Of a stretch of 64,000 nucleotides of DNA, positions 1 to 64,000 are shown piece by piece (the stretch's first letter is position 1; each line of letters opens with the position of its first letter). Below the pieces are notes generated by a model. It was not told the origin of the DNA. It was given only the letters and a program-made list of their open reading frames with translations, and did no database searches. The stretch covers positions 124,001 through 188,000 of the forward strand of contig NZ_LDZY01000006.1 of NCBI RefSeq assembly GCF_001029285.1, read 5' to 3'. This DNA comes from Desulfosporosinus acididurans. GTDB lineage: Bacteria > Bacillota > Desulfitobacteriia > Desulfitobacteriales > Desulfitobacteriaceae. The translations under genes were made by a program, and so were the position numbers.

Positions 1-509
1 TCATCCGTATTCTCCCCAGTTTTCGCTGAAATAGGAACGATCGCCTTAAACTCAGCCAAAGACGAAAACTGCTGGATTTTTTGCAGCAATTGCTCCTTAT
101 CCAACAAATCGACCTTATTCAAAACCAGTACAACCGGGGTCTTAGTATGCTTAAGCATCTCAATAATGTACTCTTCCCCAGAACCGAATTCCGAGGAAAG
201 ATCAACCATATACAAAATAGCATCCACTTCGCGCATCGATTCCTTCGCTGCGCCGACCATATATTCCCCTAACTTATGCTTAGGCTTATGTATCCCGGGA
301 GTATCCAGAAAAACAATTTGCCCCCGTTCCTCCGTTAAAATACATTGAATACGATTGCGTGTCGTCTGAGGCTTATCAGACATAATCAGCACCTTTTGCC
401 CTAACAAATGATTAAGCAATGTAGATTTTCCCGCATTCGGCCTGCCAATTACTGAGACGAAACCGGAACGGAATTCTTTCGAAGTTATTGAAACCAACGG
501 TGAAGTCAC
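1..509 (-). CDS. era: GTPase Era (partial, C-terminus outside window)
   Basis: Era is a GTPase that binds the 3' end of 16S rRNA and helps 30S subunit maturation; it uses an N-terminal G domain and a C-terminal KH domain. Only the G domain is inside the window. The minus strand reads RSGFVSVIGRPNAGKST (P-loop), then a DTPG box (FLDTPGIHKPKHKLGE), NKVDLL (G4) and PISAKTGEN (G5), all typical of Era. The C-terminal KH domain lies beyond position 1. A GTG at 507-509 is the only plausible start I see before an in-frame stop upstream, but no strong ribosome binding site precedes it, so the start is uncertain. It is the last gene of the ybeY-dgkA-cdd-era series, separated from cdd by a repeat-filled gap. 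Confidence 0.93.
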   Translation of the reverse strand, partial: MTSPLVSITSKEFRSGFVSVIGRPNAGKSTLLNHLLGQKVLIMSDKPQTTRNRIQCILTEERGQIVFLDTPGIHKPKHKLGEYMVGAAKESMREVDAILYMVDLSSEFGSGEEYIIEMLKHTKTPVVLVLNKVDLLDKEQLLQKIQQFSSLAEFKAIVPISAKTGENTD

Positions 510-685
510 TTCCCTATTCTTAAACTTTAGTTCTTTCTTCTATACTTACCATAACCCTTAGATGTAGCATCTATTCAATTCGTTCTTTGCAATCACAAAT
601 TAAAAAGCATGAGGTCTTTTTGTAAGCAGCCTGGCAAAACCTTCTAATAATTGACCAACTTCCTCATCTGAAAAAAATCTCATTT
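510..685. other. AT-rich spacer with a decayed repeat fragment
   Basis: No gene is seen here. Around 601-650 there is a degenerate match to repeat family A: the words gaggtctttttgtaagcagcc and ttc recall 'gaggtctttacgtaagcagcccagcaaacttc' split over a short distance in the full copy at 686-957. Confidence 0.5.
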
Positions 686-957
686 CAGACGGTGCACATG
701 AAATGTGCCGTCTCCCAAGCGCCCCCCCGTTCCCAAGCCCAGGACGCAGAGTGACACAAGCGCGAGGTCTTTACGTAAGCAGCCCAGCAAACTTCGTGAA
801 AGCGACTGGAGGACCCCAGACACGGGGCGGCGCATAGGACGTGCGCCGCCGCCATAGCGCCACGGAGGGCGCTTATGGTGGGAACCCCGCTCCCCAAAGC
901 CAGTCGCTTGAACGTTAGTTTGCTCTGCGCACGTACGACCGAGCGCTGTGTCACTCA
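686..957 (-). repeat. Dispersed repeat family A, copy 1
   Basis: This GC-rich extragenic element is shared with 9237-9640 and 16620-17148. Shared parts in order are a GACGGTGCACAT/ATGTGCCGTC hairpin, a stretch reading cgaggtctttacg-aagcagcccagc, a GGCGC-rich hairpin block (gtgcgccgccgccatagcg), and a tail reading agtttgctctgcg. It ends in the stop codon of cdd. Long apparent reading frames inside it are not genes, because they follow the repeat rather than any protein family. Confidence 0.85.
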
Positions 958-1418
958 AGTCCCGTCCCGCTTAAAAAATCCGGCCCAAACGACTCCGGCA
1001 GCAGCCTCCCTAAGGTCGTCCATCGCGTCTCCCTCCGGCCATTAACCAAAATCACCAGGCAATCCTTGGCGAATTCGCGAATTACCTGCCGGCAAGCACC
1101 ACAGGGAGATGGGAACTCATCAGTCGGAACTGCAACAACGATCGCCTTCAGCTCACGCTCCCCTTGAGCCACAGCTTGAAAAACAGCATTTCTCTCAGCG
1201 CAGATTGTCAAACCATAACTGGCATTCTCAACATTACAACCGCTGAAAATCTTTCCTGAGGAAAACAGTGCCGCCGCACCAACGGGATAATGTGAATAAG
1301 GAACATAGGCTTGTTTATAGGCCGCTACAGCCTTACTGATAAGCTCTTCTCTTACTTGAGGCGAGATGCCTGATTCCAGAATTACTGACGGCTGAGATTC
1401 AAATTGATTCAAAGTCAT
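951..1418 (-). CDS. cdd: Cytidine deaminase
   Basis: The product deaminates cytidine and deoxycytidine to uridine and deoxyuridine in pyrimidine salvage. It is a small zinc enzyme of 155 residues, slightly longer than the usual 130-140. The zinc and catalytic motifs are clear: CNVENASYGLTICAERNA (Cys ligand plus the catalytic Glu) and PCGACRQVIREF (two Cys ligands). I chose the ATG at 1416-1418 because GAGGAG lies 6 bases upstream; a longer frame to 1448 lacks a site. The stop TGA (951-953) lies inside repeat family A, and the last residues (GTGLE) may derive from the repeat. It lies in the ybeY-dgkA-cdd-era series. Confidence 0.95.
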   Translation of the reverse strand: MTLNQFESQPSVILESGISPQVREELISKAVAAYKQAYVPYSHYPVGAAALFSSGKIFSGCNVENASYGLTICAERNAVFQAVAQGERELKAIVVAVPTDEFPSPCGACRQVIREFAKDCLVILVNGRRETRWTTLGRLLPESFGPDFLSGTGLE

Positions 1419-1444
1419 TAACAGCTCCTCAAAAAAAGTCCGAA

Positions 1445-1490
1445 GCAAGGTATGGGGACCACTTCCACTTGTAGAAGTTGAAATCTTACG
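1445..1490. repeat. Fragment of repeat family B
   Basis: The text gaccacttccacttgtagaagttgaaatc resembles the ccacttatagaagtgg hairpin module of repeat family B seen in full at 45362-45545. It is short and diverged. Confidence 0.4.
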
Positions 1491-1540
1491 ATTGAATAAA
1501 TGCCAAGGTAAAAAATCCCTATCCTAGACTTGTAGAAACT

Positions 1541-1924
1541 TTAAAAGAAATGGTTTACCATACGAAAAAAACGCGGGCAAAAAACAATTGCCCCAATAGC
1601 AATTGCTTGAATTGCCGTCACAAGGACAGCGCCCGCAGCTACATCCTTGGCCATACCGGCAAGAGGATCAAAATTAGGCTGAACCAAATCCACAACAATT
1701 TCCAGCGCAGAATTCATAACTTCTGCGCTGATAACGCTGCCAATGGCAAAAATAAGCATCATCCACTCCGAACGGGAAACCTCTATCCACCAAGCTAAGC
1801 ACAAAACAGAGATTCCGGCTGCGATATGAAACTGCATGTGCCCCTGTGTTTTACATGTGTACCATATCCCACGTTTCGCTTGATTTAAACTCCGCCAAAA
1901 CCCCGATCTTTGATATCTCCCCAT
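1541..1924 (-). CDS. dgkA: Diacylglycerol kinase / undecaprenol kinase family
   Basis: This is a small integral membrane kinase of 127 residues. Gram-positive members phosphorylate undecaprenol (and diacylglycerol), feeding the lipid carrier pool of the cell wall. The family signature EVMNSALEIVVDLV is followed by DPLAGMAKDVAAGAVL, which supply the Mg-ATP site. About three hydrophobic helices can be seen (roughly 32-50, 55-72 and 95-118). The start ATG is preceded by GGAGGGAAGC. It sits between ybeY and cdd as in many Firmicutes. The symbol follows common usage; the lipid specificity cannot be read from sequence alone. Confidence 0.92.
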   Translation of the reverse strand: MGRYQRSGFWRSLNQAKRGIWYTCKTQGHMQFHIAAGISVLCLAWWIEVSRSEWMMLIFAIGSVISAEVMNSALEIVVDLVQPNFDPLAGMAKDVAAGAVLVTAIQAIAIGAIVFCPRFFRMVNHFF

Positions 1925-1960
1925 GCTTCCCTCCGTCTTTTAAGCAAGCATTTCAAATGT

Positions 1961-2431
1961 CTATCGTTCTAAACCTATAGCAGCCATTACTTCTTCTTCT
2001 TTGGCTCGCATTTCTTGCTTGTCCGCATCATTTTCATGATCATAACCTAATAAATGCAACGTACCGTGGACCGCTAAATAAACAATTTCCCGCTTCAAGG
2101 AATGCCCGTATTCTGTCGCTTGTTCTCGTGCCCTTTCAACTGAGATAACAATATCTCCAAGCATATCGTCTTCGAACTCTGAATCGGGCTCCTCATCTGT
2201 TTCCTCTTGAAGAGCAAAAGAGAGAACATCTGTTGGGCGATCAACTCCCCGATAGTCCCGATTCAATTCGTGAATCCGTTGGTTATCAACCAATATCAAA
2301 CTAACCTCAGCCTCTTCCGGTCCTGCGGCGGAACGTATTCCTTCCTGAATTGCCCGTTCTAACAACTCAGTTAATTCATCTCGTAATTCAATACTAACAG
2401 TGTCTTCTTCCCAGGAAATATCTAAAATCAC
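1961..2431 (-). CDS. ybeY: Endoribonuclease YbeY (rRNA maturation factor)
   Basis: This 156-residue metal-dependent RNase takes part in 16S rRNA 3' end maturation and ribosome quality control. The zinc motif [14 protein letters not shown] has the H-x3-H-x5-H pattern of the family, and the N-terminal half has the conserved [19 protein letters not shown] block. The start appears to be GTG at 2429-2431, because an in-frame stop lies 12 bases upstream. It has no clear ribosome binding site of its own. A 5-codon minicistron with a strong site (2448-2465) ends 16 bases before it, which suggests translational coupling. Confidence 0.93.
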
Positions 2432-2447
2432 ATTTAACGGGCATCAC

Positions 2448-2465
2448 TCAATAAGTCAGAGTCAT
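2448..2465 (-). CDS. Five-codon minicistron before ybeY
   Basis: A strong Shine-Dalgarno (GGGAGGTAAGGG) is followed by ATG ACT CTG ACT TAT TGA, encoding MTLTY. It lies in the 68-base gap between pgpH and ybeY. It may serve only to load ribosomes that then reinitiate at the ybeY GTG. I infer this from spacing; it may equally be a chance short frame. Confidence 0.35.
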   Translation of the reverse strand: MTLTY

Positions 2466-2499
2466 AATGCCCTTACCTCCCTCCATGAAATAACGTTTG

Positions 2500-4821
2500 C
2501 TACGAATTCTGCCCAGGATGCTCTGGAGTTGCCTGCTGTTCTGTCTGTTGTTCTGATCCTGCTTTATCCTTAGCGGCAGTTTTCTCCGAACTCTCATGTG
2601 GTTCTGGAGAAACTCCATCTTCATTACCTTTTCCGGCTGCTTTACTGGCATCGGTCACAAGCTTCTTGGAAGAGTGATCTTTCCCCGACGGCAGTTCCGG
2701 ATACTCCACCCGAGAATGGAAGATTCCGCTGAGAACCCTAACGAAGGCCATAGCGATTCGATCCAGATCCTGAAAGGTTAAATCACATTGATCAAGCTGC
2801 CCGTCATTAAGCTTTTCCTTAATTATTTTCCTGACAAAACCTTCAACTCGTCCCGGTGTAGGATGTTTCATAGAACGCACAGCCGCTTCTATCGTATCGG
2901 CAAGGCTGACCAGAGCCGATTCTTTCGTTTGTGGTCTCGGACCTTCATAATGAAAGGCTTCCTCAGGCACATCGTCTTTTTCCTCAAGAGCCTTATGATA
3001 GAAAAAGCTGACTAAACCATCCCCATGGTGCTGAGCTATAATATCCTGAATCTGCTGCGGAAGTTTATTTTCCTTTGCTAATTCCAGTCCGTCCTTAATA
3101 TGGGAAATGATAATCAGCGCACTTAGAGTCGGCGCAATCTTATCATGAGGATTGTCTTGGGTAAACTGATTTTCAATAAAGAAATAAGGACGTTTTAGTT
3201 TCCCAATGTCATGATACAACGCTGCTACCCTGACCAACGTGGCATCGGCATTGACTGCCTCTGCGGCAGCTTCAGCCAGATTTCCCACAAGTATACTGTG
3301 ATGATAAGTTCCTGGTGCCTCCATTAATAAACGTTTCAACAGCGGACGATTTGGATTCGATAATTCCAAAAGCCGAACCGAAGATGTAATATGAAATCCC
3401 GATTCAAACCAATGCAAAGCGCCGACAGTCAAGAATGATGACGCCAAGCCGTTGACAATGCCCAAGATTAACCCCACAATCCAAACAGCTAAGCTTGATC
3501 CAGTAGTCAAAGCTATGGAACTCACCATTAAAGCGTTAGCTGCTGAAACGAAAAGTCCGGCGCGAGCCAAATCGGACCGCTGGCTTAGATGGGACACACT
3601 GTAGACTCCCACCACCCCTCCAAAAAGAGCTACGAGTCCCATTTGAAGGCCAATTGCCGTGGATAGAGTCGGATCAACTAAAATAGTTACAAAAACCGCT
3701 AAAACTACGGAAACAAGCAAGGCGACATCGGCATCAATTAAAATTGCCACTGACATGGTCGCCCAGGCAACAGGGATCAGGATTCCAGCCATTACATTGA
3801 AATCACTTCCGCCTAAATTAATGGAAACAACGCCTCTGCCCATCACCAGCACTAAAACCATCGTGAGCCCAATCAGAACCAAGCGGTTTGTTAAACGTAA
3901 AACATCCCGCTTATATTGATATAAATACCCTATAATCGTTCCCAAGCCAAAAATTACTAATAAAGCTATCCCTGCGACAGCCTCCCAAGTATTGCGGCTG
4001 TTAATCAATCCGTACTGAGATAATACATTGTAAATATCCTTGGTAACAATGTCACCGGGGCCCACAATTTTTTGATTAGCCTTATACTGAGTAATTTCCC
4101 GTTTAACAGACGCACGGGCAGCATTACGCAGCTTTTGTGTTGTTTGCCCATCCACAACCAGAGTCGGGCGAGTTAATTCCTGATCGATAAAGGCTTTGAA
4201 AAAAGCTTTAGCGTCATCATGCAAAGCAGACTGATCAATATCCGATTTTGTTCGTTCGCGCAGCGGAGCAACATCTGCATCCGTACGAGCTCCGGTAACC
4301 ACATTGCGGGCTCTCGTTAAAATAAGATCCCCGCCGACTTGTTCTTCTGTGTCCAAAGCATCGGAGGACGTTTTGAGCAAAGATAATAAGATCCCTTGGG
4401 ATAACGTATTAAAGGGCTGCGTTTGCTTTAATTTTGCAACACGAGTGCTATCATCCCCTGTAACAGCCGCGGCATTATGCAGAGCCGTAAAGTCATCTCC
4501 CAAATCTCTGGTCAGACTATTGAAGAAGTCTTCATCCGGTTTGTAAACCGGTTGAACAGCATTCGCTGCGGCATCCTGGTCCTGAGTATACTTGTCAGTA
4601 TCTTCAATATCTTTGGTCCATGGAGCGACAATAAGCTGGGGACTTGGTTCACCAACCTCCAGATGAAGCTTGGAAACAAATAAATTTGAAGATAACAAAA
4701 CTGTAAACACCAGAAAATACATCACCGCAATAATGGCACGCAGCCAAAACGTGTGATGTCTAAACCAATCCAGACGCTTGGAAATCTCCCCCCAAGTCTT
4801 TTTGAATCTTTTAATCTTCAA
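2500..4821 (-). CDS. pgpH: 7TM receptor / HD domain phosphodiesterase (PgpH family)
   Basis: PgpH-type proteins hydrolyse the second messenger c-di-AMP at the membrane. At 773 residues the architecture is complete: a cytoplasmic N-terminal arm, a transmembrane helix near 28-48, a large extracellular 7TMR-HDED region to about 270, seven transmembrane helices between about 280 and 480, and a cytoplasmic HD domain. The HD metal motif is present as YHHSILVGNLAE and ALYHDIGKLKRP, with the downstream IIAQHHGDG and ESALVSLADTIEAAVRS. The C-terminal 60 residues are a charged, low-complexity Lys/Glu/Gln tail. It follows yqfD by only 68 bases; phoH, usually between them, is missing. Confidence 0.93.
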   Translation of the reverse strand: MKIKRFKKTWGEISKRLDWFRHHTFWLRAIIAVMYFLVFTVLLSSNLFVSKLHLEVGEPSPQLIVAPWTKDIEDTDKYTQDQDAAANAVQPVYKPDEDFFNSLTRDLGDDFTALHNAAAVTGDDSTRVAKLKQTQPFNTLSQGILLSLLKTSSDALDTEEQVGGDLILTRARNVVTGARTDADVAPLRERTKSDIDQSALHDDAKAFFKAFIDQELTRPTLVVDGQTTQKLRNAARASVKREITQYKANQKIVGPGDIVTKDIYNVLSQYGLINSRNTWEAVAGIALLVIFGLGTIIGYLYQYKRDVLRLTNRLVLIGLTMVLVLVMGRGVVSINLGGSDFNVMAGILIPVAWATMSVAILIDADVALLVSVVLAVFVTILVDPTLSTAIGLQMGLVALFGGVVGVYSVSHLSQRSDLARAGLFVSAANALMVSSIALTTGSSLAVWIVGLILGIVNGLASSFLTVGALHWFESGFHITSSVRLLELSNPNRPLLKRLLMEAPGTYHHSILVGNLAEAAAEAVNADATLVRVAALYHDIGKLKRPYFFIENQFTQDNPHDKIAPTLSALIIISHIKDGLELAKENKLPQQIQDIIAQHHGDGLVSFFYHKALEEKDDVPEEAFHYEGPRPQTKESALVSLADTIEAAVRSMKHPTPGRVEGFVRKIIKEKLNDGQLDQCDLTFQDLDRIAMAFVRVLSGIFHSRVEYPELPSGKDHSSKKLVTDASKAAGKGNEDGVSPEPHESSEKTAAKDKAGSEQQTEQQATPEHPGQNS

Positions 4822-4889
4822 AAACCATCATCCTTACTTTTCAGTCCAACTAGGCATCAAAAAACTGAAAAATCTTATTCTGGTCACTC

Positions 4890-6110
4890 TTAAGGATTTG
4901 CATAAACGGCAAGATCCTCGTAAGTTTCTACCTCCACCCTGACTCGTTCAACTCCGGGATTACTGGGAAGAACTTTCACAGTTTCTTCAATTATCTGAGC
5001 ACCAGGTGAGATTTTCTTCATGACTTCACTCCGAGCAGTCTCTTCCGCTAATTGACGCGCTTCTGAAACCGATCGTTGAATATGAACGTTTTGCAGTTCC
5101 TTATAGTTGACCTGTATAACTTCGACAGGAAAACGCCAATTCCTCCAGACCCTGATAGAATGGCTTAGGACTTCTCTATGCGCTTGTTCAAAGGGGGAAT
5201 TTTGCATTGTTACCATTATGACGCGAGATCCAAATTTTATACCCCATCCTTTTGCAACTCTTCCACTTTCTTGATTTTTATCTTCAACCAGAGGCATTTG
5301 CTGCTCAGCGCTATACCATACACGCCCTCGTACAAATCCTTTGGCAGCAGATGCCGGAAGATCCGGAGTAGTGCTCTTAGCAGGATTTGGCTCGGCCTTG
5401 GAAACAATTGGTGTCGTAGGCACACCAAGGGTTGGAGCCTTGGCTATCAGAACTTGTCCGGCTCGTACGAGTTCTCCTTCATGAACTTGAGGAACCCCTT
5501 GTATTACCATGATTTCCTTAACAAGTCCGGCATGGCTGGCAACCAAATTGCCGGCCTCTTTAGGAATCGACGGCCTGATCTTTTCCGAAATCTTAATTAC
5601 AATCTCAGTTCCATTGCGTTCCAATCCAACCCATGCTGCATCCGGCAATTCCTCCTGCAAGGTTTTAGCAATCTTATTTAAGTCTAATCCTTTCGAATAG
5701 GTCCAAGTTCTTAAGCCTAGTTTTTCTGCTCGCTGTATAATTTCCGAAGTCTCAACAGTACGATTGCCTGTTACAGAGATGACAAGAACAAGCTGGGATA
5801 AAACTGTCAGTCCCACAGCGATAACAGCTATCCCGGCTATTAGTCCTTTTCTTCTCCACCAACGTGCTGCTACAAAAGGCCAGCCATATTTGGCAATAAT
5901 ATGCACCCTCGTATGAGTTCTCCGGGCGGCCCTTTTCAAACGCCGAAAATCATCAAGCCGGACTTGAGCCCGCATTCCCCGCTCAGAGCGCTGCGTATGA
6001 TAAAGAGCCACGCCCTCTTGCAAGACGTAGTTGAGAAAGTGCGGCAATTGTTCGCCCCGAGCTATAAAAAAAACTCTTCCTTGCCAAAATGTTCTCAACC
6101 GGTCAAACAT
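4890..6110 (-). CDS. yqfD: Sporulation protein YqfD
   Basis: YqfD is a membrane protein that in Bacillus belongs to the sigma-E sporulation regulon; its biochemical role is not established. The 406-residue product has a basic N-terminal region, one transmembrane helix at about 90-112 and a long extracytoplasmic part with the conserved LGLRTWTYSKGLD segment and a predicted basic, mixed alpha/beta C-terminus. Its start overlaps the end of yqfC by 8 bases, the normal arrangement for this pair. Confidence 0.92.
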   Translation of the reverse strand: MFDRLRTFWQGRVFFIARGEQLPHFLNYVLQEGVALYHTQRSERGMRAQVRLDDFRRLKRAARRTHTRVHIIAKYGWPFVAARWWRRKGLIAGIAVIAVGLTVLSQLVLVISVTGNRTVETSEIIQRAEKLGLRTWTYSKGLDLNKIAKTLQEELPDAAWVGLERNGTEIVIKISEKIRPSIPKEAGNLVASHAGLVKEIMVIQGVPQVHEGELVRAGQVLIAKAPTLGVPTTPIVSKAEPNPAKSTTPDLPASAAKGFVRGRVWYSAEQQMPLVEDKNQESGRVAKGWGIKFGSRVIMVTMQNSPFEQAHREVLSHSIRVWRNWRFPVEVIQVNYKELQNVHIQRSVSEARQLAEETARSEVMKKISPGAQIIEETVKVLPSNPGVERVRVEVETYEDLAVYANP

Positions 6111-6390
6111 TTTTTTCTACCCCTTCCTCAAAGCTTAAAGCGTTTAGTTCCCCTTCAATCCGCAGCTCCGTGGCCAAAATAGTTTTGAGGACAAACCCCT
6201 TGCCCCTGAGGAAAACTTCTCCATCGGCTGTTTCCAGACGAATTTCTTCCTCCGAAAAATTAATAATGCTTTGGTAATTCTCAATTAAAATTTGTTGTCT
6301 TCCCGTTATCGTAATTTTCGGACCCTCTCCAGCAACATCCGGCGGAAAATCCAAAATATCTCCGACACTTGTTTGAATTTTTTTAAACAC
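6103..6390 (-). CDS. yqfC: Sporulation protein YqfC
   Basis: This small protein of 95 residues is conserved in spore formers next to yqfD. The core (ITGRQQILIENYQSIINFSE followed by EIRLETADGEVFLRGKGF) is the YqfC/YabP-like domain, also found in spore coat assembly factors. Molecular function is unknown. It overlaps yqfD by 8 bases, so the two are translated together. The start has GAGGGGAGGAGC upstream, a strong ribosome binding site. Confidence 0.93.
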   Translation of the reverse strand: MFKKIQTSVGDILDFPPDVAGEGPKITITGRQQILIENYQSIINFSEEEIRLETADGEVFLRGKGFVLKTILATELRIEGELNALSFEEGVEKNV

Positions 6391-6505
6391 AAAAAGCTCC
6401 TCCCCTCTGTAAAAATCTATGAGGGAAAGAGCCAGAATAGTCCAAGCCCACGATCTAATTCTTGCTGATTATGTAGAGAAAACTTTAACGTCGCCTTGAT
6501 AAGGC

Positions 6506-6540
6506 AAAAAGACCCAGAGGCTTACGCCACCGAGTCTTTT
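6506..6540 (-). terminator. Intrinsic terminator after rpsU-yqeY
   Basis: On the minus strand AAAAGAC..GGC pairs with GCC..GTCTTTTT, and the stem is followed by further T residues. It lies 15 bases beyond the yqeY stop. Confidence 0.8.
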
Positions 6541-6554
6541 CTCATCTTCAAATA

Positions 6555-7007
6555 TTATGCCCCGAGCATTTCGCGTACAATAAGATTGACAACTTTGCCA
6601 TCTGCCCGACCTTTAGTCTTCGGTGACAAAGCACCCATGACTTTGCCGAGATCCTTAGGGGTCTGTGCCCCCACTGCGGCAATGGTCTCTTGTACGAGTT
6701 GGCGAATTTCCCCTTCGGAAAGCTGTTGAGGAAGGTATTCCTTCAGGATGGCAATTTCCTCTTCCAAAGCATTTACCTTTTCAGGGCGATCCGCTTTACC
6801 AAATACTTCCAATGCATCTCGACGCAATTTTAATTCTCGTGCCAAAACTTCAATAACCTGGTCATCATTGAATTCGATGTGCTTCTCAATCTCAGCATTT
6901 TTTATAGCAGCCCTGACCATTCGGATGACGGAAAGTCTTACCTTCCCCTCCTCTTTGGCCTTCATGGCAACCTTCATATCCTCAACGAGGCGATCTTTCA
7001 GGGACAA
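6555..7007 (-). CDS. yqeY: GatB/YqeY domain protein YqeY
   Basis: YqeY is a 150-residue, all-helical protein related to the tail domain of the GatB amidotransferase subunit; the stand-alone protein has no firmly assigned function but is thought to interact with tRNA or the amidotransferase. Family features are the N-terminal LVEDMKVAMKAKEEGKV, VRAAIKNAEIE, the EIAILKEYLPQQLSE block and the C-terminal DLGKVMGALSPKTKGRAD. It is 13 bases downstream of rpsU and followed by a terminator, so the two form a short operon. Confidence 0.95.
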   Translation of the reverse strand: MSLKDRLVEDMKVAMKAKEEGKVRLSVIRMVRAAIKNAEIEKHIEFNDDQVIEVLARELKLRRDALEVFGKADRPEKVNALEEEIAILKEYLPQQLSEGEIRQLVQETIAAVGAQTPKDLGKVMGALSPKTKGRADGKVVNLIVREMLGA

Positions 7008-7020
7008 TTCAAGACACTCC

Positions 7021-7197
7021 TTACTTGAACTTGCGTTTACGTGCAGCTTCAGACTTTTTCTTTCTTTTCACGCTCGGCTTTTCGTAGGCCTCATGTTTAC
7101 GAGCTTCTGCACTGACCCCTGCCTTTTGACAAGAACGCTTGAACCTGCGGAGTGCGGCATCAAGGGATTCGTTTTTACCAACTCTGACTTCACTCAT
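7021..7197 (-). CDS. rpsU: 30S ribosomal protein S21
   Basis: S21 is a very basic small-subunit protein involved in translation initiation. The 58 residues begin [20 protein letters not shown] and continue with the diagnostic [16 protein letters not shown] and a C-terminal run rich in Lys and Arg. Length matches the family. The ATG at 7195-7197 is preceded by GGAGGGAGGGATAAGACA, a very strong site fitting high expression. It is the first gene of rpsU-yqeY. Confidence 0.97.
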
Positions 7198-7333
7198 TGT
7201 CTTATCCCTCCCTCCACTGGATCATCACAATATACTTTATAATTATAATGGAATAATCGAGTTGCGTCAAGCTGACTTGTTAATCATAATAACAGTATCA
7301 TGATATCGTGGTATTCACGTGCCAGCAAGCCAT

Positions 7334-7684
7334 CTAGCCGATTTTGGCCTCAAGCGCCTGCCCGCCGAGTAAATGAAAATGAAGATGTCCCACAACTTGG
7401 CCCCCATCAGCTCCAGTATTGGTCACAACTCTGTAGCCCGTCTCTGCCACTCCGAACTCTTGAGCTAAACGTCGTATTACCCCGAAAAGATGACCAATCA
7501 GGCCCTCATACTCAGAGGTAACCTCATTAACGCTGCTCAGATGATTCTTGGGTATTACCAACAAGTGCACAGGCGCTAAAGGCTGAATATCTTTAAAAGC
7601 CACCACTTGATCATCTTCATAAATTATGTCACTGGATATTTTGCGTTGGGCAATTTTGCAGAAAATACAATCGTCACTATACAT
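7334..7684 (-). CDS. HIT family nucleotide hydrolase (HinT-like)
   Basis: This histidine-triad protein hydrolyses purine nucleoside phosphoramidates or similar mononucleotide conjugates in the cytoplasm. It has 116 residues, the usual HinT length. The zinc-type CIFCKI motif starts near residue 6 and the triad is GHLHFHLLGG close to the C-terminus. The ATG at 7682-7684 is preceded by AAGGAGGCAAAGAAA, so I prefer it to an upstream frame reaching 7735. It lies between mtaB and rpsU, as in related Clostridia. Confidence 0.94.
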   Translation of the reverse strand: MYSDDCIFCKIAQRKISSDIIYEDDQVVAFKDIQPLAPVHLLVIPKNHLSSVNEVTSEYEGLIGHLFGVIRRLAQEFGVAETGYRVVTNTGADGGQVVGHLHFHLLGGQALEAKIG

Positions 7685-7768
7685 TTTCTTTGCCTCCTTA
7701 TCATAATCCAAACTATCCTTTTGCATACTTACCAAACGACGACATGTTTTAACATTAAAGGTTAAGAT

Positions 7769-9130
7769 TTACCTTGGAATATAATCCTCTTCCAAAACAA
7801 CTTGAACAAATTGACGCGAAAACCAGAGCTTATTCTGCTGTCTCGGCAAATGAACTTCAATATAATGGGGCGTATGTCCAACAGCATTGCCCTCAGGATC
7901 AACCCGTTCCACCAGTACTTCTACCCGTTTCCCAATAAATCTGCGCATAAACGCTTCCTGACTTTCACGCGCAGCCGCCATTAACTCCTTAACCCGTTGA
8001 TCCTTAACTTTCTTGAGAATTTGATCCGGATAATCAGCGGCAGGAGTACCTTGACGTTTGGAATAAGGAAACACGTGCACACCCGCAAAACCACATTCCC
8101 TCACAAAATTCAACGTCGAAGCATGATCCTCCTCTGTCTCCCCCGGAAAGCCGACAATAATATCCGTCGTAACCGCAAGTTCAGGTATCCTTTGTCGTAA
8201 GCGAAGCAATAACTCCCGATAATCCTGTAATGTATAAGGACGGTGCATACGAACTAATACCCTATCACTGCCGCTTTGCAATGGCATATGTACATGAGGA
8301 CAAACAATAGCCGAAGAAGCAATACAATCAATCAGCTCAGGCGTATATTCCATCGGCTCGATCGAACTCAGCCGCAAACGGCGCAGCCCCGGAATTTCAA
8401 CCAGCTCACGAATCAAACGCGCTAAATTCCAACCCGAGTTCAAATCCTGACCATAAAACCCCGTATGAATCCCTGTCAGAACAATTTCCGGGTAACCCTC
8501 CTCCACCAACCTCCTAGCCTCAGCAAGAGCCTTATCCGGCTGACGGCTTCGTAAAGGACCCCGCGCGTAAGGAATAATACAATATGTACAAAACTGATTG
8601 CACCCCTCTTGGATCTTCAGAAACGCCCTCGTCCTATTTTCCTCATTGAGCTGAGGAAGCTCCTCAAACTCACCCGCATCCTCAATCCCACGCACAGCAT
8701 TCTGCGGCCTGCGCTCCTGCTTAACCCGCTCTATCCACTCTAAGATTTTCCCACGATCCTGAGTCCCAAGAACCAGGTCCACTCCTTCAATATCAAGAAC
8801 ATCCCCAGGAGCAGTTTGAGCATAACATCCCGTCACCACAACAATACTCTCCGGATGAACCTTAATCATCCTGCGAATCGCCTGACGCGACTTACTGCCT
8901 CCAGTATTCGTCACAGTACAAGTATTAACAACCACAACATCCGCTTCCTCTGAAGCACTTACCACATCATAATCAGCCTCACGAAAAAGCTGAGCCAACG
9001 CTTCACTTTCCGCTTGGTTCACTTTACAGCCAAGGGTCAGAAAACAAACGGCAGATCGTGGTTCATTGTTCGGAGTTCGTGATTCGAACTCAACAGCGGT
9101 TGTTTTAACTTGTCCAATTTCTATAGCCAT
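7769..9130 (-). CDS. mtaB: tRNA (t6A37) methylthiotransferase MtaB
   Basis: MtaB adds a methylthio group to N6-threonylcarbamoyladenosine at position 37 of ANN-decoding tRNAs. It is a 453-residue radical-SAM enzyme with two Fe-S clusters. Domain order is UPF0004 (about 28-140, Cys in TLGCKVNQAES, NTCTVTN and GCYAQTAPGD), radical SAM (CNQFCTYCIIPYARG, about 180) and a C-terminal TRAM domain (about 390-450). The start has AAGGTGAG upstream. The first 28 residues form an unusual extension before the first conserved strand. Confidence 0.95.
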   Translation of the reverse strand: MAIEIGQVKTTAVEFESRTPNNEPRSAVCFLTLGCKVNQAESEALAQLFREADYDVVSASEEADVVVVNTCTVTNTGGSKSRQAIRRMIKVHPESIVVVTGCYAQTAPGDVLDIEGVDLVLGTQDRGKILEWIERVKQERRPQNAVRGIEDAGEFEELPQLNEENRTRAFLKIQEGCNQFCTYCIIPYARGPLRSRQPDKALAEARRLVEEGYPEIVLTGIHTGFYGQDLNSGWNLARLIRELVEIPGLRRLRLSSIEPMEYTPELIDCIASSAIVCPHVHMPLQSGSDRVLVRMHRPYTLQDYRELLLRLRQRIPELAVTTDIIVGFPGETEEDHASTLNFVRECGFAGVHVFPYSKRQGTPAADYPDQILKKVKDQRVKELMAAARESQEAFMRRFIGKRVEVLVERVDPEGNAVGHTPHYIEVHLPRQQNKLWFSRQFVQVVLEEDYIPR

Positions 9131-9236
9131 TAATACTCACCTTTTTCGTGGCTTATGATTCCTAGTTCCGATCATATTTAGAATTCCCACGTTCTTCTAA
9201 TTCGCAGCATATCACGAATTAACACAAATAGGCAAC

Positions 9237-9640
9237 AGACGGTGCACATGAAATGTGCCGTCTCTCAAGAAAAGCCCCAACTTTCCACGAAGCCCAGCGT
9301 GTCGGGGGGACGGTCCTCTTGACACACCCCCGACACGCTAATCACTCACTACAGACGGTGCACGTGAAATGTGCCGTCTCCCAAGAAAAGGCCCAAAATG
9401 GAACTTACCTTCTATCCAAAGAACAGCCCCAACATCCCCTGAAGCCCAGGACGCAGCGTGACACAGGCCCGAGGGCTTTACGGGAGCAGCCCAGCAAACT
9501 TCCGTTCTAGAGAGACGACCCCAGGCGCGGAGCGTCGCACAAGACGTGCGCCGCCGCCATAGCGCCATGGACGACGGCACCGGATGTGCCCAGCGTGTCA
9601 AAAGGACCGTCCCCCCGACACGACCCGAGGGCTGGGTCAC
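9237..9640 (-). repeat. Dispersed repeat family A, copy 2 (compound)
   Basis: The stretch holds two starts of the family A hairpin (9237 and 9352) and two forms of a second palindrome, gtgtcgggggga...ttgacac and cgtgtcaaaaggaccgtcc...gacacg. The right-hand part matches copy 3 closely up to gacccgagggctgggTCA, where TCA is the rsmE stop codon. Apparent frames of up to 100 codons here follow the repeat and are not called. The GTGTC..GACAC palindrome resembles REP sequences tied to RAYT transposases; that link is inference. Confidence 0.85.
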
Positions 9641-10374
9641 CCTACGTCCCCGAAATGCCCCAGCACCAGCGTCAGCGCCGCCAAGGCTGCCGTTTCCGCC
9701 CGTAAAATCCGCGGTCCCAGCGAAACGCTTTGCGCCCCCAGGTCTTCACTGGCCCTGGCCACCTCAGCTGCCTCAAACCCGCCCTCCGGTCCGATCAAAA
9801 CAGCAATCGGCAGATTCGGATCAAAGGTACTCAGCACCGTAGTCAAACGCCGGGTTTTCTCTTCCTCATAAGGAATCAGCCATTGAGTTCCCTCAGGCAG
9901 CTTGTCCTTCAGGTCTCCCCAATTGCAAACCTCCCCAATCTGGGGTTCCTTTACCCGGTGAGACTGCTTGGAAGCTTCCGCAGCAATTTTTTGCCAGCGG
10001 GCGACACGTTCCTGAGCTTTACTCCCCTCGAGCTGCATCACAGAGCGTTTTGCCCGCAGGGGAAAAAGGCCATCCATACCAATCTCTGTTCCTTTTTGAA
10101 TAACCCATTCCATTTTTTCCCCTTTGGAAAGTCCGGCCACCAGAAAAACTGAGGTATGGGCCTCCACGTCCGGATGATCAGTGCTGAGAATCCGACAAGT
10201 CACACTTTTTTCTTCGATTTTCAAAATCACACCCGTATATTCCATGCCGCTGTTATCATAGCCCAAAACCTTATCGCCCGGAGTCAAGCGCAGCACACGA
10301 ACCAGATGATCTCGTTCCGTTCCTCGCAGCCAAAAAGCGTTTTTACCAAGTTCCGTAATCTTAAACCGATGCAT
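9637..10374 (-). CDS. rsmE: 16S rRNA m3U1498 methyltransferase RsmE
   Basis: RsmE methylates N3 of U1498 in 16S rRNA. The 245-residue protein has the N-terminal PUA-like domain (about 1-75) and a C-terminal SPOUT (trefoil-knot) methyltransferase domain with IGPEGGFEAAEVARA and LGPRILRAETAALAAL, the SAM-binding knot. Start and the prmA stop overlap as TAATG, so they are translationally coupled. The stop codon is inside repeat family A and the final FGDVG residues are not conserved. Confidence 0.95.
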   Translation of the reverse strand: MHRFKITELGKNAFWLRGTERDHLVRVLRLTPGDKVLGYDNSGMEYTGVILKIEEKSVTCRILSTDHPDVEAHTSVFLVAGLSKGEKMEWVIQKGTEIGMDGLFPLRAKRSVMQLEGSKAQERVARWQKIAAEASKQSHRVKEPQIGEVCNWGDLKDKLPEGTQWLIPYEEEKTRRLTTVLSTFDPNLPIAVLIGPEGGFEAAEVARASEDLGAQSVSLGPRILRAETAALAALTLVLGHFGDVG

Positions 10375-11303
10375 TAATTAGCCCACCTTGCTCGAAATAG
10401 AATCCAGCCAGAATCTTCAACTCGTTCTAAGATTTCCAAACCGGCCTTTTTCATACCTTCCTCAACATCAGAAGCCCGGTGTTCAATAATTCCGGAGGCC
10501 AGAAATTCTCCTTCCGGACTTAAGATTCTTTTGAGATCCTCGAGCAGCATAAGAATAACATCTGCAATGATGTTGGCGATAACAACCTGAGCTTGTCCTC
10601 TAAGTACTGTCCCCAGGTCCCCTCGCGAGACACGAACTTTGTCACTTACATGATTTAAATCTACGTTTTCTTGAGCGACCCGGACAGCTACTGAATCCAG
10701 ATCTACAGCCTCAACCTCAGCCCCCAGCTTGGCTGCAGCAATGGCCAAAATTCCCGAACCAGTCCCTAAATCAAAAACCTTCTGGCCTGGTTTAACAATG
10801 TTCTCCAATGTTTTTAGGCAAAGAGTCGTTGTCGGATGAGTTCCGGTCCCAAAAGCCATACCCGGATCAAGTTCGAGTATGATATCTTCCGGCGCCGGAT
10901 TTACGTGCTCCCAGCTCGGCTTAATTAAAAACCGCTTGCCAATTCGGGCAGGTTTAAAATAAGCCTTCCAAGCCGTCGCCCAATCTTCTTCTTTTAACGA
11001 AATTCCTTTGACTTGAACGACCCAGTTTGGAAAACGCTCCAACAGGTCCCGAATTCCCTGATCGAGTCTTTGCACTTTGGCAGAAAGTTCATTGTCCTCA
11101 GGGAAATAGCCTTTAATCACTATAGTTCCCGTTGCTTCAACTTCGCCAAAATCGTGGAAATCCCAAGACCCTGATTCTATGTATCCTCGTAAAATTTCCG
11201 GATCATCGACACTGACACCCGGACATCCTAACTGATAAAAAAGATCGGCAACAATTTCTTCCCCTTCTGCCGAAATTGTCACCGCCACTTCACGCCAATC
11301 CAT
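10374..11303 (-). CDS. prmA: Ribosomal protein L11 methyltransferase
   Basis: PrmA trimethylates ribosomal protein L11. The 309-residue product has an N-terminal substrate-binding domain (about 1-95), a linker and a class I SAM-dependent fold with [20 protein letters not shown] (motif I, about 178-197) and the post-motif [10 protein letters not shown], where family members have NPP-like NI. It is 34 bases downstream of dnaJ and overlaps rsmE, the usual dnaJ-prmA-rsmE order. Confidence 0.95.
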
Positions 11304-11337
11304 GTTATGCTCCTTTTATCTCTATTAACCTAAATTT

Positions 11338-12456
11338 TTAACCCATTGCATCCCGGAGGTTTTCTTTAAATTTCTCAAACAAGGATTTCTTACCCATTTG
11401 TTGATGATCAGGAGTAGCCTCACCAAATTGACGCAGAAGTTGTTTTTGCTTCTCATTCAACTTTGTCGGTGTAGTCAAAATTACCCGCACATGCTGATCT
11501 CCTCGACCGCTGCCGCGGCGATAGGGAACGCCATGCCCTTTAAGACGAAAGACCGTTGAAGTCTGAGTACCCTCAGGCACCTTCATCTTCACAACTCCAT
11601 CCAGGGTCGGCACATCTATTTCCGCGCCCAAAGCGGCCTGAATAAAGGTAATCGGAATTTCACAATAGACATCATTACCTTCGCGATCAAAGAATTTATG
11701 CGGTTTAACCTGCAGAACGATATAAAGGTCTCCCGCAGGTCCGCCCTTAGCTCCGGCTTCGCCGTCTCCGCTCAGCCTTAAATTCAGGCCGTCTTCCGAA
11801 CCAGCAGGAACATTGATTTTAATCGTTTTAACCTTACGAACTTTTCCTTTTCCATGGCAAGTGGAACAGGGAGTACTAATTGTTCGGCCTTCTCCTTGAC
11901 AAGTCGGACAGGTTCGGGCCGTCTGTATCTGCCCAAAGGGCGTGCGTTGGGTCATTTTAACTTGCCCGCTGCCATGACACTGAGAGCAAGTCGTCGGTTG
12001 CGTACCCGGAGCTGCACCGGAGCCCTGACATTCCGTACATGTCTCGTCTCTCGGAATCTGTATTTCCTTTTCCGCACCAAAAACAGCCTCTTCAAAGGTT
12101 AAAGACATGGCATAACGCAAATCAGCGCCTCGCTGCGGGCCATTGCGCCGCTGTCCGCCGCCGCCTCCAAAGAACATATCAAAAATATCACCAAAACCTC
12201 CCATGTCCCCAAAGCCTCCGCCGCCCTGGCTGGGATCAAATCCGGCATGCCCAAATTGGTCATACCGCGCTTTTTTGTCGGGATCATTTAAAACATCATA
12301 GGCCTCAGCAACTTCCTTAAACTTTTCCTCGGCAGTTTTATCACCCGGGTTAGCATCAGGATGATACTGACGGGCTAATTTTCGATAGGCCTTCTTAATT
12401 TCCTGGTCACTGGCCGATCGCTCAACCCCGAGCACCTCATAGTAATCGCGTTTCAT
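11338..12456 (-). CDS. dnaJ: Chaperone protein DnaJ
   Basis: DnaJ delivers unfolded clients to DnaK and stimulates its ATPase. The 372-residue type I protein has the J domain (HPD in [11 protein letters not shown]), a Gly/Phe-rich region (about 75-110), four CXXCXGXG zinc repeats ([32 protein letters not shown]) and the C-terminal client-binding domain. The ATG at 12454-12456 has GGAGGAAACC upstream; an extension to 12522 is unlikely. A terminator and a 400-base gap separate it from dnaK. Confidence 0.97.
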
Positions 12457-12710
12457 GGTTTCCTCCATCACTCCTATAGCCATTCGCACTTTCCAACATT
12501 TTAACCTGTTTAAGAGTTTCATTAATCTTAGGTTTCTAAATTAACCTGTTAAAGGTATAAATCACCTTAAGGCCTTTACAGGACACCATAAAGAAAAGAT
12601 TTGCCCATATTAAGGATAGTAAGCTTAAAATAAAGTCCTCTAGTATTATATGATCCTTCGTGTTTAAGCACAAGGTAATATCCTTATCTTAGAAAATCTA
12701 AATTTATCCA

Positions 12711-12756
12711 AAACAAACAAAAGGCGGGCACAAAAGTCCGGAAAACCCTTGCACCC
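12711..12756 (-). terminator. Intrinsic terminator after dnaK
   Basis: On the minus strand GGGTGCAAGGGT pairs along 12 positions (several G-U) with ACTTTTGTGCCC around a short loop, followed by the T-rich run CCTTTTGTTTGTTTT. It is about 120 bases beyond the dnaK stop and before dnaJ, so dnaJ may partly depend on read-through or its own promoter. Confidence 0.65.
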
Positions 12757-12766
12757 AATTTTTTTT

Positions 12767-12841
12767 GCGCAGCGAACCATTCGGCTCGGCAGCCTCTTAG
12801 TCCGCTGCGCATCTATTATAAGGGGGCTGCTCGGCAATGGC
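12767..12841. other. Nested inverted repeats in dnaK-dnaJ gap
   Basis: GCGCAGCG (12767-12774) pairs with CGCTGCGC (12803-12810), enclosing GGCT-cggc-AGCC. A second small dyad TAAG...CTTA with ggctgctcggcaatgg follows. The stem is not followed by a T run on either strand, so it is not a simple terminator. The remaining 12457-12710 stretch is AT-rich with no gene seen. Confidence 0.4.
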
Positions 12842-12875
12842 TTACCTAGGATCTTGCCGCGTACCCCTCGGCTCC

Positions 12876-14714
12876 CTATTTATCCTTATCAACCTCTGTA
12901 AATTCAGCATCTACAACATCATCGTCTTTCTTGGCAGAACCTTCTCCGCCGGGCTGAGCTCCAGCATTTTGTGCATTAGCAGCTTGCTGTTGATACATTT
13001 TCTCAACATAGGGATGCAGCACTTTGGTCAAAGCCTCTGATTTAGCATTAATTTCAGCAACATCGTCCGTAGCGGCTGCGGTCTTAAGTTCTTCAAGGGC
13101 TTTCTTGATACTATCAAGTTCTCCCGCATCACCCTTACCTTCGAAATCCTTCAGGGTTTTTTCGGTTTGATAAACCATTGAATCGGCTTGGTTCTTAGCA
13201 TCAATTAATTCTTTACGTTTTTTGTCCTCATCAGCATGAAGTTCGGCATCTTGTTTCATTTTTTCAATATCATCTTTGGAGAGACCTGTAGAAGACGTAA
13301 TCGTAACTTTCTGCTCGTTGCCTGTAGCCATGTCTTTGGCGGAAACGTGCACGATCCCATTTGCGTCAATATCAAATTTAACTTCAATTTGAGGAATACC
13401 GCGAGGTGCAGCTGGAATACCTGTGAGTTGGAAACGGCCTAAAGTTTTGTTATAACTGGCCATCTCACGTTCCCCTTGCAGTACATGAATATCAACTGAA
13501 GTCTGATTATCCGCTGCAGTGGAGAAGATTTGGGATTTTGTCGTCGGAATGGTCGTGTTACGATCAATAATTCTGGTGAATACTCCGCCAAGGGTCTCAA
13601 TTCCCAAGGACAGCGGGGTAACATCCAATAAGATCATGTCTTTAACTTCACCGCTGAGTACGCCGCCTTGAATAGAAGCACCCATAGCAACAACTTCGTC
13701 CGGGTTAACACCTTTGTGAGGTTCTTTACCGCTTAATTTGCGAATGGCCTCTTGGACAGAAGGAATCCGTGTTGAACCACCGACTAAAATAATTTGATCA
13801 ATGTCTTTCCAACTGAGTTTGGCATCTTCAATGGCTTGGCGAGTAGGTCCAAGTGTTGCTTCGACCAAATCAGCGATAATCTCTTCGAATTTAGCTCGAG
13901 AAATGTTCATATCTAAGTGCTGCGGACCTTGCTCCGTCATTGTGATAAAGGGAAGATTAACGTTAGAGCTTGTAACACCGGAAAGCTCAATTTTTGCTTT
14001 TTCAGCTGCTTCTTTTAAACGCTGCAGGGCAACACGGTCATTCGCTAAATCAACGCCGTTGCTCTTCTTGTACTCGGCCACCATATAATCGATGAGACGT
14101 TGGTCGAAGTCGTCACCGCCTAAGTGGTTGTTACCGCTGGTTGCTTTAACTTCTACCATACCTTGACTTAATTCGAGGATTGAAACATCGAAAGTTCCGC
14201 CGCCAAGGTCATAGACTAAAACGGTTTGATCTTGTTCTTTATCCAAACCATAGGCCAGAGCAGCAGCCGTCGGTTCGTTAATAATCCGTAATACTTCCAG
14301 ACCGGCAATAGAACCGGCATCTTTTGTTGCTTGACGTTGAGCATCTGTAAAATAGGCCGGGACAGTAATTACTGCTTTATCTACAGTTTGACCTAGGTAA
14401 GCTTCAGCATCTGTTTTAAGTTTCTGCAGAATCATTGCCGAAATTTCTTGCGGACTGTAGGGCTTATCATCAATTTTTACTTTATAGTCAGAACCCATAT
14501 GACGTTTAATAGAAATAACAGTCTTCTCAGGATTGGAGACAGACTGACGTTTAGCAACTTGACCCACCAAACGTTCTCCTGTTTTAGAAAAACCCACTAC
14601 CGAGGGAGTTGTACGGTTCCCTTCAGCATTTGGAATAACAACAGCCTCTCCGCCTTCCATAACGGATACGCAAGAGTTTGTAGTACCTAAGTCAATACCT
14701 ATAACTTTACTCAT
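12876..14714 (-). CDS. dnaK: Chaperone protein DnaK (Hsp70)
   Basis: DnaK is the ATP-driven Hsp70 chaperone. The 612-residue product begins with [18 protein letters not shown] (phosphate 1), contains [16 protein letters not shown] (phosphate 2) and [15 protein letters not shown], the linker [14 protein letters not shown] and the substrate domain, then the helical lid and the conserved DAEFTEV C-terminus. It follows grpE by 31 bases. Control by HrcA/CIRCE at the operon head is expected. Confidence 0.98.
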
Positions 14715-14745
14715 GACTAATTTCCTCCTTCAATTCAATAACTCA

Positions 14746-15351
14746 CTAATTCGAAACTTTAACCATCGAGGGACGCAGTACTTTTTCTTTCAGAAAATAA
14801 CCTTTTTGCAATTCCTCCACCACGGTATTTTCCGGATGATCTTCAGATTCAACTCTCATAACAGCGTCATGAAGATTAGGATCAAAAGGTTGACCCACAG
14901 CTTCCATCGGTTTTAAGCCAACTTTGCTCAAAGCCGTCTGCAGCTGACGAAGAATCATATCGACACCCTGTGAAAAAGCTGTTATATCGGGATTATTTTG
15001 GGCAGAACTCGTAGCCCGTTCAAAATTGTCTAAAACCGGCAGCAACTCGCTCACAAGCTGTTCAGAGGCATATTTAACGATTTCCGTCTTTTCTTTTTGA
15101 GTTCGTCTCCTATAGTTATCAAACTCAGCCTGCAAACGCAAGAAGCGATCGTAGTATTCATCCGCCTTAGCCTTGACCTGAGTAAGCTCAGCTTCCAGGG
15201 CCAAAATTTTCTCGGCAGGAGCCATATCTTTGCTATTTGAATTATCTTCTTGAGTATTAGCTTCTTCAGAACTGCTTGATTCGCTGGCTGTATATTCCTC
15301 GTTCACTTCGGACGATTGATCCTTAAGATTTTCTTCTTTTTTTTCCGCCAT
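14746..15351 (-). CDS. grpE: Nucleotide exchange factor GrpE
   Basis: GrpE releases ADP from DnaK. The 201-residue protein has an acidic, disordered N-terminus rich in Ser/Glu (1-45), a long coiled coil (about 45-120, with DNYRRRTQKEK) and the C-terminal beta wing (PFDPNLHDAVMRVE). The ATG at 15349-15351 follows GTGAGGTGATTGCGA; an in-frame TTG two codons earlier is less likely. Second gene of hrcA-grpE-dnaK-dnaJ. Confidence 0.97.
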   Translation of the reverse strand: MAEKKEENLKDQSSEVNEEYTASESSSSEEANTQEDNSNSKDMAPAEKILALEAELTQVKAKADEYYDRFLRLQAEFDNYRRRTQKEKTEIVKYASEQLVSELLPVLDNFERATSSAQNNPDITAFSQGVDMILRQLQTALSKVGLKPMEAVGQPFDPNLHDAVMRVESEDHPENTVVEELQKGYFLKEKVLRPSMVKVSN

Positions 15352-15408
15352 TCGCAATCACCTCACGTACTCTAAATTTTATATGGAATGAACCAAAAGG
15401 TTCAAACA

Positions 15409-16452
15409 TCACTTATATCCGCGCGGTTTACCCCGCGCCAGTACCTCAGTCAAACTTTTTGTCATAAAATCTACAATGGCAATCACCTTACCATAATCCA
15501 TTCGCGTCGGTCCCAAGACCCCCACAGCACCAATAGTCTTCCCATTCACCTTGTAAGTCGCCGAAATCACACTGCAATCCCGGAATTCCTTCAGAGTATT
15601 CTCCCCACCGATGGTAACATTTAGTCCTTCCTGACGAGGGAGCAGAAGTTTCTTCAGAGGCTCATTTTCCTCAAACACCTTGAACAAGCTTTTAACTTTA
15701 TCTAAATCCCGAAATTCGGGCTGATTTAACATATTAAGCGTTCCGCCCAAATAAATAGGCTCATCTTCTTCACTGCCATCCAAGATAGCATCAAGCATTT
15801 CTAAAGCATTATCGATCAGATGCCTTTGCCGGGACAATTCACTATAAATCTCATGCAGCATACTTCGCTTAACTTGACTTAACGAATACCCCTTCATTTT
15901 CTGATTAAAAACATCAGCAACCTTCTGAAGATCTTCCGCCGTCAGATTATCACCCACATCAACGATATGATTTTCAACAACCCCATTTTCCTTGACAATC
16001 ACCATAATAACCTGACCCGGCTGATAAGGCAGAAAATGCATCTTGCCAAAAGCACTTTTTCCCTTTTGCGGACCGAGAACTAAACTAGTCAAGCTCGTTA
16101 ACTCCGAAAGCAACCTGCTGGTTTGGGAAACAACCTCTTGAATCTCACAAATCTTCTTTGTACTTTCCCGTTCAATAATTTCCTTATCCTCATCACTTAG
16201 AGTTTGAGCACCCATTAAACAATCAACAAAATATCGATAACCGGCATCCGAAGGAATTCGTCCCGCCGACGTATAGGGCTGTTCAATAAAGCCCAGCTCC
16301 TCCAAATCCGCCATCTCATTGCGAATTGTAGCCGGAGAAACTCCCAAATCAAACTTTCGAGCAATAGTTCGCGAACCAACCGGTTCAGCGGTAGCAATAT
16401 AATCCTGAACAATCGCTCGAAGTATTTTTCGTTTACGCTCATCCATTTGCAT
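15409..16452 (-). CDS. hrcA: Heat-inducible transcription repressor HrcA
   Basis: HrcA represses class I heat-shock genes by binding CIRCE. The 347-residue protein has an N-terminal winged helix (about 1-75, with SRTIARKFDLGVSPATIRNE) and a C-terminal GAF-like/dimerisation region ending DYGKVIAIVDFMTKSL. It heads the operon and has a perfect CIRCE 36 bases upstream, so it is autoregulated. Either ATG (codon 1 or 3) could be used; the first has GGAAG at suitable distance. Confidence 0.97.
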   Translation of the reverse strand: MQMDERKRKILRAIVQDYIATAEPVGSRTIARKFDLGVSPATIRNEMADLEELGFIEQPYTSAGRIPSDAGYRYFVDCLMGAQTLSDEDKEIIERESTKKICEIQEVVSQTSRLLSELTSLTSLVLGPQKGKSAFGKMHFLPYQPGQVIMVIVKENGVVENHIVDVGDNLTAEDLQKVADVFNQKMKGYSLSQVKRSMLHEIYSELSRQRHLIDNALEMLDAILDGSEEDEPIYLGGTLNMLNQPEFRDLDKVKSLFKVFEENEPLKKLLLPRQEGLNVTIGGENTLKEFRDCSVISATYKVNGKTIGAVGVLGPTRMDYGKVIAIVDFMTKSLTEVLARGKPRGYK

Positions 16453-16487
16453 TCATGCTTCCCGCCTTTCACTGTTACCTGGAGTTG

Positions 16488-16514
16488 TTAGCACTCTCCT
16501 CTAATGAGTGCTAA
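16488..16514 (-). promoter_or_regulatory. CIRCE operator
   Basis: Perfect TTAGCACTC-N9-GAGTGCTAA inverted repeat, the known HrcA binding site, between the promoter and the hrcA start. Confidence 0.98.
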
Positions 16515-16528
16515 CATTTTATGTCTTC

Positions 16529-16557
16529 ACATTACCACGCTCTTATATCTTTGTCAA
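16529..16557 (-). promoter_or_regulatory. Promoter of hrcA operon
   Basis: On the minus strand TTGACA (16557-16552) is followed after 17 bases by TAATGT (16534-16529). The -35 is perfect, the -10 is weak. Transcription would begin just upstream of CIRCE, which suits repression. Confidence 0.6.
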
Positions 16558-16619
16558 GAATCATTTTCCCATATAATATGCCCTATTTTAAGAAGCTTTT
16601 TAAGCAATTCACAGCCAGA

Positions 16620-17148
16620 AACGTGTCAAAGGGACGGTCCTACTGACACACCTTGAATCCGTATGCGCCCGTCTCACACCCCCAAAGCCCAGGGCGCAGC
16701 GTGACACGAGCACGAGGTCTTTACAGAAGTAGCCCAGCAAACTTCCGTTCCAGCGACCGATCCCCAGATAAATCGTGTCAAAAGGACCGTCCCCCCGACA
16801 CACCGACACACCCCAACAGGCCCAAGACAGACGACGCACATGAAATGTGCCGTCTCCCAAACTCCCAAGATCTAAAACCTTCACATCCTTCAAAGAATTA
16901 CACCCACACCCCACACCTCCAGAGCCCAGGGCGCAGTGTGACACGAGCACGAGGTCTTTACGGAAGCAGCCCAGCAAACTTCCGTTCCAGCGACCGACCC
17001 CAGATACGGGGCGGCGCACAGGACGTGCGCCGCAGCCATAGCGCCACGGAGGGCGCTTATGGCTGGAACCCCCGCTCCCCAAACCAGTCGCTGGAACGGT
17101 TAGTTTGCTCTGCGAGCGTACGACCCGAGGGCTGGGTCACCCTGCGCC
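16620..17148 (-). repeat. Dispersed repeat family A, copy 3 (compound)
   Basis: It contains two GTGTC..GACAC palindromes (16623 and 16777 areas), the phrase gcccagggcgcagcgtgacacgagcac twice (about 16686 and 16924), one GACGGCACAT-type hairpin (about 16833) and the full right-hand block ending gacccgagggctgggTCA, where TCA is the hemW stop. Frames of up to 166 codons here are artefacts of the repeat. Confidence 0.85.
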
Positions 17149-18312
17149 CCTGACGAATTCCCGTAATATCCCATTCGCCACAAACGCATACTTCTCATTC
17201 AAGCTCAAACGATCACCCCTGATCACAAAACAATCCCTATTACGATAGCGTTCCAAGACATCCCCATAAATATTCCTTAGATCAACGCCAAAATCCTCAC
17301 GAAACTTCGTAAAGCTAACACCCTCACGCAGCCGCAATCCCAAAATCATCCGTTCAGCCATACAGTCCTCGAGAGACAACATCTCTTTCCCTTCTTCATC
17401 AAGAGGTTCCTTCCCTTCATGAAGACTTGCCCAATAAGCCCGCACATTTTCCACATTCTTTTGCCGAATTCGTTTAAGACAAGATACTCCGCCTGGACCT
17501 AAGCCCAAATACTCTTCTCCGCGCCAATAACCCAAATTATGCCGGCATTCAAAGCCGGGAAGAGCAAAATTTGACGTTTCATAATGAAGGTAACCGGCCT
17601 TCTCCAAGTGTTCCACAGCCCATTCCTGCATGTCCGCTTGAACATCATCGTCAGGCAAACCTTGAGCGCCGGTTGATTCCGCCCCATCTAAGCCTTCTCC
17701 AAAGCGGTCATACAACGGAGTCCCTTCCTCCAGCATTAACCCATAGAGAGAAAGATGTTCCGGTCTATACGACAAGGCTTCTTCAACAGACTTCTTCCAT
17801 AAGCTCATTGATTGCCCGGGAAGTCCAAACATTAAGTCCAAATTTATGTTCGCGAATCCCAGGGTTCTTAAAAGCTGAACGCCATCACGCGCCTGTTGAG
17901 CGCTGTGTATCCGTCCGACGTTTCTCAAAAGGTTATCATCAAAGGCTTGAACCCCTAAAGAAAAGCGATTGATTCCGTATTCCCGCAGCAAGATCAGCTT
18001 CTCTCGCGTAAGAGTGCCCGGATTTCCTTCTGTCGTCTTCTCCGCCCGCTCAGCAAAAGAGAAATTACGGATAATGAGCTTCAGAAGATGGTCCAAATTT
18101 TCAAGGGGCAGCGCTGTCGGAGTGCCTCCTCCAATAAAAAGAGAAGATACTCCCTGCGGAGCATCTTTTTGATGATTGGCCATTTCCATTTCAAGGCCCT
18201 CTAAATATAAGGGGATAAGTTCTTTAGAGTAATCTGTTAGTCCATGAGAATAGAAAGCACAATAATCACACTTTTGAATACAAAAAGGAACGTGAACATA
18301 TAGAGAAGGCAT
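17137..18312 (-). CDS. hemW: Heme chaperone HemW (HemN-like radical SAM)
   Basis: HemW is a radical-SAM protein related to coproporphyrinogen dehydrogenase but thought to act in heme insertion. The 391-residue protein has CIQKCDYCAFYS near the N-terminus, the CxxxCxxCxF form typical of HemW rather than HemN, plus LFIGGGTPTAL and the HemN C-terminal domain. The ATG at 18310-18312 has GAGAGAGGT upstream; the frame is open to 18345. It is 33 bases downstream of lepA. Its stop and last residues (VRGAG) lie in repeat family A. Confidence 0.94.
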   Translation of the reverse strand: MPSLYVHVPFCIQKCDYCAFYSHGLTDYSKELIPLYLEGLEMEMANHQKDAPQGVSSLFIGGGTPTALPLENLDHLLKLIIRNFSFAERAEKTTEGNPGTLTREKLILLREYGINRFSLGVQAFDDNLLRNVGRIHSAQQARDGVQLLRTLGFANINLDLMFGLPGQSMSLWKKSVEEALSYRPEHLSLYGLMLEEGTPLYDRFGEGLDGAESTGAQGLPDDDVQADMQEWAVEHLEKAGYLHYETSNFALPGFECRHNLGYWRGEEYLGLGPGGVSCLKRIRQKNVENVRAYWASLHEGKEPLDEEGKEMLSLEDCMAERMILGLRLREGVSFTKFREDFGVDLRNIYGDVLERYRNRDCFVIRGDRLSLNEKYAFVANGILREFVRGAG

Positions 18313-18345
18313 GATTTTTACCTCTCTCCTTCTTAATTTAGCCAT

Positions 18346-20166
18346 TTAATCTTCAATCTTTAATACGGCCATAAAGGCATCCTGGGGAATTTCAACATTT
18401 CCAACCTGTTTCATGCGCTTTTTCCCCGCTTTTTGCTTCTCGAGGAGTTTTCGTTTACGGGAAATATCTCCTCCGTAACACTTCGCCAGAACATCTTTGC
18501 GCATAGCACGCACCGTTTCGCGGGCAATTACCCGATTGCCAATGACAGACTGAATGGGGATTTCAAACATTTGTCTCGGAATGATCCCTTGCAGCTTTTC
18601 CACCAGTTTTCTGCCCCGGTTATAGGATTTCGACCGGTGAACAATAAAGGAAAGAGCATCCACCAACTCGCCATTTAAAAGAACATCAATTTTAACTAAA
18701 TCCGACTCTTTATAGCCTGCTAACTCATAATCAAGAGAAGCATACCCTTTGGTCCGGGATTTTAATTCATCAAAATAATCGAAGACGATTTCACTAAGGG
18801 GAAGTTCGTAGACCAGTCTCACCCGGCTCTTGGACACATAATCCATCGCCAGATAAGTCCCGCGTTTTTCCTGGTTCAGTTCCATGATCGGCCCAACAAA
18901 ATCAGCGGGAACCAGAATCGTCGCTTTAACTACCGGTTCAGCAATCGTCTCAATTTGATCGACAGGCGGAAGATTGGCAGGGTTGTCAATATCCAGGACT
19001 TCTCCAAGAATATTCTTCACTTTATAGATAACACTCGGAGCCGTAGTTATGAGATTCAAATCATATTCTCTCTCTAAACGTTCCTGAATAATCTCCATGT
19101 GGAGCAGGCCCAAAAATCCGCAGCGAAAGCCAAAACCCAGAGCAGCTGAGGTTTCCGGTTCAAACACCAAGCTGGCATCATTTAAATGAAGCTTCTCCAA
19201 AGAATCCCGCAAGCGGTTATAATCATTGGTTTCCACAGGGTAAAGCCCGCAGAAGACCATCGGGGTGGACTTCCGATATCCCGGCAGTGGTTCGGCCGCA
19301 GGACGTTCGGCATCGGTAATTGTATCCCCAACTTGAGTGTCCTTCACATTCTTAATGCTGGCCGCGATAAAACCAACTTGCCCGGCTTTCAGTTCTTCGA
19401 CGATTTTCATAGCAGGCGTGAATACACCCACTTCTGTTACTTCAAATTCCTTTCCCGTGGACATCATCTTCATGGTTGTCCCTTTGGCTACGCGTCCTTC
19501 AACCACCCGTACATAAGAGATTGCTCCTTTATAAGCATCAAACTTCGAGTCAAAAATCAAGGCTTTCAAAGGAGCATCGTCATCTCCTTGCGGAGGTGGA
19601 ACCATAGTCACGATTCTCTCTAAGATTTCCTCCACACCGGTTCCCACTTTAGCCGAAGCAAGAATAGCATCACTGGCATCCAGGCCGATGACATCTTCGA
19701 TCTCTTGCTGCACCCGCTCAGGTTCAGCACTGGGAAGATCAATTTTATTAATTACCGGAATAATTTCCAGATTGTTCTCCAACGCCAAATAAACATTGGC
19801 CAGGGTTTGAGCTTCAATTCCCTGAACAGCATCAACCACGAGCAAGGCTCCTTCGCAAGCTGCCAGGCTCCTGGATACCTCATAGGTGAAATCGACATGC
19901 CCCGGGGTATCAATAAGGTTCAGCTCATAAACCTCACCATCTTTAGCCTGATAACTGAGACGTACCGCCTGAAGCTTAATCGTTATCCCCCGCTCACGCT
20001 CCAAGTCCATGGAATCAAGGACCTGTTCCTCCATTTCACGCTTACTTAGAGCTCCCGTATATTCAATTAAGCGATCCGCCAGCGTGGATTTACCGTGATC
20101 AATGTGCGCAATAATAGAAAAGTTACGAATACGTTGCGAAGCCTGTGCCAAGGTCTTCCCCCTCAT
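18346..20166 (-). CDS. lepA: Elongation factor 4 (LepA)
   Basis: LepA/EF4 is a ribosome-bound GTPase linked to back-translocation and translation initiation fidelity. The 606 residues carry AHIDHGKST (G1), DTPGHVDF (G3), [10 protein letters not shown] (G4), EF-G-like domains II, III and V and the family-specific C-terminal domain ([16 protein letters not shown]). Two starts are possible: ATG at 20166, or TTG at 20154, which has the better site (AGGGGG 7 bases upstream). I keep the longer form. It heads the lepA-hemW pair. Confidence 0.96.
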
Positions 20167-20261
20167 TTCTATATCCAGAAATAATAGTTCAAAATTTCAA
20201 CTGATCCATCCTAAACATAAAGTATATCAGATAGTAAGGGGACTCCGCAAGAATCGCGTAA

Positions 20262-20440
20262 AACATCAGTGAACTCGTTCTGTTAAAGCCGAATATTTGG
20301 TCTTCAGATACAATAATGTCCAGTGGACATTATTGCCGAGTCGCCTTTCCTAATAGGAGTACTAAGCGGCGAAGGAGGACTTGACCCCACCTGAGTTTAC
20401 GAAGAACCCACTCCCACTTATAGAGGTAAGGACTTAACAA
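20262..20440 (+). repeat. Repeat family B, copy 1
   Basis: The copy has all modules: gaactcgttctgttaaag, the perfect palindrome AATAATGTCCagTGGACATTATT, gccgagtcgcctttcctaatagga, taagcggcgaaggaggac, and ccacttatagagg. It matches 45362-45545 and, inverted, 28735-28930. The flanking 20167-20261 and 20441-20508 show no gene. Confidence 0.85.
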
Positions 20441-20522
20441 CCGGATAAAAGATCGATGCCGGGAGAATAAATTTGACCATCTATTGCCAAATTAACATTA
20501 AACTTATGGGGAGGAAAACAGT

Positions 20523-20873
20523 TTGGACGATTACTTTGACAATCTGGACACCATTGAAGAAAATTTAAAGTATTTCACAACCAACCACGAGCAAATCTAT
20601 CAGGCTTACGAAACCTATGGCAAGCTAGTCCATGAAACAGGTCCCCTTGATCAAAAAACTTGCTGGTTAATTAAAGTCGCTTTATCCACTGAATGTCAAT
20701 ATCCCTATGCATTGAGGACGCATATCCTCAAAGCGTTAACAGGCGGATGTACGCAAGAAGAAATTGAACATGCCATGATGTTAGTAGCTCCCACGGCTGG
20801 GTTTCCTAAAACCATGTTTGGCATGTTAACCTTGAGAGACGTCGTCGACGAGCTTAACAGAAGCGTACAGTAA
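20523..20873 (+). CDS. Carboxymuconolactone decarboxylase-like (CMD/AhpD fold) protein
   Basis: A 116-residue helical protein of the CMD family (PF02627-like), some members of which are thiol peroxidase partners. The core is DQKTCWLIKVALSTEC, then a short turn and TH-ILKALTGGCTQEEIEHAMM. The usual CxxC is reduced to CQYP, so the redox disulfide of AhpD cannot form in the same way; function is unknown. It starts at TTG (20523-20525), preceded by GGGGAGGAAAACAG. It is the only plus-strand gene in this part and is flanked by repeats and a terminator, so it is a single-gene unit. Confidence 0.8.
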   Translation: MDDYFDNLDTIEENLKYFTTNHEQIYQAYETYGKLVHETGPLDQKTCWLIKVALSTECQYPYALRTHILKALTGGCTQEEIEHAMMLVAPTAGFPKTMFGMLTLRDVVDELNRSVQ

Positions 20874-20953
20874 TCAGTAATCTTAGCCTTAGCAGCATCT
20901 CAATCTAGAAGAACCAAAGTATTTGCGGATTCCTAAGGTGTGAGGTCGTAGAA

Positions 20954-20979
20954 GTAATCACTGTCGCTAGAGTGATTAC
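20954..20979. repeat. Short hairpin downstream of the CMD gene
   Basis: GTAATCACT-gtcgctag-AGTGATTAC is a perfect 9-bp stem 80 bases after the stop. No T run follows. Confidence 0.5.
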
Positions 20980-21033
20980 TCGAGTTCATTCTGGCTGGCG
21001 GAGAGGGTTAATTATTATAATTGTTCCACTAAT

Positions 21034-21090
21034 AAAGGAAGCAATTATTTTCTCCAGATAGGAAAACAATTGCTTCCTTATATTATTTAA
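21034..21090 (+). terminator. Bidirectional terminator hairpin
   Basis: AAGGAAGCAATT (21035-21046) pairs with AATTGCTTCCTT (21068-21079), extended by TTTTC/GAAAA inside, with T-rich sequence after it. It can end transcripts from the CMD gene. The rest of 20874-21289 is AT-rich with no gene seen. Confidence 0.75.
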
Positions 21091-21289
21091 ATAGGTCTCT
21101 AATTGTTGTTAGGTCAAACTTACTAGTTATAATATATGATTTAGAACGATCCTTAGTTGGGTTATTATAATCAAATATGACTCCGCATGATTTTTATTTG
21201 GAAATCGACTTATTTCTTTTAGATCTATTTGAGAAAATAGACTCCTTGAAGCTTTAAAGCTAAACCCATTTCTCAACAGCAGTTAAACT

Positions 21290-22219
21290 CTATACCAAGG
21301 AATTAATCTTTTCCAGAATGTCGCCAAGGCCTAAAAATTCTCCCCAAGTCACCTGCACAAATTCCCCGTCCTGTTTCACAAAAGGCCTTGCAGTGCGCTC
21401 AGAATTATACCTGAAATCAGAACCGATTCGGCCCTTCAGGCAAAGAGGGCGGCCATGAGCGGCTGCTTTGGCTGTAACTCCCACCATGTTACCGTTCTTA
21501 AAGTTAAGGTTGAATTTGCAGCCTGACTCACAAAACGTACACGTCACTTCTTCTGTTGTTAACTCCCACTCTCTGCCTTTACCGATCATGCTCCTATCCA
21601 TAAGAGCCCCCACGGGGCAGACAGAGACGCACCTGTTACAATAGACACAAGCCGAATCTTTTAAATCCGTATCCATGAATGTAGCGACCTTAGTCTTAAA
21701 TCCCCGATAGGCGAACCCGATCACACTGCGCTCAGATACCGCCTCACAGGTGGCAATACATTTTCCGCAGAGGATGCATTTATTCAAGTCCCGTAAAATG
21801 TAGGGATTGGTGTCGTCAATGGGAAGGTCGTGTTTTTCACCCTGAAAGACGTTCCCTTTAACACCATATTCATAAGCATACTTCGCCAAGAGACAGCTGC
21901 CGAGCTTTTGACAAGTCATGCAATCCAAGGGATGACTGGCAACTAACAATTCCAAAATCATTTTACGTGCATTTCTTACCTTGGGAGTCTGAGTTTCCAC
22001 CTTCATCCCCTGGGTAACTTGTGTAGCACATGCCGGGGGAAGATTGCGCATTCCTTCAATTTGAACCACACACAAACGACAGGAACCGGAAGGCGTTAGT
22101 TCCGGATTATGACACAAGGTGGGGATCGGAATATTATTCAGGCTACATGCTTCAAGTACTGTTGTCCCCTTGGGAACGCAAACTTCCCGCCCGTCAATCG
22201 TTAAGGTAAACCACTCCAT
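21290..22219 (-). CDS. Formate-dehydrogenase-like Fe-S protein (lacks the Mo catalytic domain)
   Basis: The 309 residues match the N-terminal electron-transfer part of NAD-linked formate dehydrogenase alpha subunits (also NuoG/HymC-like). In order: a [2Fe-2S] domain (TLCHNPELTPSGSCRLCVV), a His-Cys3 site (HPLDCMTCQKLGSC), two [4Fe-4S] sites (CILCGKCIATC, CVYCNRCVSVCP) and the Mo-bisPGD Fe4S4 motif (CTFCESGCKFN then PLCLKG). It then stops at TAG, before the region that would hold Cys/Sec and the pterin cofactor. The ATG at 22217-22219 (GGAG upstream) is preferred over 22261. It is the last gene of the modB-modC-modA-modD series. It may be an electron carrier, or a truncated oxidoreductase; no catalytic remainder is found in the window. 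Confidence 0.8.
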   Translation of the reverse strand: MEWFTLTIDGREVCVPKGTTVLEACSLNNIPIPTLCHNPELTPSGSCRLCVVQIEGMRNLPPACATQVTQGMKVETQTPKVRNARKMILELLVASHPLDCMTCQKLGSCLLAKYAYEYGVKGNVFQGEKHDLPIDDTNPYILRDLNKCILCGKCIATCEAVSERSVIGFAYRGFKTKVATFMDTDLKDSACVYCNRCVSVCPVGALMDRSMIGKGREWELTTEEVTCTFCESGCKFNLNFKNGNMVGVTAKAAAHGRPLCLKGRIGSDFRYNSERTARPFVKQDGEFVQVTWGEFLGLGDILEKINSLV

Positions 22220-22276
22220 GGCTTTCTCGCTCCTTTCAAAATCTCCAAGGTCTAATCTCACTCATCATTTAACTTC

Positions 22277-23125
22277 TCAAATTATCTTTTCCATGCTGAC
22301 TCCAATATCAGAGGGTTTTCCGAAATACACCGAAGTAGTGACAAGGCCATTAATTCCCGTACGAGCGTACTCTTCAATATTTCCTTCATTAATACCGCCC
22401 GCCCCCAGCAGAGTGATCTGGGGATTAATCTGCCTGATTTGCTCCACAATGGTTTTTAAATCCGAGGCTGGAATTTTATCGAACTGCAATCCGTCAACAC
22501 CGGCTTCGGCCAGAAGACGGGCATCCTCGATGGTTTCCACCTCAACGATCAGTTTTTTCTCACAAACCTGAGCTTTAATTTCTTTTACTCTTTGCGCTAA
22601 ATCATTAACATCGCCGAGAAAAACCATATGCTGCTTAAACACCAAAATTGTCTCCGACAATCCTAAGCGATGTGGCAAAGCGCCTCCGGCGATAATCGCC
22701 TTGATAGAAAGTTCTTTAGTACCCGGAAATGATTTACGGGTAGCCAAAAGAGCTGCCTTGGGATTAACGGCTTGAATCTTATCCACCATCTTCTTAGTCC
22801 TGGTGGCAATACCCGAAGAGTATTCAAGGATATTCAGCGACACTTTCCAAGCCATATGCAGGTTTGAAGCTAATCCTTCGGCTTCAATAAAGACATCCCC
22901 TTTATTAACAATAGTGCCCGACGGCAAGGATCGAACCGGCGTAATTCCCAGCTTAGCAAAGATCCTTAATACCTCCTCAACTCCGGATAACACAGTAAAT
23001 TCTCTCGCTTTAAAAACTATCCTGCCTTTCAAGGCACCAATACCAAGAGACTGCGTCGTTAAATCAAGATAAGGCACATCTTCCCGGAGCCAATGTTCAA
23101 TCGTTTCATCACTAATATAAAGCAT
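22277..23125 (-). CDS. modD: ModD, quinolinate-phosphoribosyltransferase-like molybdenum utilisation protein
   Basis: ModD proteins share the fold of NadC but occur in molybdate transport operons; the reaction is not established. The 282-residue product has the NadC-like N-terminal barrel (YLDLTTQSLGIG), TRKSFPGTKELSIKA, HRLGLSETILVFKQH and VDGLQFDKI. In true NadC the loop would read TRKTxPGxR and KHR. Genome context (23 bases after modA, before the Fe-S gene) supports ModD. Start at 23123-23125 has AGGTGG 7 bases upstream. A genuine NadC is less likely because nadA/nadB are not nearby. Confidence 0.85.
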   Translation of the reverse strand: MLYISDETIEHWLREDVPYLDLTTQSLGIGALKGRIVFKAREFTVLSGVEEVLRIFAKLGITPVRSLPSGTIVNKGDVFIEAEGLASNLHMAWKVSLNILEYSSGIATRTKKMVDKIQAVNPKAALLATRKSFPGTKELSIKAIIAGGALPHRLGLSETILVFKQHMVFLGDVNDLAQRVKEIKAQVCEKKLIVEVETIEDARLLAEAGVDGLQFDKIPASDLKTIVEQIRQINPQITLLGAGGINEGNIEEYARTGINGLVTTSVYFGKPSDIGVSMEKII

Positions 23126-23148
23126 TTCTATCCACCTCAAGATTCCAA

Positions 23149-23994
23149 TTATTTTCCCTTCACAAAACCATGCTTATTAAAAATTTTCATAGCCTCGTCA
23201 CTCTGCAAATAGGCTAAGAATTTGGCAGCAGCATTGCTGTTTTTAGAAGAGGCGACAATGGCAGCCGGTAAGACGATGGGAGAATGGGAAGCGGCAGGTG
23301 CAGTTGCCACAACTTTTACCTTATCCGAAGTGATAGCTATGGTATCCCAGACAAAGCCGGCATCAGCATTTCCCGTTTCGACGTAGGCCATAATTTGCAT
23401 CAGGTCCTTACCAATGACCATCTTAGGTTTTAATTTATCCCACAATTTGAGACTCGTCAGAGTTTCCTGAGTCGTCTTAGCCGCCGGAACAGTTTTAGCT
23501 TCGCCGATGCCGATTTTCTTAACCTCAGGTTTGCTTAAATCTTCAAAGCTTCTAATAGAAGTATTGTCTTTATTGACAATTAAAACCAGTTCATCACTTA
23601 ACAAATTAAACCTTGAATCTTTCTGAATAAGCCCTTTTTGTTCCAAAGCATCCATCTGGGGCTTACCCTGTGAAATATAAATGTCCGTGCCTGCCCCTTG
23701 CTCGATTTGACTCTGCAGTGAGCCTGAGGGCCCGTAATTAAACGTCAAAGCTGCTTGGGGATTTTTAGTCTCATACAGAGTTTTTATTTCATCAAAGGAA
23801 CCTTTTAGACTAGGGGCTGTAGAAATGACAAGTTTAATTTGCTTGCTTTGACCGGCACCGCTGGCTGCTGTAGTTGAAGCGTCCTTAACACTGCTTGAGC
23901 ACCCAGAGATGGATACTAACATGAGTAGAATAATGCAGCTAAGCACTCCTAAGATAACTCGACTTCCTTTTGAGTTCTTTATTCCAGAAAACAT
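23149..23994 (-). CDS. modA: Molybdate ABC transporter substrate-binding lipoprotein (copy 1)
   Basis: This extracytoplasmic binding protein captures molybdate (or tungstate) for ModBC. It has 281 residues with a type II signal and lipobox ending ISGC near residue 32, so it is a lipoprotein. The ModA fold is shown by STAPSLKGSFDEIKTLYE, GPSGSLQSQIEQGAGTDIYIS, LVLIVNKDN and YVETGNADAGFVWDT, which includes the anion-binding residues. In this cluster it comes after modB and modC. It shares the same plan as 27688-28506 but with many differences, so the copies are old paralogues. Confidence 0.92.
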   Translation of the reverse strand: MFSGIKNSKGSRVILGVLSCIILLMLVSISGCSSSVKDASTTAASGAGQSKQIKLVISTAPSLKGSFDEIKTLYETKNPQAALTFNYGPSGSLQSQIEQGAGTDIYISQGKPQMDALEQKGLIQKDSRFNLLSDELVLIVNKDNTSIRSFEDLSKPEVKKIGIGEAKTVPAAKTTQETLTSLKLWDKLKPKMVIGKDLMQIMAYVETGNADAGFVWDTIAITSDKVKVVATAPAASHSPIVLPAAIVASSKNSNAAAKFLAYLQSDEAMKIFNKHGFVKGK

Positions 23995-24034
23995 CCTATT
24001 TTCCTCCCCCTCTTCTTAAAAATCAAAAGAATAT

Positions 24035-25096
24035 TTAGAAAATAATCAAGTCTTCGGGAGCTATTCTCAAGCACCAGGGCTGCGGCTGATCTTTCATTGC
24101 CAGCCACATTTGCGGAGTCATTTCCCATTCCAGCAGCTGGCTGCCCTGCCCTTGATGGTCTTGCTCTACCGCCAGATAAACCGATATTCTGGATGGCCCT
24201 TCGCTTATAAAATTAAGTCGGCAGCGAAATACGTTCTCCTTCATTTCCCCAGCGGCAGCTTCGATCAAATGGGCACGAACACCCACATGGGTAACTTGTC
24301 GTGAGAGCCTAATCTCAGTTTTTAAGGTAATGCCCCAAGCTAAGGCTTCCAGCTTAAAAGGTGATATGTAATTGGCAGGGGAAATATTTTTACACCCCGT
24401 TAATTGGGCCGCCGCCAGCGACGAGGGAGCTTTAAATACCTCCTCAGTCCCTCCTTTCCCTTCGATTTTCCCTCGTGACAAGAGAATCAAACTTTGGCAT
24501 ACCCGATAGACTTCCTCGATATTATGGCTTACAAACAAAGTCGCCCCGGAATACCCCGCCAAAGTCTCCGTTAATTGTTTGACCATGTGGTTTCTCAAAT
24601 AATCATCCAGAGCGGAAAAGGGTTCATCTAAAAGCAAGACTTCGGGCTTTGCTGCCAAGGCCCTGGCCAGGGCAACTCGCTGCTGTTGGCCTCCTGAGAG
24701 CTGACTGGGATATCTCTTTTCTAAGCCCTCCAACTTGATCATCGTAACCATTTCTTTGATGATCGCCTGGCGATCTTCACGCTTCCGTTCTCCAATTCCG
24801 AAGCCAATATTTTCTTCAACCGTCAGATGGGGAAACAACGCGTAATTTTGAAAGACATAGCCGACCTTCCTGCGCCGGCAAGGCAGATTAATGCCTTTTT
24901 GAGAATCAAACAAGACGCGGCCGTTAAGGACAATCCGCCCCCGGTCAGGGGATTCTATACCGGCAATACAGCGTAAAGTCATGCTTTTGCCTGAACCGGA
25001 AGCCCCTAAAAAACCTAAAACCTCTCCCTGAGTTGCAAAGTTAACCTTGAGTTCAAAACCCGCTAATTCTTTGCGGATATCAACAATCAATCCCAT
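24035..25096 (-). CDS. modC: Molybdate ABC transporter ATP-binding protein ModC (with TOBE-like tail, copy 1)
   Basis: This ATPase powers molybdate import. The 353 residues hold Walker A (GASGSGKSMTLR), Q-loop FQNYALFPHLTVEENIG, the signature LSGGQQQRVALARALA, Walker B (VLLLDEPFSALD) and the switch His (LFVSHNIEEVYR). The C-terminal 120 residues form a degenerate TOBE/MOP-like region. I start at the ATG 25094-25096, preceded by AGGGAATAAC and 1 base from the modB stop. Confidence 0.92.
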   Translation of the reverse strand: MGLIVDIRKELAGFELKVNFATQGEVLGFLGASGSGKSMTLRCIAGIESPDRGRIVLNGRVLFDSQKGINLPCRRRKVGYVFQNYALFPHLTVEENIGFGIGERKREDRQAIIKEMVTMIKLEGLEKRYPSQLSGGQQQRVALARALAAKPEVLLLDEPFSALDDYLRNHMVKQLTETLAGYSGATLFVSHNIEEVYRVCQSLILLSRGKIEGKGGTEEVFKAPSSLAAAQLTGCKNISPANYISPFKLEALAWGITLKTEIRLSRQVTHVGVRAHLIEAAAGEMKENVFRCRLNFISEGPSRISVYLAVEQDHQGQGSQLLEWEMTPQMWLAMKDQPQPWCLRIAPEDLIIF

Positions 25097-25097
25097 G

Positions 25098-25832
25098 TTA
25101 TTCCCTGCCGCCTGCAACAATAGTCTTGCGCTGGTAATCCGACCAATAATTCATAAGAGTCATAACGATCAGCGAAATGATAAAAATTAGGATTACCCAT
25201 AACAGAGCCTTTTCCATATCTCCTCCGTCGGCGGCAAAAAAGATAGCTGCAGGAATCGTCAGTGTTTCTCCCGGAATATTGCCGCCGACCATCAGCGTCG
25301 CGCCAAAATCACCCAAGGCCCTGGCAAAAGCTAATACTGTCCCAGCGGCTACCCCGGGCCAGGCCAAAGGAATGGTTATCTTCCAAAATATCTTCCATTC
25401 TGAGACACCCAAAGTACGAGCGGCATAAATAATCGTGGGATCAATTTGCTCAAAAGCACTGCGCACAGTCCGATACATTAAGGGAAATGCCACTACTGAA
25501 GCTGCAATGACCGTAGCGGGCCAAGAAAAGATGACCGTCGTGCCAATAGCCAGCAGCAATTTGCCCAAAGGACCGTTTTTGCCCAAAACTAAAAGCAGCA
25601 AAAATCCAACGACGGTAGGAGGCAGAACCAGAGGTAAAGTAAGAAGGCCGTCAATTACCCCCTTAAATTTTCCCCGATAAGCTGAAACAAAACTTGCAGC
25701 CGCCAGGCCGGAAAAGAAGGTCACAAAGGTTGCCAGTGTTGCTGCTCTGAGAGAAATCCATAAGGGAGAAAAATCAATTCCGCTTAAAATGCTAAACAAA
25801 ATGTCCCCCTTTCCCTTCTCTCTAAAGATCAT
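25098..25832 (-). CDS. modB: Molybdate ABC transporter permease ModB (copy 1)
   Basis: The channel subunit of the importer. It has 244 residues with five to six transmembrane helices, the LPLVLPPTVVGFLLL segment and the EAA coupling loop (AARTLGVSEWKIFWKITIPLAWPG) that contacts ModC, then ARALGDFGATLMVGGNIPG, typical of ModB/CysT families. It overlaps the modC region by a 1-base gap and begins the downstream mod set. Confidence 0.93.
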   Translation of the reverse strand: MIFREKGKGDILFSILSGIDFSPLWISLRAATLATFVTFFSGLAAASFVSAYRGKFKGVIDGLLTLPLVLPPTVVGFLLLLVLGKNGPLGKLLLAIGTTVIFSWPATVIAASVVAFPLMYRTVRSAFEQIDPTIIYAARTLGVSEWKIFWKITIPLAWPGVAAGTVLAFARALGDFGATLMVGGNIPGETLTIPAAIFFAADGGDMEKALLWVILIFIISLIVMTLMNYWSDYQRKTIVAGGRE

Positions 25833-26271
25833 TATTTATCCACTAGTCTTGCTTCAAGCCCATAAATAGCTCAAGTTAAATACCATATGCGGCAAGATTT
25901 AAGAAAAAGAACACATGGTTTGAACTGATGCTCAAGGAAAGGTGCCGTTTCGCAGCATGGTGACTGAGAGCGTAAATAATGGCTCCCTAAAAAGGGAGCC
26001 ATTAATAAACCGATAGTCTTACCGGTATTCCATGCTGCTCCTTTTCAAAAACGTGAAGGCATACCCGTTTCCAGGAACACCCTGAGGATAAAAAATCCTG
26101 TCCAGCGACCATAGATGCATTCAGTTGTGAAATGTACTCTTTAGATCCTTCTGGCTCGGAGGCAAACTTATTAAATTTCAGGAACATCACCTGCGGATTT
26201 CTTCACCTATACCTCTCAGTAAACTTCAAATTATAATCATGCACAATTATATTGATGAACGATAGAGCCGC
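25833..26271 (-). other. Leader gap between the two mod sets
   Basis: No gene is supported in these 439 bases. A near-perfect hairpin AATGGCTCCCT-aaa-AGGGAGCCATT lies at 25978-26003, and a smaller AGGAT-aaaaa-ATCCT stem at about 26092. On the mRNA strand there is GCCTCCGAGCCAGAAGG (around 26150), vaguely like the 3' part of Moco riboswitches; I cannot build the whole fold. The region is probably the leader of modB copy 1. Confidence 0.4.
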
Positions 26272-26982
26272 CTACCGGGCATTATTAAGTCCCCTGACCA
26301 ATTCTAGCTTTTCCGGTTTTCCCTGTTCCCCCTGTTCCTTGATTATCTCCTGTTGGCCATGATCAATTTTAATGATTTGATCGCCTAACATTTCAGCTTC
26401 CTGAAGATCATGAGTCACAAGAACAAAAGGAATCTTCCATTGTGCTTGCAGCTTAAGCAGCTCTTGCTGGAGGGTGCTGCGGGTGTTTTGATCAAGAGCC
26501 GAGAGAGGTTCATCGAGCAGCAACAATTCCGGTTCCGTCATTAAAGCTCGAGCAAGGGCAACCCTTTGTTTCTCTCCCCCTGAAATCTGACTAGGATAAC
26601 GATTCCGAAGATGTCCAATTTTGAGCATCTCCAGCACATCTCCGGCGGTAAGAACTTGTTCGGACGCACTCCCTTTTTTCGGTTTGCCATACAGGACATT
26701 TTTCTCAACCGTCATATGGGGAAATAAAGCATAATCTTGAAAAAGATACCCGATACGCCGTTTACGAATAGGAACATTTGTCCCTAATTCGGAAGAGAAG
26801 ACTGGTTTGTTGGAAATCGCGATTTCTCCCCAAGATGGGGTCTGGAGGCCTGCCACACATTGCAGAATCGTCGTTTTACCGGCACCGGAATGCCCGACGA
26901 GAGCGAGAATACCGTTACTTATGGAAACATCAACCTCCAGCTCAAAGGAGGGTAATTTCTTTTTAAAATGTGCCTTAAGCAT
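26272..26982 (-). CDS. modC: Molybdate ABC transporter ATP-binding protein ModC (short form, copy 2)
   Basis: 236 residues, one nucleotide-binding domain only and no TOBE tail. Walker A is GHSGAGKTTILQ, Q-loop FQDYALFPHMTVEKN, signature ISGGEKQRVALARAL, Walker B LLLLDEPLSALD and the switch LVTHDLQEAEM. Its start overlaps modB copy 2 by 8 bases. Without the regulatory tail it may transport but not sense oxyanion. It completes the set modA-modB-modC transcribed from 28.6 kb. Confidence 0.92.
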   Translation of the reverse strand: MLKAHFKKKLPSFELEVDVSISNGILALVGHSGAGKTTILQCVAGLQTPSWGEIAISNKPVFSSELGTNVPIRKRRIGYLFQDYALFPHMTVEKNVLYGKPKKGSASEQVLTAGDVLEMLKIGHLRNRYPSQISGGEKQRVALARALMTEPELLLLDEPLSALDQNTRSTLQQELLKLQAQWKIPFVLVTHDLQEAEMLGDQIIKIDHGQQEIIKEQGEQGKPEKLELVRGLNNAR

Positions 26983-27676
26983 TTGTCCCGCCTCCCCGCG
27001 AATCTCGTCGTGCTCCTTTCCCCCAGCGATTCAAGCCATAAATTACCAGAAAGCTGAAGGAGGTCATGATCATAACCAAGATACTCGCCGTACGCATATC
27101 TCCCGATTCATTGGCAAAGTAGATAGCCAAAGGCATGGTTTGAGTTCTGCCGGGGATATTTCCGGCGATCATCAAGGTCGCTCCGAATTCCCCCAAGGAC
27201 CGAGCGAAAGCCAGAACCAAACCGGCAATAATACCATTCCAAGCCAGCGGCAAAGTAATGGTGAAAAACACCCTTATTTCCCTCGCTCCTAAGGTGCGGG
27301 CAGCCCTTTCCAGGTTTTGGTCAACATTTTCCATGGCAACCCTTACAGATTGATACATCAGCGGGAAGGAAACCACAACTGCCGCAATCACTGCTCCCTC
27401 GATAGTAAAAACAACTCTCGTATGAAAGAACTGTTCAAGAAACACGCCTAAGGGACCGTTCTTTCCGAAGACAACAAGCAGCATAAAACCGATAACAGAA
27501 GGCGGAAGTACTAAGGGTAAGGTAATAATTGACTCCACAACATCTTTGCCCCAGAACTCCCGCCGTGCCATGAGTCCTGCTATGGGTATGGAAAAACAGG
27601 TAACAATGATAACAGATGCCAAAGCAACTTTCAGAGATAATATAATCGGCACAAAACTTAAATCCATAGGGCTCAC
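26975..27676 (-). CDS. modB: Molybdate ABC transporter permease ModB (copy 2)
   Basis: 233 residues with the same plan as the first copy: ITLPLVLPPSVIGFMLLVV, the EAA loop AARTLGAREIRVFFTITLPL and ARSLGEFGATLMIAGNIPG. Five to six transmembrane helices are visible. It lies 11 bases after modA copy 2 and overlaps modC copy 2. Confidence 0.93.
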   Translation of the reverse strand: MSPMDLSFVPIILSLKVALASVIIVTCFSIPIAGLMARREFWGKDVVESIITLPLVLPPSVIGFMLLVVFGKNGPLGVFLEQFFHTRVVFTIEGAVIAAVVVSFPLMYQSVRVAMENVDQNLERAARTLGAREIRVFFTITLPLAWNGIIAGLVLAFARSLGEFGATLMIAGNIPGRTQTMPLAIYFANESGDMRTASILVMIMTSFSFLVIYGLNRWGKGARRDSRGGGTNA

Positions 27677-27687
27677 CCGGCTATTAA

Positions 27688-28506
27688 TTATTTTGCTAAG
27701 GTTTTAAAGCCATACTTTTGGAAGACTTTTTGGGCATCGGAACTTTGTAAATATTTAAGGAAATCTTCAGTGACCTGTTGATTTTTCGTTGCGGCAATAA
27801 TCGCTGCCGGATAAACAATCGGATTGTGGGTGCTATCGGGGACAACAGTTACAACTTTTACTTTCTTCGATTGTTGAGCATCCGACTGATAAACAAAACC
27901 TGCATCCGCATTCCCTGTTTCAACATAATTAAGTACCTGAGTCACATCTTTGGCTTCTACCAGTTTGGGCTGTATAGCATTCCAGAGTTTGAGGTTTTTC
28001 AAAGATTCCTGGGCATATTTGCCTGCAGGCACTGATTCAGGGGTACCGATACTAACCTGGCTAACACCCGCTTTTGTTAAATCTTGAAGAGAAGTAACCT
28101 TACTGTTATCTTTCCCGGCAACAAGAACTAAATCATTGCCGAGTAAATTAACTCTGCTGTTTTTAAGCAGTAAGTTCTTTTTCCCCAGAGTATCCATCTG
28201 ACTCTTTCCGGCAGAAATAAATAAGTCCACGGAAGCGCCCTGTTCAATTTGCTGCTGAAGAGTACCAGAAGCCGCAAAATTAAAGGTTAGTTTTACATCG
28301 GGTTTTACTTTTGTATAATCGCTTTGAAGTTCAGTCAAAGAATCTTTCAAACTTGCAGCGGCTGAGATCATGATTTCAGTGGGTTTCGCTTGGGCTTGTG
28401 AAGTATTTGTAGTTTTTCCTGAGGATTGGGTAGTATTTCCTGTGCCGCAACCCACTATAGTGAAAATTAAGAGCAGACTGGATACCAATAAAACGATCTT
28501 TTTCAC
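27688..28506 (-). CDS. modA: Molybdate ABC transporter substrate-binding lipoprotein (copy 2)
   Basis: The 272-residue binding protein has a signal peptide with lipobox IVGC and the ModA blocks SAAASLKDSLTELQSDY, AASGTLQQQIEQGASVDLFIS, LVLVAGKDNS, SVPAGKYAQESL and YVETGNADAGFVYQSD. The GTG at 28504-28506 is chosen because GGGGGAGTAAAT sits directly upstream and the signal peptide starts there; the frame runs on to 28608 without a site. It heads the upstream mod set. Confidence 0.93.
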   Translation of the reverse strand: MKKIVLLVSSLLLIFTIVGCGTGNTTQSSGKTTNTSQAQAKPTEIMISAAASLKDSLTELQSDYTKVKPDVKLTFNFAASGTLQQQIEQGASVDLFISAGKSQMDTLGKKNLLLKNSRVNLLGNDLVLVAGKDNSKVTSLQDLTKAGVSQVSIGTPESVPAGKYAQESLKNLKLWNAIQPKLVEAKDVTQVLNYVETGNADAGFVYQSDAQQSKKVKVVTVVPDSTHNPIVYPAAIIAATKNQQVTEDFLKYLQSSDAQKVFQKYGFKTLAK

Positions 28507-28623
28507 ATTTACTCCCCCTCTATGTAACTCTTGTTTTTGTTTGTTTAAGCTAGTTTGTATTCGGCCATTTCGCAGAAACGCATCACTACAACTACCTAAA
28601 ACTAACAAAACTTAACTAAAGCC

Positions 28624-28651
28624 ATTATACTATGCCCTAAGTAAATTGCAA
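28624..28651 (-). promoter_or_regulatory. Promoter of modABC copy 2
   Basis: On the minus strand TTGCAA (28651-28646), a 16-base spacer, then a perfect TATAAT (28629-28624), about 118 bases upstream of the modA GTG. Confidence 0.65.
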
Positions 28652-28734
28652 GACAGCAGGGAATTTTATACTTCATACAATTTCCTTACCACATTGCCCT
28701 CCAAGCGCAGCACAGCAAAGTACCCCAAGACCTC

Positions 28735-28930
28735 TGAGTATTCCCCCGTAAACAGTGAACTCGTTTAAGGCCCCCACTTCTATAAGTGGGGGTGGGCCCT
28801 TCGTTAACTTCAGGTGGTGTAGAGTCCTCCTTCGCCGCTAAGTATTCCTATTGGGAAAGGGGGCTCGGCAATAATGTCCACGGACATTATTGTATCTGAA
28901 ACCCCGATGTTCAGCTTTAGCTGAAAACTG
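28735..28930 (-). repeat. Repeat family B, copy 2 (inverted)
   Basis: Read on the minus strand it has the order GTTCAGCTaaAGCTGAAC-like module, AATAATGTCCgTGGACATTATT, gagccccctttcc, tagcggcgaaggaggactc and the perfect CCCCCACTTaTAGAAGTGGGGG hairpin. All modules match 45362-45545. Confidence 0.85.
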
Positions 28931-28933
28931 AAT

Positions 28934-28976
28934 AAATTAGGGACTAATGTGAATTTACGCATTTAGCCCCTAATTT
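28934..28976. repeat. Hairpin AATTAGGG...CCCTAATT
   Basis: aattagggactaa pairs with ttagcccctaatt around gtgaatttacgca, with AT-rich flanks. Possibly a weak terminator for the aldehyde dehydrogenase transcript or a repeat end. Confidence 0.45.
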
Positions 28977-28982
28977 TAAACA

Positions 28983-29028
28983 AAACCCTGCATAAATTAT
29001 GGTTTGAATCTTTTTATATGCAGGGTTT
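28983..29028 (-). terminator. Terminator after the aldehyde dehydrogenase gene
   Basis: AAACCCTGCATA (28983-28994) pairs perfectly with TATGCAGGGTTT (29017-29028). On the minus strand the stem is followed by TGTTTAAAATT. It lies about 160 bases after the stop. Confidence 0.65.
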
Positions 29029-29074
29029 ATTTATTAAAGCGGATAGCTATTCATTATGCAACGGCCCCGGGTCC

Positions 29075-29150
29075 TTCGTTAACTTCAAGTGGGAGTAGAG
29101 TCCCCCACCGAAGCCCCGATGTTCAGCTTTAGCTGAACATCAATACTCCA
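29075..29150 (-). repeat. Repeat family B, partial copy 3
   Basis: The modules ggtccttcgttaacttcaag, gtagagtccccc and GTTCAGCTTTAGCTGAAC are present; the central palindrome is missing. Confidence 0.7.
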
Positions 29151-29190
29151 AAAACGCTGGTCATTGTTCTGGCATCCTGCTCTCCATTGT

Positions 29191-30669
29191 CTAATAAAGC
29201 CCAACTTTGTCCTCACTCAGGCTGATAAAGATATTCTTCATCTGAGTGTAATGATCAAGGATCACTTTATGAGTTTCACGGCCGATGCCGGACTTTTTGT
29301 AACCGCCAAAGGGCGCATGGGCAGGCAGATTGTTATAGTTGTTAATCCACATACGGCCGGTCTGGATGCTGTTAGCCACGCGGAAGGCGCGATTAATGTC
29401 TTTGGTCCATACCGCTCCGCCCAGGCCAAACTCGCTGTCATTAGCCATAGCAATGACTTCTTCTTCGGTCTTAAATTTGATCACCACGGCCACAGGGCCG
29501 AAGATTTCCTCCTGAGCAACCCGCATCTTATTGTTAACATCAACGAGAAGCGTTGGAGCCATAAAGCACCCTTTATCCAAGCCCTTGTCTTTAATTCTGT
29601 AGCCGCCGCAGGCAACTTTAGCCCCTTCCTTCTTGCCAATCTCAATATAGTTTAAGACGTCCTGCAAATGGGATTCATAGATCAAGGAGCCTAATTGCGT
29701 ATCCTTTTCCCAAGGCAAACCAACCTTCACCTTATTAAAGGCCTTGATGGCTTCGGCTACAAACTTGTCATAAATATCTTCATGGACAAAAACACGAGAA
29801 CCGGCGCAGCAGACTTGACCCTGATTAAACAAAATGCCGATTTGCAAGCCTTCGATAGCTTTCTCCCAGGGACAATCAGAGAAATAGATATTGGCAGATT
29901 TTCCGCCCAATTCCAGCGTGGAGGGGATTAACTTTTTGGCCGCAGCATCAGCAATCGTATAACCAACCTCAGTGGAACCGGTAAAGGCCAGCTTACGGAA
30001 GCCCTGATTCTCCAACATATAATTACCGGCTCCTGAACCTCGGCCCGTAATCACATTCACCACTCCGGGAGGAAGAACCTGATCAAAAATTTTAGCCAGT
30101 TCTAAGAGACTCAAAGAAGTACTGCTTGACGGCTTAATAACGGTACAGCAGCCGGCCGCTAAGACAGGCGCAATTTTCCAGGCTCCCATGAGCAAGGGGA
30201 AATTCCAGGGAATAATCTGTCCGACGACACCGATAGGTTCTCTGAGAATAAGACTCATGGTATTTTTGTCGATCATCACGGCTTCGCCTTCTTCTGTCCG
30301 AATGGCAGAAGCAAAATAGCGAAAATGATCTGAAGACAGAGGAACATCAATTCCCGCAGTTTCCCGGATCGGCTTGCCATTATCAAGAGTTTCAATCATC
30401 GCCAATCGCTCAGCGTTTTGGTCAATTAAATCGGCAATTTTCAATAACATAGCGGCTCGATCCTGAGGACTGATATCTTTCCAAGTCTCCCAAGCCTTCC
30501 AAGCTGCCTTAACCGCTTTATCGACATCGTCTTTGCTGGCATCAGCACAAGTAGCCAAAACTTCACCATTGGCAGGGCAAATACATTTAAAGCGTTTTCC
30601 ATCTTGAGATTCAACCCATTGACCATCGATATAAAGTTTGTACTCCTGATCGGCTATATTTTTCATCAT
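29191..30669 (-). CDS. NAD-dependent aldehyde dehydrogenase
   Basis: A cytoplasmic class-1/2-like aldehyde dehydrogenase of 492 residues that oxidises an aldehyde to its acid. Visible motifs: cofactor region PWNFPLLMGAWKIAPVLAAG, AFTGSTEVG, catalytic Glu in LELGGKSANI and catalytic Cys in NQGQVCCAGSRVF, then EEIFGPV. It resembles the acetaldehyde dehydrogenases controlled by AcoR-type activators. The ATG at 30667-30669 has GAGGAG 8 bases upstream; the GTG at 30678 overlaps that site. A sigma-54 promoter lies 215 bases upstream and a sigma-54 activator is divergent, so the gene is most likely induced by its substrate or a related alcohol. Confidence 0.93.
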   Translation of the reverse strand: MMKNIADQEYKLYIDGQWVESQDGKRFKCICPANGEVLATCADASKDDVDKAVKAAWKAWETWKDISPQDRAAMLLKIADLIDQNAERLAMIETLDNGKPIRETAGIDVPLSSDHFRYFASAIRTEEGEAVMIDKNTMSLILREPIGVVGQIIPWNFPLLMGAWKIAPVLAAGCCTVIKPSSSTSLSLLELAKIFDQVLPPGVVNVITGRGSGAGNYMLENQGFRKLAFTGSTEVGYTIADAAAKKLIPSTLELGGKSANIYFSDCPWEKAIEGLQIGILFNQGQVCCAGSRVFVHEDIYDKFVAEAIKAFNKVKVGLPWEKDTQLGSLIYESHLQDVLNYIEIGKKEGAKVACGGYRIKDKGLDKGCFMAPTLLVDVNNKMRVAQEEIFGPVAVVIKFKTEEEVIAMANDSEFGLGGAVWTKDINRAFRVANSIQTGRMWINNYNNLPAHAPFGGYKKSGIGRETHKVILDHYTQMKNIFISLSEDKVGLY

Positions 30670-30687
30670 AAATTCCACTCCTCTTTA

Positions 30688-30800
30688 GCGAACTCGTTCA
30701 GATTTAGCTGAACATCAGGGCTTCGGTGACGAAAGCGACTAGCCGATAACAAATGCTATCGCTTAAGGTACCCCTACCGAAGCAGAGAACGGTGCCCACT
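30688..30800 (-). repeat. Repeat family B, partial copy 4
   Basis: gaactcgttcagatttagctgaacatcagggcttc at the left edge matches the GTTCAGC dyad end of family B. A stretch aagcgactagccgataacaaatgctatcgctt follows and may be unrelated. Confidence 0.65.
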
Positions 30801-30882
30801 CTCTTCATAACAATTTTTTATCCGTGTGTTTTACAATCCCCCCTCATTATTAGATAATCTTAAATTTTCTAAATACTAAGAT

Positions 30883-30898
30883 TGCATTTTCTATGCCA
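30883..30898 (-). promoter_or_regulatory. Sigma-54 promoter of the aldehyde dehydrogenase
   Basis: The minus strand reads TGGCATAGAAAATGCA: GG and GC separated by exactly 10 bases, matching the -24/-12 consensus TGGCAC-N5-TTGC in 9 or more positions. It points to the aldehyde dehydrogenase gene and lies between it and the divergent sigma-54 activator. Confidence 0.8.
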
Positions 30899-30916
30899 AA
30901 TGACTACGATATAACT

Positions 30917-30975
30917 AAAAGAAACTTAGCCGGCGCAGAAAGACACTGTCTTCGCTCTTGCTAGCTGTGGCGAAA
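30917..30975. repeat. Repeat C, copy 1
   Basis: gaaacttagccggcgcagaaagacactgtcttcgc matches 47208-47260 (gaaaacttagctgacgc..gaagacactgtcttcgc), with the palindrome GAAGACAcTGTCTTC. Confidence 0.6.
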
Positions 30976-31127
30976 GTGACAGGCAGCAGCCGATCTTAGG
31001 CCATGAGAAAGTATACGCCCGAAGATTATCCTTTTTCAGAACATAATTGAAACAAACGCCAACTGAATTAAGAGCTGTTTCCTTCTTAGTGATCTCCAAA
31101 AATACATGCCACCCTTCTGTAACCTAT

Positions 31128-31161
31128 TTGTCATCCTACTGTTCAAGCATCAGGGTGACAA
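31128..31161. promoter_or_regulatory. Inverted repeat, candidate activator site
   Basis: TTGTCATCCT (31128-31137) and AGGGTGACAA (31152-31161) match as an inverted repeat at 9 of 10 positions. It is about 230 bases upstream of the -24/-12 element, a usual distance for a sigma-54 activator enhancer. Assignment is inference. Confidence 0.45.
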
Positions 31162-31348
31162 TTCGTAAACACTCCCCCATTCTGCAGGCTGACTATATAA
31201 AGGAGGTGCTGTAAAAATCTAAAGCATGACCTGTAAAAAAAATTTCTTTAGAGATCTTTTGAGCAGCTTAGTCAGAACGATTGTCTGAATTCTATGGTAA
31301 CAAGATGTTAGGAAATAATTATTCTTTCCAAAGAAGGAAGGCTTAAGT

Positions 31349-33397
31349 ATGACCAAAGATATCGCTCCGGAAATTACCCAGGCATGGAATAGATTTGTCT
31401 CGGGTGCCGCCATCGATGACGGTATTGTGCGCGCAGAGGTAGCCGCCTCATGGCAGCGCTGTTCCGCAGCCAGTGTTAATCCTTATCACAACGGCGTCAG
31501 TCACCTGCTTTTAGACCAGCGGCAATTGGAAGATTTACGGGCCAAAAAAAGAAGCCTGCTGCAAATTGCCAGACTTTTTATGACCAACCTTTACCGATTC
31601 GTTGCCGGATCAGGTTTTATAGTCATGCTCTCCGATGAACATGGCTATATCATGGAAGTCATCGGGGACCGTGAAACAATGACCGTTGCTACGCAGCTCA
31701 ATTTAAGCCAAGGGGCCAGCTGGGTTGAAGAAGAAGTCGGCACAAACGGCATTGGCACGGCTCTGGCAACTCAGAAACCTGTCCAGATCTCCGGCGCGGA
31801 ACATTATTGCCAGAAAGTTCATTTCTGGACTTGTTCCGCCGCTCCTATTTTGGATTCTCAGGGGAAGATCATGGGCATATTACAAATGTCCGGACCTAAC
31901 TGGAAAACACACGAACACACCTTGGGCATGGTCGTAGCTGCGGTAGAGGCCATTAAAAATCAACTCCGGCTGCACCTTAGAAATAGAGATTTAAGTTTGC
32001 TCAACAATCGCTTGAAGAATGTTATCCTAACAGTTTCAGAAGGAATCATTGTGATCGATAAGAGAGGAATGATTGAACAAATAAATCCGATAGCCGAAAC
32101 AATATTTTGCCAACCTGAAGCGAAAATCAAGGGAAATTCCATCGAGGACTACCTCGGTGAGTCAGTATCTGTGCGAGAAATGCTGGCAAGGGGGAAATCC
32201 TTTAAAGATTCTGAAGTCGTAACCTATACTTCCAAGGGCAACACCAATTGTCTTTCTTCCGGAAAGCCGATTAGAGACGATAAAGGAGACTTCTCGGGAG
32301 GCGTTATATTTATCAACCCCATTCCCCAAAACAAACATTGTGTAAATCGCGGCAGCGGAGAACCGGCAGCCTTTGAATTTGCAGCGATCATTGGCGAGAG
32401 CAAAGAACTCCAGAAAGGCATTAAATTGGCCAAAATCGCCGCCGCCAGCAAAAGCCATGTCCTGCTCCAAGGAGAAAGCGGCACAGGCAAGGAGGTATTT
32501 GCTCAAGCTATTCATAATTCCAGCAGCCGCAGGAATGGACCCTTCGTGGCCATCAACTGCGGTGCCATACCACGTGAATTAATTGGCAGCGAGCTTTTTG
32601 GTTATGAAGGCGGTTCTTTTACCGGAGCCAAGTCCGGCGGCAGAGCGGGTAAATTCGAGCTGGCCTCAGGAGGAACTCTCTTTCTGGATGAAATCGGCGA
32701 TATGCCCTTGGAACAACAAGTATCCCTCCTCAGGGTACTGCAGGACAAGCATGTCATGAGAATTGGCGGTTATCAATCAGTTCCGGTGGACGTGCGCATC
32801 ATCTGTGCTACAAATAAAAACCTCCGCGAAGAAGTCAGGAAAGGAACTTTCCGGCAAGACCTCTTCTTTCGGCTCAATGTTATTACTATCTTCCTGCCTC
32901 CTTTGCGGGAACGACGGGAAGACATCCCTTTATTATTCAGATCATTTTATAAAGAAATATGCACCAAGCTGGATGTTAATCCCCTGCCCGTTGATTCGCG
33001 GGTTGTCACCTATTTGAGCCAATACCATTGGCCGGGAAATGTTCGCGAATTGCAAAACGTTATTGAGAGAATGGTGAATCTGGCTCAGGGACAAGGTATA
33101 CGCCCCGAACACCTTCCGGATGAAATTCTCTTTCCCGATCCATCTGTTTCACAACCGGAAAGGGAATGTTTCTCAGATTCCGCCATAAGCTTAAAGGTGT
33201 TACACAAGGTAAATACATTGAGCACTGATCAAGATAAACTCTCCATTAAAATGCTCTTAGCCAGGAATGAGCGGCAAGAAATAATCAACAAACTGTTAGC
33301 ATGTCAGGGCAATATCAGCCATACAGCCAAGGAAATGGGGATTTCTCGTAATTCCCTTTACAAAAAGCTGAAAAAACTAAACATAACACTAAGCTGA
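31349..33397 (+). CDS. Sigma-54-dependent transcriptional activator (AcoR-like)
   Basis: A 682-residue enhancer-binding protein that opens sigma-54 promoters by ATP hydrolysis. Domain order: N-terminal sensor with a GAF-like part (about 70-215), PAS (about 225-310), AAA+ (about 345-575) and a Fis-type helix-turn-helix (GNISHTAKEMGISRNSLYKK). Walker A is GESGTGKEV, Walker B GGTLFLDEIGDM, arginine-finger region FRQDLFFRLNV. The sigma-54 contact loop reads GSFTGA instead of the usual GAFTGA. The N-terminal segment (SWQRC, GVNP-like) resembles AcoR/DhaR activators of acetoin, aldehyde or glycerol genes. It starts at ATG 31349 with AGAAGGAAGG upstream and ends overlapping the convergent acetyltransferase gene by 9 bases. 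Likely target: the divergent aldehyde dehydrogenase. Confidence 0.92.
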   Translation: MTKDIAPEITQAWNRFVSGAAIDDGIVRAEVAASWQRCSAASVNPYHNGVSHLLLDQRQLEDLRAKKRSLLQIARLFMTNLYRFVAGSGFIVMLSDEHGYIMEVIGDRETMTVATQLNLSQGASWVEEEVGTNGIGTALATQKPVQISGAEHYCQKVHFWTCSAAPILDSQGKIMGILQMSGPNWKTHEHTLGMVVAAVEAIKNQLRLHLRNRDLSLLNNRLKNVILTVSEGIIVIDKRGMIEQINPIAETIFCQPEAKIKGNSIEDYLGESVSVREMLARGKSFKDSEVVTYTSKGNTNCLSSGKPIRDDKGDFSGGVIFINPIPQNKHCVNRGSGEPAAFEFAAIIGESKELQKGIKLAKIAAASKSHVLLQGESGTGKEVFAQAIHNSSSRRNGPFVAINCGAIPRELIGSELFGYEGGSFTGAKSGGRAGKFELASGGTLFLDEIGDMPLEQQVSLLRVLQDKHVMRIGGYQSVPVDVRIICATNKNLREEVRKGTFRQDLFFRLNVITIFLPPLRERREDIPLLFRSFYKEICTKLDVNPLPVDSRVVTYLSQYHWPGNVRELQNVIERMVNLAQGQGIRPEHLPDEILFPDPSVSQPERECFSDSAISLKVLHKVNTLSTDQDKLSIKMLLARNERQEIINKLLACQGNISHTAKEMGISRNSLYKKLKKLNITLS

Positions 33398-33865
33398 ACT
33401 TCTTCCCCCTTTCCGCAAGCAGATTAGCCTCGTGGTTTTCCAATTCATTTTTTGATAAAAAGCCAAAGCCGGGGTGTTGTTGCGATCCGCTAAGAGCTGT
33501 AAGCGAGAAGCCCCTTTCTCCTGGGCCCAAGCTTCTATTGACGACAACAATTCTCTTCCCAAGCCCTGCTCTCTCCAGGTTTCTTCAACAACTACGTCTT
33601 CAATCAAGGCCACAATTCCACCCTCGGCTGTCGAAACCAACATCTGGGCCGAACACATTCCTATGATTTGCTGCAGCGATTCTGCCACCATGACGCAGCG
33701 AACCCCAGTATCGCCCAGCATCATCTCCAATCCCCGCTGCTGAGCCAACTCATCAAAGGAAAAATCACTTTCCAGGGAAAATAAGAGCTTGAGGAGATTA
33801 ACCATTCCCCCGATATCCCCTTGATTTGCCCTTCTTATCTTATAGCGAGGACTCCGATCCGTCAT
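33389..33865 (-). CDS. GNAT family N-acetyltransferase
   Basis: A 158-residue acetyl-CoA-dependent transferase of unknown substrate. The GNAT core is visible: EDVVVEETWREQGLGRELL (motif A, with R/QxxGxG/A) and LQLLADRNNTPALAFYQKM (motif B). The ATG at 33863-33865 is preferred over a GTG at 33902. The 3' end overlaps the convergent activator gene by 9 bases. It lies between that gene and the nif operon, but nothing ties it to either function. Confidence 0.85.
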   Translation of the reverse strand: MTDRSPRYKIRRANQGDIGGMVNLLKLLFSLESDFSFDELAQQRGLEMMLGDTGVRCVMVAESLQQIIGMCSAQMLVSTAEGGIVALIEDVVVEETWREQGLGRELLSSIEAWAQEKGASRLQLLADRNNTPALAFYQKMNWKTTRLICLRKGGRSSA

Positions 33866-33939
33866 ATTCTTACCACTTCCGATCTTCTTGGGATATCTGT
33901 CCACTTCCGTTCTGTCATGATCTTACTACTCCTGCTTAT

Positions 33940-33983
33940 ACTAAAGGCCTTCTTTGAGCTAGCCGCAGCAAAGAAGGCCTTAG
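33940..33983 (-). terminator. Terminator at the end of the nif operon
   Basis: ACTAAAGGCCTTCTTTG pairs with CAAAGAAGGCCTTAGT around agctagccgcag, a 16-bp stem with one bulge, 16 bases beyond the nifV stop. T-rich sequence is better on the plus side, so it may also stop plus-strand transcripts. Confidence 0.65.
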
Positions 33984-33998
33984 TCTTTGATTTCCCAT

Positions 33999-35114
33999 CT
34001 AACATGAGCTCACGACAATTTCCATAATATCATCTTCTCTCAACACCCTCTTGATTTCGCAGGCCCGCCGCAAAATTTTGGCCAGAAGCTTATCAATGGT
34101 TTCCTGATCGAGTTCTATCCCTTTAGTCTTCAACAAGCGCAGGATGCTCTTGCGGCCGGAGTATTTGCCAAAAGACGTCGTATGTTGTCTGCCTACTGTT
34201 TCGGGAGGAAAGGTTTGATAGTTGTGAAAATCCTTTTTGAGGCCGTCGATATGAATTGACGAGGTATGAGTAAAGACGTCTTGACCGATGATTGGTTTCG
34301 CTCTGGGAATTGGCCGGCCCGTGGCTAAACTTACCAGGGAAGCAATCGTATTCAAGCACTTTAAATCAATGTCTATTTCCTCAGACAGGGCGTACCTCAG
34401 GGCAACTGCCACTTCTTCCAAGGGGGCATTCCCTGCCCGCTCACCCAAGCCCCCGACCGTCACGCTGACAGCCTTAAACCCAGCCTGAACAGCAGCAAGG
34501 GAATTAGCCACAGCCATACCCAGGTCATTATGCGCATGGAATTCCAAAGGAATGCCGGACATCCTGACCAGATCCTGGAGAGTAAAAAATACTTTTAAAG
34601 GCTCTAAAATACCGACGGTATCGGCAAAACGAACTCGCTTAACACCAAGTCTTTCTGCTTCAGCCAAAATTTCCGCCAGGAAGATAAAATCTGCTCGACT
34701 GGCATCCTCCAAACCCAAAACAATATAATCGACTTCTTTTCTGGCATTTAAAATGCATTGTCCCATTTGTTCGAGAACCCAAGCCCGATCTTTTCTCAAT
34801 TTGTTGCGGATCTGCTGTTCTGAAGCAGGAATAGAGATAGCGACTCCTTCAACCCCCGTACGATAACTTGCTTGCAGGTCTGTCAGCACTGCCCGGTTCC
34901 AGGTTATGAGACGAACCGGTAAATGCAGCGCTGCCAGCCGGGAAATCGTCTTAATTTCCGATTCCCCAACCGCCGGTACTCCCACTTCCAGTTCATCGAT
35001 GCCGGCGTCTGCCAAAGCCCGGGCAATCATTTCCTTCTCCCGGAACCCTAAGGCGACGCCAGGGGCTTGCTCACCATCCCTTAAGGTAGTATCACATAAC
35101 ATAATCCTTTCCAT
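33999..35114 (-). CDS. nifV: Homocitrate synthase NifV
   Basis: NifV condenses acetyl-CoA and 2-oxoglutarate to homocitrate, the organic ligand of FeMo-cofactor. The 371-residue TIM-barrel enzyme has CDTTLRDGEQAPGVAL at the start, the metal site in EFHAHNDLGMAVANSLA and the GGLGERAGNAPLEEV motif of isopropylmalate/homocitrate synthases, plus SSIHIDGL. Length fits NifV (about 380), shorter than LeuA. The ATG at 35112-35114 follows GGGGTG. It is the last gene of the nif operon, 22 bases after nifB. Confidence 0.95.
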   Translation of the reverse strand: MERIMLCDTTLRDGEQAPGVALGFREKEMIARALADAGIDELEVGVPAVGESEIKTISRLAALHLPVRLITWNRAVLTDLQASYRTGVEGVAISIPASEQQIRNKLRKDRAWVLEQMGQCILNARKEVDYIVLGLEDASRADFIFLAEILAEAERLGVKRVRFADTVGILEPLKVFFTLQDLVRMSGIPLEFHAHNDLGMAVANSLAAVQAGFKAVSVTVGGLGERAGNAPLEEVAVALRYALSEEIDIDLKCLNTIASLVSLATGRPIPRAKPIIGQDVFTHTSSIHIDGLKKDFHNYQTFPPETVGRQHTTSFGKYSGRKSILRLLKTKGIELDQETIDKLLAKILRRACEIKRVLREDDIMEIVVSSC

Positions 35115-35135
35115 AGCTAACACCCCTTTTCTTTC

Positions 35136-35972
35136 TTAAAGTATACCAATGGCGTCTGCACGACATTGCTGACAATGCTGCATTTGCGGAAGAATTCCGC
35201 TCATACTGCTCCGGCAGCCGGCAATCATTTCCTTGGAGGGAGCTTTGATATGAGACAGTTTGGCCTGGGGAATCAAAGGAACAATATTATGAATGTGGGC
35301 ACCTCGCTTTTTAATTTCTTGAGCTAAGCTATAAAGCAGCTTGTCATTAATCCCCGGGATAATCACCGTGTTGATCTTTACCGTCATACCGGCCTGGGCT
35401 GCCATTTGCAGCCCTGAAAGCTGATTTTCCAGCAAAACCCTTGCTCCCTTGGGCCCTATGAGAGTTTTCCCTTTCCAGCGTACATAACTGTAAATCTTAG
35501 CTCCCACGTCCTCATCAAGGGTATTAATCGTAATCGTGATGTGGGATACTCCAATCTCTGTTAACTCTTCAATTTTTTCCGGCAGAAGCAGTCCATTGCT
35601 GCTTAAACAAAGAATCATGTCCGGAAATTCCCGTTTTACCCCTCGGAAGGTCGCAAACGTTGCACTGTTGGCTAAAGGTTCTCCGGGACCGGCAATTCCC
35701 ACGACCCTATACTTCAGTCCCATCTCCGAACCCTTCACTTTACGGACAGTTTCCAGAGCTTCCTCAGGCGTTTGCACCTTGCTGGTTACTCCCGGCCGGG
35801 ATTCATTAGCACAATCGAATTTACGGACGCAATAATTGCAGGAGATATTACACCCCGGCGCCACGGCAAGATGAATACGTCCTGTTTTACCATGTCCGTG
35901 AGTGGCAAAACAGGGGTGCCCCAGATTCAAATGGGAAGCTGTTTGATTTCTTTGTAAACATTCAATTTGCAT
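35136..35972 (-). CDS. nifB: FeMo-cofactor radical SAM maturase NifB (minimal form)
   Basis: NifB fuses Fe-S clusters and inserts carbide to make NifB-co, the precursor of FeMo-co. The 278 residues include the radical-SAM motif CNISCNYCVRKFDC, the glycine-rich GIAGPGEPLAN and C-terminal Cys (CQQCRADA) that hold K-clusters. It lacks the C-terminal NifX-like domain of proteobacterial NifB; a separate NifX is encoded upstream. This minimal architecture is common in anaerobes. Confidence 0.96.
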   Translation of the reverse strand: MQIECLQRNQTASHLNLGHPCFATHGHGKTGRIHLAVAPGCNISCNYCVRKFDCANESRPGVTSKVQTPEEALETVRKVKGSEMGLKYRVVGIAGPGEPLANSATFATFRGVKREFPDMILCLSSNGLLLPEKIEELTEIGVSHITITINTLDEDVGAKIYSYVRWKGKTLIGPKGARVLLENQLSGLQMAAQAGMTVKINTVIIPGINDKLLYSLAQEIKKRGAHIHNIVPLIPQAKLSHIKAPSKEMIAGCRSSMSGILPQMQHCQQCRADAIGIL

Positions 35973-36119
35973 CTTAATCCCTCCTATTACGTTTCTTTAA
36001 AGATCAAAACCGTAGAATATGAAATATATGCTCTCTATATCAGTATCATCCAATGGGAGATATGGTATCTATTGTCCGAAGCCCTTTTTCACGGATGAAA
36101 GATTTATTGACTTCTTAAT

Positions 36120-36380
36120 TCAGGCAGATTTCGCCTTAAAAGTGTGGGCTTTCCGGACACAGACACTGCCGCAGGATTGACAGCCAATGCACTGATCCTT
36201 GCTGACAATGACAGCAACATGGCGTTCTGTCCCCTCATCATCCTCGAAGCTTTCCAGCCCTAAACATTTTTGCACACACAATTTAACACATCTCCCACAA
36301 CCAAAGCACTTGTCTTTATCAATGGTTTCTACATATAAAGGGGTCCAGGAAAATCCCCCAAATGTCCTGCAGTCAATCAC
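36120..36380 (-). CDS. Nif-associated 2[4Fe-4S] ferredoxin
   Basis: An 86-residue ferredoxin with two cluster motifs, CFGCGRCVKLC and CIGCQSCGSVC, separated by an acidic loop (FEDDEGTE). It resembles the FdxB-type nif ferredoxin located after nifX in many diazotrophs. It may supply electrons or clusters for cofactor assembly. Start overlaps nifX by 8 bases. Confidence 0.92.
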   Translation of the reverse strand: MIDCRTFGGFSWTPLYVETIDKDKCFGCGRCVKLCVQKCLGLESFEDDEGTERHVAVIVSKDQCIGCQSCGSVCVRKAHTFKAKSA

Positions 36381-36771
36381 TGTTCGTTCCCCTCTTTTCT
36401 TGAGCGAGTTTCTTTCTTAACCAAGGCGGCAGTTTGCCGGAATTAAATAATTGCACCAGTTTACCCAATTCGTCGTAAATTTTTGTCCCTTCCGGCACCT
36501 TTAAGGGATGAATACCGCTCTGAACGAGGCGGGCTGCCGCCGGTCCGCCGATCTGAGTGCAATAGATAATGGCGCATTCTTTTAATTGCTTGATCCGAGC
36601 ATCAACTTTATCTTCAGCCTCGTCTCCGCCGGCGGCCCGTTCCGTAAGAACTTGCGCAGAATGGACAAAACCCCGGCTTTTGCCTCCGAACTCAAAGACT
36701 TCAAAGGAAGGCGAAGAAGCAAAATGTGAATCTATAGATTCTCCATTGCTGCTGGCAAAGGCTATTAACAT
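36373..36771 (-). CDS. nifX: Nitrogenase cofactor carrier NifX
   Basis: NifX-family proteins bind NifB-co or VK-cluster during transfer to NifEN. The 132 residues show the Nif-B/X fold: AFASSNGESIDSHFASS near the start, then FEVFEF, and CAIIYCTQIGGPAAARLVQSGIHPLKV near the end. Placed between nifN and the ferredoxin as usual. The C-terminal 30 residues are basic and variable. Confidence 0.9.
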   Translation of the reverse strand: MLIAFASSNGESIDSHFASSPSFEVFEFGGKSRGFVHSAQVLTERAAGGDEAEDKVDARIKQLKECAIIYCTQIGGPAAARLVQSGIHPLKVPEGTKIYDELGKLVQLFNSGKLPPWLRKKLAQEKRGTNSD

Positions 36772-36803
36772 TCCAATACCCCCTCACATACTAATTTTTG
36801 ATC

Positions 36804-38135
36804 CTACTTACTTTGTGAGTTTAACGTATCAAAGAGAAACTGTTGGGTCCCTTCATAACCGATCCAGCATTTTTGCGGATAACCAACCCGGTCAAACACC
36901 GGCAATCCCGCTCTTAAATGGGGCTTCTTCAGCATATCTGCAGCTTGACGGCCATTGGAATTAGCAATGATCAACGTACTGGTCTGAGCCCCCTCTTCAA
37001 GAGCCTCTAAGTCTCCCACTTCAATGGGAACAGGCAGTGAGAGCCGGTGAATTCCCGCTGGGGAGGCCGCTAAGGCCAAGGTGATTTCCGCACCCACCTC
37101 AGCCAGGCAGGACGATAAACTATACAAAAGATCCATTTCCAAAGCAACAGCAACTCTGAGCTTGCCTAATTGATCATGAAAATCAACCAGAGTATCCAAC
37201 AACCGATCTCTTTGGCGCAGGACCTTTTCGGGGATCGGTCTGCCTGTTAGCCGAGCCAGAGTCAAAATAAAGGAGTCCGCTGCCGCCAGGCCGGTCAGGG
37301 AAGGAAAGTTAGTATGGGGAATCCCATACGTGCGTTTTAAAAAATCTCCGGCTTTTTCCATACTTAAACCAAAGGAAAAACAAGCTCTGCACTTGGCCAA
37401 ACGCCGAAAATCTTCCAGCAGTGTCCCGCCCTGTACCAAAGGAGCTGCTTCCAGCTCGGCATGCCCGTCCAGAGAGATCGACAAATCAGGAATCGTAATC
37501 GCCTGAAAACCGAATAAACTGACAATCTCTTTTAGTTCATCCACATCCCCCGGTGTTAGATGACATCCAGGCAGTAAGACAACGGCAGGGAGAGATTCAG
37601 ACTGACCTCTGGCCTTACTATCTTCCTCAGCCTTGGAGCTGCCGGAAACTTCCTCAGCAATTTCAGAATTAGCTGTCAAAGTAGTCAGCAGCGACTCCAC
37701 CGTCCGCTGATAACCTTCTTGCATAGAGCCGATATAATCCGGAGTACTGGCTAAAACAACCGGCAGATCCAGTAAGTCCGTCCGTTCCGAGCGAAGGCTG
37801 GACAGGGCACTCACCATATCATCGCCAAAGGTTTCCGTCAGACCGGTACTCATTACCCCGATGATTTGCGGTTTGTACTTATCGGCTGCCACGGCAATCC
37901 CTTTTTTGAGATATTCCCAACCGCCAAAGATCGCCGAATCTTCTAAAAGAGCGGTGGAATTCAAGGGAATCGGTTCTCTAAAATGGCGGGACAGCTGCAG
38001 ACGGATAAAGGAAGAACATCCCTGCGAACCATGGAGTAAGGCTAAAAGTCCATTCACTCCGAGAAAAGCCAAGGTCGCTCCCAAGGCTGGACTATTTTTT
38101 TGAGGATTACCCTGATACGATCTTGCATTCATCAT
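36804..38135 (-). CDS. nifN: Nitrogenase cofactor scaffold NifN
   Basis: Beta subunit of the NifEN scaffold that converts NifB-co into FeMo-co. The 443-residue protein is a NifK relative: LLALLHGSQGCSSFIRLQL, FREPIPLNSTALLEDSAIFGG and STGLTETFGDD. It is followed by nifX and starts 4 bases after nifE. GGGAGGG lies before the double ATG. Confidence 0.95.
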   Translation of the reverse strand: MMNARSYQGNPQKNSPALGATLAFLGVNGLLALLHGSQGCSSFIRLQLSRHFREPIPLNSTALLEDSAIFGGWEYLKKGIAVAADKYKPQIIGVMSTGLTETFGDDMVSALSSLRSERTDLLDLPVVLASTPDYIGSMQEGYQRTVESLLTTLTANSEIAEEVSGSSKAEEDSKARGQSESLPAVVLLPGCHLTPGDVDELKEIVSLFGFQAITIPDLSISLDGHAELEAAPLVQGGTLLEDFRRLAKCRACFSFGLSMEKAGDFLKRTYGIPHTNFPSLTGLAAADSFILTLARLTGRPIPEKVLRQRDRLLDTLVDFHDQLGKLRVAVALEMDLLYSLSSCLAEVGAEITLALAASPAGIHRLSLPVPIEVGDLEALEEGAQTSTLIIANSNGRQAADMLKKPHLRAGLPVFDRVGYPQKCWIGYEGTQQFLFDTLNSQSK

Positions 38136-38139
38136 GCTC

Positions 38140-39495
38140 TTACCCTCCCACCGGGGGAAATTCTGCTCTTAAATACCCCCAAACCGGACTAAAGACAGTT
38201 CGTGTTAAAGACTCGGCAAAGGTGACCATTCCCTCATAACCGGCATAAGGAAGTTTTCGGCCATGGTTAATATCGAGAAAGGGCGTTCGCGTTTTATGCG
38301 CCAAATACTTTGTCTTGCCTCCGGCAACAATCAGATCCGGTTTTTTCTCGGCAATAATCTTTAAAAATCCCGCTGAGCTGGTGTCTTCGATAATCTGAGC
38401 CGTGGGATCCATAAGTTCTTTCATCCGTTGAAAATCCTCCGGAGTGGAGTTTTGCGTCCCTCCCGCCAGAATATTGATCCCTAATTCCGCCAGAGTAGAA
38501 ACCATCGACCAGGTCTTAACACCTCCGGTAAACAAAATAGCCTGTTTATTCTCCAAGCGCTTTTTATGATGAGCGATGATTGCCCGCGTTTCCCTTTCCC
38601 GCTTCTGCACATAGGCCTGAGTTCTCACTAATAAGTCAGGGTCCTGAAGGGCTTTAGCGATAGCAATCAAAGTTGCGGAAGTATCATGAATTCCATAAAA
38701 AGAGCCTTCAATGAATGGTATCCCATAGCGAATTTCCATTTTCCGCACTAAGTTGGTCAGGCTCTTGGAACATATCAAGACATTCAGGCAGGCTCGGTGG
38801 GCCGAGCGCAGATCATCAAACTTGGCGTCTCCCGTAATGGCCGTTTGCAGTGTAATCCCCAGGTTTTTTAAGTCAGGCAGGATTCCCCAAAGGTCACCGG
38901 CGATGTTATATTCGCCAATCAGATTAATGGACAAGGGAATTTTCTCCGCCGAAACATCGCCGCTACCGATAACCCGTTCAAACAAAACTTCGCCGGCAAT
39001 GCGATTCCCGATATTCTTATCACCCAAAAAGCCCGGGGCATTGACAGGAATAACAGGAATGGGCAGTTCCGCCTCAGCCTCGGCACAAATTTTGCTCATA
39101 TCATCGCCGATCAGGGCAGAAACACAGGTCGCGTAGACAAAGATTGCTTTGGGCTGATGCTTGGCGGCAATTTCCAGGATAGCTTCTTTCAGCTTCAACT
39201 CCCCGCCGTAAATCACGTCGTTTTCCAGGAGATCAGTAGTCAACCCTCGGCGGTAGAGCTGGGAACCGGAGGAGCGAGCTCCTCGGTTATCCCATGAGTT
39301 CCCCGCACAGGCAATGGGACCGTGAACAAGATGAGCAGCATCCGTAATGGGCATCAGCACAACTCTGGCTCCATCATAAGCACAACTCCGCTCTGCGCCT
39401 TCGCCGGGCAGGGCCTTCATGCACAATTTCGGCGAACCGGCCTCCGCCAGGGAAGGTTTATCTTTGAGGTCCAATTTTGTCAGGTTGGTAAACAT
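38140..39495 (-). CDS. nifE: Nitrogenase cofactor scaffold NifE
   Basis: Alpha subunit of NifEN, a NifD homologue. The 451 residues contain RSCAYDGARVVLMPITDAAHLVHGP (split here at the P-cluster-type Cys region), ACAGNSWDNRGARSSGS, YATCVSALIGDD and GYEGMVTFAESL. The ATG at 39493-39495 with GGAGGGG upstream is preferred over an ORF extension to 39516. Confidence 0.95.
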   Translation of the reverse strand: MFTNLTKLDLKDKPSLAEAGSPKLCMKALPGEGAERSCAYDGARVVLMPITDAAHLVHGPIACAGNSWDNRGARSSGSQLYRRGLTTDLLENDVIYGGELKLKEAILEIAAKHQPKAIFVYATCVSALIGDDMSKICAEAEAELPIPVIPVNAPGFLGDKNIGNRIAGEVLFERVIGSGDVSAEKIPLSINLIGEYNIAGDLWGILPDLKNLGITLQTAITGDAKFDDLRSAHRACLNVLICSKSLTNLVRKMEIRYGIPFIEGSFYGIHDTSATLIAIAKALQDPDLLVRTQAYVQKRERETRAIIAHHKKRLENKQAILFTGGVKTWSMVSTLAELGINILAGGTQNSTPEDFQRMKELMDPTAQIIEDTSSAGFLKIIAEKKPDLIVAGGKTKYLAHKTRTPFLDINHGRKLPYAGYEGMVTFAESLTRTVFSPVWGYLRAEFPPVGG

Positions 39496-39521
39496 GAATG
39501 ACCCCTCCGTTCTCAACGCAT

Positions 39522-40940
39522 CTAACGCATTAATTCAAAATAGGTGTCTGTGGAATTCCTGTCCTTTTCCTCCAGAAAGGTATTGACAATCATGGTAATC
39601 AAATTAATAACCCCGTTATAACCAATGATCGGATAGCGGTGGAGATTCACCCGGTCGTAAATAGGCAGGCCGATGCGAATTAAGGGAATATCGGCATCGC
39701 GGGCAGCATATTTGCCGTGGCCGTCGCCGATCAACATGTCAACCGGTTCCGTCACCAACAAAGACCGCAGGTGCCAGAGATCTTTGCCGGGATAGAGTGT
39801 CGCGCCTTGACCGTAAGGACTGGAGGCAAGCAGCTTCTCCATCGCTTTCTTAAAGGCGGGGGTGGAGTTGGTACAAACGATATGAACAGGCTCACCGCCC
39901 ATTTCCAAGAGGAAGGAGACGACGCCGATCAGAATATCCGGATCGCCAAAAAGAGCAAACCTCTTGCCATGAATATATTGATGAGCATCTGTCATAGCAT
40001 CAACGGCCCGTCCCCGCTCACGGGTGATTTCCTCGGGAACATCCTGGCCTGTGAATTTGGCGATGGCTTCAATGAATCTGTCCGTTCCCCCCACGCCGAT
40101 GGGCATAGGAATTGTTTCCACAGGGACTCCTTTGCCTTCCAGGTACTTACCGGTTGCCGGAGTGGAATAGGACTGTAAGCATAAATAGCTCTTGGCATTT
40201 AGGGATTCCTTCATTTCCTGAATGGGGGTTCCGCCGGGGAAGAGCTCATAGGTGCCTAAATTCGGGGAATCTAAGACCTCACTGTGATCAGGAATAAGGG
40301 TGAAGGGAGCGCCCATGATTTTGAGATAGCGCTTATATTCCCGAAGATTCGAGGGATAAGTATCAAATCCAGGGACAACATAGAGCCTGTCGTTAAGTTT
40401 ATCCTCCTCTCTCGGCTCGCCTAAACAGTCAATAAGACCTTTAAGCATGGAGTCATAACCCATAATGTGCGACCCCTTAAAGCTCGGTGTATTGGCTAAA
40501 GCAACAGGGAAATCGTTAGGAATTGAACCTTGTTTTTTGGCGTTCCCTAAATAAGCCTTAATATCATCGCCAATAACTTCCGCCATACAGCTGGTGAAAA
40601 CCGCGATCAGCTGGGGCTTGTAAACGGTATAAGCATTCTTCAACCCTTCATGAAAGTTATTCTGTCCGCCAAAAACGGCCGAGTCCTCAGTCATGGAATC
40701 GGATACCGCCGCTACAGGCTCGCGGAAATGCCGGGCCAAGGTGCTGCGGAAATAAGCAGCACACCCTTGAGAACCATGGACAAAAGGCAGACATCCTTCA
40801 ATTCCCAAAGAACAAAGCAGGGCACCGAGGGGTTGACAGGCTTTAGCCGGATTAATGACCAATTTTTCACGGGCAAAATTCTTTTCCCGATATTCCATCG
40901 TATTAAGCCAATCTTTTGTGACCTTAGTACAAGTCTCCAT
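39522..40940 (-). CDS. nifK: Nitrogenase MoFe protein beta chain NifK
   Basis: Beta subunit of dinitrogenase; holds half of the P-cluster. The 472 residues show CQPLGALLCSLGIEGC, HGSQGCAAYFRSTLARHF and FTSCMAEVIGDD with P-cluster Cys ligands, then VDMLIGDGHGKY and GYNGVINLI. It is shorter than Azotobacter NifK because it lacks the long N-terminal extension, as in other anaerobes. Start at 40938-40940 (AAAGG upstream), 23 bases after nifD. Confidence 0.97.
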   Translation of the reverse strand: METCTKVTKDWLNTMEYREKNFAREKLVINPAKACQPLGALLCSLGIEGCLPFVHGSQGCAAYFRSTLARHFREPVAAVSDSMTEDSAVFGGQNNFHEGLKNAYTVYKPQLIAVFTSCMAEVIGDDIKAYLGNAKKQGSIPNDFPVALANTPSFKGSHIMGYDSMLKGLIDCLGEPREEDKLNDRLYVVPGFDTYPSNLREYKRYLKIMGAPFTLIPDHSEVLDSPNLGTYELFPGGTPIQEMKESLNAKSYLCLQSYSTPATGKYLEGKGVPVETIPMPIGVGGTDRFIEAIAKFTGQDVPEEITRERGRAVDAMTDAHQYIHGKRFALFGDPDILIGVVSFLLEMGGEPVHIVCTNSTPAFKKAMEKLLASSPYGQGATLYPGKDLWHLRSLLVTEPVDMLIGDGHGKYAARDADIPLIRIGLPIYDRVNLHRYPIIGYNGVINLITMIVNTFLEEKDRNSTDTYFELMR

Positions 40941-40963
40941 ATGCGACATCCTTTCTGCCCAAC

Positions 40964-42400
40964 TTATTTAGCCCAAGGAGCTTTAATTGATTTCCAGGTA
41001 GGGCTGTTAATGGCCATATCCATATCCCGCGCGAAAATGGGGAACCCTTGGTAACCATGATAAGGCCCTGAATAATCCCAGGAATGCATTTGCCGGAAAG
41101 GCAGACCCATCTTCTCAAAAACATATTTCTCTTTGATCCCTGACCCGACAAGATCTGGCTTTAGTTTGTTGACGAATTCTTCAAGTTCATAGGCTGTCAC
41201 ATCATCGTAAATAAGGGTCCCATCTTTAATATTGGCCATAGTTTTGTCATAATCTTCGCCGTGGGCAAATTCGTAACCCGTCCCGATTACCTCCATGCCT
41301 AAGTCCTCATAGGCCCCCACTACGTGCCGGGGTCTGAGTCCTCCTACATAAAGCATCACCTTTTTACCCTCAAGACGCGGGCGATAAATCTCAATAACCT
41401 TTTGCATTTCTGCTTCATACTTTTCTAGAACCGCATGAGCTTTTTCCATAATGACATCATCAAACATAGCGGCAATTTTAAGAACCGATTCTCTGATCTT
41501 CGTCGGACCAAAGAAGTTGAACTCCAGCCAAGGAGTGCCGTAAGTTTCCTCCATATGACGGGCCATGTAATTCATACTGCGATAACAGTGAATTAAATTC
41601 AGCTTGACAAGATGCCCGTTTTGCAGCATTTCCACAGTTGAATCCCCGGTCCAGATATTAACAACATTTAAGCCCATTTCTTCCAGAATTTTTTTGCTGG
41701 CCCAAGCATCGCCGCCAATATTGTAATCCCCGATAATCCCGACATCATAGGGACCGACGTCCCGTTTTGGGCCTTTGCCGATAAGGTGATCGCGGATGGC
41801 GTCATTGGCAATATGATGACCCAAAGACTGACTGATGCCCCGAAATCCCTCACAGCGAACGGGAATGACCGGCAGCTTCAGCTTCTCAGTCATACGCCGC
41901 GCCACGCTCTCAATATCATCACCGATCAACCCTACAGGACATTCCGAGAGGACAGAAACCCCTTTGGTATTGGGAAACAGCTCCACAACCTCTTCAATAA
42001 CTTTCTCCAGCTTTTTGTCTCCGCCATAGATGATATCGCTCTCCTGAAAGTCTGTGGTGAATAAAAAAGGGACAAAGTTATCAACACCGATCTCACCCTC
42101 AGCCAGATTCCTGCGGTTAGCCCAGGAGTAAAACCCGCAGCCCACGGGTCCATGGGAAATATGGGTAACGTCTTTTACCGGCCCCCAAACAACTCCTTTA
42201 GCTCCCGCATAGGCACACCCCCTGGCAGTCATCAGCCCCGGAACTGTTTTAGCGTTTGATTTGACAGCACAGCTGGAACACTCATTATTTTCTTTGACGG
42301 TGATATGTTTTCTCCGATTCTTCTTGGCCTTCTCCGGATAAAGCTCTAATACTTCTTCCACAACCTGTTTCCGGAAATCCGTTGTCTCTAATACACTCAT
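40964..42400 (-). CDS. nifD: Nitrogenase MoFe protein alpha chain NifD
   Basis: Alpha subunit of dinitrogenase; holds FeMo-co and half of the P-cluster. The 478 residues show [43 protein letters not shown], the cofactor Cys region [14 protein letters not shown] and the cofactor His region [17 protein letters not shown]. It fits the molybdenum enzyme rather than Vnf/Anf, since no delta subunit gene follows. ATG 42398-42400 follows GAGGGAGGA. Confidence 0.97.
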
Positions 42401-42436
42401 AAGGCTGTCCTCCCTCATTTCCATCGCTGCCCGTTA

Positions 42437-43294
<858 letters not shown>

Positions 43295-43392
43295 CTAACA
43301 GGAAATTTGCATTTACCATCCTAATCGTTATCTTTCACCCTTCTCCAGGGACTATTTAACTCTTAACTTCTACTCTTAACACTTGACTCTTA

Positions 43393-43486
43393 CTCTTAAC
43401 TCTTAACTTTCAACTCTTAACTTTCAACTCTTAACTTTCGACTCTCAACTTTCAACTCTTAACTTTCGACTCTTAACTTTCGACTC
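43393..43486 (-). repeat. Fourteen-unit NAG triplet array (7-nt period) in nif mRNA
   Basis: On the transcribed-sense (minus) strand there are 14 consecutive GAG or AAG triplets, each separated by exactly 4 bases (UUGA, UUAA, UCGA or similar). On the plus strand CTC/CTT start at 43393, 43400, 43407 and so on every 7 bases to 43484. Looser CTN triplets continue to 43360. HutP of Bacillus is known to bind NAG triplets spaced by 4 nt. The array fills the nifI2-nifH gap and a HutP-family gene lies upstream of the operon. Confidence 0.9.
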
Positions 43487-43493
43487 TTAATAC

Positions 43494-43877
43494 TTAAACG
43501 ACAGCTTCGCCTCCGGTTTCTCCGGTACGCACCCGGACGACTTCTTTCAGCGGACAGACAAAGATTTTCCCGTCTCCCATATGCCCCGTCTGGTTTGCTT
43601 TAATAATTAAATCCACAACCTCCTGAACTTGATCATCCTGCACCACGATAGTTAACAGCCGTTTGGGAATCCAGTGGAATTGGGACTCATCCGGGTGTAC
43701 CTGATCAATCACGGTATTCAATTCCGGATCAACCTCAGCGGCCCATCCTCCAATTCCACCTTGTTTGCCGCGGCCCTCGACGCTTTGAATGGTAAGGGCG
43801 GGAAATCCGGCATCTTCGAAGACTTTCTTAGTGGCGGGAACTTGATGCCGCCGTATAAATGTCATAATTTCTTTCAT
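43494..43877 (-). CDS. nifI2: Nitrogen regulatory PII-like protein NifI2
   Basis: NifI2, with NifI1, forms a complex that binds and inhibits NifDK when fixed nitrogen is plentiful and is relieved by 2-oxoglutarate and ATP. The 127-residue PII fold shows MTFIRRHQVPATKKVFEDAG, an extended T-loop (GRGKQGGIGGWAAEVDPELN and on) as in NifI2, and GHMGDGKIFVCPLKEVVRVRTGE. Starts 3 bases after nifI1. Confidence 0.95.
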   Translation of the reverse strand: MKEIMTFIRRHQVPATKKVFEDAGFPALTIQSVEGRGKQGGIGGWAAEVDPELNTVIDQVHPDESQFHWIPKRLLTIVVQDDQVQEVVDLIIKANQTGHMGDGKIFVCPLKEVVRVRTGETGGEAVV

Positions 43878-43880
43878 AAA

Positions 43881-44198
43881 TTACAACCCCTTTGTTCCAG
43901 AACTTACGGTATAAGCCTCTTCCACTTCCGTCACAAAAATTTTCCCATCCCCCATGGTTCCCGTTTTCGCTTTTTCGAGGATAAGGGAAACGGCCTCTTC
44001 CAGTTTGTAATCTTCAATCACTAAGAGCAGAAGCGTCTTGGGAAACTCATCGTAAACAACGTCGCCAATTCTGATTCCTTTCGTTCTGCCGCGCCCAAAG
44101 ACATGCATTTTCGTTAAGGAAGGCATCCCTGCCTGAGCCAAGGACTCAGCGACCTCCTCCGTTTTATCAGGCCTGACAATTGCTCTAATCATTTTCAT
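43881..44198 (-). CDS. nifI1: Nitrogen regulatory PII-like protein NifI1
   Basis: Partner of NifI2. The 105-residue PII protein has MIRAIVRPDKTEEVAESL, the T-loop GRGRTKGIRIGDVVYDE and GTMGDGKIFVTEVEEAYTVSSG. Placed first in the operon, ahead of nifI2 and nifH, an order also known from heliobacteria; in methanogens and many clostridia the pair follows nifH. ATG 44196-44198 follows GAAGGAGGATGG. Confidence 0.95.
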   Translation of the reverse strand: MKMIRAIVRPDKTEEVAESLAQAGMPSLTKMHVFGRGRTKGIRIGDVVYDEFPKTLLLLVIEDYKLEEAVSLILEKAKTGTMGDGKIFVTEVEEAYTVSSGTKGL

Positions 44199-44213
44199 AG
44201 AAACCATCCTCCT

Positions 44214-44273
44214 TCAAGTTTTAGCGCCTATAATTTTTTGTTTAAATCCGCTGGAACCTAGGTAAACGATCAA
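44214..44273 (-). CDS. 19-residue leader ORF upstream of nifI1
   Basis: A TTG at 44271-44273 preceded by AGGAGGTGATGCGA opens a frame of 20 codons ending TGA at 44214-44216; the peptide is MIVYLGSSGFKQKIIGAKT. The stop overlaps the region of the nifI1 ribosome binding site (TGAAGGAGG), so translation of the leader and nifI1 would be coupled. No family is recognised. It could be a true leader peptide controlling the operon, or a chance frame with a good ribosome site. Confidence 0.5.
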   Translation of the reverse strand: MIVYLGSSGFKQKIIGAKT

Positions 44274-44296
44274 TCGCATCACCTCCTGCAGTGAAC

Positions 44297-44345
44297 TGAA
44301 GTTTTCGAATGTCCACCACCACTTATAGAAGGGCGGTAACCAAAT
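44297..44345. repeat. Fragment of repeat family B in the nif leader
   Basis: gaactgaagttttcgaatgtccaccaccacttatagaagggcgg holds the ccacttatagaagg module of repeat family B. Confidence 0.5.
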
Positions 44346-44362
44346 GCCCTTGAGAAAAGTCC

Positions 44363-44410
44363 TGAGAAAAAGACAAAGAGAGCCCTAATTTCTAAAATTA
44401 AGGGCTCTCT
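44363..44410 (-). terminator. Intrinsic terminator in the nif leader (candidate attenuator)
   Basis: AGAGAGCCC (44402-44410 in sense) pairs with GGGCTCTCT (44377-44385), extended by TAATT/AATTA, and followed on the minus strand by TTTGTCTTTTTC. It lies 90 bases before the leader ORF and 165 before nifI1. It may end hutP transcripts or act as an attenuator. Two UAG triplets 7 bases apart (44394-44392 and 44387-44385) are in its loop and 3' arm. Confidence 0.75.
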
Positions 44411-44420
44411 AAAACACTTT

Positions 44421-44455
44421 ACCGCTCCAAACCATTCTTTGGTTTGGTGCCCGGT
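44421..44455 (-). other. Stem-loop preceding the nif leader terminator
   Basis: CCAAACCA-ttctt-TGGTTTGG is a perfect 8-bp stem, enclosed by ACCG...CGGT. It is just upstream of the terminator in the transcript. It could be an alternative structure or a protein-binding hairpin. The remaining 44456-44710 is AT-rich leader without a gene. Confidence 0.55.
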
Positions 44456-44710
44456 TATTCAATTATCCCAATAGGCTCTAACAAAATCACTGTTTCTCTT
44501 CAACACTGTTACACAACTATACGTTTTTACAAGACTCTTTTTACAAAACTAATCTTTCGCAACTACACATTTTACACTACTGTTAAATGCAGGATGTCTA
44601 ATCAGCCTTTTAATCGGCCTTAAGATTTCAGTTTCCCCTGTTTAAACCCATCTTCAATACAATCTCAAACTCTAATGCCGAATTCTTTTCAGCCAGGAAC
44701 CCCTATGAAA

Positions 44711-45139
44711 TCAAAGATGCATAAATCCCAAACCGACACGAGAATGTTCCAAAAGAGGGTGTAAGGAGGACCGACCAAAAATTGCTACCGCAATCCACTC
44801 TGTATCCGTTGTTAAACCGATTTTTAGAGCAAAACTGGCATTGCTGTTCGTATGAATAAAAATACTGTTGCTGGCTTCCAGTGTTGCATGGATCAGAGCG
44901 TGAATTTTGCGCCCTTCCTTGGGAATTACTCCCGTGTTAAAAGCAGCTGAGATCACGGAATTGGTTAGTTTCCCCGTATGCTGCAGAGTCGAGACCGTTC
45001 CCCCAAGTTCTGTCACCCCGCAGCGAATAGCTGCAGATTCCTGAAGAGCTTTCTTGAGCCTTTCTTCTTCCTCTCTCGTTTCAGTCATAGCCAAAAGGAT
45101 TGCGGAACGTTCCAAGGAAGGCTTCGCTTTAACTTTCAC
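44711..45139 (-). CDS. HutP-family RNA-binding antiterminator
   Basis: HutP proteins are hexameric RNA-binding regulators that, with a ligand (histidine in Bacillus) and Mg2+, bind NAG-triplet RNA and prevent termination. The 142-residue product matches the family: ERSAILLAMTETREEEE at the N-terminus, NTGVIPKEGRKIHALIHATLEA with the metal motif HALIH (residues 80-84), TEWIAVAIFG and LEHSRVGLGFMHL at the C-terminus. The Glu that follows the C-terminal His in Bacillus (LEHE) is Ser here, and the Arg-containing ligand loop is not evident, so the ligand may not be histidine. No hut genes are in the window. GTG at 45137-45139 is chosen (GGGG 7 bases upstream); an ATG at 45208 would run through a terminator hairpin. 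It lies directly upstream of the nif operon on the same strand. Confidence 0.85.
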   Translation of the reverse strand: MKVKAKPSLERSAILLAMTETREEEERLKKALQESAAIRCGVTELGGTVSTLQHTGKLTNSVISAAFNTGVIPKEGRKIHALIHATLEASNSIFIHTNSNASFALKIGLTTDTEWIAVAIFGRSSLHPLLEHSRVGLGFMHL

Positions 45140-45163
45140 AGAACATCCCCTTCCCTTTAACGA

Positions 45164-45206
45164 CAAAAAAAGCCGCCAGATATCATTTAGATATCTCGAC
45201 GGCTTC
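45164..45206 (-). terminator. Intrinsic terminator immediately before the hutP-like gene
   Basis: On the minus strand AGCCGTC..AGATATC pairs with GATATCT.GGCGGCT around TAAAT and is followed by TTTTTTT. It ends 25 bases before the GTG start, so it can act as an attenuator of the hutP-like gene, or end the transcript from murJ 350 bases upstream. Confidence 0.8.
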
Positions 45207-45361
45207 ATTGCCTATTGGTTAACTAATAATAGATATAATACCTAAGAATTGGGTTTTTGTCACAACTGATATGTTTCCATTTTCCAGGAAATAACGTTAT
45301 TTAACCAACGTTTCATGATAGCAACGTCTAAATCCATCGATTTACTAAAAATTTCGTTCAA

Positions 45362-45545
45362 CAAGCGAACTCGTTCAGCTAATGCTGAGCATCGGGGCTT
45401 CAAATACAATAATGTCCAGTGGACATTATTGCCGAGCCGCCTTTCCCAATAGGAATACTTAGCGGCGAAGGAGGACTCTACCCCACCTGAAGTTAACGAA
45501 GGACCCACCCCCACTTATAGAAGCGGGGGCCTTAAAAACTAGTTC
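45362..45545 (+). repeat. Repeat family B, copy 5 (full)
   Basis: All modules are present: gaactcgttcagctaatgctgagcatcggggcttc, AATAATGTCCagTGGACATTATT, gccgagccgcctttcccaata, tagcggcgaaggaggactctacccc, gaagttaacgaaggacc and CCCCCACTTaTAGAAGcGGGGG. It lies between murJ and the hutP-like gene. Together with the hutP leader this fills 45207-45556; no gene is seen. Confidence 0.85.
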
Positions 45546-45556
45546 AAATCGTAGTC

Positions 45557-47138
45557 TTAATGGGCCTTTTTAAACCTCCGCTGCAGTAAACCAACGGTTT
45601 GCTCGAACTCTTCCATTTTCAAGAACTTTGCCGACAGGCCAAAGACTAAAGCTCCAAGAACCGTGCCGGAAATCAGGACAATAAGCGAGGAAATAGTTTT
45701 TACCCCTAAAAACCTCGTCACCCACTGGCTCCAGATCCAAATGACAAAGGCCATCAGCAGAGAAGAAAGCAGAGTCTTTAAGCCGGTTATCAACATATTT
45801 TTCCCATCCATTTTGCCCAATTTTTTACGCAGGACATAGAACAATAACAACATATTGACAACGGCTGAGACTGTATCAGCCAGGGCAAGTCCCCCGGCAG
45901 CCAGAGGATGAACCAGCAAAAACATACATAATATATCAATGGCCATGGAGATTAGTCCCAAAATCACCGGCGTCCAAGTATCCTGCAGGGCATAGAAAGC
46001 CCGAGGCAAAATCTGAATCACCGACTGAGCAGAAATTCCCAAACAGAAATAGAAGAGAGGGACTGTTGTCTGCAGCGTATCTTCAGCCGTAAAATGCCCA
46101 TGTTGAAAGAGAGTACGTATGAGAGGAAAACGGAGAACAATCATGCCCACAGAAACAGGAAGGGTGATAAAAACGACCATCCGTATGGTGCGGGAAATTG
46201 TTTCACGAAGTCCATCCCATTGTTTTAAAGCAGCCTGCTCTGTCATCGTTGGAAAAGAGGCTACAGCAATTGCTAAAGCAAAGATCCCGACAGGCATTTG
46301 GAAAAGACGAGATGAATTCCAAATAGCAGAAATACTCCCTGGGAAAAACGGGCTCGACCCAAAATAGCTTATGTTTATTTACAGCAATCTGAATTTGATT
46401 TAGAGAATAACTCAAAATAATCGGCACTGCCAAAGCAGCAATCCGGCGTACACCGGGATGACGCCAATCTATAATAGCGTGATAACGTATTCCAACCTTG
46501 CGCAGAGCAGGGATTTGAACCGCAAAATTAACCAAAGCACCCACAACTACTCCCACAGCAAACCCAGAAATACTCTCCGGCTTCGTAGGGTTCGCCAGGA
46601 TCGTCCCAAAAAAAATAACACATGCATTATAGAGCACAGTCCCCAAAGCAGACGGCCAAAAGATTTTATAAGAGTTCAAAACTCCCATGGTCAACCCGCT
46701 AAAAGCCATAAATAAGGGCTGCATCAGCAGAATTCGCGTCAACTGAGTTGTGAGAGCTATATTCTTAGCTTGGAACCCGGGAACCATAAGCTTTAAAAAC
46801 TCCGGCGTGAAAAAAAGTCCAAATACTACGAATACCGCAAGCACCATGAAAATTATATTTACAACGGAACTTACTACTCGCCAGCCTTCATCTTCATTTC
46901 CTTGAGCAATATATTTGGAGAAGACAGGAATAAAAGCAGCACTTAAAACTCCACCCACCAATAGCCAATAGAGCAGGTCAGGGAGAATAAACGCTGTATT
47001 ATAGGCATCCGTAACGCTACTTTGCCCAAAAAATCCTGCAATTAATGTTGTGCGTAAAAAACCCAGGAGTCGCGAAGCCATTTGCGCTGCCATTAAAAAT
47101 CCGGCGGCTTTTAAAAGTGTACGGTTGGTTGATGACAT
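45557..47138 (-). pseudogene. murJ: Lipid II flippase MurJ, frameshifted
   Basis: MurJ (MviN) flips lipid II across the membrane. Two overlapping frames together give the whole protein of about 520 residues. The N-terminal frame (47138 down) reads MSSTNRTLLKAAGFLMAAQM and stays in register to ILSYSLNQIQIAVNK; the C-terminal frame reads YFGSS, GSISAIWNSSRLFQM and PVGIFALAIAVASFPTM to the end at 45557. The switch is at about 46367-46373, where the 7 bases GCTTATG (plus strand) look inserted; removing them joins NK to YFGSS as in other MurJ. More than ten transmembrane helices are expected. Either the gene is inactive, or the base count here is wrong, or it is phase-variable. The essential function would then need a second flippase elsewhere. 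Confidence 0.85.
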
Positions 47139-47207
47139 TTCTAACCTCTTCTCCCCATCATCCTAGTCTCACCTTCCGCATTATAGCATTTTTCACGAGA
47201 TAAAGAA

Positions 47208-47260
47208 AACTTAGCTGACGCTCGATGCGAAGACACTGTCTTCGCACGTATTAGTTCTTC
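47208..47260. repeat. Repeat C, copy 2
   Basis: gaaaacttagctgacgctcgatgcgaagacactgtcttcgc contains the perfect palindrome GCGAAGACAcTGTCTTCGC; shared with 30917-30975. Confidence 0.6.
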
Positions 47261-47336
47261 TTGCAGTATTCAGCCAAAAGCCATACTTTCTGATAGTACC
47301 GTAAAACTTAGTGATTCTTCCTTCTTATCCATTATG

Positions 47337-48440
47337 TTATCTATTAGACGTTCCTTTAAGATAATCCGCCAAAATATTGGCGACGGCTTCCGCCGCACCG
47401 TTAGCTTCCTCTAAAGTATTGAGCTGACTTCCAAATTCCAGCAATATGCCGCCGTTAGAAAGATGTTGATTGTAGCGGGCATCGTCGGCGTAACTAATAT
47501 TGGCCACAAAAAGACCGGGATACTTCTTATTCCCCAATGCAATAAGTTTCCTTGCCAAAGCATCATTGATTTGCCAATGAGGGTTTTTCTTACCAATGAC
47601 AACCATTACCGGGCTAACATCTTTACCCTTAACACTGACAGTCTCCTTGGACACCCCCGGCGGAAATCCATCCCGATGAAGGTCGATTAAGATTTTAATG
47701 GTCGGATAATCTTTAAGAAGTTTGGCTGCCGTATTAATAGAACGGGAATATGCCGTCATGAAATTTTCTCCATCATGGATGGTTAGAGAATGAGCGGCTT
47801 CAATGCCATGTTGTTCCAGGGACTTTTTCAAAGTTTCTCCTACCGTAACAACGTCTCCATTTTCCCCTTGCTTGCGGTCCGGACCTCCGTCTCCGGAATA
47901 ACATTCACTGTTATGCGTATTGTAAATTCCCACAAGAACATCCTTGGAACCGGAAACTGGCGGTGCAGGAGTCGTTGCCGCATTATTACTCACTTTAGGC
48001 GGGCTTTCAATAGGTTCAAGTATTGGTCCCTCAAACTCCGGATCTTTAGGATTATAAGCCCACCCTAACCAAGTCGGCCCTTCAGGAGGCGGAGAAAAAT
48101 AGCTAAGAAAAAACGTGCGCGGATCGGCGACATTAACACCTGTTAATAAATACATTCCAGTAGCTAAACTCTGACTCCTTACCTCATCTAAGCGGGCACG
48201 CTGCGGTTGAGAGTAACCCGGAATCCCTTCCAGCAAGACAGCTTCCAAAGGAAAGGATTGCTGAGTTAAAAACTGGACAAATTGGACCGAGCTTTCATTT
48301 TTAATTGAATATATAAAGCTTAGCAGGACAAGGCAGCAGACCAGGCCAAAAAACAACCCTCTAATCCATTCTTTAAATTTCCAGGCTTTAATTTTTTTAT
48401 TATTGTAATGATTATAATGATAATAATTTTCCCGCAACAA
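47337..48440 (-). CDS. spoIIP: Stage II sporulation protein P (SpoIIP)
   Basis: SpoIIP is an amidase/endopeptidase that, with SpoIID and SpoIIM, hydrolyses septal peptidoglycan during engulfment. The 367-residue protein has a basic N-terminus, one transmembrane helix (about 28-48), a variable Pro-rich linker and the amidase-like domain with VGIYNTHNSECYSGDGG, LIDLHRDGFP and GGILLEFGSQLNTLEEA. It lies downstream of the holin-like gene; gpr, its usual neighbour, is not in the window. Confidence 0.95.
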   Translation of the reverse strand: MLRENYYHYNHYNNKKIKAWKFKEWIRGLFFGLVCCLVLLSFIYSIKNESSVQFVQFLTQQSFPLEAVLLEGIPGYSQPQRARLDEVRSQSLATGMYLLTGVNVADPRTFFLSYFSPPPEGPTWLGWAYNPKDPEFEGPILEPIESPPKVSNNAATTPAPPVSGSKDVLVGIYNTHNSECYSGDGGPDRKQGENGDVVTVGETLKKSLEQHGIEAAHSLTIHDGENFMTAYSRSINTAAKLLKDYPTIKILIDLHRDGFPPGVSKETVSVKGKDVSPVMVVIGKKNPHWQINDALARKLIALGNKKYPGLFVANISYADDARYNQHLSNGGILLEFGSQLNTLEEANGAAEAVANILADYLKGTSNR

Positions 48441-48550
48441 AGAACTTGTCCCCCTTTCTCCTATTGAAGAAATATGAGGGACAAGTCTTAAGTAGAACTA
48501 AAAAGTAATTTCTGTCTTGATGTTTATCGTTGTTAGCCCCAAAAAATTAA

Positions 48551-48880
48551 CTAACGGAGTTTTGTCGGCACAAAACTATCTACAATTCCAATAACCAGGG
48601 AAGCTAATAAAGCCCCAATAATGGAAACTGAAATGGAACCGGGAACGATAAACTGGCTCAAATAAATAACTACAGCTGCAGTTATGAAGCCAATAGAACC
48701 TCGTCCCATCCGTGAAACCTTGTTCCCAAAGGCCAATTCAACCAAATATCCTAAAACAGCAATGACCACCGCTGCAATTAGGGCACCTGTGAAACCGGCA
48801 ACTCGCAGGCCGGGAACAATATAGCTCACTAATAACAAAACCAAAGCAGATACGATAAACCTTACGATCATACCTATCAT
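48551..48880 (-). CDS. Phage-holin-like (YvlD/4TM) membrane protein
   Basis: A 109-residue membrane protein with three to four hydrophobic helices, resembling the family IV holin/YvlD type (IVRFIVSALVLLLVSYIVPGL at the N-terminus, NKVSRMGRGSIGFITAAVVIYL). Members are widespread and not linked to phage. Function unknown. Located between rpsT and spoIIP, where gpr is often found. Confidence 0.8.
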   Translation of the reverse strand: MIGMIVRFIVSALVLLLVSYIVPGLRVAGFTGALIAAVVIAVLGYLVELAFGNKVSRMGRGSIGFITAAVVIYLSQFIVPGSISVSIIGALLASLVIGIVDSFVPTKLR

Positions 48881-48995
48881 TGATAGACCCCCCCTTATTT
48901 ATTTTCTCGCTTTTTTTGAAAGCAATCTTAAACTACGAAACTAGTTTTAACAAAAAACAAGAAATTTATTTATTCCATTCTCATCCTAATTTACC

Positions 48996-49024
48996 TTGAT
49001 AATTATAAATCAAAATGTTAAAAT
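48996..49024 (+). promoter_or_regulatory. Promoter of rpsT
   Basis: TTGATA (48996-49001), 17-base spacer, TAAAAT (49019-49024), 50 bases before the GTG. Confidence 0.7.
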
Positions 49025-49073
49025 ATAGTTTGTGTACAACTGAGGATATCGCAACCAAAGGGGGTGACTATAA

Positions 49074-49346
49074 GTGCCAAACATTAAATCTGCCATCAAA
49101 AGAGTCGAGTTGGGCAAAGCTCGCATGATTAAGAATGCTGCTGCGAAATCAGCTTTACGTACGACCATCCGACGTTTTGAAGAGTCAATCAGCACAGATT
49201 CTGAGACTGCAGCACTCGCTTTGAAAAAGGCTACTCGTGCTTTGGATAAAGCCTCCTCCAAGGGTTTAATTCATAAGAACCTAGCAGCTCGCAAAAAGTC
49301 CCGTCTGACTAAGAGATTTCATACACAATTTTCCAAAGTAGGTTAA
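49074..49346 (+). CDS. rpsT: 30S ribosomal protein S20
   Basis: A basic, all-helical 16S rRNA-binding protein of 90 residues, of usual length. Diagnostic segments: MPNIKSAIKRVELGKAR, NAAAKSALRTTIRRFEE, KGLIHKNLAARKKSRLTKR. It starts at GTG with AAAGGGGGTGACTATAA upstream, and stops 20 bases before a strong terminator. It is read on its own from a plus-strand promoter, divergent from the spoIIP side. Confidence 0.97.
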   Translation: MPNIKSAIKRVELGKARMIKNAAAKSALRTTIRRFEESISTDSETAALALKKATRALDKASSKGLIHKNLAARKKSRLTKRFHTQFSKVG

Positions 49347-49367
49347 GCTTATATTTCTTACGATGAC

Positions 49368-49408
49368 GCAAAAAGAGAGCGACGATTTATCGTCGTTCTC
49401 TTTTTGTG
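49368..49408 (+). terminator. Terminator of rpsT
   Basis: GCAAAAAGAGAgCGACGAt pairs with aTCGTCGtTCTCTTTTTGTGC; the 3' arm supplies the T run. Confidence 0.92.
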
Positions 49409-49476
49409 CTCATTACTAGGCGAGTTCATCATCTTCAGTAAAAACGAGTTCATCATTTTTGATAATGGACAACGTT

Positions 49477-50340
49477 TTACATATAGGACTTGTCGATAGA
49501 AAAGCCGCGACCGTTTACCTTATTAACTTGGTTAATTATCATAAACGCATTAGGATCTATAGAAAGGGCCAGCTTATTAAGCAAAGGCAGTTCTCTGTTT
49601 GAGACTACTGTCAGAAGAACTGGGGTTTTATCGTGGAAGTAACCTGTCTCTGCTTGAATTATGGTGGAACCTCTGTCCAAATGGTGGATAATCATCTGGT
49701 TAATTTCCTTGTATTTTTTACTGATGATTTTTACCTGCATACGGGATTGCCCGAGCAAAAGCACTTTATCTAAGACAACGGTATAGATAAGTACCAGCAA
49801 GATTCCATAAAGCACTTGCTCCTTGTTGGCAAACAGCATTTGTAATAACAAGATTGTGAAGTCGAAAGCGTACAAAGTGATGGAAACAGAAACCCCAAAT
49901 TTCTTATTCAATACCAGGGGAGGTATATCCATGCCTCCGGTGGATGCACCTGCTCTAATGACAAGTCCAAGGCTTAAGCCGATCATAAGACCGGCATAGA
50001 TAGCAGAAAGCAAATGGTCAGAAGTCATGCTCTGCAGAAATGGGAAATTTTGAAAAACGCCAAGAATTAATGGATAGTAAAAGGTGCTTATCAAGGTAGT
50101 CAGAGCAAAGGCTCTGCCCAGTACCAGTGCGCCGAGGATAAACATGGCAATATTGAAAAGCGAAACAAAGAGTGTAATAGGGATATTAAACTGATGATAA
50201 AAGAATAAGGCTAATCCTGTTGAGCCTCCAGTTATCAATCCGCTAGGGAGAATAAAGGCAGTTACTGCCAAAGCATAAAGAGTATTGCCGAGGAGAATTA
50301 AACCAATAGTTTTGAAGATGGACCAATTAATTTTAACCAT
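49477..50340 (-). CDS. YitT family membrane protein
   Basis: A 287-residue protein of the YitT/DUF161 family with five or six transmembrane helices (about 12-180) and a C-terminal cytosolic DUF2179 domain (YFHDKTPVLLTVVSNRELPLLNKL, then DPNAFMIINQVNKVNGRGFS). Family hallmarks are GLITGGSTGLALFF and GASTGGMDIPPLVL. Function unknown, possibly transport. Preceded by a repeat-filled gap. Confidence 0.9.
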   Translation of the reverse strand: MVKINWSIFKTIGLILLGNTLYALAVTAFILPSGLITGGSTGLALFFYHQFNIPITLFVSLFNIAMFILGALVLGRAFALTTLISTFYYPLILGVFQNFPFLQSMTSDHLLSAIYAGLMIGLSLGLVIRAGASTGGMDIPPLVLNKKFGVSVSITLYAFDFTILLLQMLFANKEQVLYGILLVLIYTVVLDKVLLLGQSRMQVKIISKKYKEINQMIIHHLDRGSTIIQAETGYFHDKTPVLLTVVSNRELPLLNKLALSIDPNAFMIINQVNKVNGRGFSIDKSYM

Positions 50341-50447
50341 ATAAATCTACTCCTTGTAAATTCTTTCACTAAATGACAGCCTAGGAAAAACCTTATGTTA
50401 AGATTTATAATTTTAATTCACTTCAGCCGGATAGAATAACTAGTTTA

Positions 50448-50487
50448 GCTCATGAGGTCAGAGCTTTAGCTGAACGAGTTCACTATA
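50448..50487. repeat. Fragment of repeat family B beside the IS relic
   Basis: gctcatgaggtcagagctttagctgaacgagttcac has the agctgaacgagttc module. The IS relic ends directly after it. Confidence 0.6.
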
Positions 50488-50975
50488 TTGACACTCCCAC
50501 GGCTGAAGCCGGTGGGATTCTTGGGTGATTAAACCAAAATCTATTTCTAGTATCGGAGTATGACCCCAAGTTCAAGGCTATGCCATTAGCCCGTCCTAGA
50601 GCAGTACAAAATGGTACTCTAGGCTGATAGCCTGTTACCAGCTACCACAGTTGCAGAGATTATATTTATCGCCCCAACTCGATCTCGATGAGCCATAAAT
50701 CCACATTCACATTGATACTTTCTGAATGTTCATCACATAGTTCTTGCAGAATCTCCCTAAACCTTCTATCTACGTCCTTTACTAATATCTTGCGTCTGTA
50801 GCGTAGGCAAAAAACAAAATGATAGTTGATTAAAGAAACAGTGGTGGTTGTTCGTCGATATTCTTGTCCCATATCATTATTTTATCCGTTGTTCAATGAT
50901 ACTACAACGGATTATTTAGAAACGAAACGGGAGCCGCCTTCATCCCACGATTGAAACCGTGGGCTTTTGGCTACG
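50488..50975 (-). mobile_element. Internally deleted IS200/IS605 relic
   Basis: Both ends have the family's subterminal hairpins: cccacggctgaagccggtggg (50497-50516) on the right and cccacgattgaaaccgtggg (50944-50963) on the left. Inside is the 5' half of tnpA joined to the last part of tnpB. It has no full transposase, so it could only move with help from a related element. Confidence 0.85.
50640..50872 (-). pseudogene. tnpA-tnpB fusion remnant
   Basis: From 50872 the frame reads RRTTTTVSLINYHFVFCLRY and RRKILVKDVDRRFREILQEL, the start of an IS200-type Y1 transposase. It loses the HUH and Tyr motifs: after CDEH the sequence jumps to the C-terminal zinc part of TnpB, readable in another frame as CECGFMAHRDRVGAINI. 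The joint lies at about 50715-50725. The conceptual 68-residue product is not expected to be active. Confidence 0.8.
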
Positions 50976-51029
50976 TTTCTGTAAAGAAGTGCACATCTAA
51001 GTTACTAGGCAAACTTTGTATTTTCCGAT

Positions 51030-51060
51030 CGTAAGCCCCCCACTTCAAGTGGAGGGCTCA
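51030..51060. repeat. Short inverted repeat near IS relic
   Basis: agccccccacttcaagtggagggct is a 12-bp hairpin like the last module of repeat family B. ttgggggtagagtcaacccgctaagcc follows and also recalls that family. The 50976-51120 stretch has no gene. Confidence 0.5.
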
Positions 51061-51123
51061 TATCTTGCTTCGTTGGGGGTAGAGTCAACCCGCTAAGCCA
51101 TGAAATTGTTACGTAAACCATAA

Positions 51124-51168
51124 AACATAGAGCAGCTAAGCATTCGGCCTAGCTGCTCCATATTTTAT
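51124..51168 (-). terminator. Terminator of the MFS gene
   Basis: GAGCAGCTA (51131-51139) pairs with TAGCTGCTC, extended by cataaaa/ttttatg on both sides. It lies directly after the stop codon at 51174 in the minus direction. Confidence 0.75.
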
Positions 51169-51173
51169 GCGGT

Positions 51174-52382
51174 TTAATATGCATTTTCCTTTAGGCAAAG
51201 CTTTTTATACACTTTAAAATACACCCAGATAGCATTTATCAGCAACAATGCGCTGGATACAAAAAAGACATATTGTATCCCCAAGTAGGCTGCCACCTGC
51301 CCGCCTAAAACAGCACCGCCAAATACGCCCAGATACCCCGCAGACATGGTAAATCCAAAAACTGCGCCAGTAAGAGAATCTGGTGTAATTTTCTTAACAA
51401 GGGTATTAATTGAAGGATTCAATCCGGCTATTGCTAATCCTAATAAAAAGCGCAGTCCTATCAGTTGCCATGGATTTTTTACAAAAGCTTGGGGTATATA
51501 AATAATTCCGGCAGCAATGAGTGCAACTAAAACAACCTTATGCGCACCTATTTTATCGGAAAGTCGGCCCAGCCTGGGAGCTGAAATAATATTTGCCAAC
51601 CCTGAAGCCGAGAATGCTAATCCGGCCAATATTGCGACATGAGCAGCGGCAGTACCTTGGGTTAAGTGGGTAACGTAAACAGTTACAATAGGTTCTATAG
51701 AATATAGTCCTAGAGTTAAAATAAAAAAGGTTACAAGCAGAACAATAGTTAAACTCTTTTCGGGGATTTCTTCCCATGTCTTTTTAATACTCTTTGCCTT
51801 TTTATCCTGACGAACAAAAGATTCTTCTACAAACAAAGCGGTCATAATAAATGCAATCAGCAGCAATGCTCCTGTTATGAAAAATACAGGTTGAAAACCA
51901 AGGTACTCTTCAATTAAGCCGCCAATAATTGGGCCTAACAAAGAACCTGCAATACTTCCGGTTGAAAGCGTACCCAGCGCATATCCAGCGTGTTCCTTAT
52001 CCGTTTGAGTTGCAATCAAGGCAGTACAAGCTGTGCTATAACCTGTTATTGCGCCCTGTAATAATCTTAGTCCAATCAGTACATATACATTCGGCGCAAA
52101 CCCCATGCAGCCGATAATGAGAGCCATACCAAGGCTTGCCCGCAGAATCATAGGCTTTCGCCCAACTTTGTCGGCAATATGACCCCAAATCGGCGAGAAA
52201 ATAGCGGAAATTATATAGGTAATACCAAAAGCGATTCCGGAAAGTTTGGCAATGGAAGATGCATTATGAACCCCCAAATGCTGAATATAAAGGGGCAATA
52301 CCGGGGCAATTTGACTCATTCCTATACCTGCTACAAACATTCCAAACCAGCAAACGAATAAATTTCTTTTCCAAATTGGCAT
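51174..52382 (-). CDS. MFS transporter (multidrug-type efflux)
   Basis: A 402-residue major facilitator with 12 predicted helices. The loop 2-3 motif is seen as GHIADKVGRKPMIL and again as RLGRLSDKIGAHKV in the second half, and motif C-like GPIIGGLIEEYLG at helix 5. It is close to drug-efflux MFS proteins; the substrate is unknown. The ATG at 52380-52382 is preceded by GGAGGCTTATTTTT; the frame runs 70 codons further but that part belongs to a hydrolase relic. Transcription likely comes from the operator-promoter at 52691-52736. Confidence 0.9.
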   Translation of the reverse strand: MPIWKRNLFVCWFGMFVAGIGMSQIAPVLPLYIQHLGVHNASSIAKLSGIAFGITYIISAIFSPIWGHIADKVGRKPMILRASLGMALIIGCMGFAPNVYVLIGLRLLQGAITGYSTACTALIATQTDKEHAGYALGTLSTGSIAGSLLGPIIGGLIEEYLGFQPVFFITGALLLIAFIMTALFVEESFVRQDKKAKSIKKTWEEIPEKSLTIVLLVTFFILTLGLYSIEPIVTVYVTHLTQGTAAAHVAILAGLAFSASGLANIISAPRLGRLSDKIGAHKVVLVALIAAGIIYIPQAFVKNPWQLIGLRFLLGLAIAGLNPSINTLVKKITPDSLTGAVFGFTMSAGYLGVFGGAVLGGQVAAYLGIQYVFFVSSALLLINAIWVYFKVYKKLCLKENAY

Positions 52383-52485
52383 AAAAATAAGCCTCCTTTT
52401 ATAATCCGTTACAATAGCCGAGCGCCTCTTATGGACGAAATCCAAAAAGGCGCTCACTTCGTGATTCCTAAAAAGTTCTTCGGCT

Positions 52486-52635
52486 TTAATCCAAGGAAGG
52501 AATCCAATCGTCAACCATAAGCACGTCCGCTTATCTAAGCATGCATCTGAAAGCACTTTAATGGCATAGTCTTTATCAGCAGCTTCGCGCAATGTTGACA
52601 GAACGACACCACTTGTTGACCAACAGGGCAGTTTT
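52486..52635 (-). pseudogene. Isochorismatase-like hydrolase remnant
   Basis: One frame reads TSGVVLSTLREAADKDYAI and then KVLSDACLDK, the middle of a cysteine-hydrolase (isochorismatase-like) protein. The sequence then changes frame to ADVLMVDDWIPSLD before TAA at 52486-52488, its normal C-terminus. The 5' part and about 15 codons before the end are missing. It is a decayed first gene of the MFS operon. Confidence 0.7.
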
Positions 52636-52690
52636 ATAATGTTTATTTTCCATGTGTTTTACAACTCCTTTGCATTACGATGGCATAAAT

Positions 52691-52736
52691 GGAGAACTCT
52701 CCATATATTATAACAGGAGAGTTCTCCACATGTCAA
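52691..52736 (-). promoter_or_regulatory. Promoter with paired operator (MFS unit)
   Basis: On the minus strand a perfect TTGACA (52736-52731), 18-base spacer and perfect TATAAT (52712-52707). GGAGAACTCTCC (52727-52716) fills the spacer and GGAGAGTTCTCC (52702-52691) lies past the -10; the two arms are exact reverse complements. A repressor dimer of TetR/MarR type would block RNA polymerase. No regulator gene is adjacent. Confidence 0.85.
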
Positions 52737-52755
52737 CAACGTAAATTAGAGCACT

Positions 52756-53754
52756 TTACTCGCAAAATTTCACAATCATCACTTCTAATAAAAGCCCCGG
52801 ATCTCCGCCGCTTGTTTTCAGGGCCAGATCTGTCTTTAAACATTCCTGCAGCCCTCGGGTTAATTTCTCCGTCGAGAGATGGAGGGATTGCTGCCATAAC
52901 TTTTGAGCTTCAAAGGGTGAAATTCCCAAAGCTGACGGCGCTTCTGAAACGCTTCCGCCCCGCTCTCGTAAAGCATTACAGCCTAAGAGCAGCCGCACTT
53001 GACGAACCAGCAACGTTAGTACCTTTAGGGGATGCTCCTTGCGCAGAACTTCATGTAAGGCCGTAATTGCCTCCTTGGCGGAGCGCTTCGCCACCGCATC
53101 AAGAAGTTGAAAGACGGTCGCCTCAATAGTTTGGATCGTCACTGCTTTAAAATCGTCTGCCGTGATCGTCTTCCGATCTCCTATATAAATTTCAAGTTTA
53201 TCTAATTCTCGGTTTAGGACGCCCGTATTATGCCCGGCCCATTCAATAAATTGGGCAACAGTCTGACGGCTCATCGTTTTTCCGCGAAGTTTTACCTCAT
53301 CTTGAAGCCATTCAAGCCAATCCTGAGGTCGTTTGGGAGAGCGAAACTCCAGAATTTCTCCCGCTCGATCAAGAGCTTTATAAAGCTTCCTCCCTTTGTG
53401 GACATTATCCGCCAGAAACAAAAGACAAGTCGAAGGATTAGGATTCGTGAGATATTCCAGTATAGGCTCGAGATCAGCAGTTTGTCCGTCTTGGAAATAA
53501 GTAACCTCTTCAACTACAACTAAGCGATTAGCAAAAAAAGACATGGAATTAGCTAATTCACAAATATCGCCAGGAACAACAGACTTCGCTGAAACACGCT
53601 CGATCCCGCTTCCTGAAGGATCTGTCTGAAGATAGAAGGACTTAAGAACCTCATAGGCCTCTTGCCTTAAATAATGGTCTTCACCATGCCATAAATAAAC
53701 GGGTGGAATCTTACCCTTTACAACACTCGCCTTAACTCGTTCAATTTCTTTCAT
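52756..53754 (-). CDS. holA: DNA polymerase III delta subunit
   Basis: Delta opens the sliding clamp in the clamp loader. The 332-residue protein has the N-terminal fold VYLWHGEDHYLRQEAYEVL, then CLLFLADNVHKGRKLYKAL, a lid domain and a C-terminal helical collar (VLTLLVRQVRLLLGCNAL). ATG 53752-53754 follows GGGGGGGTGG. In related genomes holA is next to comEC and rpsT, as here. Confidence 0.95.
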   Translation of the reverse strand: MKEIERVKASVVKGKIPPVYLWHGEDHYLRQEAYEVLKSFYLQTDPSGSGIERVSAKSVVPGDICELANSMSFFANRLVVVEEVTYFQDGQTADLEPILEYLTNPNPSTCLLFLADNVHKGRKLYKALDRAGEILEFRSPKRPQDWLEWLQDEVKLRGKTMSRQTVAQFIEWAGHNTGVLNRELDKLEIYIGDRKTITADDFKAVTIQTIEATVFQLLDAVAKRSAKEAITALHEVLRKEHPLKVLTLLVRQVRLLLGCNALRERGGSVSEAPSALGISPFEAQKLWQQSLHLSTEKLTRGLQECLKTDLALKTSGGDPGLLLEVMIVKFCE

Positions 53755-53960
53755 GAAATCCACCCCCCCTTTGCTCATTTTAATCGAGACCTTAAAAAAA
53801 AGCCAGATTTTACTCCTCAGACTTGTACGAAAAGAAAAAGCCCTCCACGACTCATGATCGTGAAGGGGCAAAAGAAAGAGGAGGAGAAAAGAGATGTTCC
53901 TTGTTATTCTTACCCAATATTTCCTTTTTATACATAAAGGCCTGTCTGAGGAGAACTTTT

Positions 53961-56465
53961 TTAAGATGCTTGTCTGCCAGGAATAATATCTATCGTTCCG
54001 GCTTTAAATAAAACTCTTAACGTACCCTGCTCATCAGTGCGGTATACCGGAATGTGACGATCATTCCAGTACTGCAAAACCTCAGGAGCCGGATGGCCAA
54101 ACGTATTTTTACCGACTGAAATAATAACCGCACTTGGATTAAGTCTGTCAAGCCAGGGTTTGTCCAGCGAAAAACGGCTTCCATGGTGAGGTTGCTTGAA
54201 AATGTCCGTTTCAATAGTCTCTCCCGCAGCTGAGATCTCTTCCATCTCTTCTTGCTCCATATCTGCGGTTAAAAATACCTTCTGGCCTAAATAATTGAGC
54301 ATCATCACCAGAGAATTATTATTAGGATCCGAATGAGTGTTGGCAAGAACTTCTTGGGGACCAAAAACCTCCAAAAAAGCTCCGGAATCCAGCTCGATAC
54401 GATCTCCAGTTTGTAATGTCTTTAATACTTCGGATTGGTCAGTCAAACCTGGGGGAAGTCCCGCTTCCCATTCTTCATTCTCCAAACGCTCTCCCACGTT
54501 GGGTACCCCAATCCAATCGGTAGGAATCACATCTAAGACGGCTCGAATTCCCCCGATGTGATCCTGATCTTCATGAGTAATCAGTACAGCATCTAAATGG
54601 CCGATTCCCCTTTGCAGCAAATAGGGCAAGACGACCCGCTCCCCCGTATCAAAACTCTTACTGCGCGGACCGGCATCAATTAAGAGGGCATGGTTTTCAG
54701 GAGTTCGAATTAAGATAGAATCCCCCTGCCCTACATCAAGAAAATCCACTTCCAATTCCTTAGAAAAATCCCAAGGGCTCCAAAGCAGTGCGAACATGAG
54801 CAAAAGACCGCTGAAACGCCAATAATAACAGCTGTGCTTTTTAGCTTCTGAACCGCTTGGAAAAACGCCTTCGCTCAAAACCCTTAATCTATGACTAATT
54901 GCAGCGCATCGTAACGTTATAAGCTTTGGTGCGGCTGCTTCCAGTCGTCGTTTCAGAGAGAGTAACCCGACATTAAAACTGAAAAACGTCCGCTCTTTTC
55001 CCCAGAGAAGAACGCCAATGGTTCCATACCAGACCAAGCCAAAAAGCGGCCCCGGATTAACGATCCAGACATCTGCCCAAGGAACGCCGGCCAGTACCTT
55101 CAAAACCTCGTTCGCCCCGCCCAAAAGCCAGAGACTAACTTGGAAAAACGGAGCACACAGACTCCAGGAGAAGGAGGCAATGACGCCCATCAAACCTATC
55201 TCCAGCACACTGCCAAGAAGAAAAAGAATCAGCTCATTGGCCAGGAGCCCGATCAGAGACAAACGGTGAAAAGCCGCAATGAGCAGGGGCAGCGCAGCCA
55301 TCTGAGCCCCTATGGTGCTTGCCAAAACCGTTCGAAATAAAGCAGGAACCCGTTGAAAGCAAGCCGTTGGCAAAAGCCGAGGTACAAGTACAGCCAGCCC
55401 CCAAGCCGCGCTAAAAGACAGCTGAAAGCCAAGATCCCGAATCAGCAAAGGATTAAGGATAAATAACCCAGCCCCAGTCAAGAGCAACCAGCGAAGGGCT
55501 GCCACCCGTCCCCGGCCAAAACGTCCTAAAAGAACGGCAACTCCTAAGACAGTTGCTCGGACAATCGGAGCATTTCCCCCGCATAAAGCACCATAAAGAA
55601 TCAGAGCCAGGATCGCCCCTATAATCCGCAGCCGTTTCGGCAGGAAACCCAAAACCAGCCAAGCCAATCCCATGACAAAGGCAACATTTGATCCCGAGGC
55701 AGCGAAAACATGCAGAACACCAGTCACCTTATAGCGTTCTTGAATTTCAGACGGAATATGACTGGAATCACCAAAGAAAATTCCTTCGAGAACTCCCGTA
55801 TCCTGAGGATCCCATGCTTCTAACTGTCTATGAACGTTGTGGCGTATTTTCCAAGTCAAAGACGGCTCTCCAAAAGCTGTCAACTTAGCATCTCCCTGCG
55901 CTGTCAACTTTCCGCTAAGCCCCCTGACCGCATTGTACAAACGCAGATCAAAGCCGCCCGGTGTACCCACCGGCTTCGGTCTCTCCAAACGGCCAAAAAA
56001 TTCAACCCGATCTCCCGGCTGAACCCCTAGCCATTGTCCAGGCACTTTCCCCGCTTTATCCGCATAGACAACTAAGCGATATGACTGACCTCCCAGCTCT
56101 TCCCTTAGTTCACCGTCCGCCACCGCCTTTTCAACCAAAAGCACCCCGACGCTCTTATCACTCCCCGCATTCCAATCCCTAAGAACCCCGGTAATTTCAA
56201 CCCTATTTAGAGTCAACGGTTCCAAAAGCATTCTATCAGCCAAAGCCCCATACATATAACCCAACAAAAGAGTAACGGCCAACAACAAAAACTCCGGCCG
56301 ATAAACTTTGCCCCAAAAATCACGGGGCCGCCAAAACAAGACCAAGCGCAGCCCCAATAAGCAGAGAACACCAAACACCCAAAAGCGCAGAGACTCAGGC
56401 GTCAAAGCAGCGCAAAGTCCCCCGCCTAATAAAGCAGCCGAACGTCCAACCCAGGGATCTCTCAT
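53961..56465 (-). CDS. comEC: DNA uptake channel ComEC/Rec2
   Basis: ComEC forms the pore for single-stranded DNA in natural transformation. It has 834 residues. Early hydrophobic helices (about 10-80) are followed by an N-terminal OB-like soluble domain, the competence domain with many transmembrane helices (about 235-505, GVLHVFAASGSNVAFVMGL) and a C-terminal metallo-beta-lactamase domain (about 585-834, FLDVGQGDSILIRTPENHAL and VLITHEDQDHIGGI). Its start overlaps comEA by 4 bases. The whole protein looks intact. Confidence 0.95.
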   Translation of the reverse strand: MRDPWVGRSAALLGGGLCAALTPESLRFWVFGVLCLLGLRLVLFWRPRDFWGKVYRPEFLLLAVTLLLGYMYGALADRMLLEPLTLNRVEITGVLRDWNAGSDKSVGVLLVEKAVADGELREELGGQSYRLVVYADKAGKVPGQWLGVQPGDRVEFFGRLERPKPVGTPGGFDLRLYNAVRGLSGKLTAQGDAKLTAFGEPSLTWKIRHNVHRQLEAWDPQDTGVLEGIFFGDSSHIPSEIQERYKVTGVLHVFAASGSNVAFVMGLAWLVLGFLPKRLRIIGAILALILYGALCGGNAPIVRATVLGVAVLLGRFGRGRVAALRWLLLTGAGLFILNPLLIRDLGFQLSFSAAWGLAVLVPRLLPTACFQRVPALFRTVLASTIGAQMAALPLLIAAFHRLSLIGLLANELILFLLGSVLEIGLMGVIASFSWSLCAPFFQVSLWLLGGANEVLKVLAGVPWADVWIVNPGPLFGLVWYGTIGVLLWGKERTFFSFNVGLLSLKRRLEAAAPKLITLRCAAISHRLRVLSEGVFPSGSEAKKHSCYYWRFSGLLLMFALLWSPWDFSKELEVDFLDVGQGDSILIRTPENHALLIDAGPRSKSFDTGERVVLPYLLQRGIGHLDAVLITHEDQDHIGGIRAVLDVIPTDWIGVPNVGERLENEEWEAGLPPGLTDQSEVLKTLQTGDRIELDSGAFLEVFGPQEVLANTHSDPNNNSLVMMLNYLGQKVFLTADMEQEEMEEISAAGETIETDIFKQPHHGSRFSLDKPWLDRLNPSAVIISVGKNTFGHPAPEVLQYWNDRHIPVYRTDEQGTLRVLFKAGTIDIIPGRQAS

Positions 56466-57121
56466 GGCCCAACCGTTACTTGAGCAGCCATTTTCTCATA
56501 GGTCTTCGCACCAATACCGGAAACATTCTGCAGATCTTCCGGCTGGGAAAAGAGCCCATGTTCCGTCCGATACTGAACAATCCTCCCGGCCAACGCCGGT
56601 CCTACACCAGGCAGCTTGTCCAGCTCAGTAACCCCGGCAGTATTAATATTTATTTTACCCTCAGCAGATCCCGCACTAACCTTTCCCGTACTCATCCCCC
56701 CGGCACTTACAGCACCACCACTTCCGGAAACCACACCCGCGCCCTTCGTCACGCTGCCGTTTTCCGTACTGCCTCCCGTCGAGGAAGTTCCGACACCTCC
56801 GTTTAACGAAGCCGAAAGATTCTTATAAGGCACCGTAATCTTCTGCCCATCCTTGAGCCGTTCTGCCGGATTCATACTCTCCAGATTAGCCTCTGGCAAA
56901 AGATGAACCTGTTTCAAAGCATCATCCAAACGTGCATCCGGCGCTAAATGAACAAGCCCCGGGGCTTCCACGGCTCCGGCAACGTAAACTATAATTTCGC
57001 GGTTGGCGGCAGATTTTTGCAAATAAGCATTTGTACCATGAGGCAAAAACAGCTTCCAGATGGCTAAAACCACCAGCACAAAAAGGACAAACCACCAAAC
57101 CTTACGCAGCTTACGCTCCAT
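56462..57121 (-). CDS. comEA: Competence DNA receptor ComEA
   Basis: ComEA binds double-stranded DNA outside the membrane and hands it to ComEC. The 219 residues have one transmembrane helix (about 9-26), an SLBB domain (about 40-100, VYVAGAVEAPGLVHLAPDAR), a Gly/Ser-rich linker (about 105-150) and a helix-hairpin-helix pair (INTAGVTELDKLPGVGPALA and LQNVSGIGAKTYEKM). The ATG at 57119-57121 (GGGG 8 bases upstream) is preferred to one at 57136. Confidence 0.95.
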   Translation of the reverse strand: MERKLRKVWWFVLFVLVVLAIWKLFLPHGTNAYLQKSAANREIIVYVAGAVEAPGLVHLAPDARLDDALKQVHLLPEANLESMNPAERLKDGQKITVPYKNLSASLNGGVGTSSTGGSTENGSVTKGAGVVSGSGGAVSAGGMSTGKVSAGSAEGKININTAGVTELDKLPGVGPALAGRIVQYRTEHGLFSQPEDLQNVSGIGAKTYEKMAAQVTVGP

Positions 57122-57425
57122 ACACCGAACCCCCATTCAGGTTACCATTGGTAATCATTCGTTCTTTTCTCGTATCTGCTAAAACGGCATTATTCCCTTT
57201 CTAACTTCGCAATCCATTACAAGCCCATATAAATGATAAATCAAAGACATGCAACTCCTATTTAATTTTGATTTCGTTAAATTCCCTTTTTTTCCTGCTG
57301 CAAAGTATTTCTTATCCTGTCGAATAAGTTTGCTTGTGGAAACAGTTGAAGATGCTCTCACCAATCCAGTTGTAACAACACAAAGAATGATAGATGCATG
57401 CTCTCTCTTATAAATAATTATCCAA
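57122..57425. other. AT-rich gap between comEA and the flavoprotein gene
   Basis: No gene is supported. A 61-codon frame at 57179-57364 has no ribosome site or recognisable domain. Confidence 0.4.
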
Positions 57426-57481
57426 TTTGTTTCCTTGACAACAAAACTTTAGTACTGTATTTTTGTTGTTAAGGAAACAAA
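57426..57481 (+). promoter_or_regulatory. Promoter within a 21-bp inverted-repeat operator
   Basis: TTTGTTTCCTTGACAACAAA (57426-57445) is mirrored by TTTGTTGTTAAGGAAACAAA (57462-57481), with 20 of 21 bases matching if one base is added at each inner end. The left arm holds the TTGACA -35 (57435-57440) and the right arm begins in the -10 TATTTT (57458-57463), 17 bases apart. A HxlR/MarR-like regulator is likely (inference). Confidence 0.8.
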
Positions 57482-57544
57482 ATTTCTACACCAAAAATAT
57501 GCTGAACGAGTTCACTTAAAACGATAGAAGGAGAAGGATTATTT

Positions 57545-58189
57545 ATGAAACTTATAGCTATATGTGGTAGTGCAAGAAAACAAGGCAATACTGCAAAAAT
57601 GTTACATCGAGTCATTGAAGGCGCAAATTCAGCAGGCGCTGAAACTGAATTTGTAAATCTTTTTGACCTTAACTATAAAGGCTGTATCAGTTGTTATGCT
57701 TGTAAATTGAAAAACAGTAAATCTTTTGCGCATTGTGTACTAAACGATGAACTAAAGCCCTTATTGGAACGTATTGAACAATCAGATGTAATTGTTCTTG
57801 GCTCACCTATTTATTATGGAAATCTATCAGGTCAAATGCGTTCATTTACAGATAGATTACTTTTCCAATATCTTGATTATGGTGCTCGAGGTACAGGTCC
57901 TAAACCCAAAAACTTCAAAACAGCCCTAATAACAACAATGAATGGGACTGACGAAGATTGTATCGAGAGAGGGGTTAAGGATACCTTAAATGGTTTAGTA
58001 GAAATGATTGGCCATACATTGGGTAGTTGTGAGTCACTAAATTTGACCGATACCGTTATGTTTGACGACTATTCCAAGTATGTTTATGAGTTGCCGAATC
58101 TAGAAGAAAAATCGAGCCGCGTCGAGAAAATTTCGGCCGAGAATTTAAAGAAGGCATTTGATCTGGGAGTCAGACTTATTCAATCTTAG
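57545..58189 (+). CDS. Flavodoxin-fold NAD(P)H/FMN reductase, iron-sulfur-flavoprotein-like
   Basis: A 214-residue flavoprotein of the NADPH-dependent FMN reductase/Isf group. The phosphate loop is GSARKQGNTAKML, the flavin segment VLGSPIYYGNLSGQM and the Cys set CISCYACK...HC (C-x2-C-x2-C-x10-C), which could hold a [4Fe-4S] cluster as in Isf, though the last gap is longer than usual. Function probably electron transfer or quinone/nitro reduction. ATG 57545 follows AGAAGGAGAAGG. It is expressed from its own operator-promoter. Confidence 0.88.
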   Translation: MKLIAICGSARKQGNTAKMLHRVIEGANSAGAETEFVNLFDLNYKGCISCYACKLKNSKSFAHCVLNDELKPLLERIEQSDVIVLGSPIYYGNLSGQMRSFTDRLLFQYLDYGARGTGPKPKNFKTALITTMNGTDEDCIERGVKDTLNGLVEMIGHTLGSCESLNLTDTVMFDDYSKYVYELPNLEEKSSRVEKISAENLKKAFDLGVRLIQS

Positions 58190-58225
58190 TTGGCTTGTTA
58201 GGAAAGGGTAAAGCAAGGAGTTCCT

Positions 58226-58275
58226 TTTAAGGTACGGGGCGGCTCACAAAACGTGAGCCGCCGCAGCACCATGGC
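58226..58275. repeat. Fragment of repeat family A
   Basis: aaggtacggggcggctcacaaaacgtgagccgccgc has the GGCGGCTCAC/GTGAGCCGCC hairpin, equivalent to the gggcggcgcacaggacgtgcgccgc block of family A. It abuts the stop of the PhoH-like gene. Confidence 0.7.
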
Positions 58276-58278
58276 CCT

Positions 58279-59604
58279 CTAAAGCAAGCTCGCCGCCCTT
58301 GTCGCCAAATCGCTCCGTTCCCCGTGAATCAGCCGCACCTGGCCATAGAACGGCTGCCCCTTCAGCCGGGAGGCAATATACGCCAACCCGTTACTTTCCC
58401 TATCCAAATACGGATGATCAATCTGATCCGTATCTCCGCAAAGAACAATTTTTGTCCCCTCTCCGGCACGAGTTATGATCGTCTTAACCTCATGGGCCGT
58501 CAGATTCTGGGCCTCATCAATAATCAAAAATTGATTAGGAATACTCCGTCCCCGAATATACGTGAGCACTTCAATTTCCAACTGCTTTTTCTTAATCAGC
58601 AGATCAATAGCACTTTCCACAATAGACTCGCCGTTTCGCTCCCGTTCCTTATCCCGCTTTGGCCTTAACAAAAACTCCAAATTGTCATAAATAGGCTGCA
58701 TATAGGGACGTACCTTTTGTTCCTTTTCTCCGGGGAGAAAACCAATATCTTTGCCAAAAGGAATTATCGGCCGCGCACAAAGCAACCGAACATATTTCTC
58801 AGCGTGAACCGTCTGTTCCAAACCACTCGCTAAAGCAAGCAAAGTCTTTCCCGTCCCCGCCGGGCCCATCAGATTGACCAACTTAATTTCCGGATTGTGG
58901 AGCATCTCCAAAGCCCAGGACTGCTCCATATTTTTGGGCCGAATATCCCAGGAAGCCCGCCCCTGCCCCAAACAATTAATCAGCTTATTGCCCTCCGGCG
59001 ACGCGACAAGCGGGAGGACACAATGATCACTCAAAACGGTCTTAATACAGCCATTAGCTGGTAAAGGCTCTTGCCAATAAATAAAGTTATTCCGGTAAAG
59101 TTGATCGACTTGCTGATCTTCCAGGGATACAGTCAAAACTTCATCCTTAATCTGAGTCATAGCCACCTTGTCATTATAATAATCCTCCGTCAAAATACCC
59201 AAAGCATCAGCTTTAACACGCATAGCGATATCCTTCGTAACCAATATCACACTGCGCTCTTCCTCATGGGCCAAACTTAAGGAAACTGCCAAAATTCTAT
59301 TATCCGCTAAACCCATATCGGACTTAAGCGGAAGAATTTCCTTGGAATAATGATTAAGTTCAATCCGAATTATTCCCCCGCCAGGTAAAGGGACTCCTTG
59401 GGAAAGCTGACCAGAATTCCGCAAACAATCCAGATTTCGAATAGCCTCCCGAGCCGCTCGGCCAACATTATCCTGCTGACGTTTTTTGCTTTCGATTTCC
59501 TCTAAAACAACAAACGGAATAATAACCTCATTATCTTGGAATTGAAAGATCGCTCTCGGGTCATGCAATAATACGCTGGAATCGAGCACATAGACCTTTT
59601 GCAA
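58279..59604 (-). CDS. PIN domain / PhoH-like ATPase
   Basis: A 441-residue fusion of an N-terminal PIN nuclease domain (about 1-130, VYVLDSSVLLHDPRAIF with acidic residues) and a C-terminal PhoH-type helicase/ATPase domain (Walker A GPAGTGKTLLALASGL, Walker B FLIIDEAQNLTAHEVKT). This is the PhoH2/YlaK class, thought to act in RNA metabolism or as a toxin-like RNase. The canonical phoH of the yqfD-pgpH operon is absent from the window, so this gene is a separate homologue and not a moved copy. Confidence 0.93.
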   Translation of the reverse strand: MQKVYVLDSSVLLHDPRAIFQFQDNEVIIPFVVLEEIESKKRQQDNVGRAAREAIRNLDCLRNSGQLSQGVPLPGGGIIRIELNHYSKEILPLKSDMGLADNRILAVSLSLAHEEERSVILVTKDIAMRVKADALGILTEDYYNDKVAMTQIKDEVLTVSLEDQQVDQLYRNNFIYWQEPLPANGCIKTVLSDHCVLPLVASPEGNKLINCLGQGRASWDIRPKNMEQSWALEMLHNPEIKLVNLMGPAGTGKTLLALASGLEQTVHAEKYVRLLCARPIIPFGKDIGFLPGEKEQKVRPYMQPIYDNLEFLLRPKRDKERERNGESIVESAIDLLIKKKQLEIEVLTYIRGRSIPNQFLIIDEAQNLTAHEVKTIITRAGEGTKIVLCGDTDQIDHPYLDRESNGLAYIASRLKGQPFYGQVRLIHGERSDLATRAASLL

Positions 59605-59799
59605 ACTAACACATCCTTTTTGCCCCTCTTCTAATATGATATTCCATAACTTCCCAAAAATCTTTAGAAATCCATTACTGCATGTAAACTTATCTTATTT
59701 AATCTATATTCCATAATGAAATAACCATGACCAGCATACAGAAACCAACAAAAAAAGCCATGCTCTAAAAAAGCATGACAAAATCCTTCTAGTTCAAAA

Positions 59800-59855
59800 C
59801 ACTTTCCCAAAGTCGACGTGAGGTCTTTTACATAAGAGTCACCAAACTTCATGAA
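59800..59855. repeat. Decayed fragment of repeat family A
   Basis: cgtgaggtcttttacataagagtcaccaaacttcatgaa is a diverged match to gcgaggtctttacgtaagcagcccagcaaacttcgtgaa of copy 1. The rest of 59605-59890 has no gene. Confidence 0.65.
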
Positions 59856-59890
59856 TATAGGTTAGTACTTCTTTAATTCCTCACCACGTC

Positions 59891-60598
59891 TTAGGGATCA
59901 GCAAAAAAGACAATTCCCATTGTAAAGATATATATGAAGAATAGAACTTCAAGAGTAACCAGAATTCTTGAGGCATTACTTATTGGCGAGAAATCTCCCA
60001 TGCTTGCGGTAGCAAACGTTGTAATACTAAAATAGGTAAAAGTAAATAATTCGGAGACGATGTCATTTCCGAAATTGCTTCCTTTAAAACTTCCCGGAAC
60101 CATGTGATATTCAAGATCATAAGCAACAGCAAAATAAATTAACAAAAGGGTAATAGCCGAGACCGTAGGAATAAATCCACTAAGCAGATGCCCGTTGGTA
60201 CTTGTCAGCACCTTAAACACATAATAAGAGACTCCCGCCGTTGCGACTATCGAATAAATAACAACTACAGCTGAGCCAACCGGCGTATTTTGCGGCTCCG
60301 GATATCCTTCAAAACCCTCATTATCGTTCTCATCATTCCATTGCTTATGGTTTGCCATAAGCAGCAATAAGATCGCAGCCCCAGCCCCAACAGCCGCAGG
60401 CAGCAAAGGCCAAATTTCAGCAACTGCAATATCTCGTTCCGATAATCCGCCAGATTCACGCTCAGGTTTTGGGAAAGGTTTAGAATAGGTGAAGGATCCC
60501 TCTCCCTTCTCGACGTTTGATGAACTTATAGGGTCTGGATGTGGCGGATACCAAACATGCGGAGGCCATTGACCCTTTAATTTATCCTGCTGACCCAT
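59891..60598 (-). CDS. Two-helix potassium-channel-like protein (Ion_trans_2)
   Basis: A 235-residue membrane protein. After a long soluble N-terminus (Pro/Lys-rich, about 1-65), several helices are seen, and a C-terminal pore unit FTYFSITTFATASMGDFSPI. In potassium channels the filter is TxGYGD; here it reads TASMGDF, so selectivity is questionable. Members of this group are common in Firmicutes. SD GGAGGTGAT precedes the start. Confidence 0.8.
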   Translation of the reverse strand: MGQQDKLKGQWPPHVWYPPHPDPISSSNVEKGEGSFTYSKPFPKPERESGGLSERDIAVAEIWPLLPAAVGAGAAILLLLMANHKQWNDENDNEGFEGYPEPQNTPVGSAVVVIYSIVATAGVSYYVFKVLTSTNGHLLSGFIPTVSAITLLLIYFAVAYDLEYHMVPGSFKGSNFGNDIVSELFTFTYFSITTFATASMGDFSPISNASRILVTLEVLFFIYIFTMGIVFFADP

Positions 60599-60690
60599 TC
60601 CATCACCTCCTCATGTCACCATATTATTCCAGGAGGTTCATTTCTGTGTTACTCCCAAACAAAAAATGTGTTTATTCAGATTCCCAATAC

Positions 60691-60738
60691 AACAAAAAGC
60701 GAGAGATATGTAATCATCCGCTTTTCGCTTTTTGTTGT
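60691..60738 (-). terminator. Terminator overlapping the 3' end of the DUF2085 gene
   Basis: CAACAAAAAGCGA pairs with TCGCTTTTTGTTG; one arm codes for the last residues (QQKAKSG). Confidence 0.75.
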
Positions 60739-61199
60739 ACATATTCTCTTACGAACATTTCATAGGGTTCAAGATAGCGATTAAGACTCCCAGGTCGAAG
60801 GGCGAGAGTCCCTAGCACCCCAAAAAGATAAAAACCTGACTGGATTAATAGAAAAATGATTAATTCTTTTTGCCTCAGCCAAAGGGCTTGGATGCTAATA
60901 CCAAGCCAGACACCGAATAACCCGCCGGTAATGCTACGTAAAATATTGTTAGATAGGCGCCATTCCAACGCTTGAGTGAGCCAATCAATGCTTGCGCCTA
61001 AAGGAAGGAGAGCAATCACCCAGTAATCAAAAACAAGGGTTCTCCGTGCAACCAAGAGATAAAGAATAAGTGCGGTATATTGAGCAGTACATCGGGCACA
61101 AAGGACAATTTTTCGATTTCCGAACGGAATTTCAAAGGTTCTATCCAGTTGGCATGGCGGATGATGAGCAAAAAAAAGATACCGAAGGCTAAACATCAT
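60714..61199 (-). CDS. DUF2085 membrane protein
   Basis: A 161-residue protein with HHPPCQLDRTFEIPFGN and VLCARCTAQYTALIL, the Cys/His pattern of DUF2085, followed by three to four hydrophobic helices. It may hold a metal site at the membrane face; function unknown. I start it at the ATG 61197-61199, whose ATGA overlaps the TGA of the zinc-ribbon gene; this is translational coupling. Frames to 61289 are open but would overlap that gene. Confidence 0.78.
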   Translation of the reverse strand: MMFSLRYLFFAHHPPCQLDRTFEIPFGNRKIVLCARCTAQYTALILYLLVARRTLVFDYWVIALLPLGASIDWLTQALEWRLSNNILRSITGGLFGVWLGISIQALWLRQKELIIFLLIQSGFYLFGVLGTLALRPGSLNRYLEPYEMFVREYVQQKAKSG

Positions 61200-61372
61200 T
61201 CCGGTTTCGGAGCCGAAAGATGAGAGGTTCCACAGATTGGACATCCTTTCTTTTTCATCCAGTAAAACGGAAGGTAGAAAATCCCGCACATAAAGATGAA
61301 AACGAGCCAGTTGAATTTCTTAGTGGGTTCTACATTGCGTTTACAAAGTTCACAGTATCTAATTTCAGCCAT
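61196..61372 (-). CDS. Small zinc-ribbon membrane protein
   Basis: A 58-residue protein beginning MAEIRYCELCKRNVEPTKKF, then a hydrophobic helix (WLVFIFMCGIFYLPFYWM), then CPICGTSHLS. CxxC pairs on both sides of one helix suggest a small zinc ribbon tethered at the membrane. The ATG at 61370-61372 has a strong GGAGGAAAAGAA. It overlaps the DUF2085 start by 4 bases, so both are co-expressed. Function unknown. Confidence 0.8.
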   Translation of the reverse strand: MAEIRYCELCKRNVEPTKKFNWLVFIFMCGIFYLPFYWMKKKGCPICGTSHLSAPKPE

Positions 61373-61462
61373 TTCTTTTCCTCCTATTCTTGAATAACAT
61401 ACTTATTCGACAAGTTGTTATAAACTCCTGCAAAAATCGAGAGGAGGAGGATTTAAGCGACA

Positions 61463-61493
61463 ATCCCCACAAGTCACACTTTCCTGTGGGGAT
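61463..61493 (-). terminator. Hairpin terminator after leuS
   Basis: ATCCCCACA pairs with TGTGGGGAT (9 bp); the T run after it is poor. It is 40 bases beyond the leuS stop. Confidence 0.5.
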
Positions 61494-61499
61494 CTATTC

Positions 61500-61532
61500 T
61501 GGGATATCTGTCGCTTGAACGGCTAGTTTGCT
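61500..61532. repeat. Fragment of repeat family A after leuS
   Basis: gtcgcttgaacggctagtttgctct matches the end of family A (cagtcgcttgaacgttagtttgctct) and runs up to the leuS stop codon. Confidence 0.75.
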
Positions 61533-64000
61533 CTATTTAACCACCAAATTCACCAATTTTCCAGGCACTGTAATCACCTTAACAACAGTTTTCCCCTGGG
61601 TCCATTCAACCACTTTCGGCTGGGAAACAACAATCTTCTCCAACTCCGCAGCCGATATCTCGGCGGGAACCTGAATCCGATCCCGAACTTTCCCATTGAC
61701 CTGCAGAACAACCGTCACTTCATCCTGAACAAGGGCTTTTTCATCTACCTCCGGCCATGGCTGTTCATGAACACTGTTCGTATGTCCGATACCTTGCCAA
61801 AGTTCCTCCGTAATATGCGGTGCAAAAGGAGCCAGAAGAAGGAAAATTCCTTCAATAGCTTCTCTGCCTACTAAAGGATTGGCCGTTGGCTGCTCCTTAT
61901 AGAGATAGAGAGCGTTGACCCACTCCATGATCGTACTAATGGCCGTGTTGAAGTTATAGCGCGTGCCGACATCCACTGTCACTCTCTGAATCGCCAAGTG
62001 AGTTTGCCGTCTCATCTCTTTGCCTGCCGAATCCAGATTAGCCCACTCTTTTTCTAAATCAGCCTTAGACACAGGGACCTTTCTCGTCTCCTTAATGATA
62101 GACTCATATTGAGCAACTAGGCGCCAGATCCGATTGAGGAAGCGATAGCACCCTTCAACCCCCTGATCGCTCCATTCCAGATCTCTTTCCGGCGGAGCGG
62201 CGAAAAGAATAAATAATCTCGCTGTATCGGCGCCATATTTTCCGATAATAGCTTCCGGGCTGACGATATTCCCCTTCGATTTGGACATCTTCGAACCGTC
62301 CATACAAACCATCCCTTGAGTCAGTAAGTTTTGGAACGGTTCGTTAGCCTTCAGATAACCAAAATCCCGCAGAGCTTTGGTAAAGAAACGAGCATATAAA
62401 AGGTGAAGAATAGCATGTTCCACCCCGCCCACATACTGATCAACATTCATCCATTGATCCACGGCATCCTTAGTAAAAGGTGATTCTGTATTTCGAGGAT
62501 CGGTATATCTGAGGAAATACCAGGATGAACAAGCAAACGTGTCCATGGTATCTGTTTCACGATGCGCAGGACCGCCGCACTTCGGACACGTCGTTTCCAT
62601 AAAGGACTTCGAGGTCGTCAAAGGATTTTCTCCCGTTTTAAACACCACATCTTCAGGAAGCATTACCGGCAGCTGCTCTTCCGGGACAGGAACAGTACCA
62701 CAAGCTTCACAATATACCATAGGAATCGGTGCGCCCCAATACCGTTGACGGGAGATGAGCCAGTCACGCAAGCGGAAATTGACCTTGCGCTGGCCAACAC
62801 CACGACGCTCTACTTCATCAGCAATCTTATCCCATCCTTCGTCACTGCTCAGACCGTCAAAGGAACCGGAATTAACCAGAATACCATCGTCCGTATAAGC
62901 AGCTTTAAGGGGTTTGTCCTTTTCGCCAGGCTCACTATCGTTAGGCACAATGACCGTTTTAATGGGTAACTGATACTTCGCGGCAAACTCGAAGTCCCGT
63001 TCATCGTGGGCAGGAACTCCCATAACCGCACCGGTTCCGTATTCCACAAGAACATAGTTGGCAATCCAAATCGGCAGCTTCTCACCGCTTAAGGGATTAA
63101 GGCAATAAGCTCCGATAAACAAGCCTTCTTTTTCAGCTTCTGTCGAAGTTCGAGCGATTTCATTCAGCCCGTTCATTTTATTAATGAAGGCCCTAACATC
63201 CTCTTCATACTTCGTTCCCTTCACTAATTCCAGAACAAGGGGATGTTCAGGCGCTAGAACAACATAGCTTACTCCGAACAGAGTATCAACGCGAGTTGTA
63301 TAAACCGAAAACTTCTCTGGTCGCCCCTCTAAAGCAAATTGGACCTCGACACCTTCCGAACGCCCAATCCAATTGCGCTGCATGGTTTTAACCTTCTCAG
63401 GCCAGCCGGGCAGATCATCCAAATCCTGCAGCAGAGTCTCAGCATAATCCGTGATTTTGAAAAACCACTGTTCGAGGTTTTTCTTCGTCACGGGAGTATC
63501 ACATCGCTCACAGGCCCCGTCGACGACTTGCTCATTTGCTAAAACCGTGGTGCAGGAGGGACACCAATTGACTGCAGCCTTTTTCTTATACACCAAGCCA
63601 TGCTTATAAAACTCCAAAAACATCCACTGTGTCCACTTGTAATATCCCGGATGGCAAGTTGCTACTTCCCGATCCCAATCATAGGAAAGCCCCATCCCCT
63701 TAAGCTGTCGCTGCATATTGGCAATATTTTTCCAAGTCCAATCTGCCGGTGGAGTCTGGTGCTTAATGGCAGCATTTTCTGCGGGCAAGCCAAAAGAGTC
63801 CCAGCCAATGGGATGAAGAACATTAAAACCCTGCATCCGTTTAAAACGGGCGATAACATCAGCGATAGAATAGTTTCTCACATGACCCATATGCAAATCC
63901 CCGGAGGGATAAGGGAACATGGCTAAAGCATAGTACTTTGGCTTAGCGGAAGATTCCTCTGTCTTATAAGCCTTTTCTTCCAGCCATTTCTTCTGCCACT
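61533..64000 (-). CDS. leuS: Leucyl-tRNA synthetase (5' end outside window)
   Basis: LeuRS charges tRNA-Leu. 822 codons are inside the window; the first few dozen residues lie beyond position 64000. The visible sequence begins [21 protein letters not shown] before [21 protein letters not shown] (HIGH-type motif as HMGH). Also seen: a zinc-binding-like insertion ([20 protein letters not shown]), the editing domain, and KMSKS in [15 protein letters not shown]. It is intact apart from the edge. Confidence 0.97.

Follow-up and report, generated by a model that had tools for sequence, protein, structure and literature searches.

Which task does a HutP-family protein fulfil if its gene lies directly upstream of a nitrogenase operon, and which part of the nif mRNA would it bind? 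To investigate this question we analysed in silico a stretch of 64,000 nucleotides from Desulfosporosinus acididurans (the window) and compared its nif locus with those of related genomes. We regard it as probable, at roughly 0.8, that a HutP-type antitermination switch located between hutP and nifI1 gates the nif operon of the window. The support is drawn from sequence comparison and comprises gene linkage, a conserved RNA element, its covariation, a triad of NAG triplets, the overlap of this triad with a terminator, the co-occurrence of protein and element, and a differing triplet spacing in histidine leaders. This points to RNA as the level at which nitrogenase is switched on.

The nif locus and its linked hutP gene

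The genes occupy the minus strand in the order hutP, nifI1, nifI2, nifH, nifD, nifK, nifE and nifN. The nif-linked HutP-family gene, HutP-A (44711–45139, minus strand), codes for 142 amino acids from a GTG start; this frame represents one possible start, and if the ATG at 45208 were used, the protein would have 165 amino acids. The open reading frame 44711–45208 reaches 125.6 bits with the Pfam HutP profile (PF09021, cut-off 25), and HutP chains of the PDB align with it at both the HALIH motif and the C-terminus, LEHSRVGLGFMHL. nifI1 (43881–44207, minus strand) and nifI2 (43494–43877, minus strand) were identified by the P-II profile of Pfam, and nifH (42437–43264, minus strand), the first structural gene of nifHDKEN, by TIGR01287. 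These profile matches agree with the preliminary description, which had placed a HutP-family protein directly upstream of nifI1-nifI2-nifHDK on the same strand. A promoter-like motif 5' of hutP, GTGACA-17-TATTAT (45235–45263, minus strand), is a consensus match alone, with three such motifs found in the region compared to 3.4 expected. Before nifI1 lies a long Shine-Dalgarno-like stretch, AGGAGGTGATGC (44271–44289, minus strand), which is also seen in the leaders of relatives, with or without a tiny open reading frame. The window genome has two HutP genes in total, and a genome search found no hutH in it.

On the HutP equivalog model (NCBIfam PRK03065) the HutP of the window stays at 36.8 bits and does not reach the cut-off of 155; nif-linked HutPs lie at 37–38 bits, compared to 177–183 bits for three histidine HutPs found in the same family of bacteria. 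The residues H79, H83, E130 and H131 (HxxxH and C-terminal EH) are invariant in 24 HutP-A rows and 8 mixed rows, a decayed HutP copy in G005 being left out of the 24-row count. In B. subtilis HutP the histidines of these motifs have a metal role, and the loop RG...LGN.LRTVGLRF of histidine HutP has a ligand role. In alignment A5 this loop is missing from nif-HutP, leaving a gap of 13 columns preceded by a differing segment. The missing loop is an argument, at the level of sequence, that the ligand of nif-HutP is probably other than histidine.

HutP-A is not part of a hut operon, as nif lies downstream of it in the window. The nitrogen-linked HutP clade has a support of 99/98, and a search of relatives for HutP genes beside nif, which the preliminary description had proposed, was productive: 32 out of 40 HutP-A loci are followed by nitrogenase genes on the same strand (27 nif, 5 a second nitrogenase operon). 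The 27 include three genomes (G022, G033, G041) with about 2–2.6 kb between HutP-A and nif, and three of the other eight loci are at or near a contig end. The five second operons encode Fe-only nitrogenase, with AnfD over its cut-off (rows labelled v or vnf in the alignments are these anf operons); a sixth Fe-only operon, in G016, has just a hutP remnant. In G038 and G039 hutH does lie 5' of the nif-type hutP. An aroH-linked paralogue, HutP-B, is present in genomes that lack the element described below, e.g. G004, G043 and G044.

A conserved RNA element in the leader

The leader between hutP and nifI1 contains an RNA element (44367–44460, minus strand) composed of a hairpin, a NAG triad and an intrinsic terminator, represented in alignments A1 (42 rows) and A3 (61 rows). 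In the window it scores 99.8 bits with model R1 and folds with −34.9 kcal/mol (z −4.93). The upper part of hairpin P1 (CCAAACC...GGTTTGG; 44427–44447, minus strand) is enclosed by a lower CCG/CGG stem. It is followed by the triad GAG-N5-AAG-N5-TAG (44409–44427, minus strand), whose last AG sits inside the stem of the terminator, AGAGAGCCC...GGGCTCTCT with a T-rich tail (44367–44410, minus strand). This terminator was skipped by a simple terminator scan, as the loop enclosed by the ungapped stem is longer than that scan allows.

Covariation is seen in 13 of 23 pairs that changed on both sides if 42 copies are regarded, and in 8 of 9 pairs if P1 and the lower stem are regarded over 61 copies; in both cases none of 500 shuffles was as high. 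Ten columns are invariant over the 61 copies. An alternative antiterminator helix, GGGC/GCCC, is weak, with 98.8% of cells pairing compared to 97.3% if the partner is slid by one column.

The triad at the terminator has strict 8/8 spacing in 47 out of 61 elements, or in 50 if those of G027, G038 and G039, where an AG of P1 completes the triad, are counted. The 14 elements without strict spacing comprise six with 8/10, five with 8/9, one with 9/8 and two that are short of a triplet. Of 87 other terminators, 3 carry an 8/8 triad, compared to 34 of 43 element-like terminators. Further upstream a putative first HutP site, CAG-N5-AAG-N5-CAG, is found at 44490–44508 (minus strand). Upstream AG triads of period 8 occur in 23 of 34 regions (none in 11), above all 200 shuffles (9.0, sd 2.4), while the periods 6, 10 and 12 are also in excess, with total counts of 36, 23 and 27 compared to about 12–13 in shuffles.

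Alignment A3 holds 61 of 118 model matches. Opposite-strand matches of about 20–38 bits represent the terminator read backwards and were excluded from all element counts. Other weak matches, duplicates from overlapping loci (L098, L100) and near-identical rows (L048, L049, L051, L053) were left out as well, and one weak forward match before amtB was kept (L080, 24.4 bits). Rfam 15 gave no family over the gathering threshold for window positions 36000–52000, for 43260–45300 at E 5, or for the loci of four relatives; the sole weak match near the element, rhtB with 24.4 of 55 bits on the other strand, was rejected.

Co-occurrence of HutP and the element

The element was found in 33 of 45 family genomes and in the leaders of 27 out of 27 nif and 5 out of 5 anf operons, with tandem copies before anf operons that carry their own HutP copy. 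It is also present where no hutP immediately precedes it, namely in tandem ahead of nif (G003) and ahead of amtB (G007). Nif-type HutP and element are both present in 33 of the 45 genomes, HutP only in 2, the element only in none, and neither in 10 (Fisher p 2e-8, uncorrected for kinship). Shared ancestry accounts for part of the co-occurrence and linkage. In the two HutP-only genomes hutP ends a contig (G020) or the HutP is without the HxxxH histidines (G005). G007 has no nifD, yet possesses HutP and the element before amtB, which indicates that the element follows HutP and not nif. The order hutP-element-nifI1 recurs in Heliobacterium chlorum and H. mobile, with P1 rebuilt and the 8/8 triad intact (55.7 and 54.8 bits). 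In Desulfosporosinus-type bacteria and heliobacteria nif-HutP very probably overrides a conserved stop signal.

NAG triads at the terminator are also seen in several HutP-family loci that have different genes downstream. Across a wider set of 18 HutP loci, triads of period 8 are modestly in excess, their number of 7 being one that shuffles also reach (mean 2.4, maximum 8). These loci are 16 of the 22 from L200 to L221 plus the actinobacterial L186 and L189; L202, L209, L215, L219, L220 and L221 were left out because of an opposite, adjacent or close next gene, a contig end, or the HutP-B type.

Spacing of the NAG triplets

A 7-nt NAG step at the terminator occurs in 9 of 14 hutH leaders of the same bacteria (14 of 30 hutH-bearing genomes) and an 8-nt step in none of them, compared to the nitrogen elements with the 8-nt step in 47 of 61 and the 7-nt step in none. 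The hutP-hutH leaders share the layout of the nitrogen element, but at period 7; two hutH leaders have period-8 triads distant from the terminator. On plasmids of Peptoclostridium (7/7) and Cytobacillus (8/7), NAG triplets abut the intrinsic terminator between hutP and hutH, and in a Priestia hut leader a regular triad is absent. G038 and G039 also have a period-7 UAG array upstream of hutH.

The preliminary description had pointed to another site, an uninterrupted row of 14 NAG triplets, each 4 nt from the next, on the nif-sense strand of the nifI2-nifH gap (43389–43486, minus strand), and proposed that a HutP-type protein binds the nif mRNA and controls transcription or stability of nifHDK. 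In this reading the array would be the HutP site and would control nifHDK separately. The array itself is confirmed. Elsewhere in the window at most four NAG heptads are consecutive, and TRF gives the array, as an imperfect 14-bp (2 × 7) repeat, the top score among the tandem repeats of the window, which rules out a chance run. We nevertheless consider its function as a HutP site quite unlikely. The NAG-N4 units are perfect in the sense RNA, their step of 7 nt is that of the histidine leaders and of the UAG array near hutH in G038 and G039, and shorter arrays lie in the same gap of G024 and G008, whose HutP sequences are closest, and of G010. Against this reading, runs of at least five units occur in only 4 of 27 gaps (14, 6, 5 and 5 units); the other 23 gaps have at most three units, and 20 of these are 98 bp or shorter. 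The 7-nt spacing is found at the terminator of no nitrogen element, the window genome has no hutH and its two HutP genes only, and heptad arrays (GAATTAA) also occur at two other places in this genome. The terminator scan found nothing on the nif-sense strand of the gap, although the same scan also missed the leader terminator. Poor conservation and 7-nt spacing led us to reject the array as HutP target. If array and HutP gene are both judged by their presence in relatives, as proposed in the preliminary description, the array fails and the gene passes. That a HutP-type protein acts on the nif mRNA is still very probable, given the linkage and the NAG-terminator element in between.

An ANTAR-like hairpin before hutP

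The leader of hutP contains a hexaloop hairpin, GGC-AAUGAA-GCC (45201–45212, minus strand), which resembles the second hairpin of an ANTAR target, and 34 of 40 loci have GGCAANGNNGCC no more than 400 nt away from hutP. The consensus of ANTAR targets is given as AGCAANGRRGCUY in PMC3369931. A hairpin of this kind lies over a terminator hairpin 5' of hutP (45165–45203, minus strand), the terminator being read by eye and its overlap in the window alone. A first ANTAR hexaloop hairpin upstream was not obvious by eye in the hutP leaders read. The ANTAR-like terminator hairpin before the nif-linked hutP makes two antitermination steps in series possible.

Alternative readings of the element

It might be argued that the element between hutP and nifI1 is a switch read by a metabolite (riboswitch) or by an ANTAR protein, with hutP as a mere member of the operon. 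P1 with its conserved GGCA/AG internal loop does resemble a specific recognition site, ANTAR proteins are common (41 of 45 family genomes), and in other bacteria the genes for nitrogenase and ammonium transport are reported to have ANTAR targets ahead of them (PMC3369931). This explanation is unlikely, as HutP-A discriminates much better between genomes with and without the element (33 of 33 and 2 of 12) than ANTAR proteins do (32 of 33 and 9 of 12). Two A1/G4 hexaloop hairpins, the second overlapping the terminator, are not found in the element: the P1 loops have 4–8 nt, and 6 out of 61 are hexaloops, three of them with A1/G4. The NAG triads at terminators of HutP-family loci with other downstream genes and the lack of an Rfam match also speak against it. 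Based on loop form and distribution we rejected ANTAR as the reader of this element and kept it for the hutP leader.

That the element is a constitutive hutP terminator, which keeps hutP and nif separate while nif has its own promoter downstream, appears highly improbable. An intrinsic terminator 3' of a gene is ordinary, but the invariant columns and the covariation of P1 exceed what a terminator needs, the triad is rare at other terminators, and the element also occurs without an adjacent hutP before nif and amtB and in tandem copies before anf.

Proposed mechanism

The element between hutP and nifI1 is the probable target of HutP. By default P1 would fold, followed by the strong terminator, and transcription would halt before nifI1. 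Nif-HutP, a paralogue of histidine HutP and probably a metal-bound hexamer, would block this terminator when nitrogen is short. In its active form it would bind NAG-N5-NAG-N5-NAG at 44409–44427, aided by the upstream triad at 44490–44508. Because the last NAG lies within the terminator stem, binding and termination would be mutually exclusive. With the terminator blocked, RNA polymerase would continue into nifI1-nifI2-nifHDKEN, and in relatives the same HutP clade may govern the Fe-only nitrogenase (anf) and ammonium uptake (amtB). We infer that nif-HutP forms a hexamer, contains metal, binds RNA, acts as an antiterminator and responds to a ligand signalling nitrogen poverty. In HutP, L-histidine chelates the metal; our guess is that 2-oxoglutarate could do so in nif-HutP. 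Taken jointly, the idea that paralogues sort operons by NAG spacing (4 nt for histidine, 5 nt for nitrogen), that ANTAR-type and HutP-type switches act in series for nif, anf and amtB, and that the ligand reports nitrogen status is tentative, and we would give it somewhat less than even odds.

If the HutP-type switch is true, HutP would represent an antiterminator family with several regulons and not a single-operon regulator, and both Mo and Fe-only nitrogenase, as well as ammonium uptake, would gain an RNA-level control in heliobacteria and Gram-positive anaerobes. It would also offer a natural experiment on the reading of triplet spacing by an RNA-binding protein; the predictions call for no more than a small protein and an RNA of 100 nt. 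We found no literature joining HutP with "nitrogen fixation" or "nif", most subscription papers being outside the scope of the search.

Comparison with known systems

The nifV motif of Geobacter, a weak riboswitch candidate (PMC11109978), is likewise a structured RNA that precedes a gene related to nif. It differs in that its four representatives come from Geobacter, lie ahead of nifV and include the ribosome site in their structure, and the passage describing it mentions neither a terminator nor HutP. ANTAR attenuators (EutV, NasR, AmiR) also act by antitermination on operons of nitrogen metabolism, and putative ANTAR targets for nitrogenase are described in Pelobacter (PMC3369931). The leader of the nif-linked hutP resembles them by its hairpin over a terminator, whereas the hutP-nifI1 element is without the dual hexaloop, has NAG triads and tracks HutP-A rather than ANTAR genes.

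The closest likeness is to the antitermination of the hut operon in Bacillus subtilis (PDB 1wpu, 4ok9), with the same protein family and the HxxxH and C-terminal EH motifs kept. HutP antitermination involves two NAG clusters (PMC7430163). NAG triplets abut an intrinsic terminator downstream of hutP, as they do in the hutH leaders of Desulfosporosinus-type bacteria. In contrast to hut, the nif element would control nif, anf and amtB, uses a step of 8 nt instead of 7 nt and has the extra hairpin P1, and nif-HutP is without the histidine-HutP loop and has a far lower equivalog score.

Conservation of the hutP-nif gene pair

The HutP-family gene of the window (142 residues; 44711-45139, minus strand) is followed on the same strand by nifI1, nifI2, nifH, nifD, nifK, nifE and nifN. 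Both this gene and the 14 NAG triplets with exact 4-nt spacers in the nifI2-nifH gap (43389-43486, minus strand) are present as stated in the preliminary description, which regarded the array as a possible HutP target in a control of nitrogenase.

A HutP of the window type (HutP-A, more than 50% identity) is present in 35 out of 45 genomes of the Desulfitobacteriaceae, and a second paralogue (HutP-B, 26-37% identity) in 40. In six HutP-B loci read by eye (L083, L084, L085, L089, L091, L093) the gene adjoins and is placed ahead of aroH-like and other aromatic-pathway genes. The search for HutP genes beside nif in these relatives bore out the proposed linkage: nifI1-nifI2-nifH come next in 27 out of 40 HutP-A loci, counting three genomes (G022, G033, G041) in which about 2-2.6 kb lies between. 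In five loci a second nitrogenase operon follows that carries its own HutP copy; like a sixth operon in genome G016, where hutP is a remnant, they encode Fe-only nitrogenases (AnfD 1079-1089 bits, cut-off 874). Among the eight loci without nif or anf next, three reach a contig end or come near it (G011, G019, G020), G016 has lost its Mo-nif genes, the G032 locus sits among other genes on a short contig, and amtB-like genes or an ABC transporter follow in G003, G005 and G007. Judged from these 45 genomes and 40 loci, the hutP-nif gene pair is conserved in the family. A tree of 51 HutP proteins, several long outer branches of which are unsure in their placement, groups the 27 nitrogen-linked proteins in a single clade (99/98 support) separate from three plasmid-borne HutPs of the histidine type.

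A conserved RNA element between hutP and the nitrogenase genes

All 27 nif leaders and all five anf leaders contain an RNA element between hutP and the nitrogenase genes, which is doubled in tandem in the anf leaders. It consists of a hairpin (P1), three NAG triplets with 5-nt spacers and an intrinsic terminator, the last AG lying within the terminator stem (sequence CCGGGCACC-AAATC...GATTT-GGAGCGG-AAAAGTGTTTTAGAGAGCCC...GGGCTCTCTTTGTCTTTTT). The copy in the window (44367-44460, minus strand) folds at -34.9 kcal/mol with a z-score of -4.93. Among 42 copies 13 out of 23 base pairs are changed on both sides, which is reached by none of 500 shuffles, and among 61 more diverse copies this holds for eight out of nine pairs of P1 and the lower stem. 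The exact form NAG-N5-NAG-N5-NAG, with N varying, occurs at the terminator in 47 of the 61 elements; the other 14 have steps of 8/10 nt (six), 8/9 nt (five) or 9/8 nt (one), or miss a triplet (two). In the fetched sequence the triad stands at this place in 34 out of 43 element-like terminators compared to 3 out of 87 others.

With a covariance model the element is detected in 33 out of 45 family genomes (E 1e-9 or better) and in none of 28 same-order genomes outside the family (E 1e-5). HutP-A and element occur together in 33 family genomes, HutP-A alone in two, the element alone in none and neither in ten (Fisher p 2e-8, uncorrected for kinship). Concerning the two exceptions, the contig of G020 ends at hutP, and in G005, a genome without nifD, the HxxxH histidines of HutP are gone. 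Genome G007 lacks nifD and possesses HutP-A, with elements ahead of amtB-glnK and of an ABC transporter; the element therefore tracks HutP and not nif. In G016 (loci L046, L142) no nifD exceeds the cut-off, yet hutP and its element are kept, and the anf operon has two elements.

Ammonium transporters, confirmed by TIGR00836, lie downstream of the element in G007, G003, G022, G039 and G041, and in locus L138 it stands ahead of a set of ABC-transporter genes, after which comes a nifH homologue. It is also found ahead of a protein of about 510 residues of no clear family, including in the window genome (G000:C7:23935-24029, locus L133, downstream of amtB). This protein, 506-524 residues long in L133, L134, L135, L139, L140, L143 and L144, lies downstream of ammonium-transporter and P-II genes in L133, L134, L135 and L144; the L134 copy matches no Pfam or NCBIfam family, the L133 copy shows a weak sigma-70 region 4 match, and the protein is possibly a nitrogen regulator. 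A single contig of G032 (C63, L136) holds three elements, and the genes they precede encode a protein weakly matching MORN, a methyltransferase and products resembling ABC transporters; between them lies a protein with an excisionase-type domain, similar to a molybdopterin biosynthesis protein.

In another family, Heliobacterium chlorum and H. mobile have the order hutP-element-nifI1, with P-II genes and nifD confirmed, an intact 8/8 triad and P1 rebuilt from different bases. Two genomes whose HutP groups with that of Heliobacterium (G122, G368) have the element at 9/8. Given its linkage and co-occurrence, the element is the probable target of HutP-A.

Further sequence features of the leaders

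Two NAG clusters are described for HutP antitermination of the hut operon in Bacillus subtilis (PMC7430163). A second AG triad of period 8 occurs upstream of the nitrogen element in 23 out of 34 leaders (expected 9.0, with 17 as the maximum of 200 shuffles; in the window at 44490-44508, minus strand), and one of period 7 in 11 (9.1 expected). By total count, period 8 ranks first (63 vs 12.3, sd 3.7), and periods 6, 10 and 12 likewise lie above the shuffles (36, 23 and 27).

In the phylum, 25 out of 398 genomes have HutP-A-like genes, and 20 of these genomes lie outside the family. There (loci L202-L221) they precede, by eye, look-alikes of acyl-CoA carboxylase, CoA-transferase, malonate decarboxylase and transporters, and several gaps show NAG or GUG triads at the terminator. 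A terminator is present in 15 out of 18 gaps after these hutP genes, and period 8 is the commonest triad at a modest excess (7 vs 2.4, sd 1.5, shuffle maximum 8).

The leader of hutP itself contains the motif GGC-AANGNN-GCC in 34 out of 40 loci; it is missing from G021 and from the five anf-linked copies. In the window it forms a hexaloop hairpin overlapping a terminator (45165-45212, minus strand). It resembles the 13-nt ANTAR sequence AGCAANGRRGCUY given in PMC3369931, where putative ANTAR targets are also reported for nitrogenase genes of Pelobacter. ANTAR proteins are present in 41 out of 45 family genomes. Because no clear first ANTAR-type hairpin was found in the hutP leaders, a second, ANTAR-like switch upstream of hutP remains a lead.

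Two alike stretches (CTTCTATAAGTGG...AACTTCAG; 44280-44340 and 45470-45530) flank hutP and are perhaps mobile-element ends. A AGGAGGTGATGCGATGG-like stretch (44271-44289 and relatives) lies 3' of the terminator in most leaders printed and exceeds the normal length of a Shine-Dalgarno site; accompanied by tiny variable ORFs or none, it is perhaps an mRNA stabiliser.

The heptad array and the spacing of NAG triplets

The array is not conserved among the 27 nifI2-nifH gaps compared. At least five units occur in only four of them (window 14, G010 six, G024, of the same genus as the window genome, and G008 five each), and the other 23 hold at most three, 20 of these gaps being 32-98 bp long. As few gaps share it and GAATTAA heptad arrays occur at two further sites in the window genome, the array has the appearance of a tandem repeat that grew locally. 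Those two sites (G000:C7 near 280021 and G000:C29 near 2473) are near-identical sequence copies whose array lengths differ.

What speaks most against the 7-nt array being a target of the nif-type HutP is the form of the histidine leaders in the same bacteria. hutH is present in 30 out of 45 family genomes and was not found in the window genome. We read 14 hutH leaders, 12 fetched for comparison and two adjoining a nif-type hutP in G038 and G039; upstream of hutH, 9 of the 12 have an ORF ending like a histidine HutP. The three of these that were scored pass the cut-off of the HutP equivalog model with 177-183 bits, compared to 37-38 for three nif-type proteins. NAG-N4-NAG-N4-NAG abuts the terminator in nine out of 14 leaders, in four more the third triplet of this triad is TTG, and one is without such a leader. 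The 8-nt form occurs at the terminator in none of the 14, with period-8 triads away from it in two (within the 420 nt read), and the 7-nt form occurs in none of the 61 nitrogen elements. As the layout is alike and the step differs, the spacing of the NAG triplets may be what directs each HutP paralogue to its operons, and this difference is the strongest hint of it. In G038 (L070:1251-2735) and G039 (L071) hutH lies directly upstream of the nif-type hutP; UAG clusters of period 7 are present there, and the terminator of hutH itself bears a 7/7 triad.

Potential mechanism

There is good support for the central idea of the preliminary description, in which HutP acts on nitrogenase by way of NAG triplets, although at another site and spacing than the array proposed there, and as a terminator switch. 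Without a signal the leader terminator would form; active nif-HutP would bind the triads and keep the 5' arm of the terminator unpaired, so that the polymerase could continue into nif. Such antitermination is the most likely reading of the sequence comparisons. A protein would be needed, since the unaided terminator fold of the window element (-34.9) is about 15 kcal/mol better than the fold forced into the GGGC/GCCC helix (-20.0). A loop of histidine HutP is missing from nif-HutP, and 2-oxoglutarate as its ligand is only a guess. No report of HutP control of nitrogenase was found in the literature searched. The switch would be a form of the known HutP antitermination with a new regulon.
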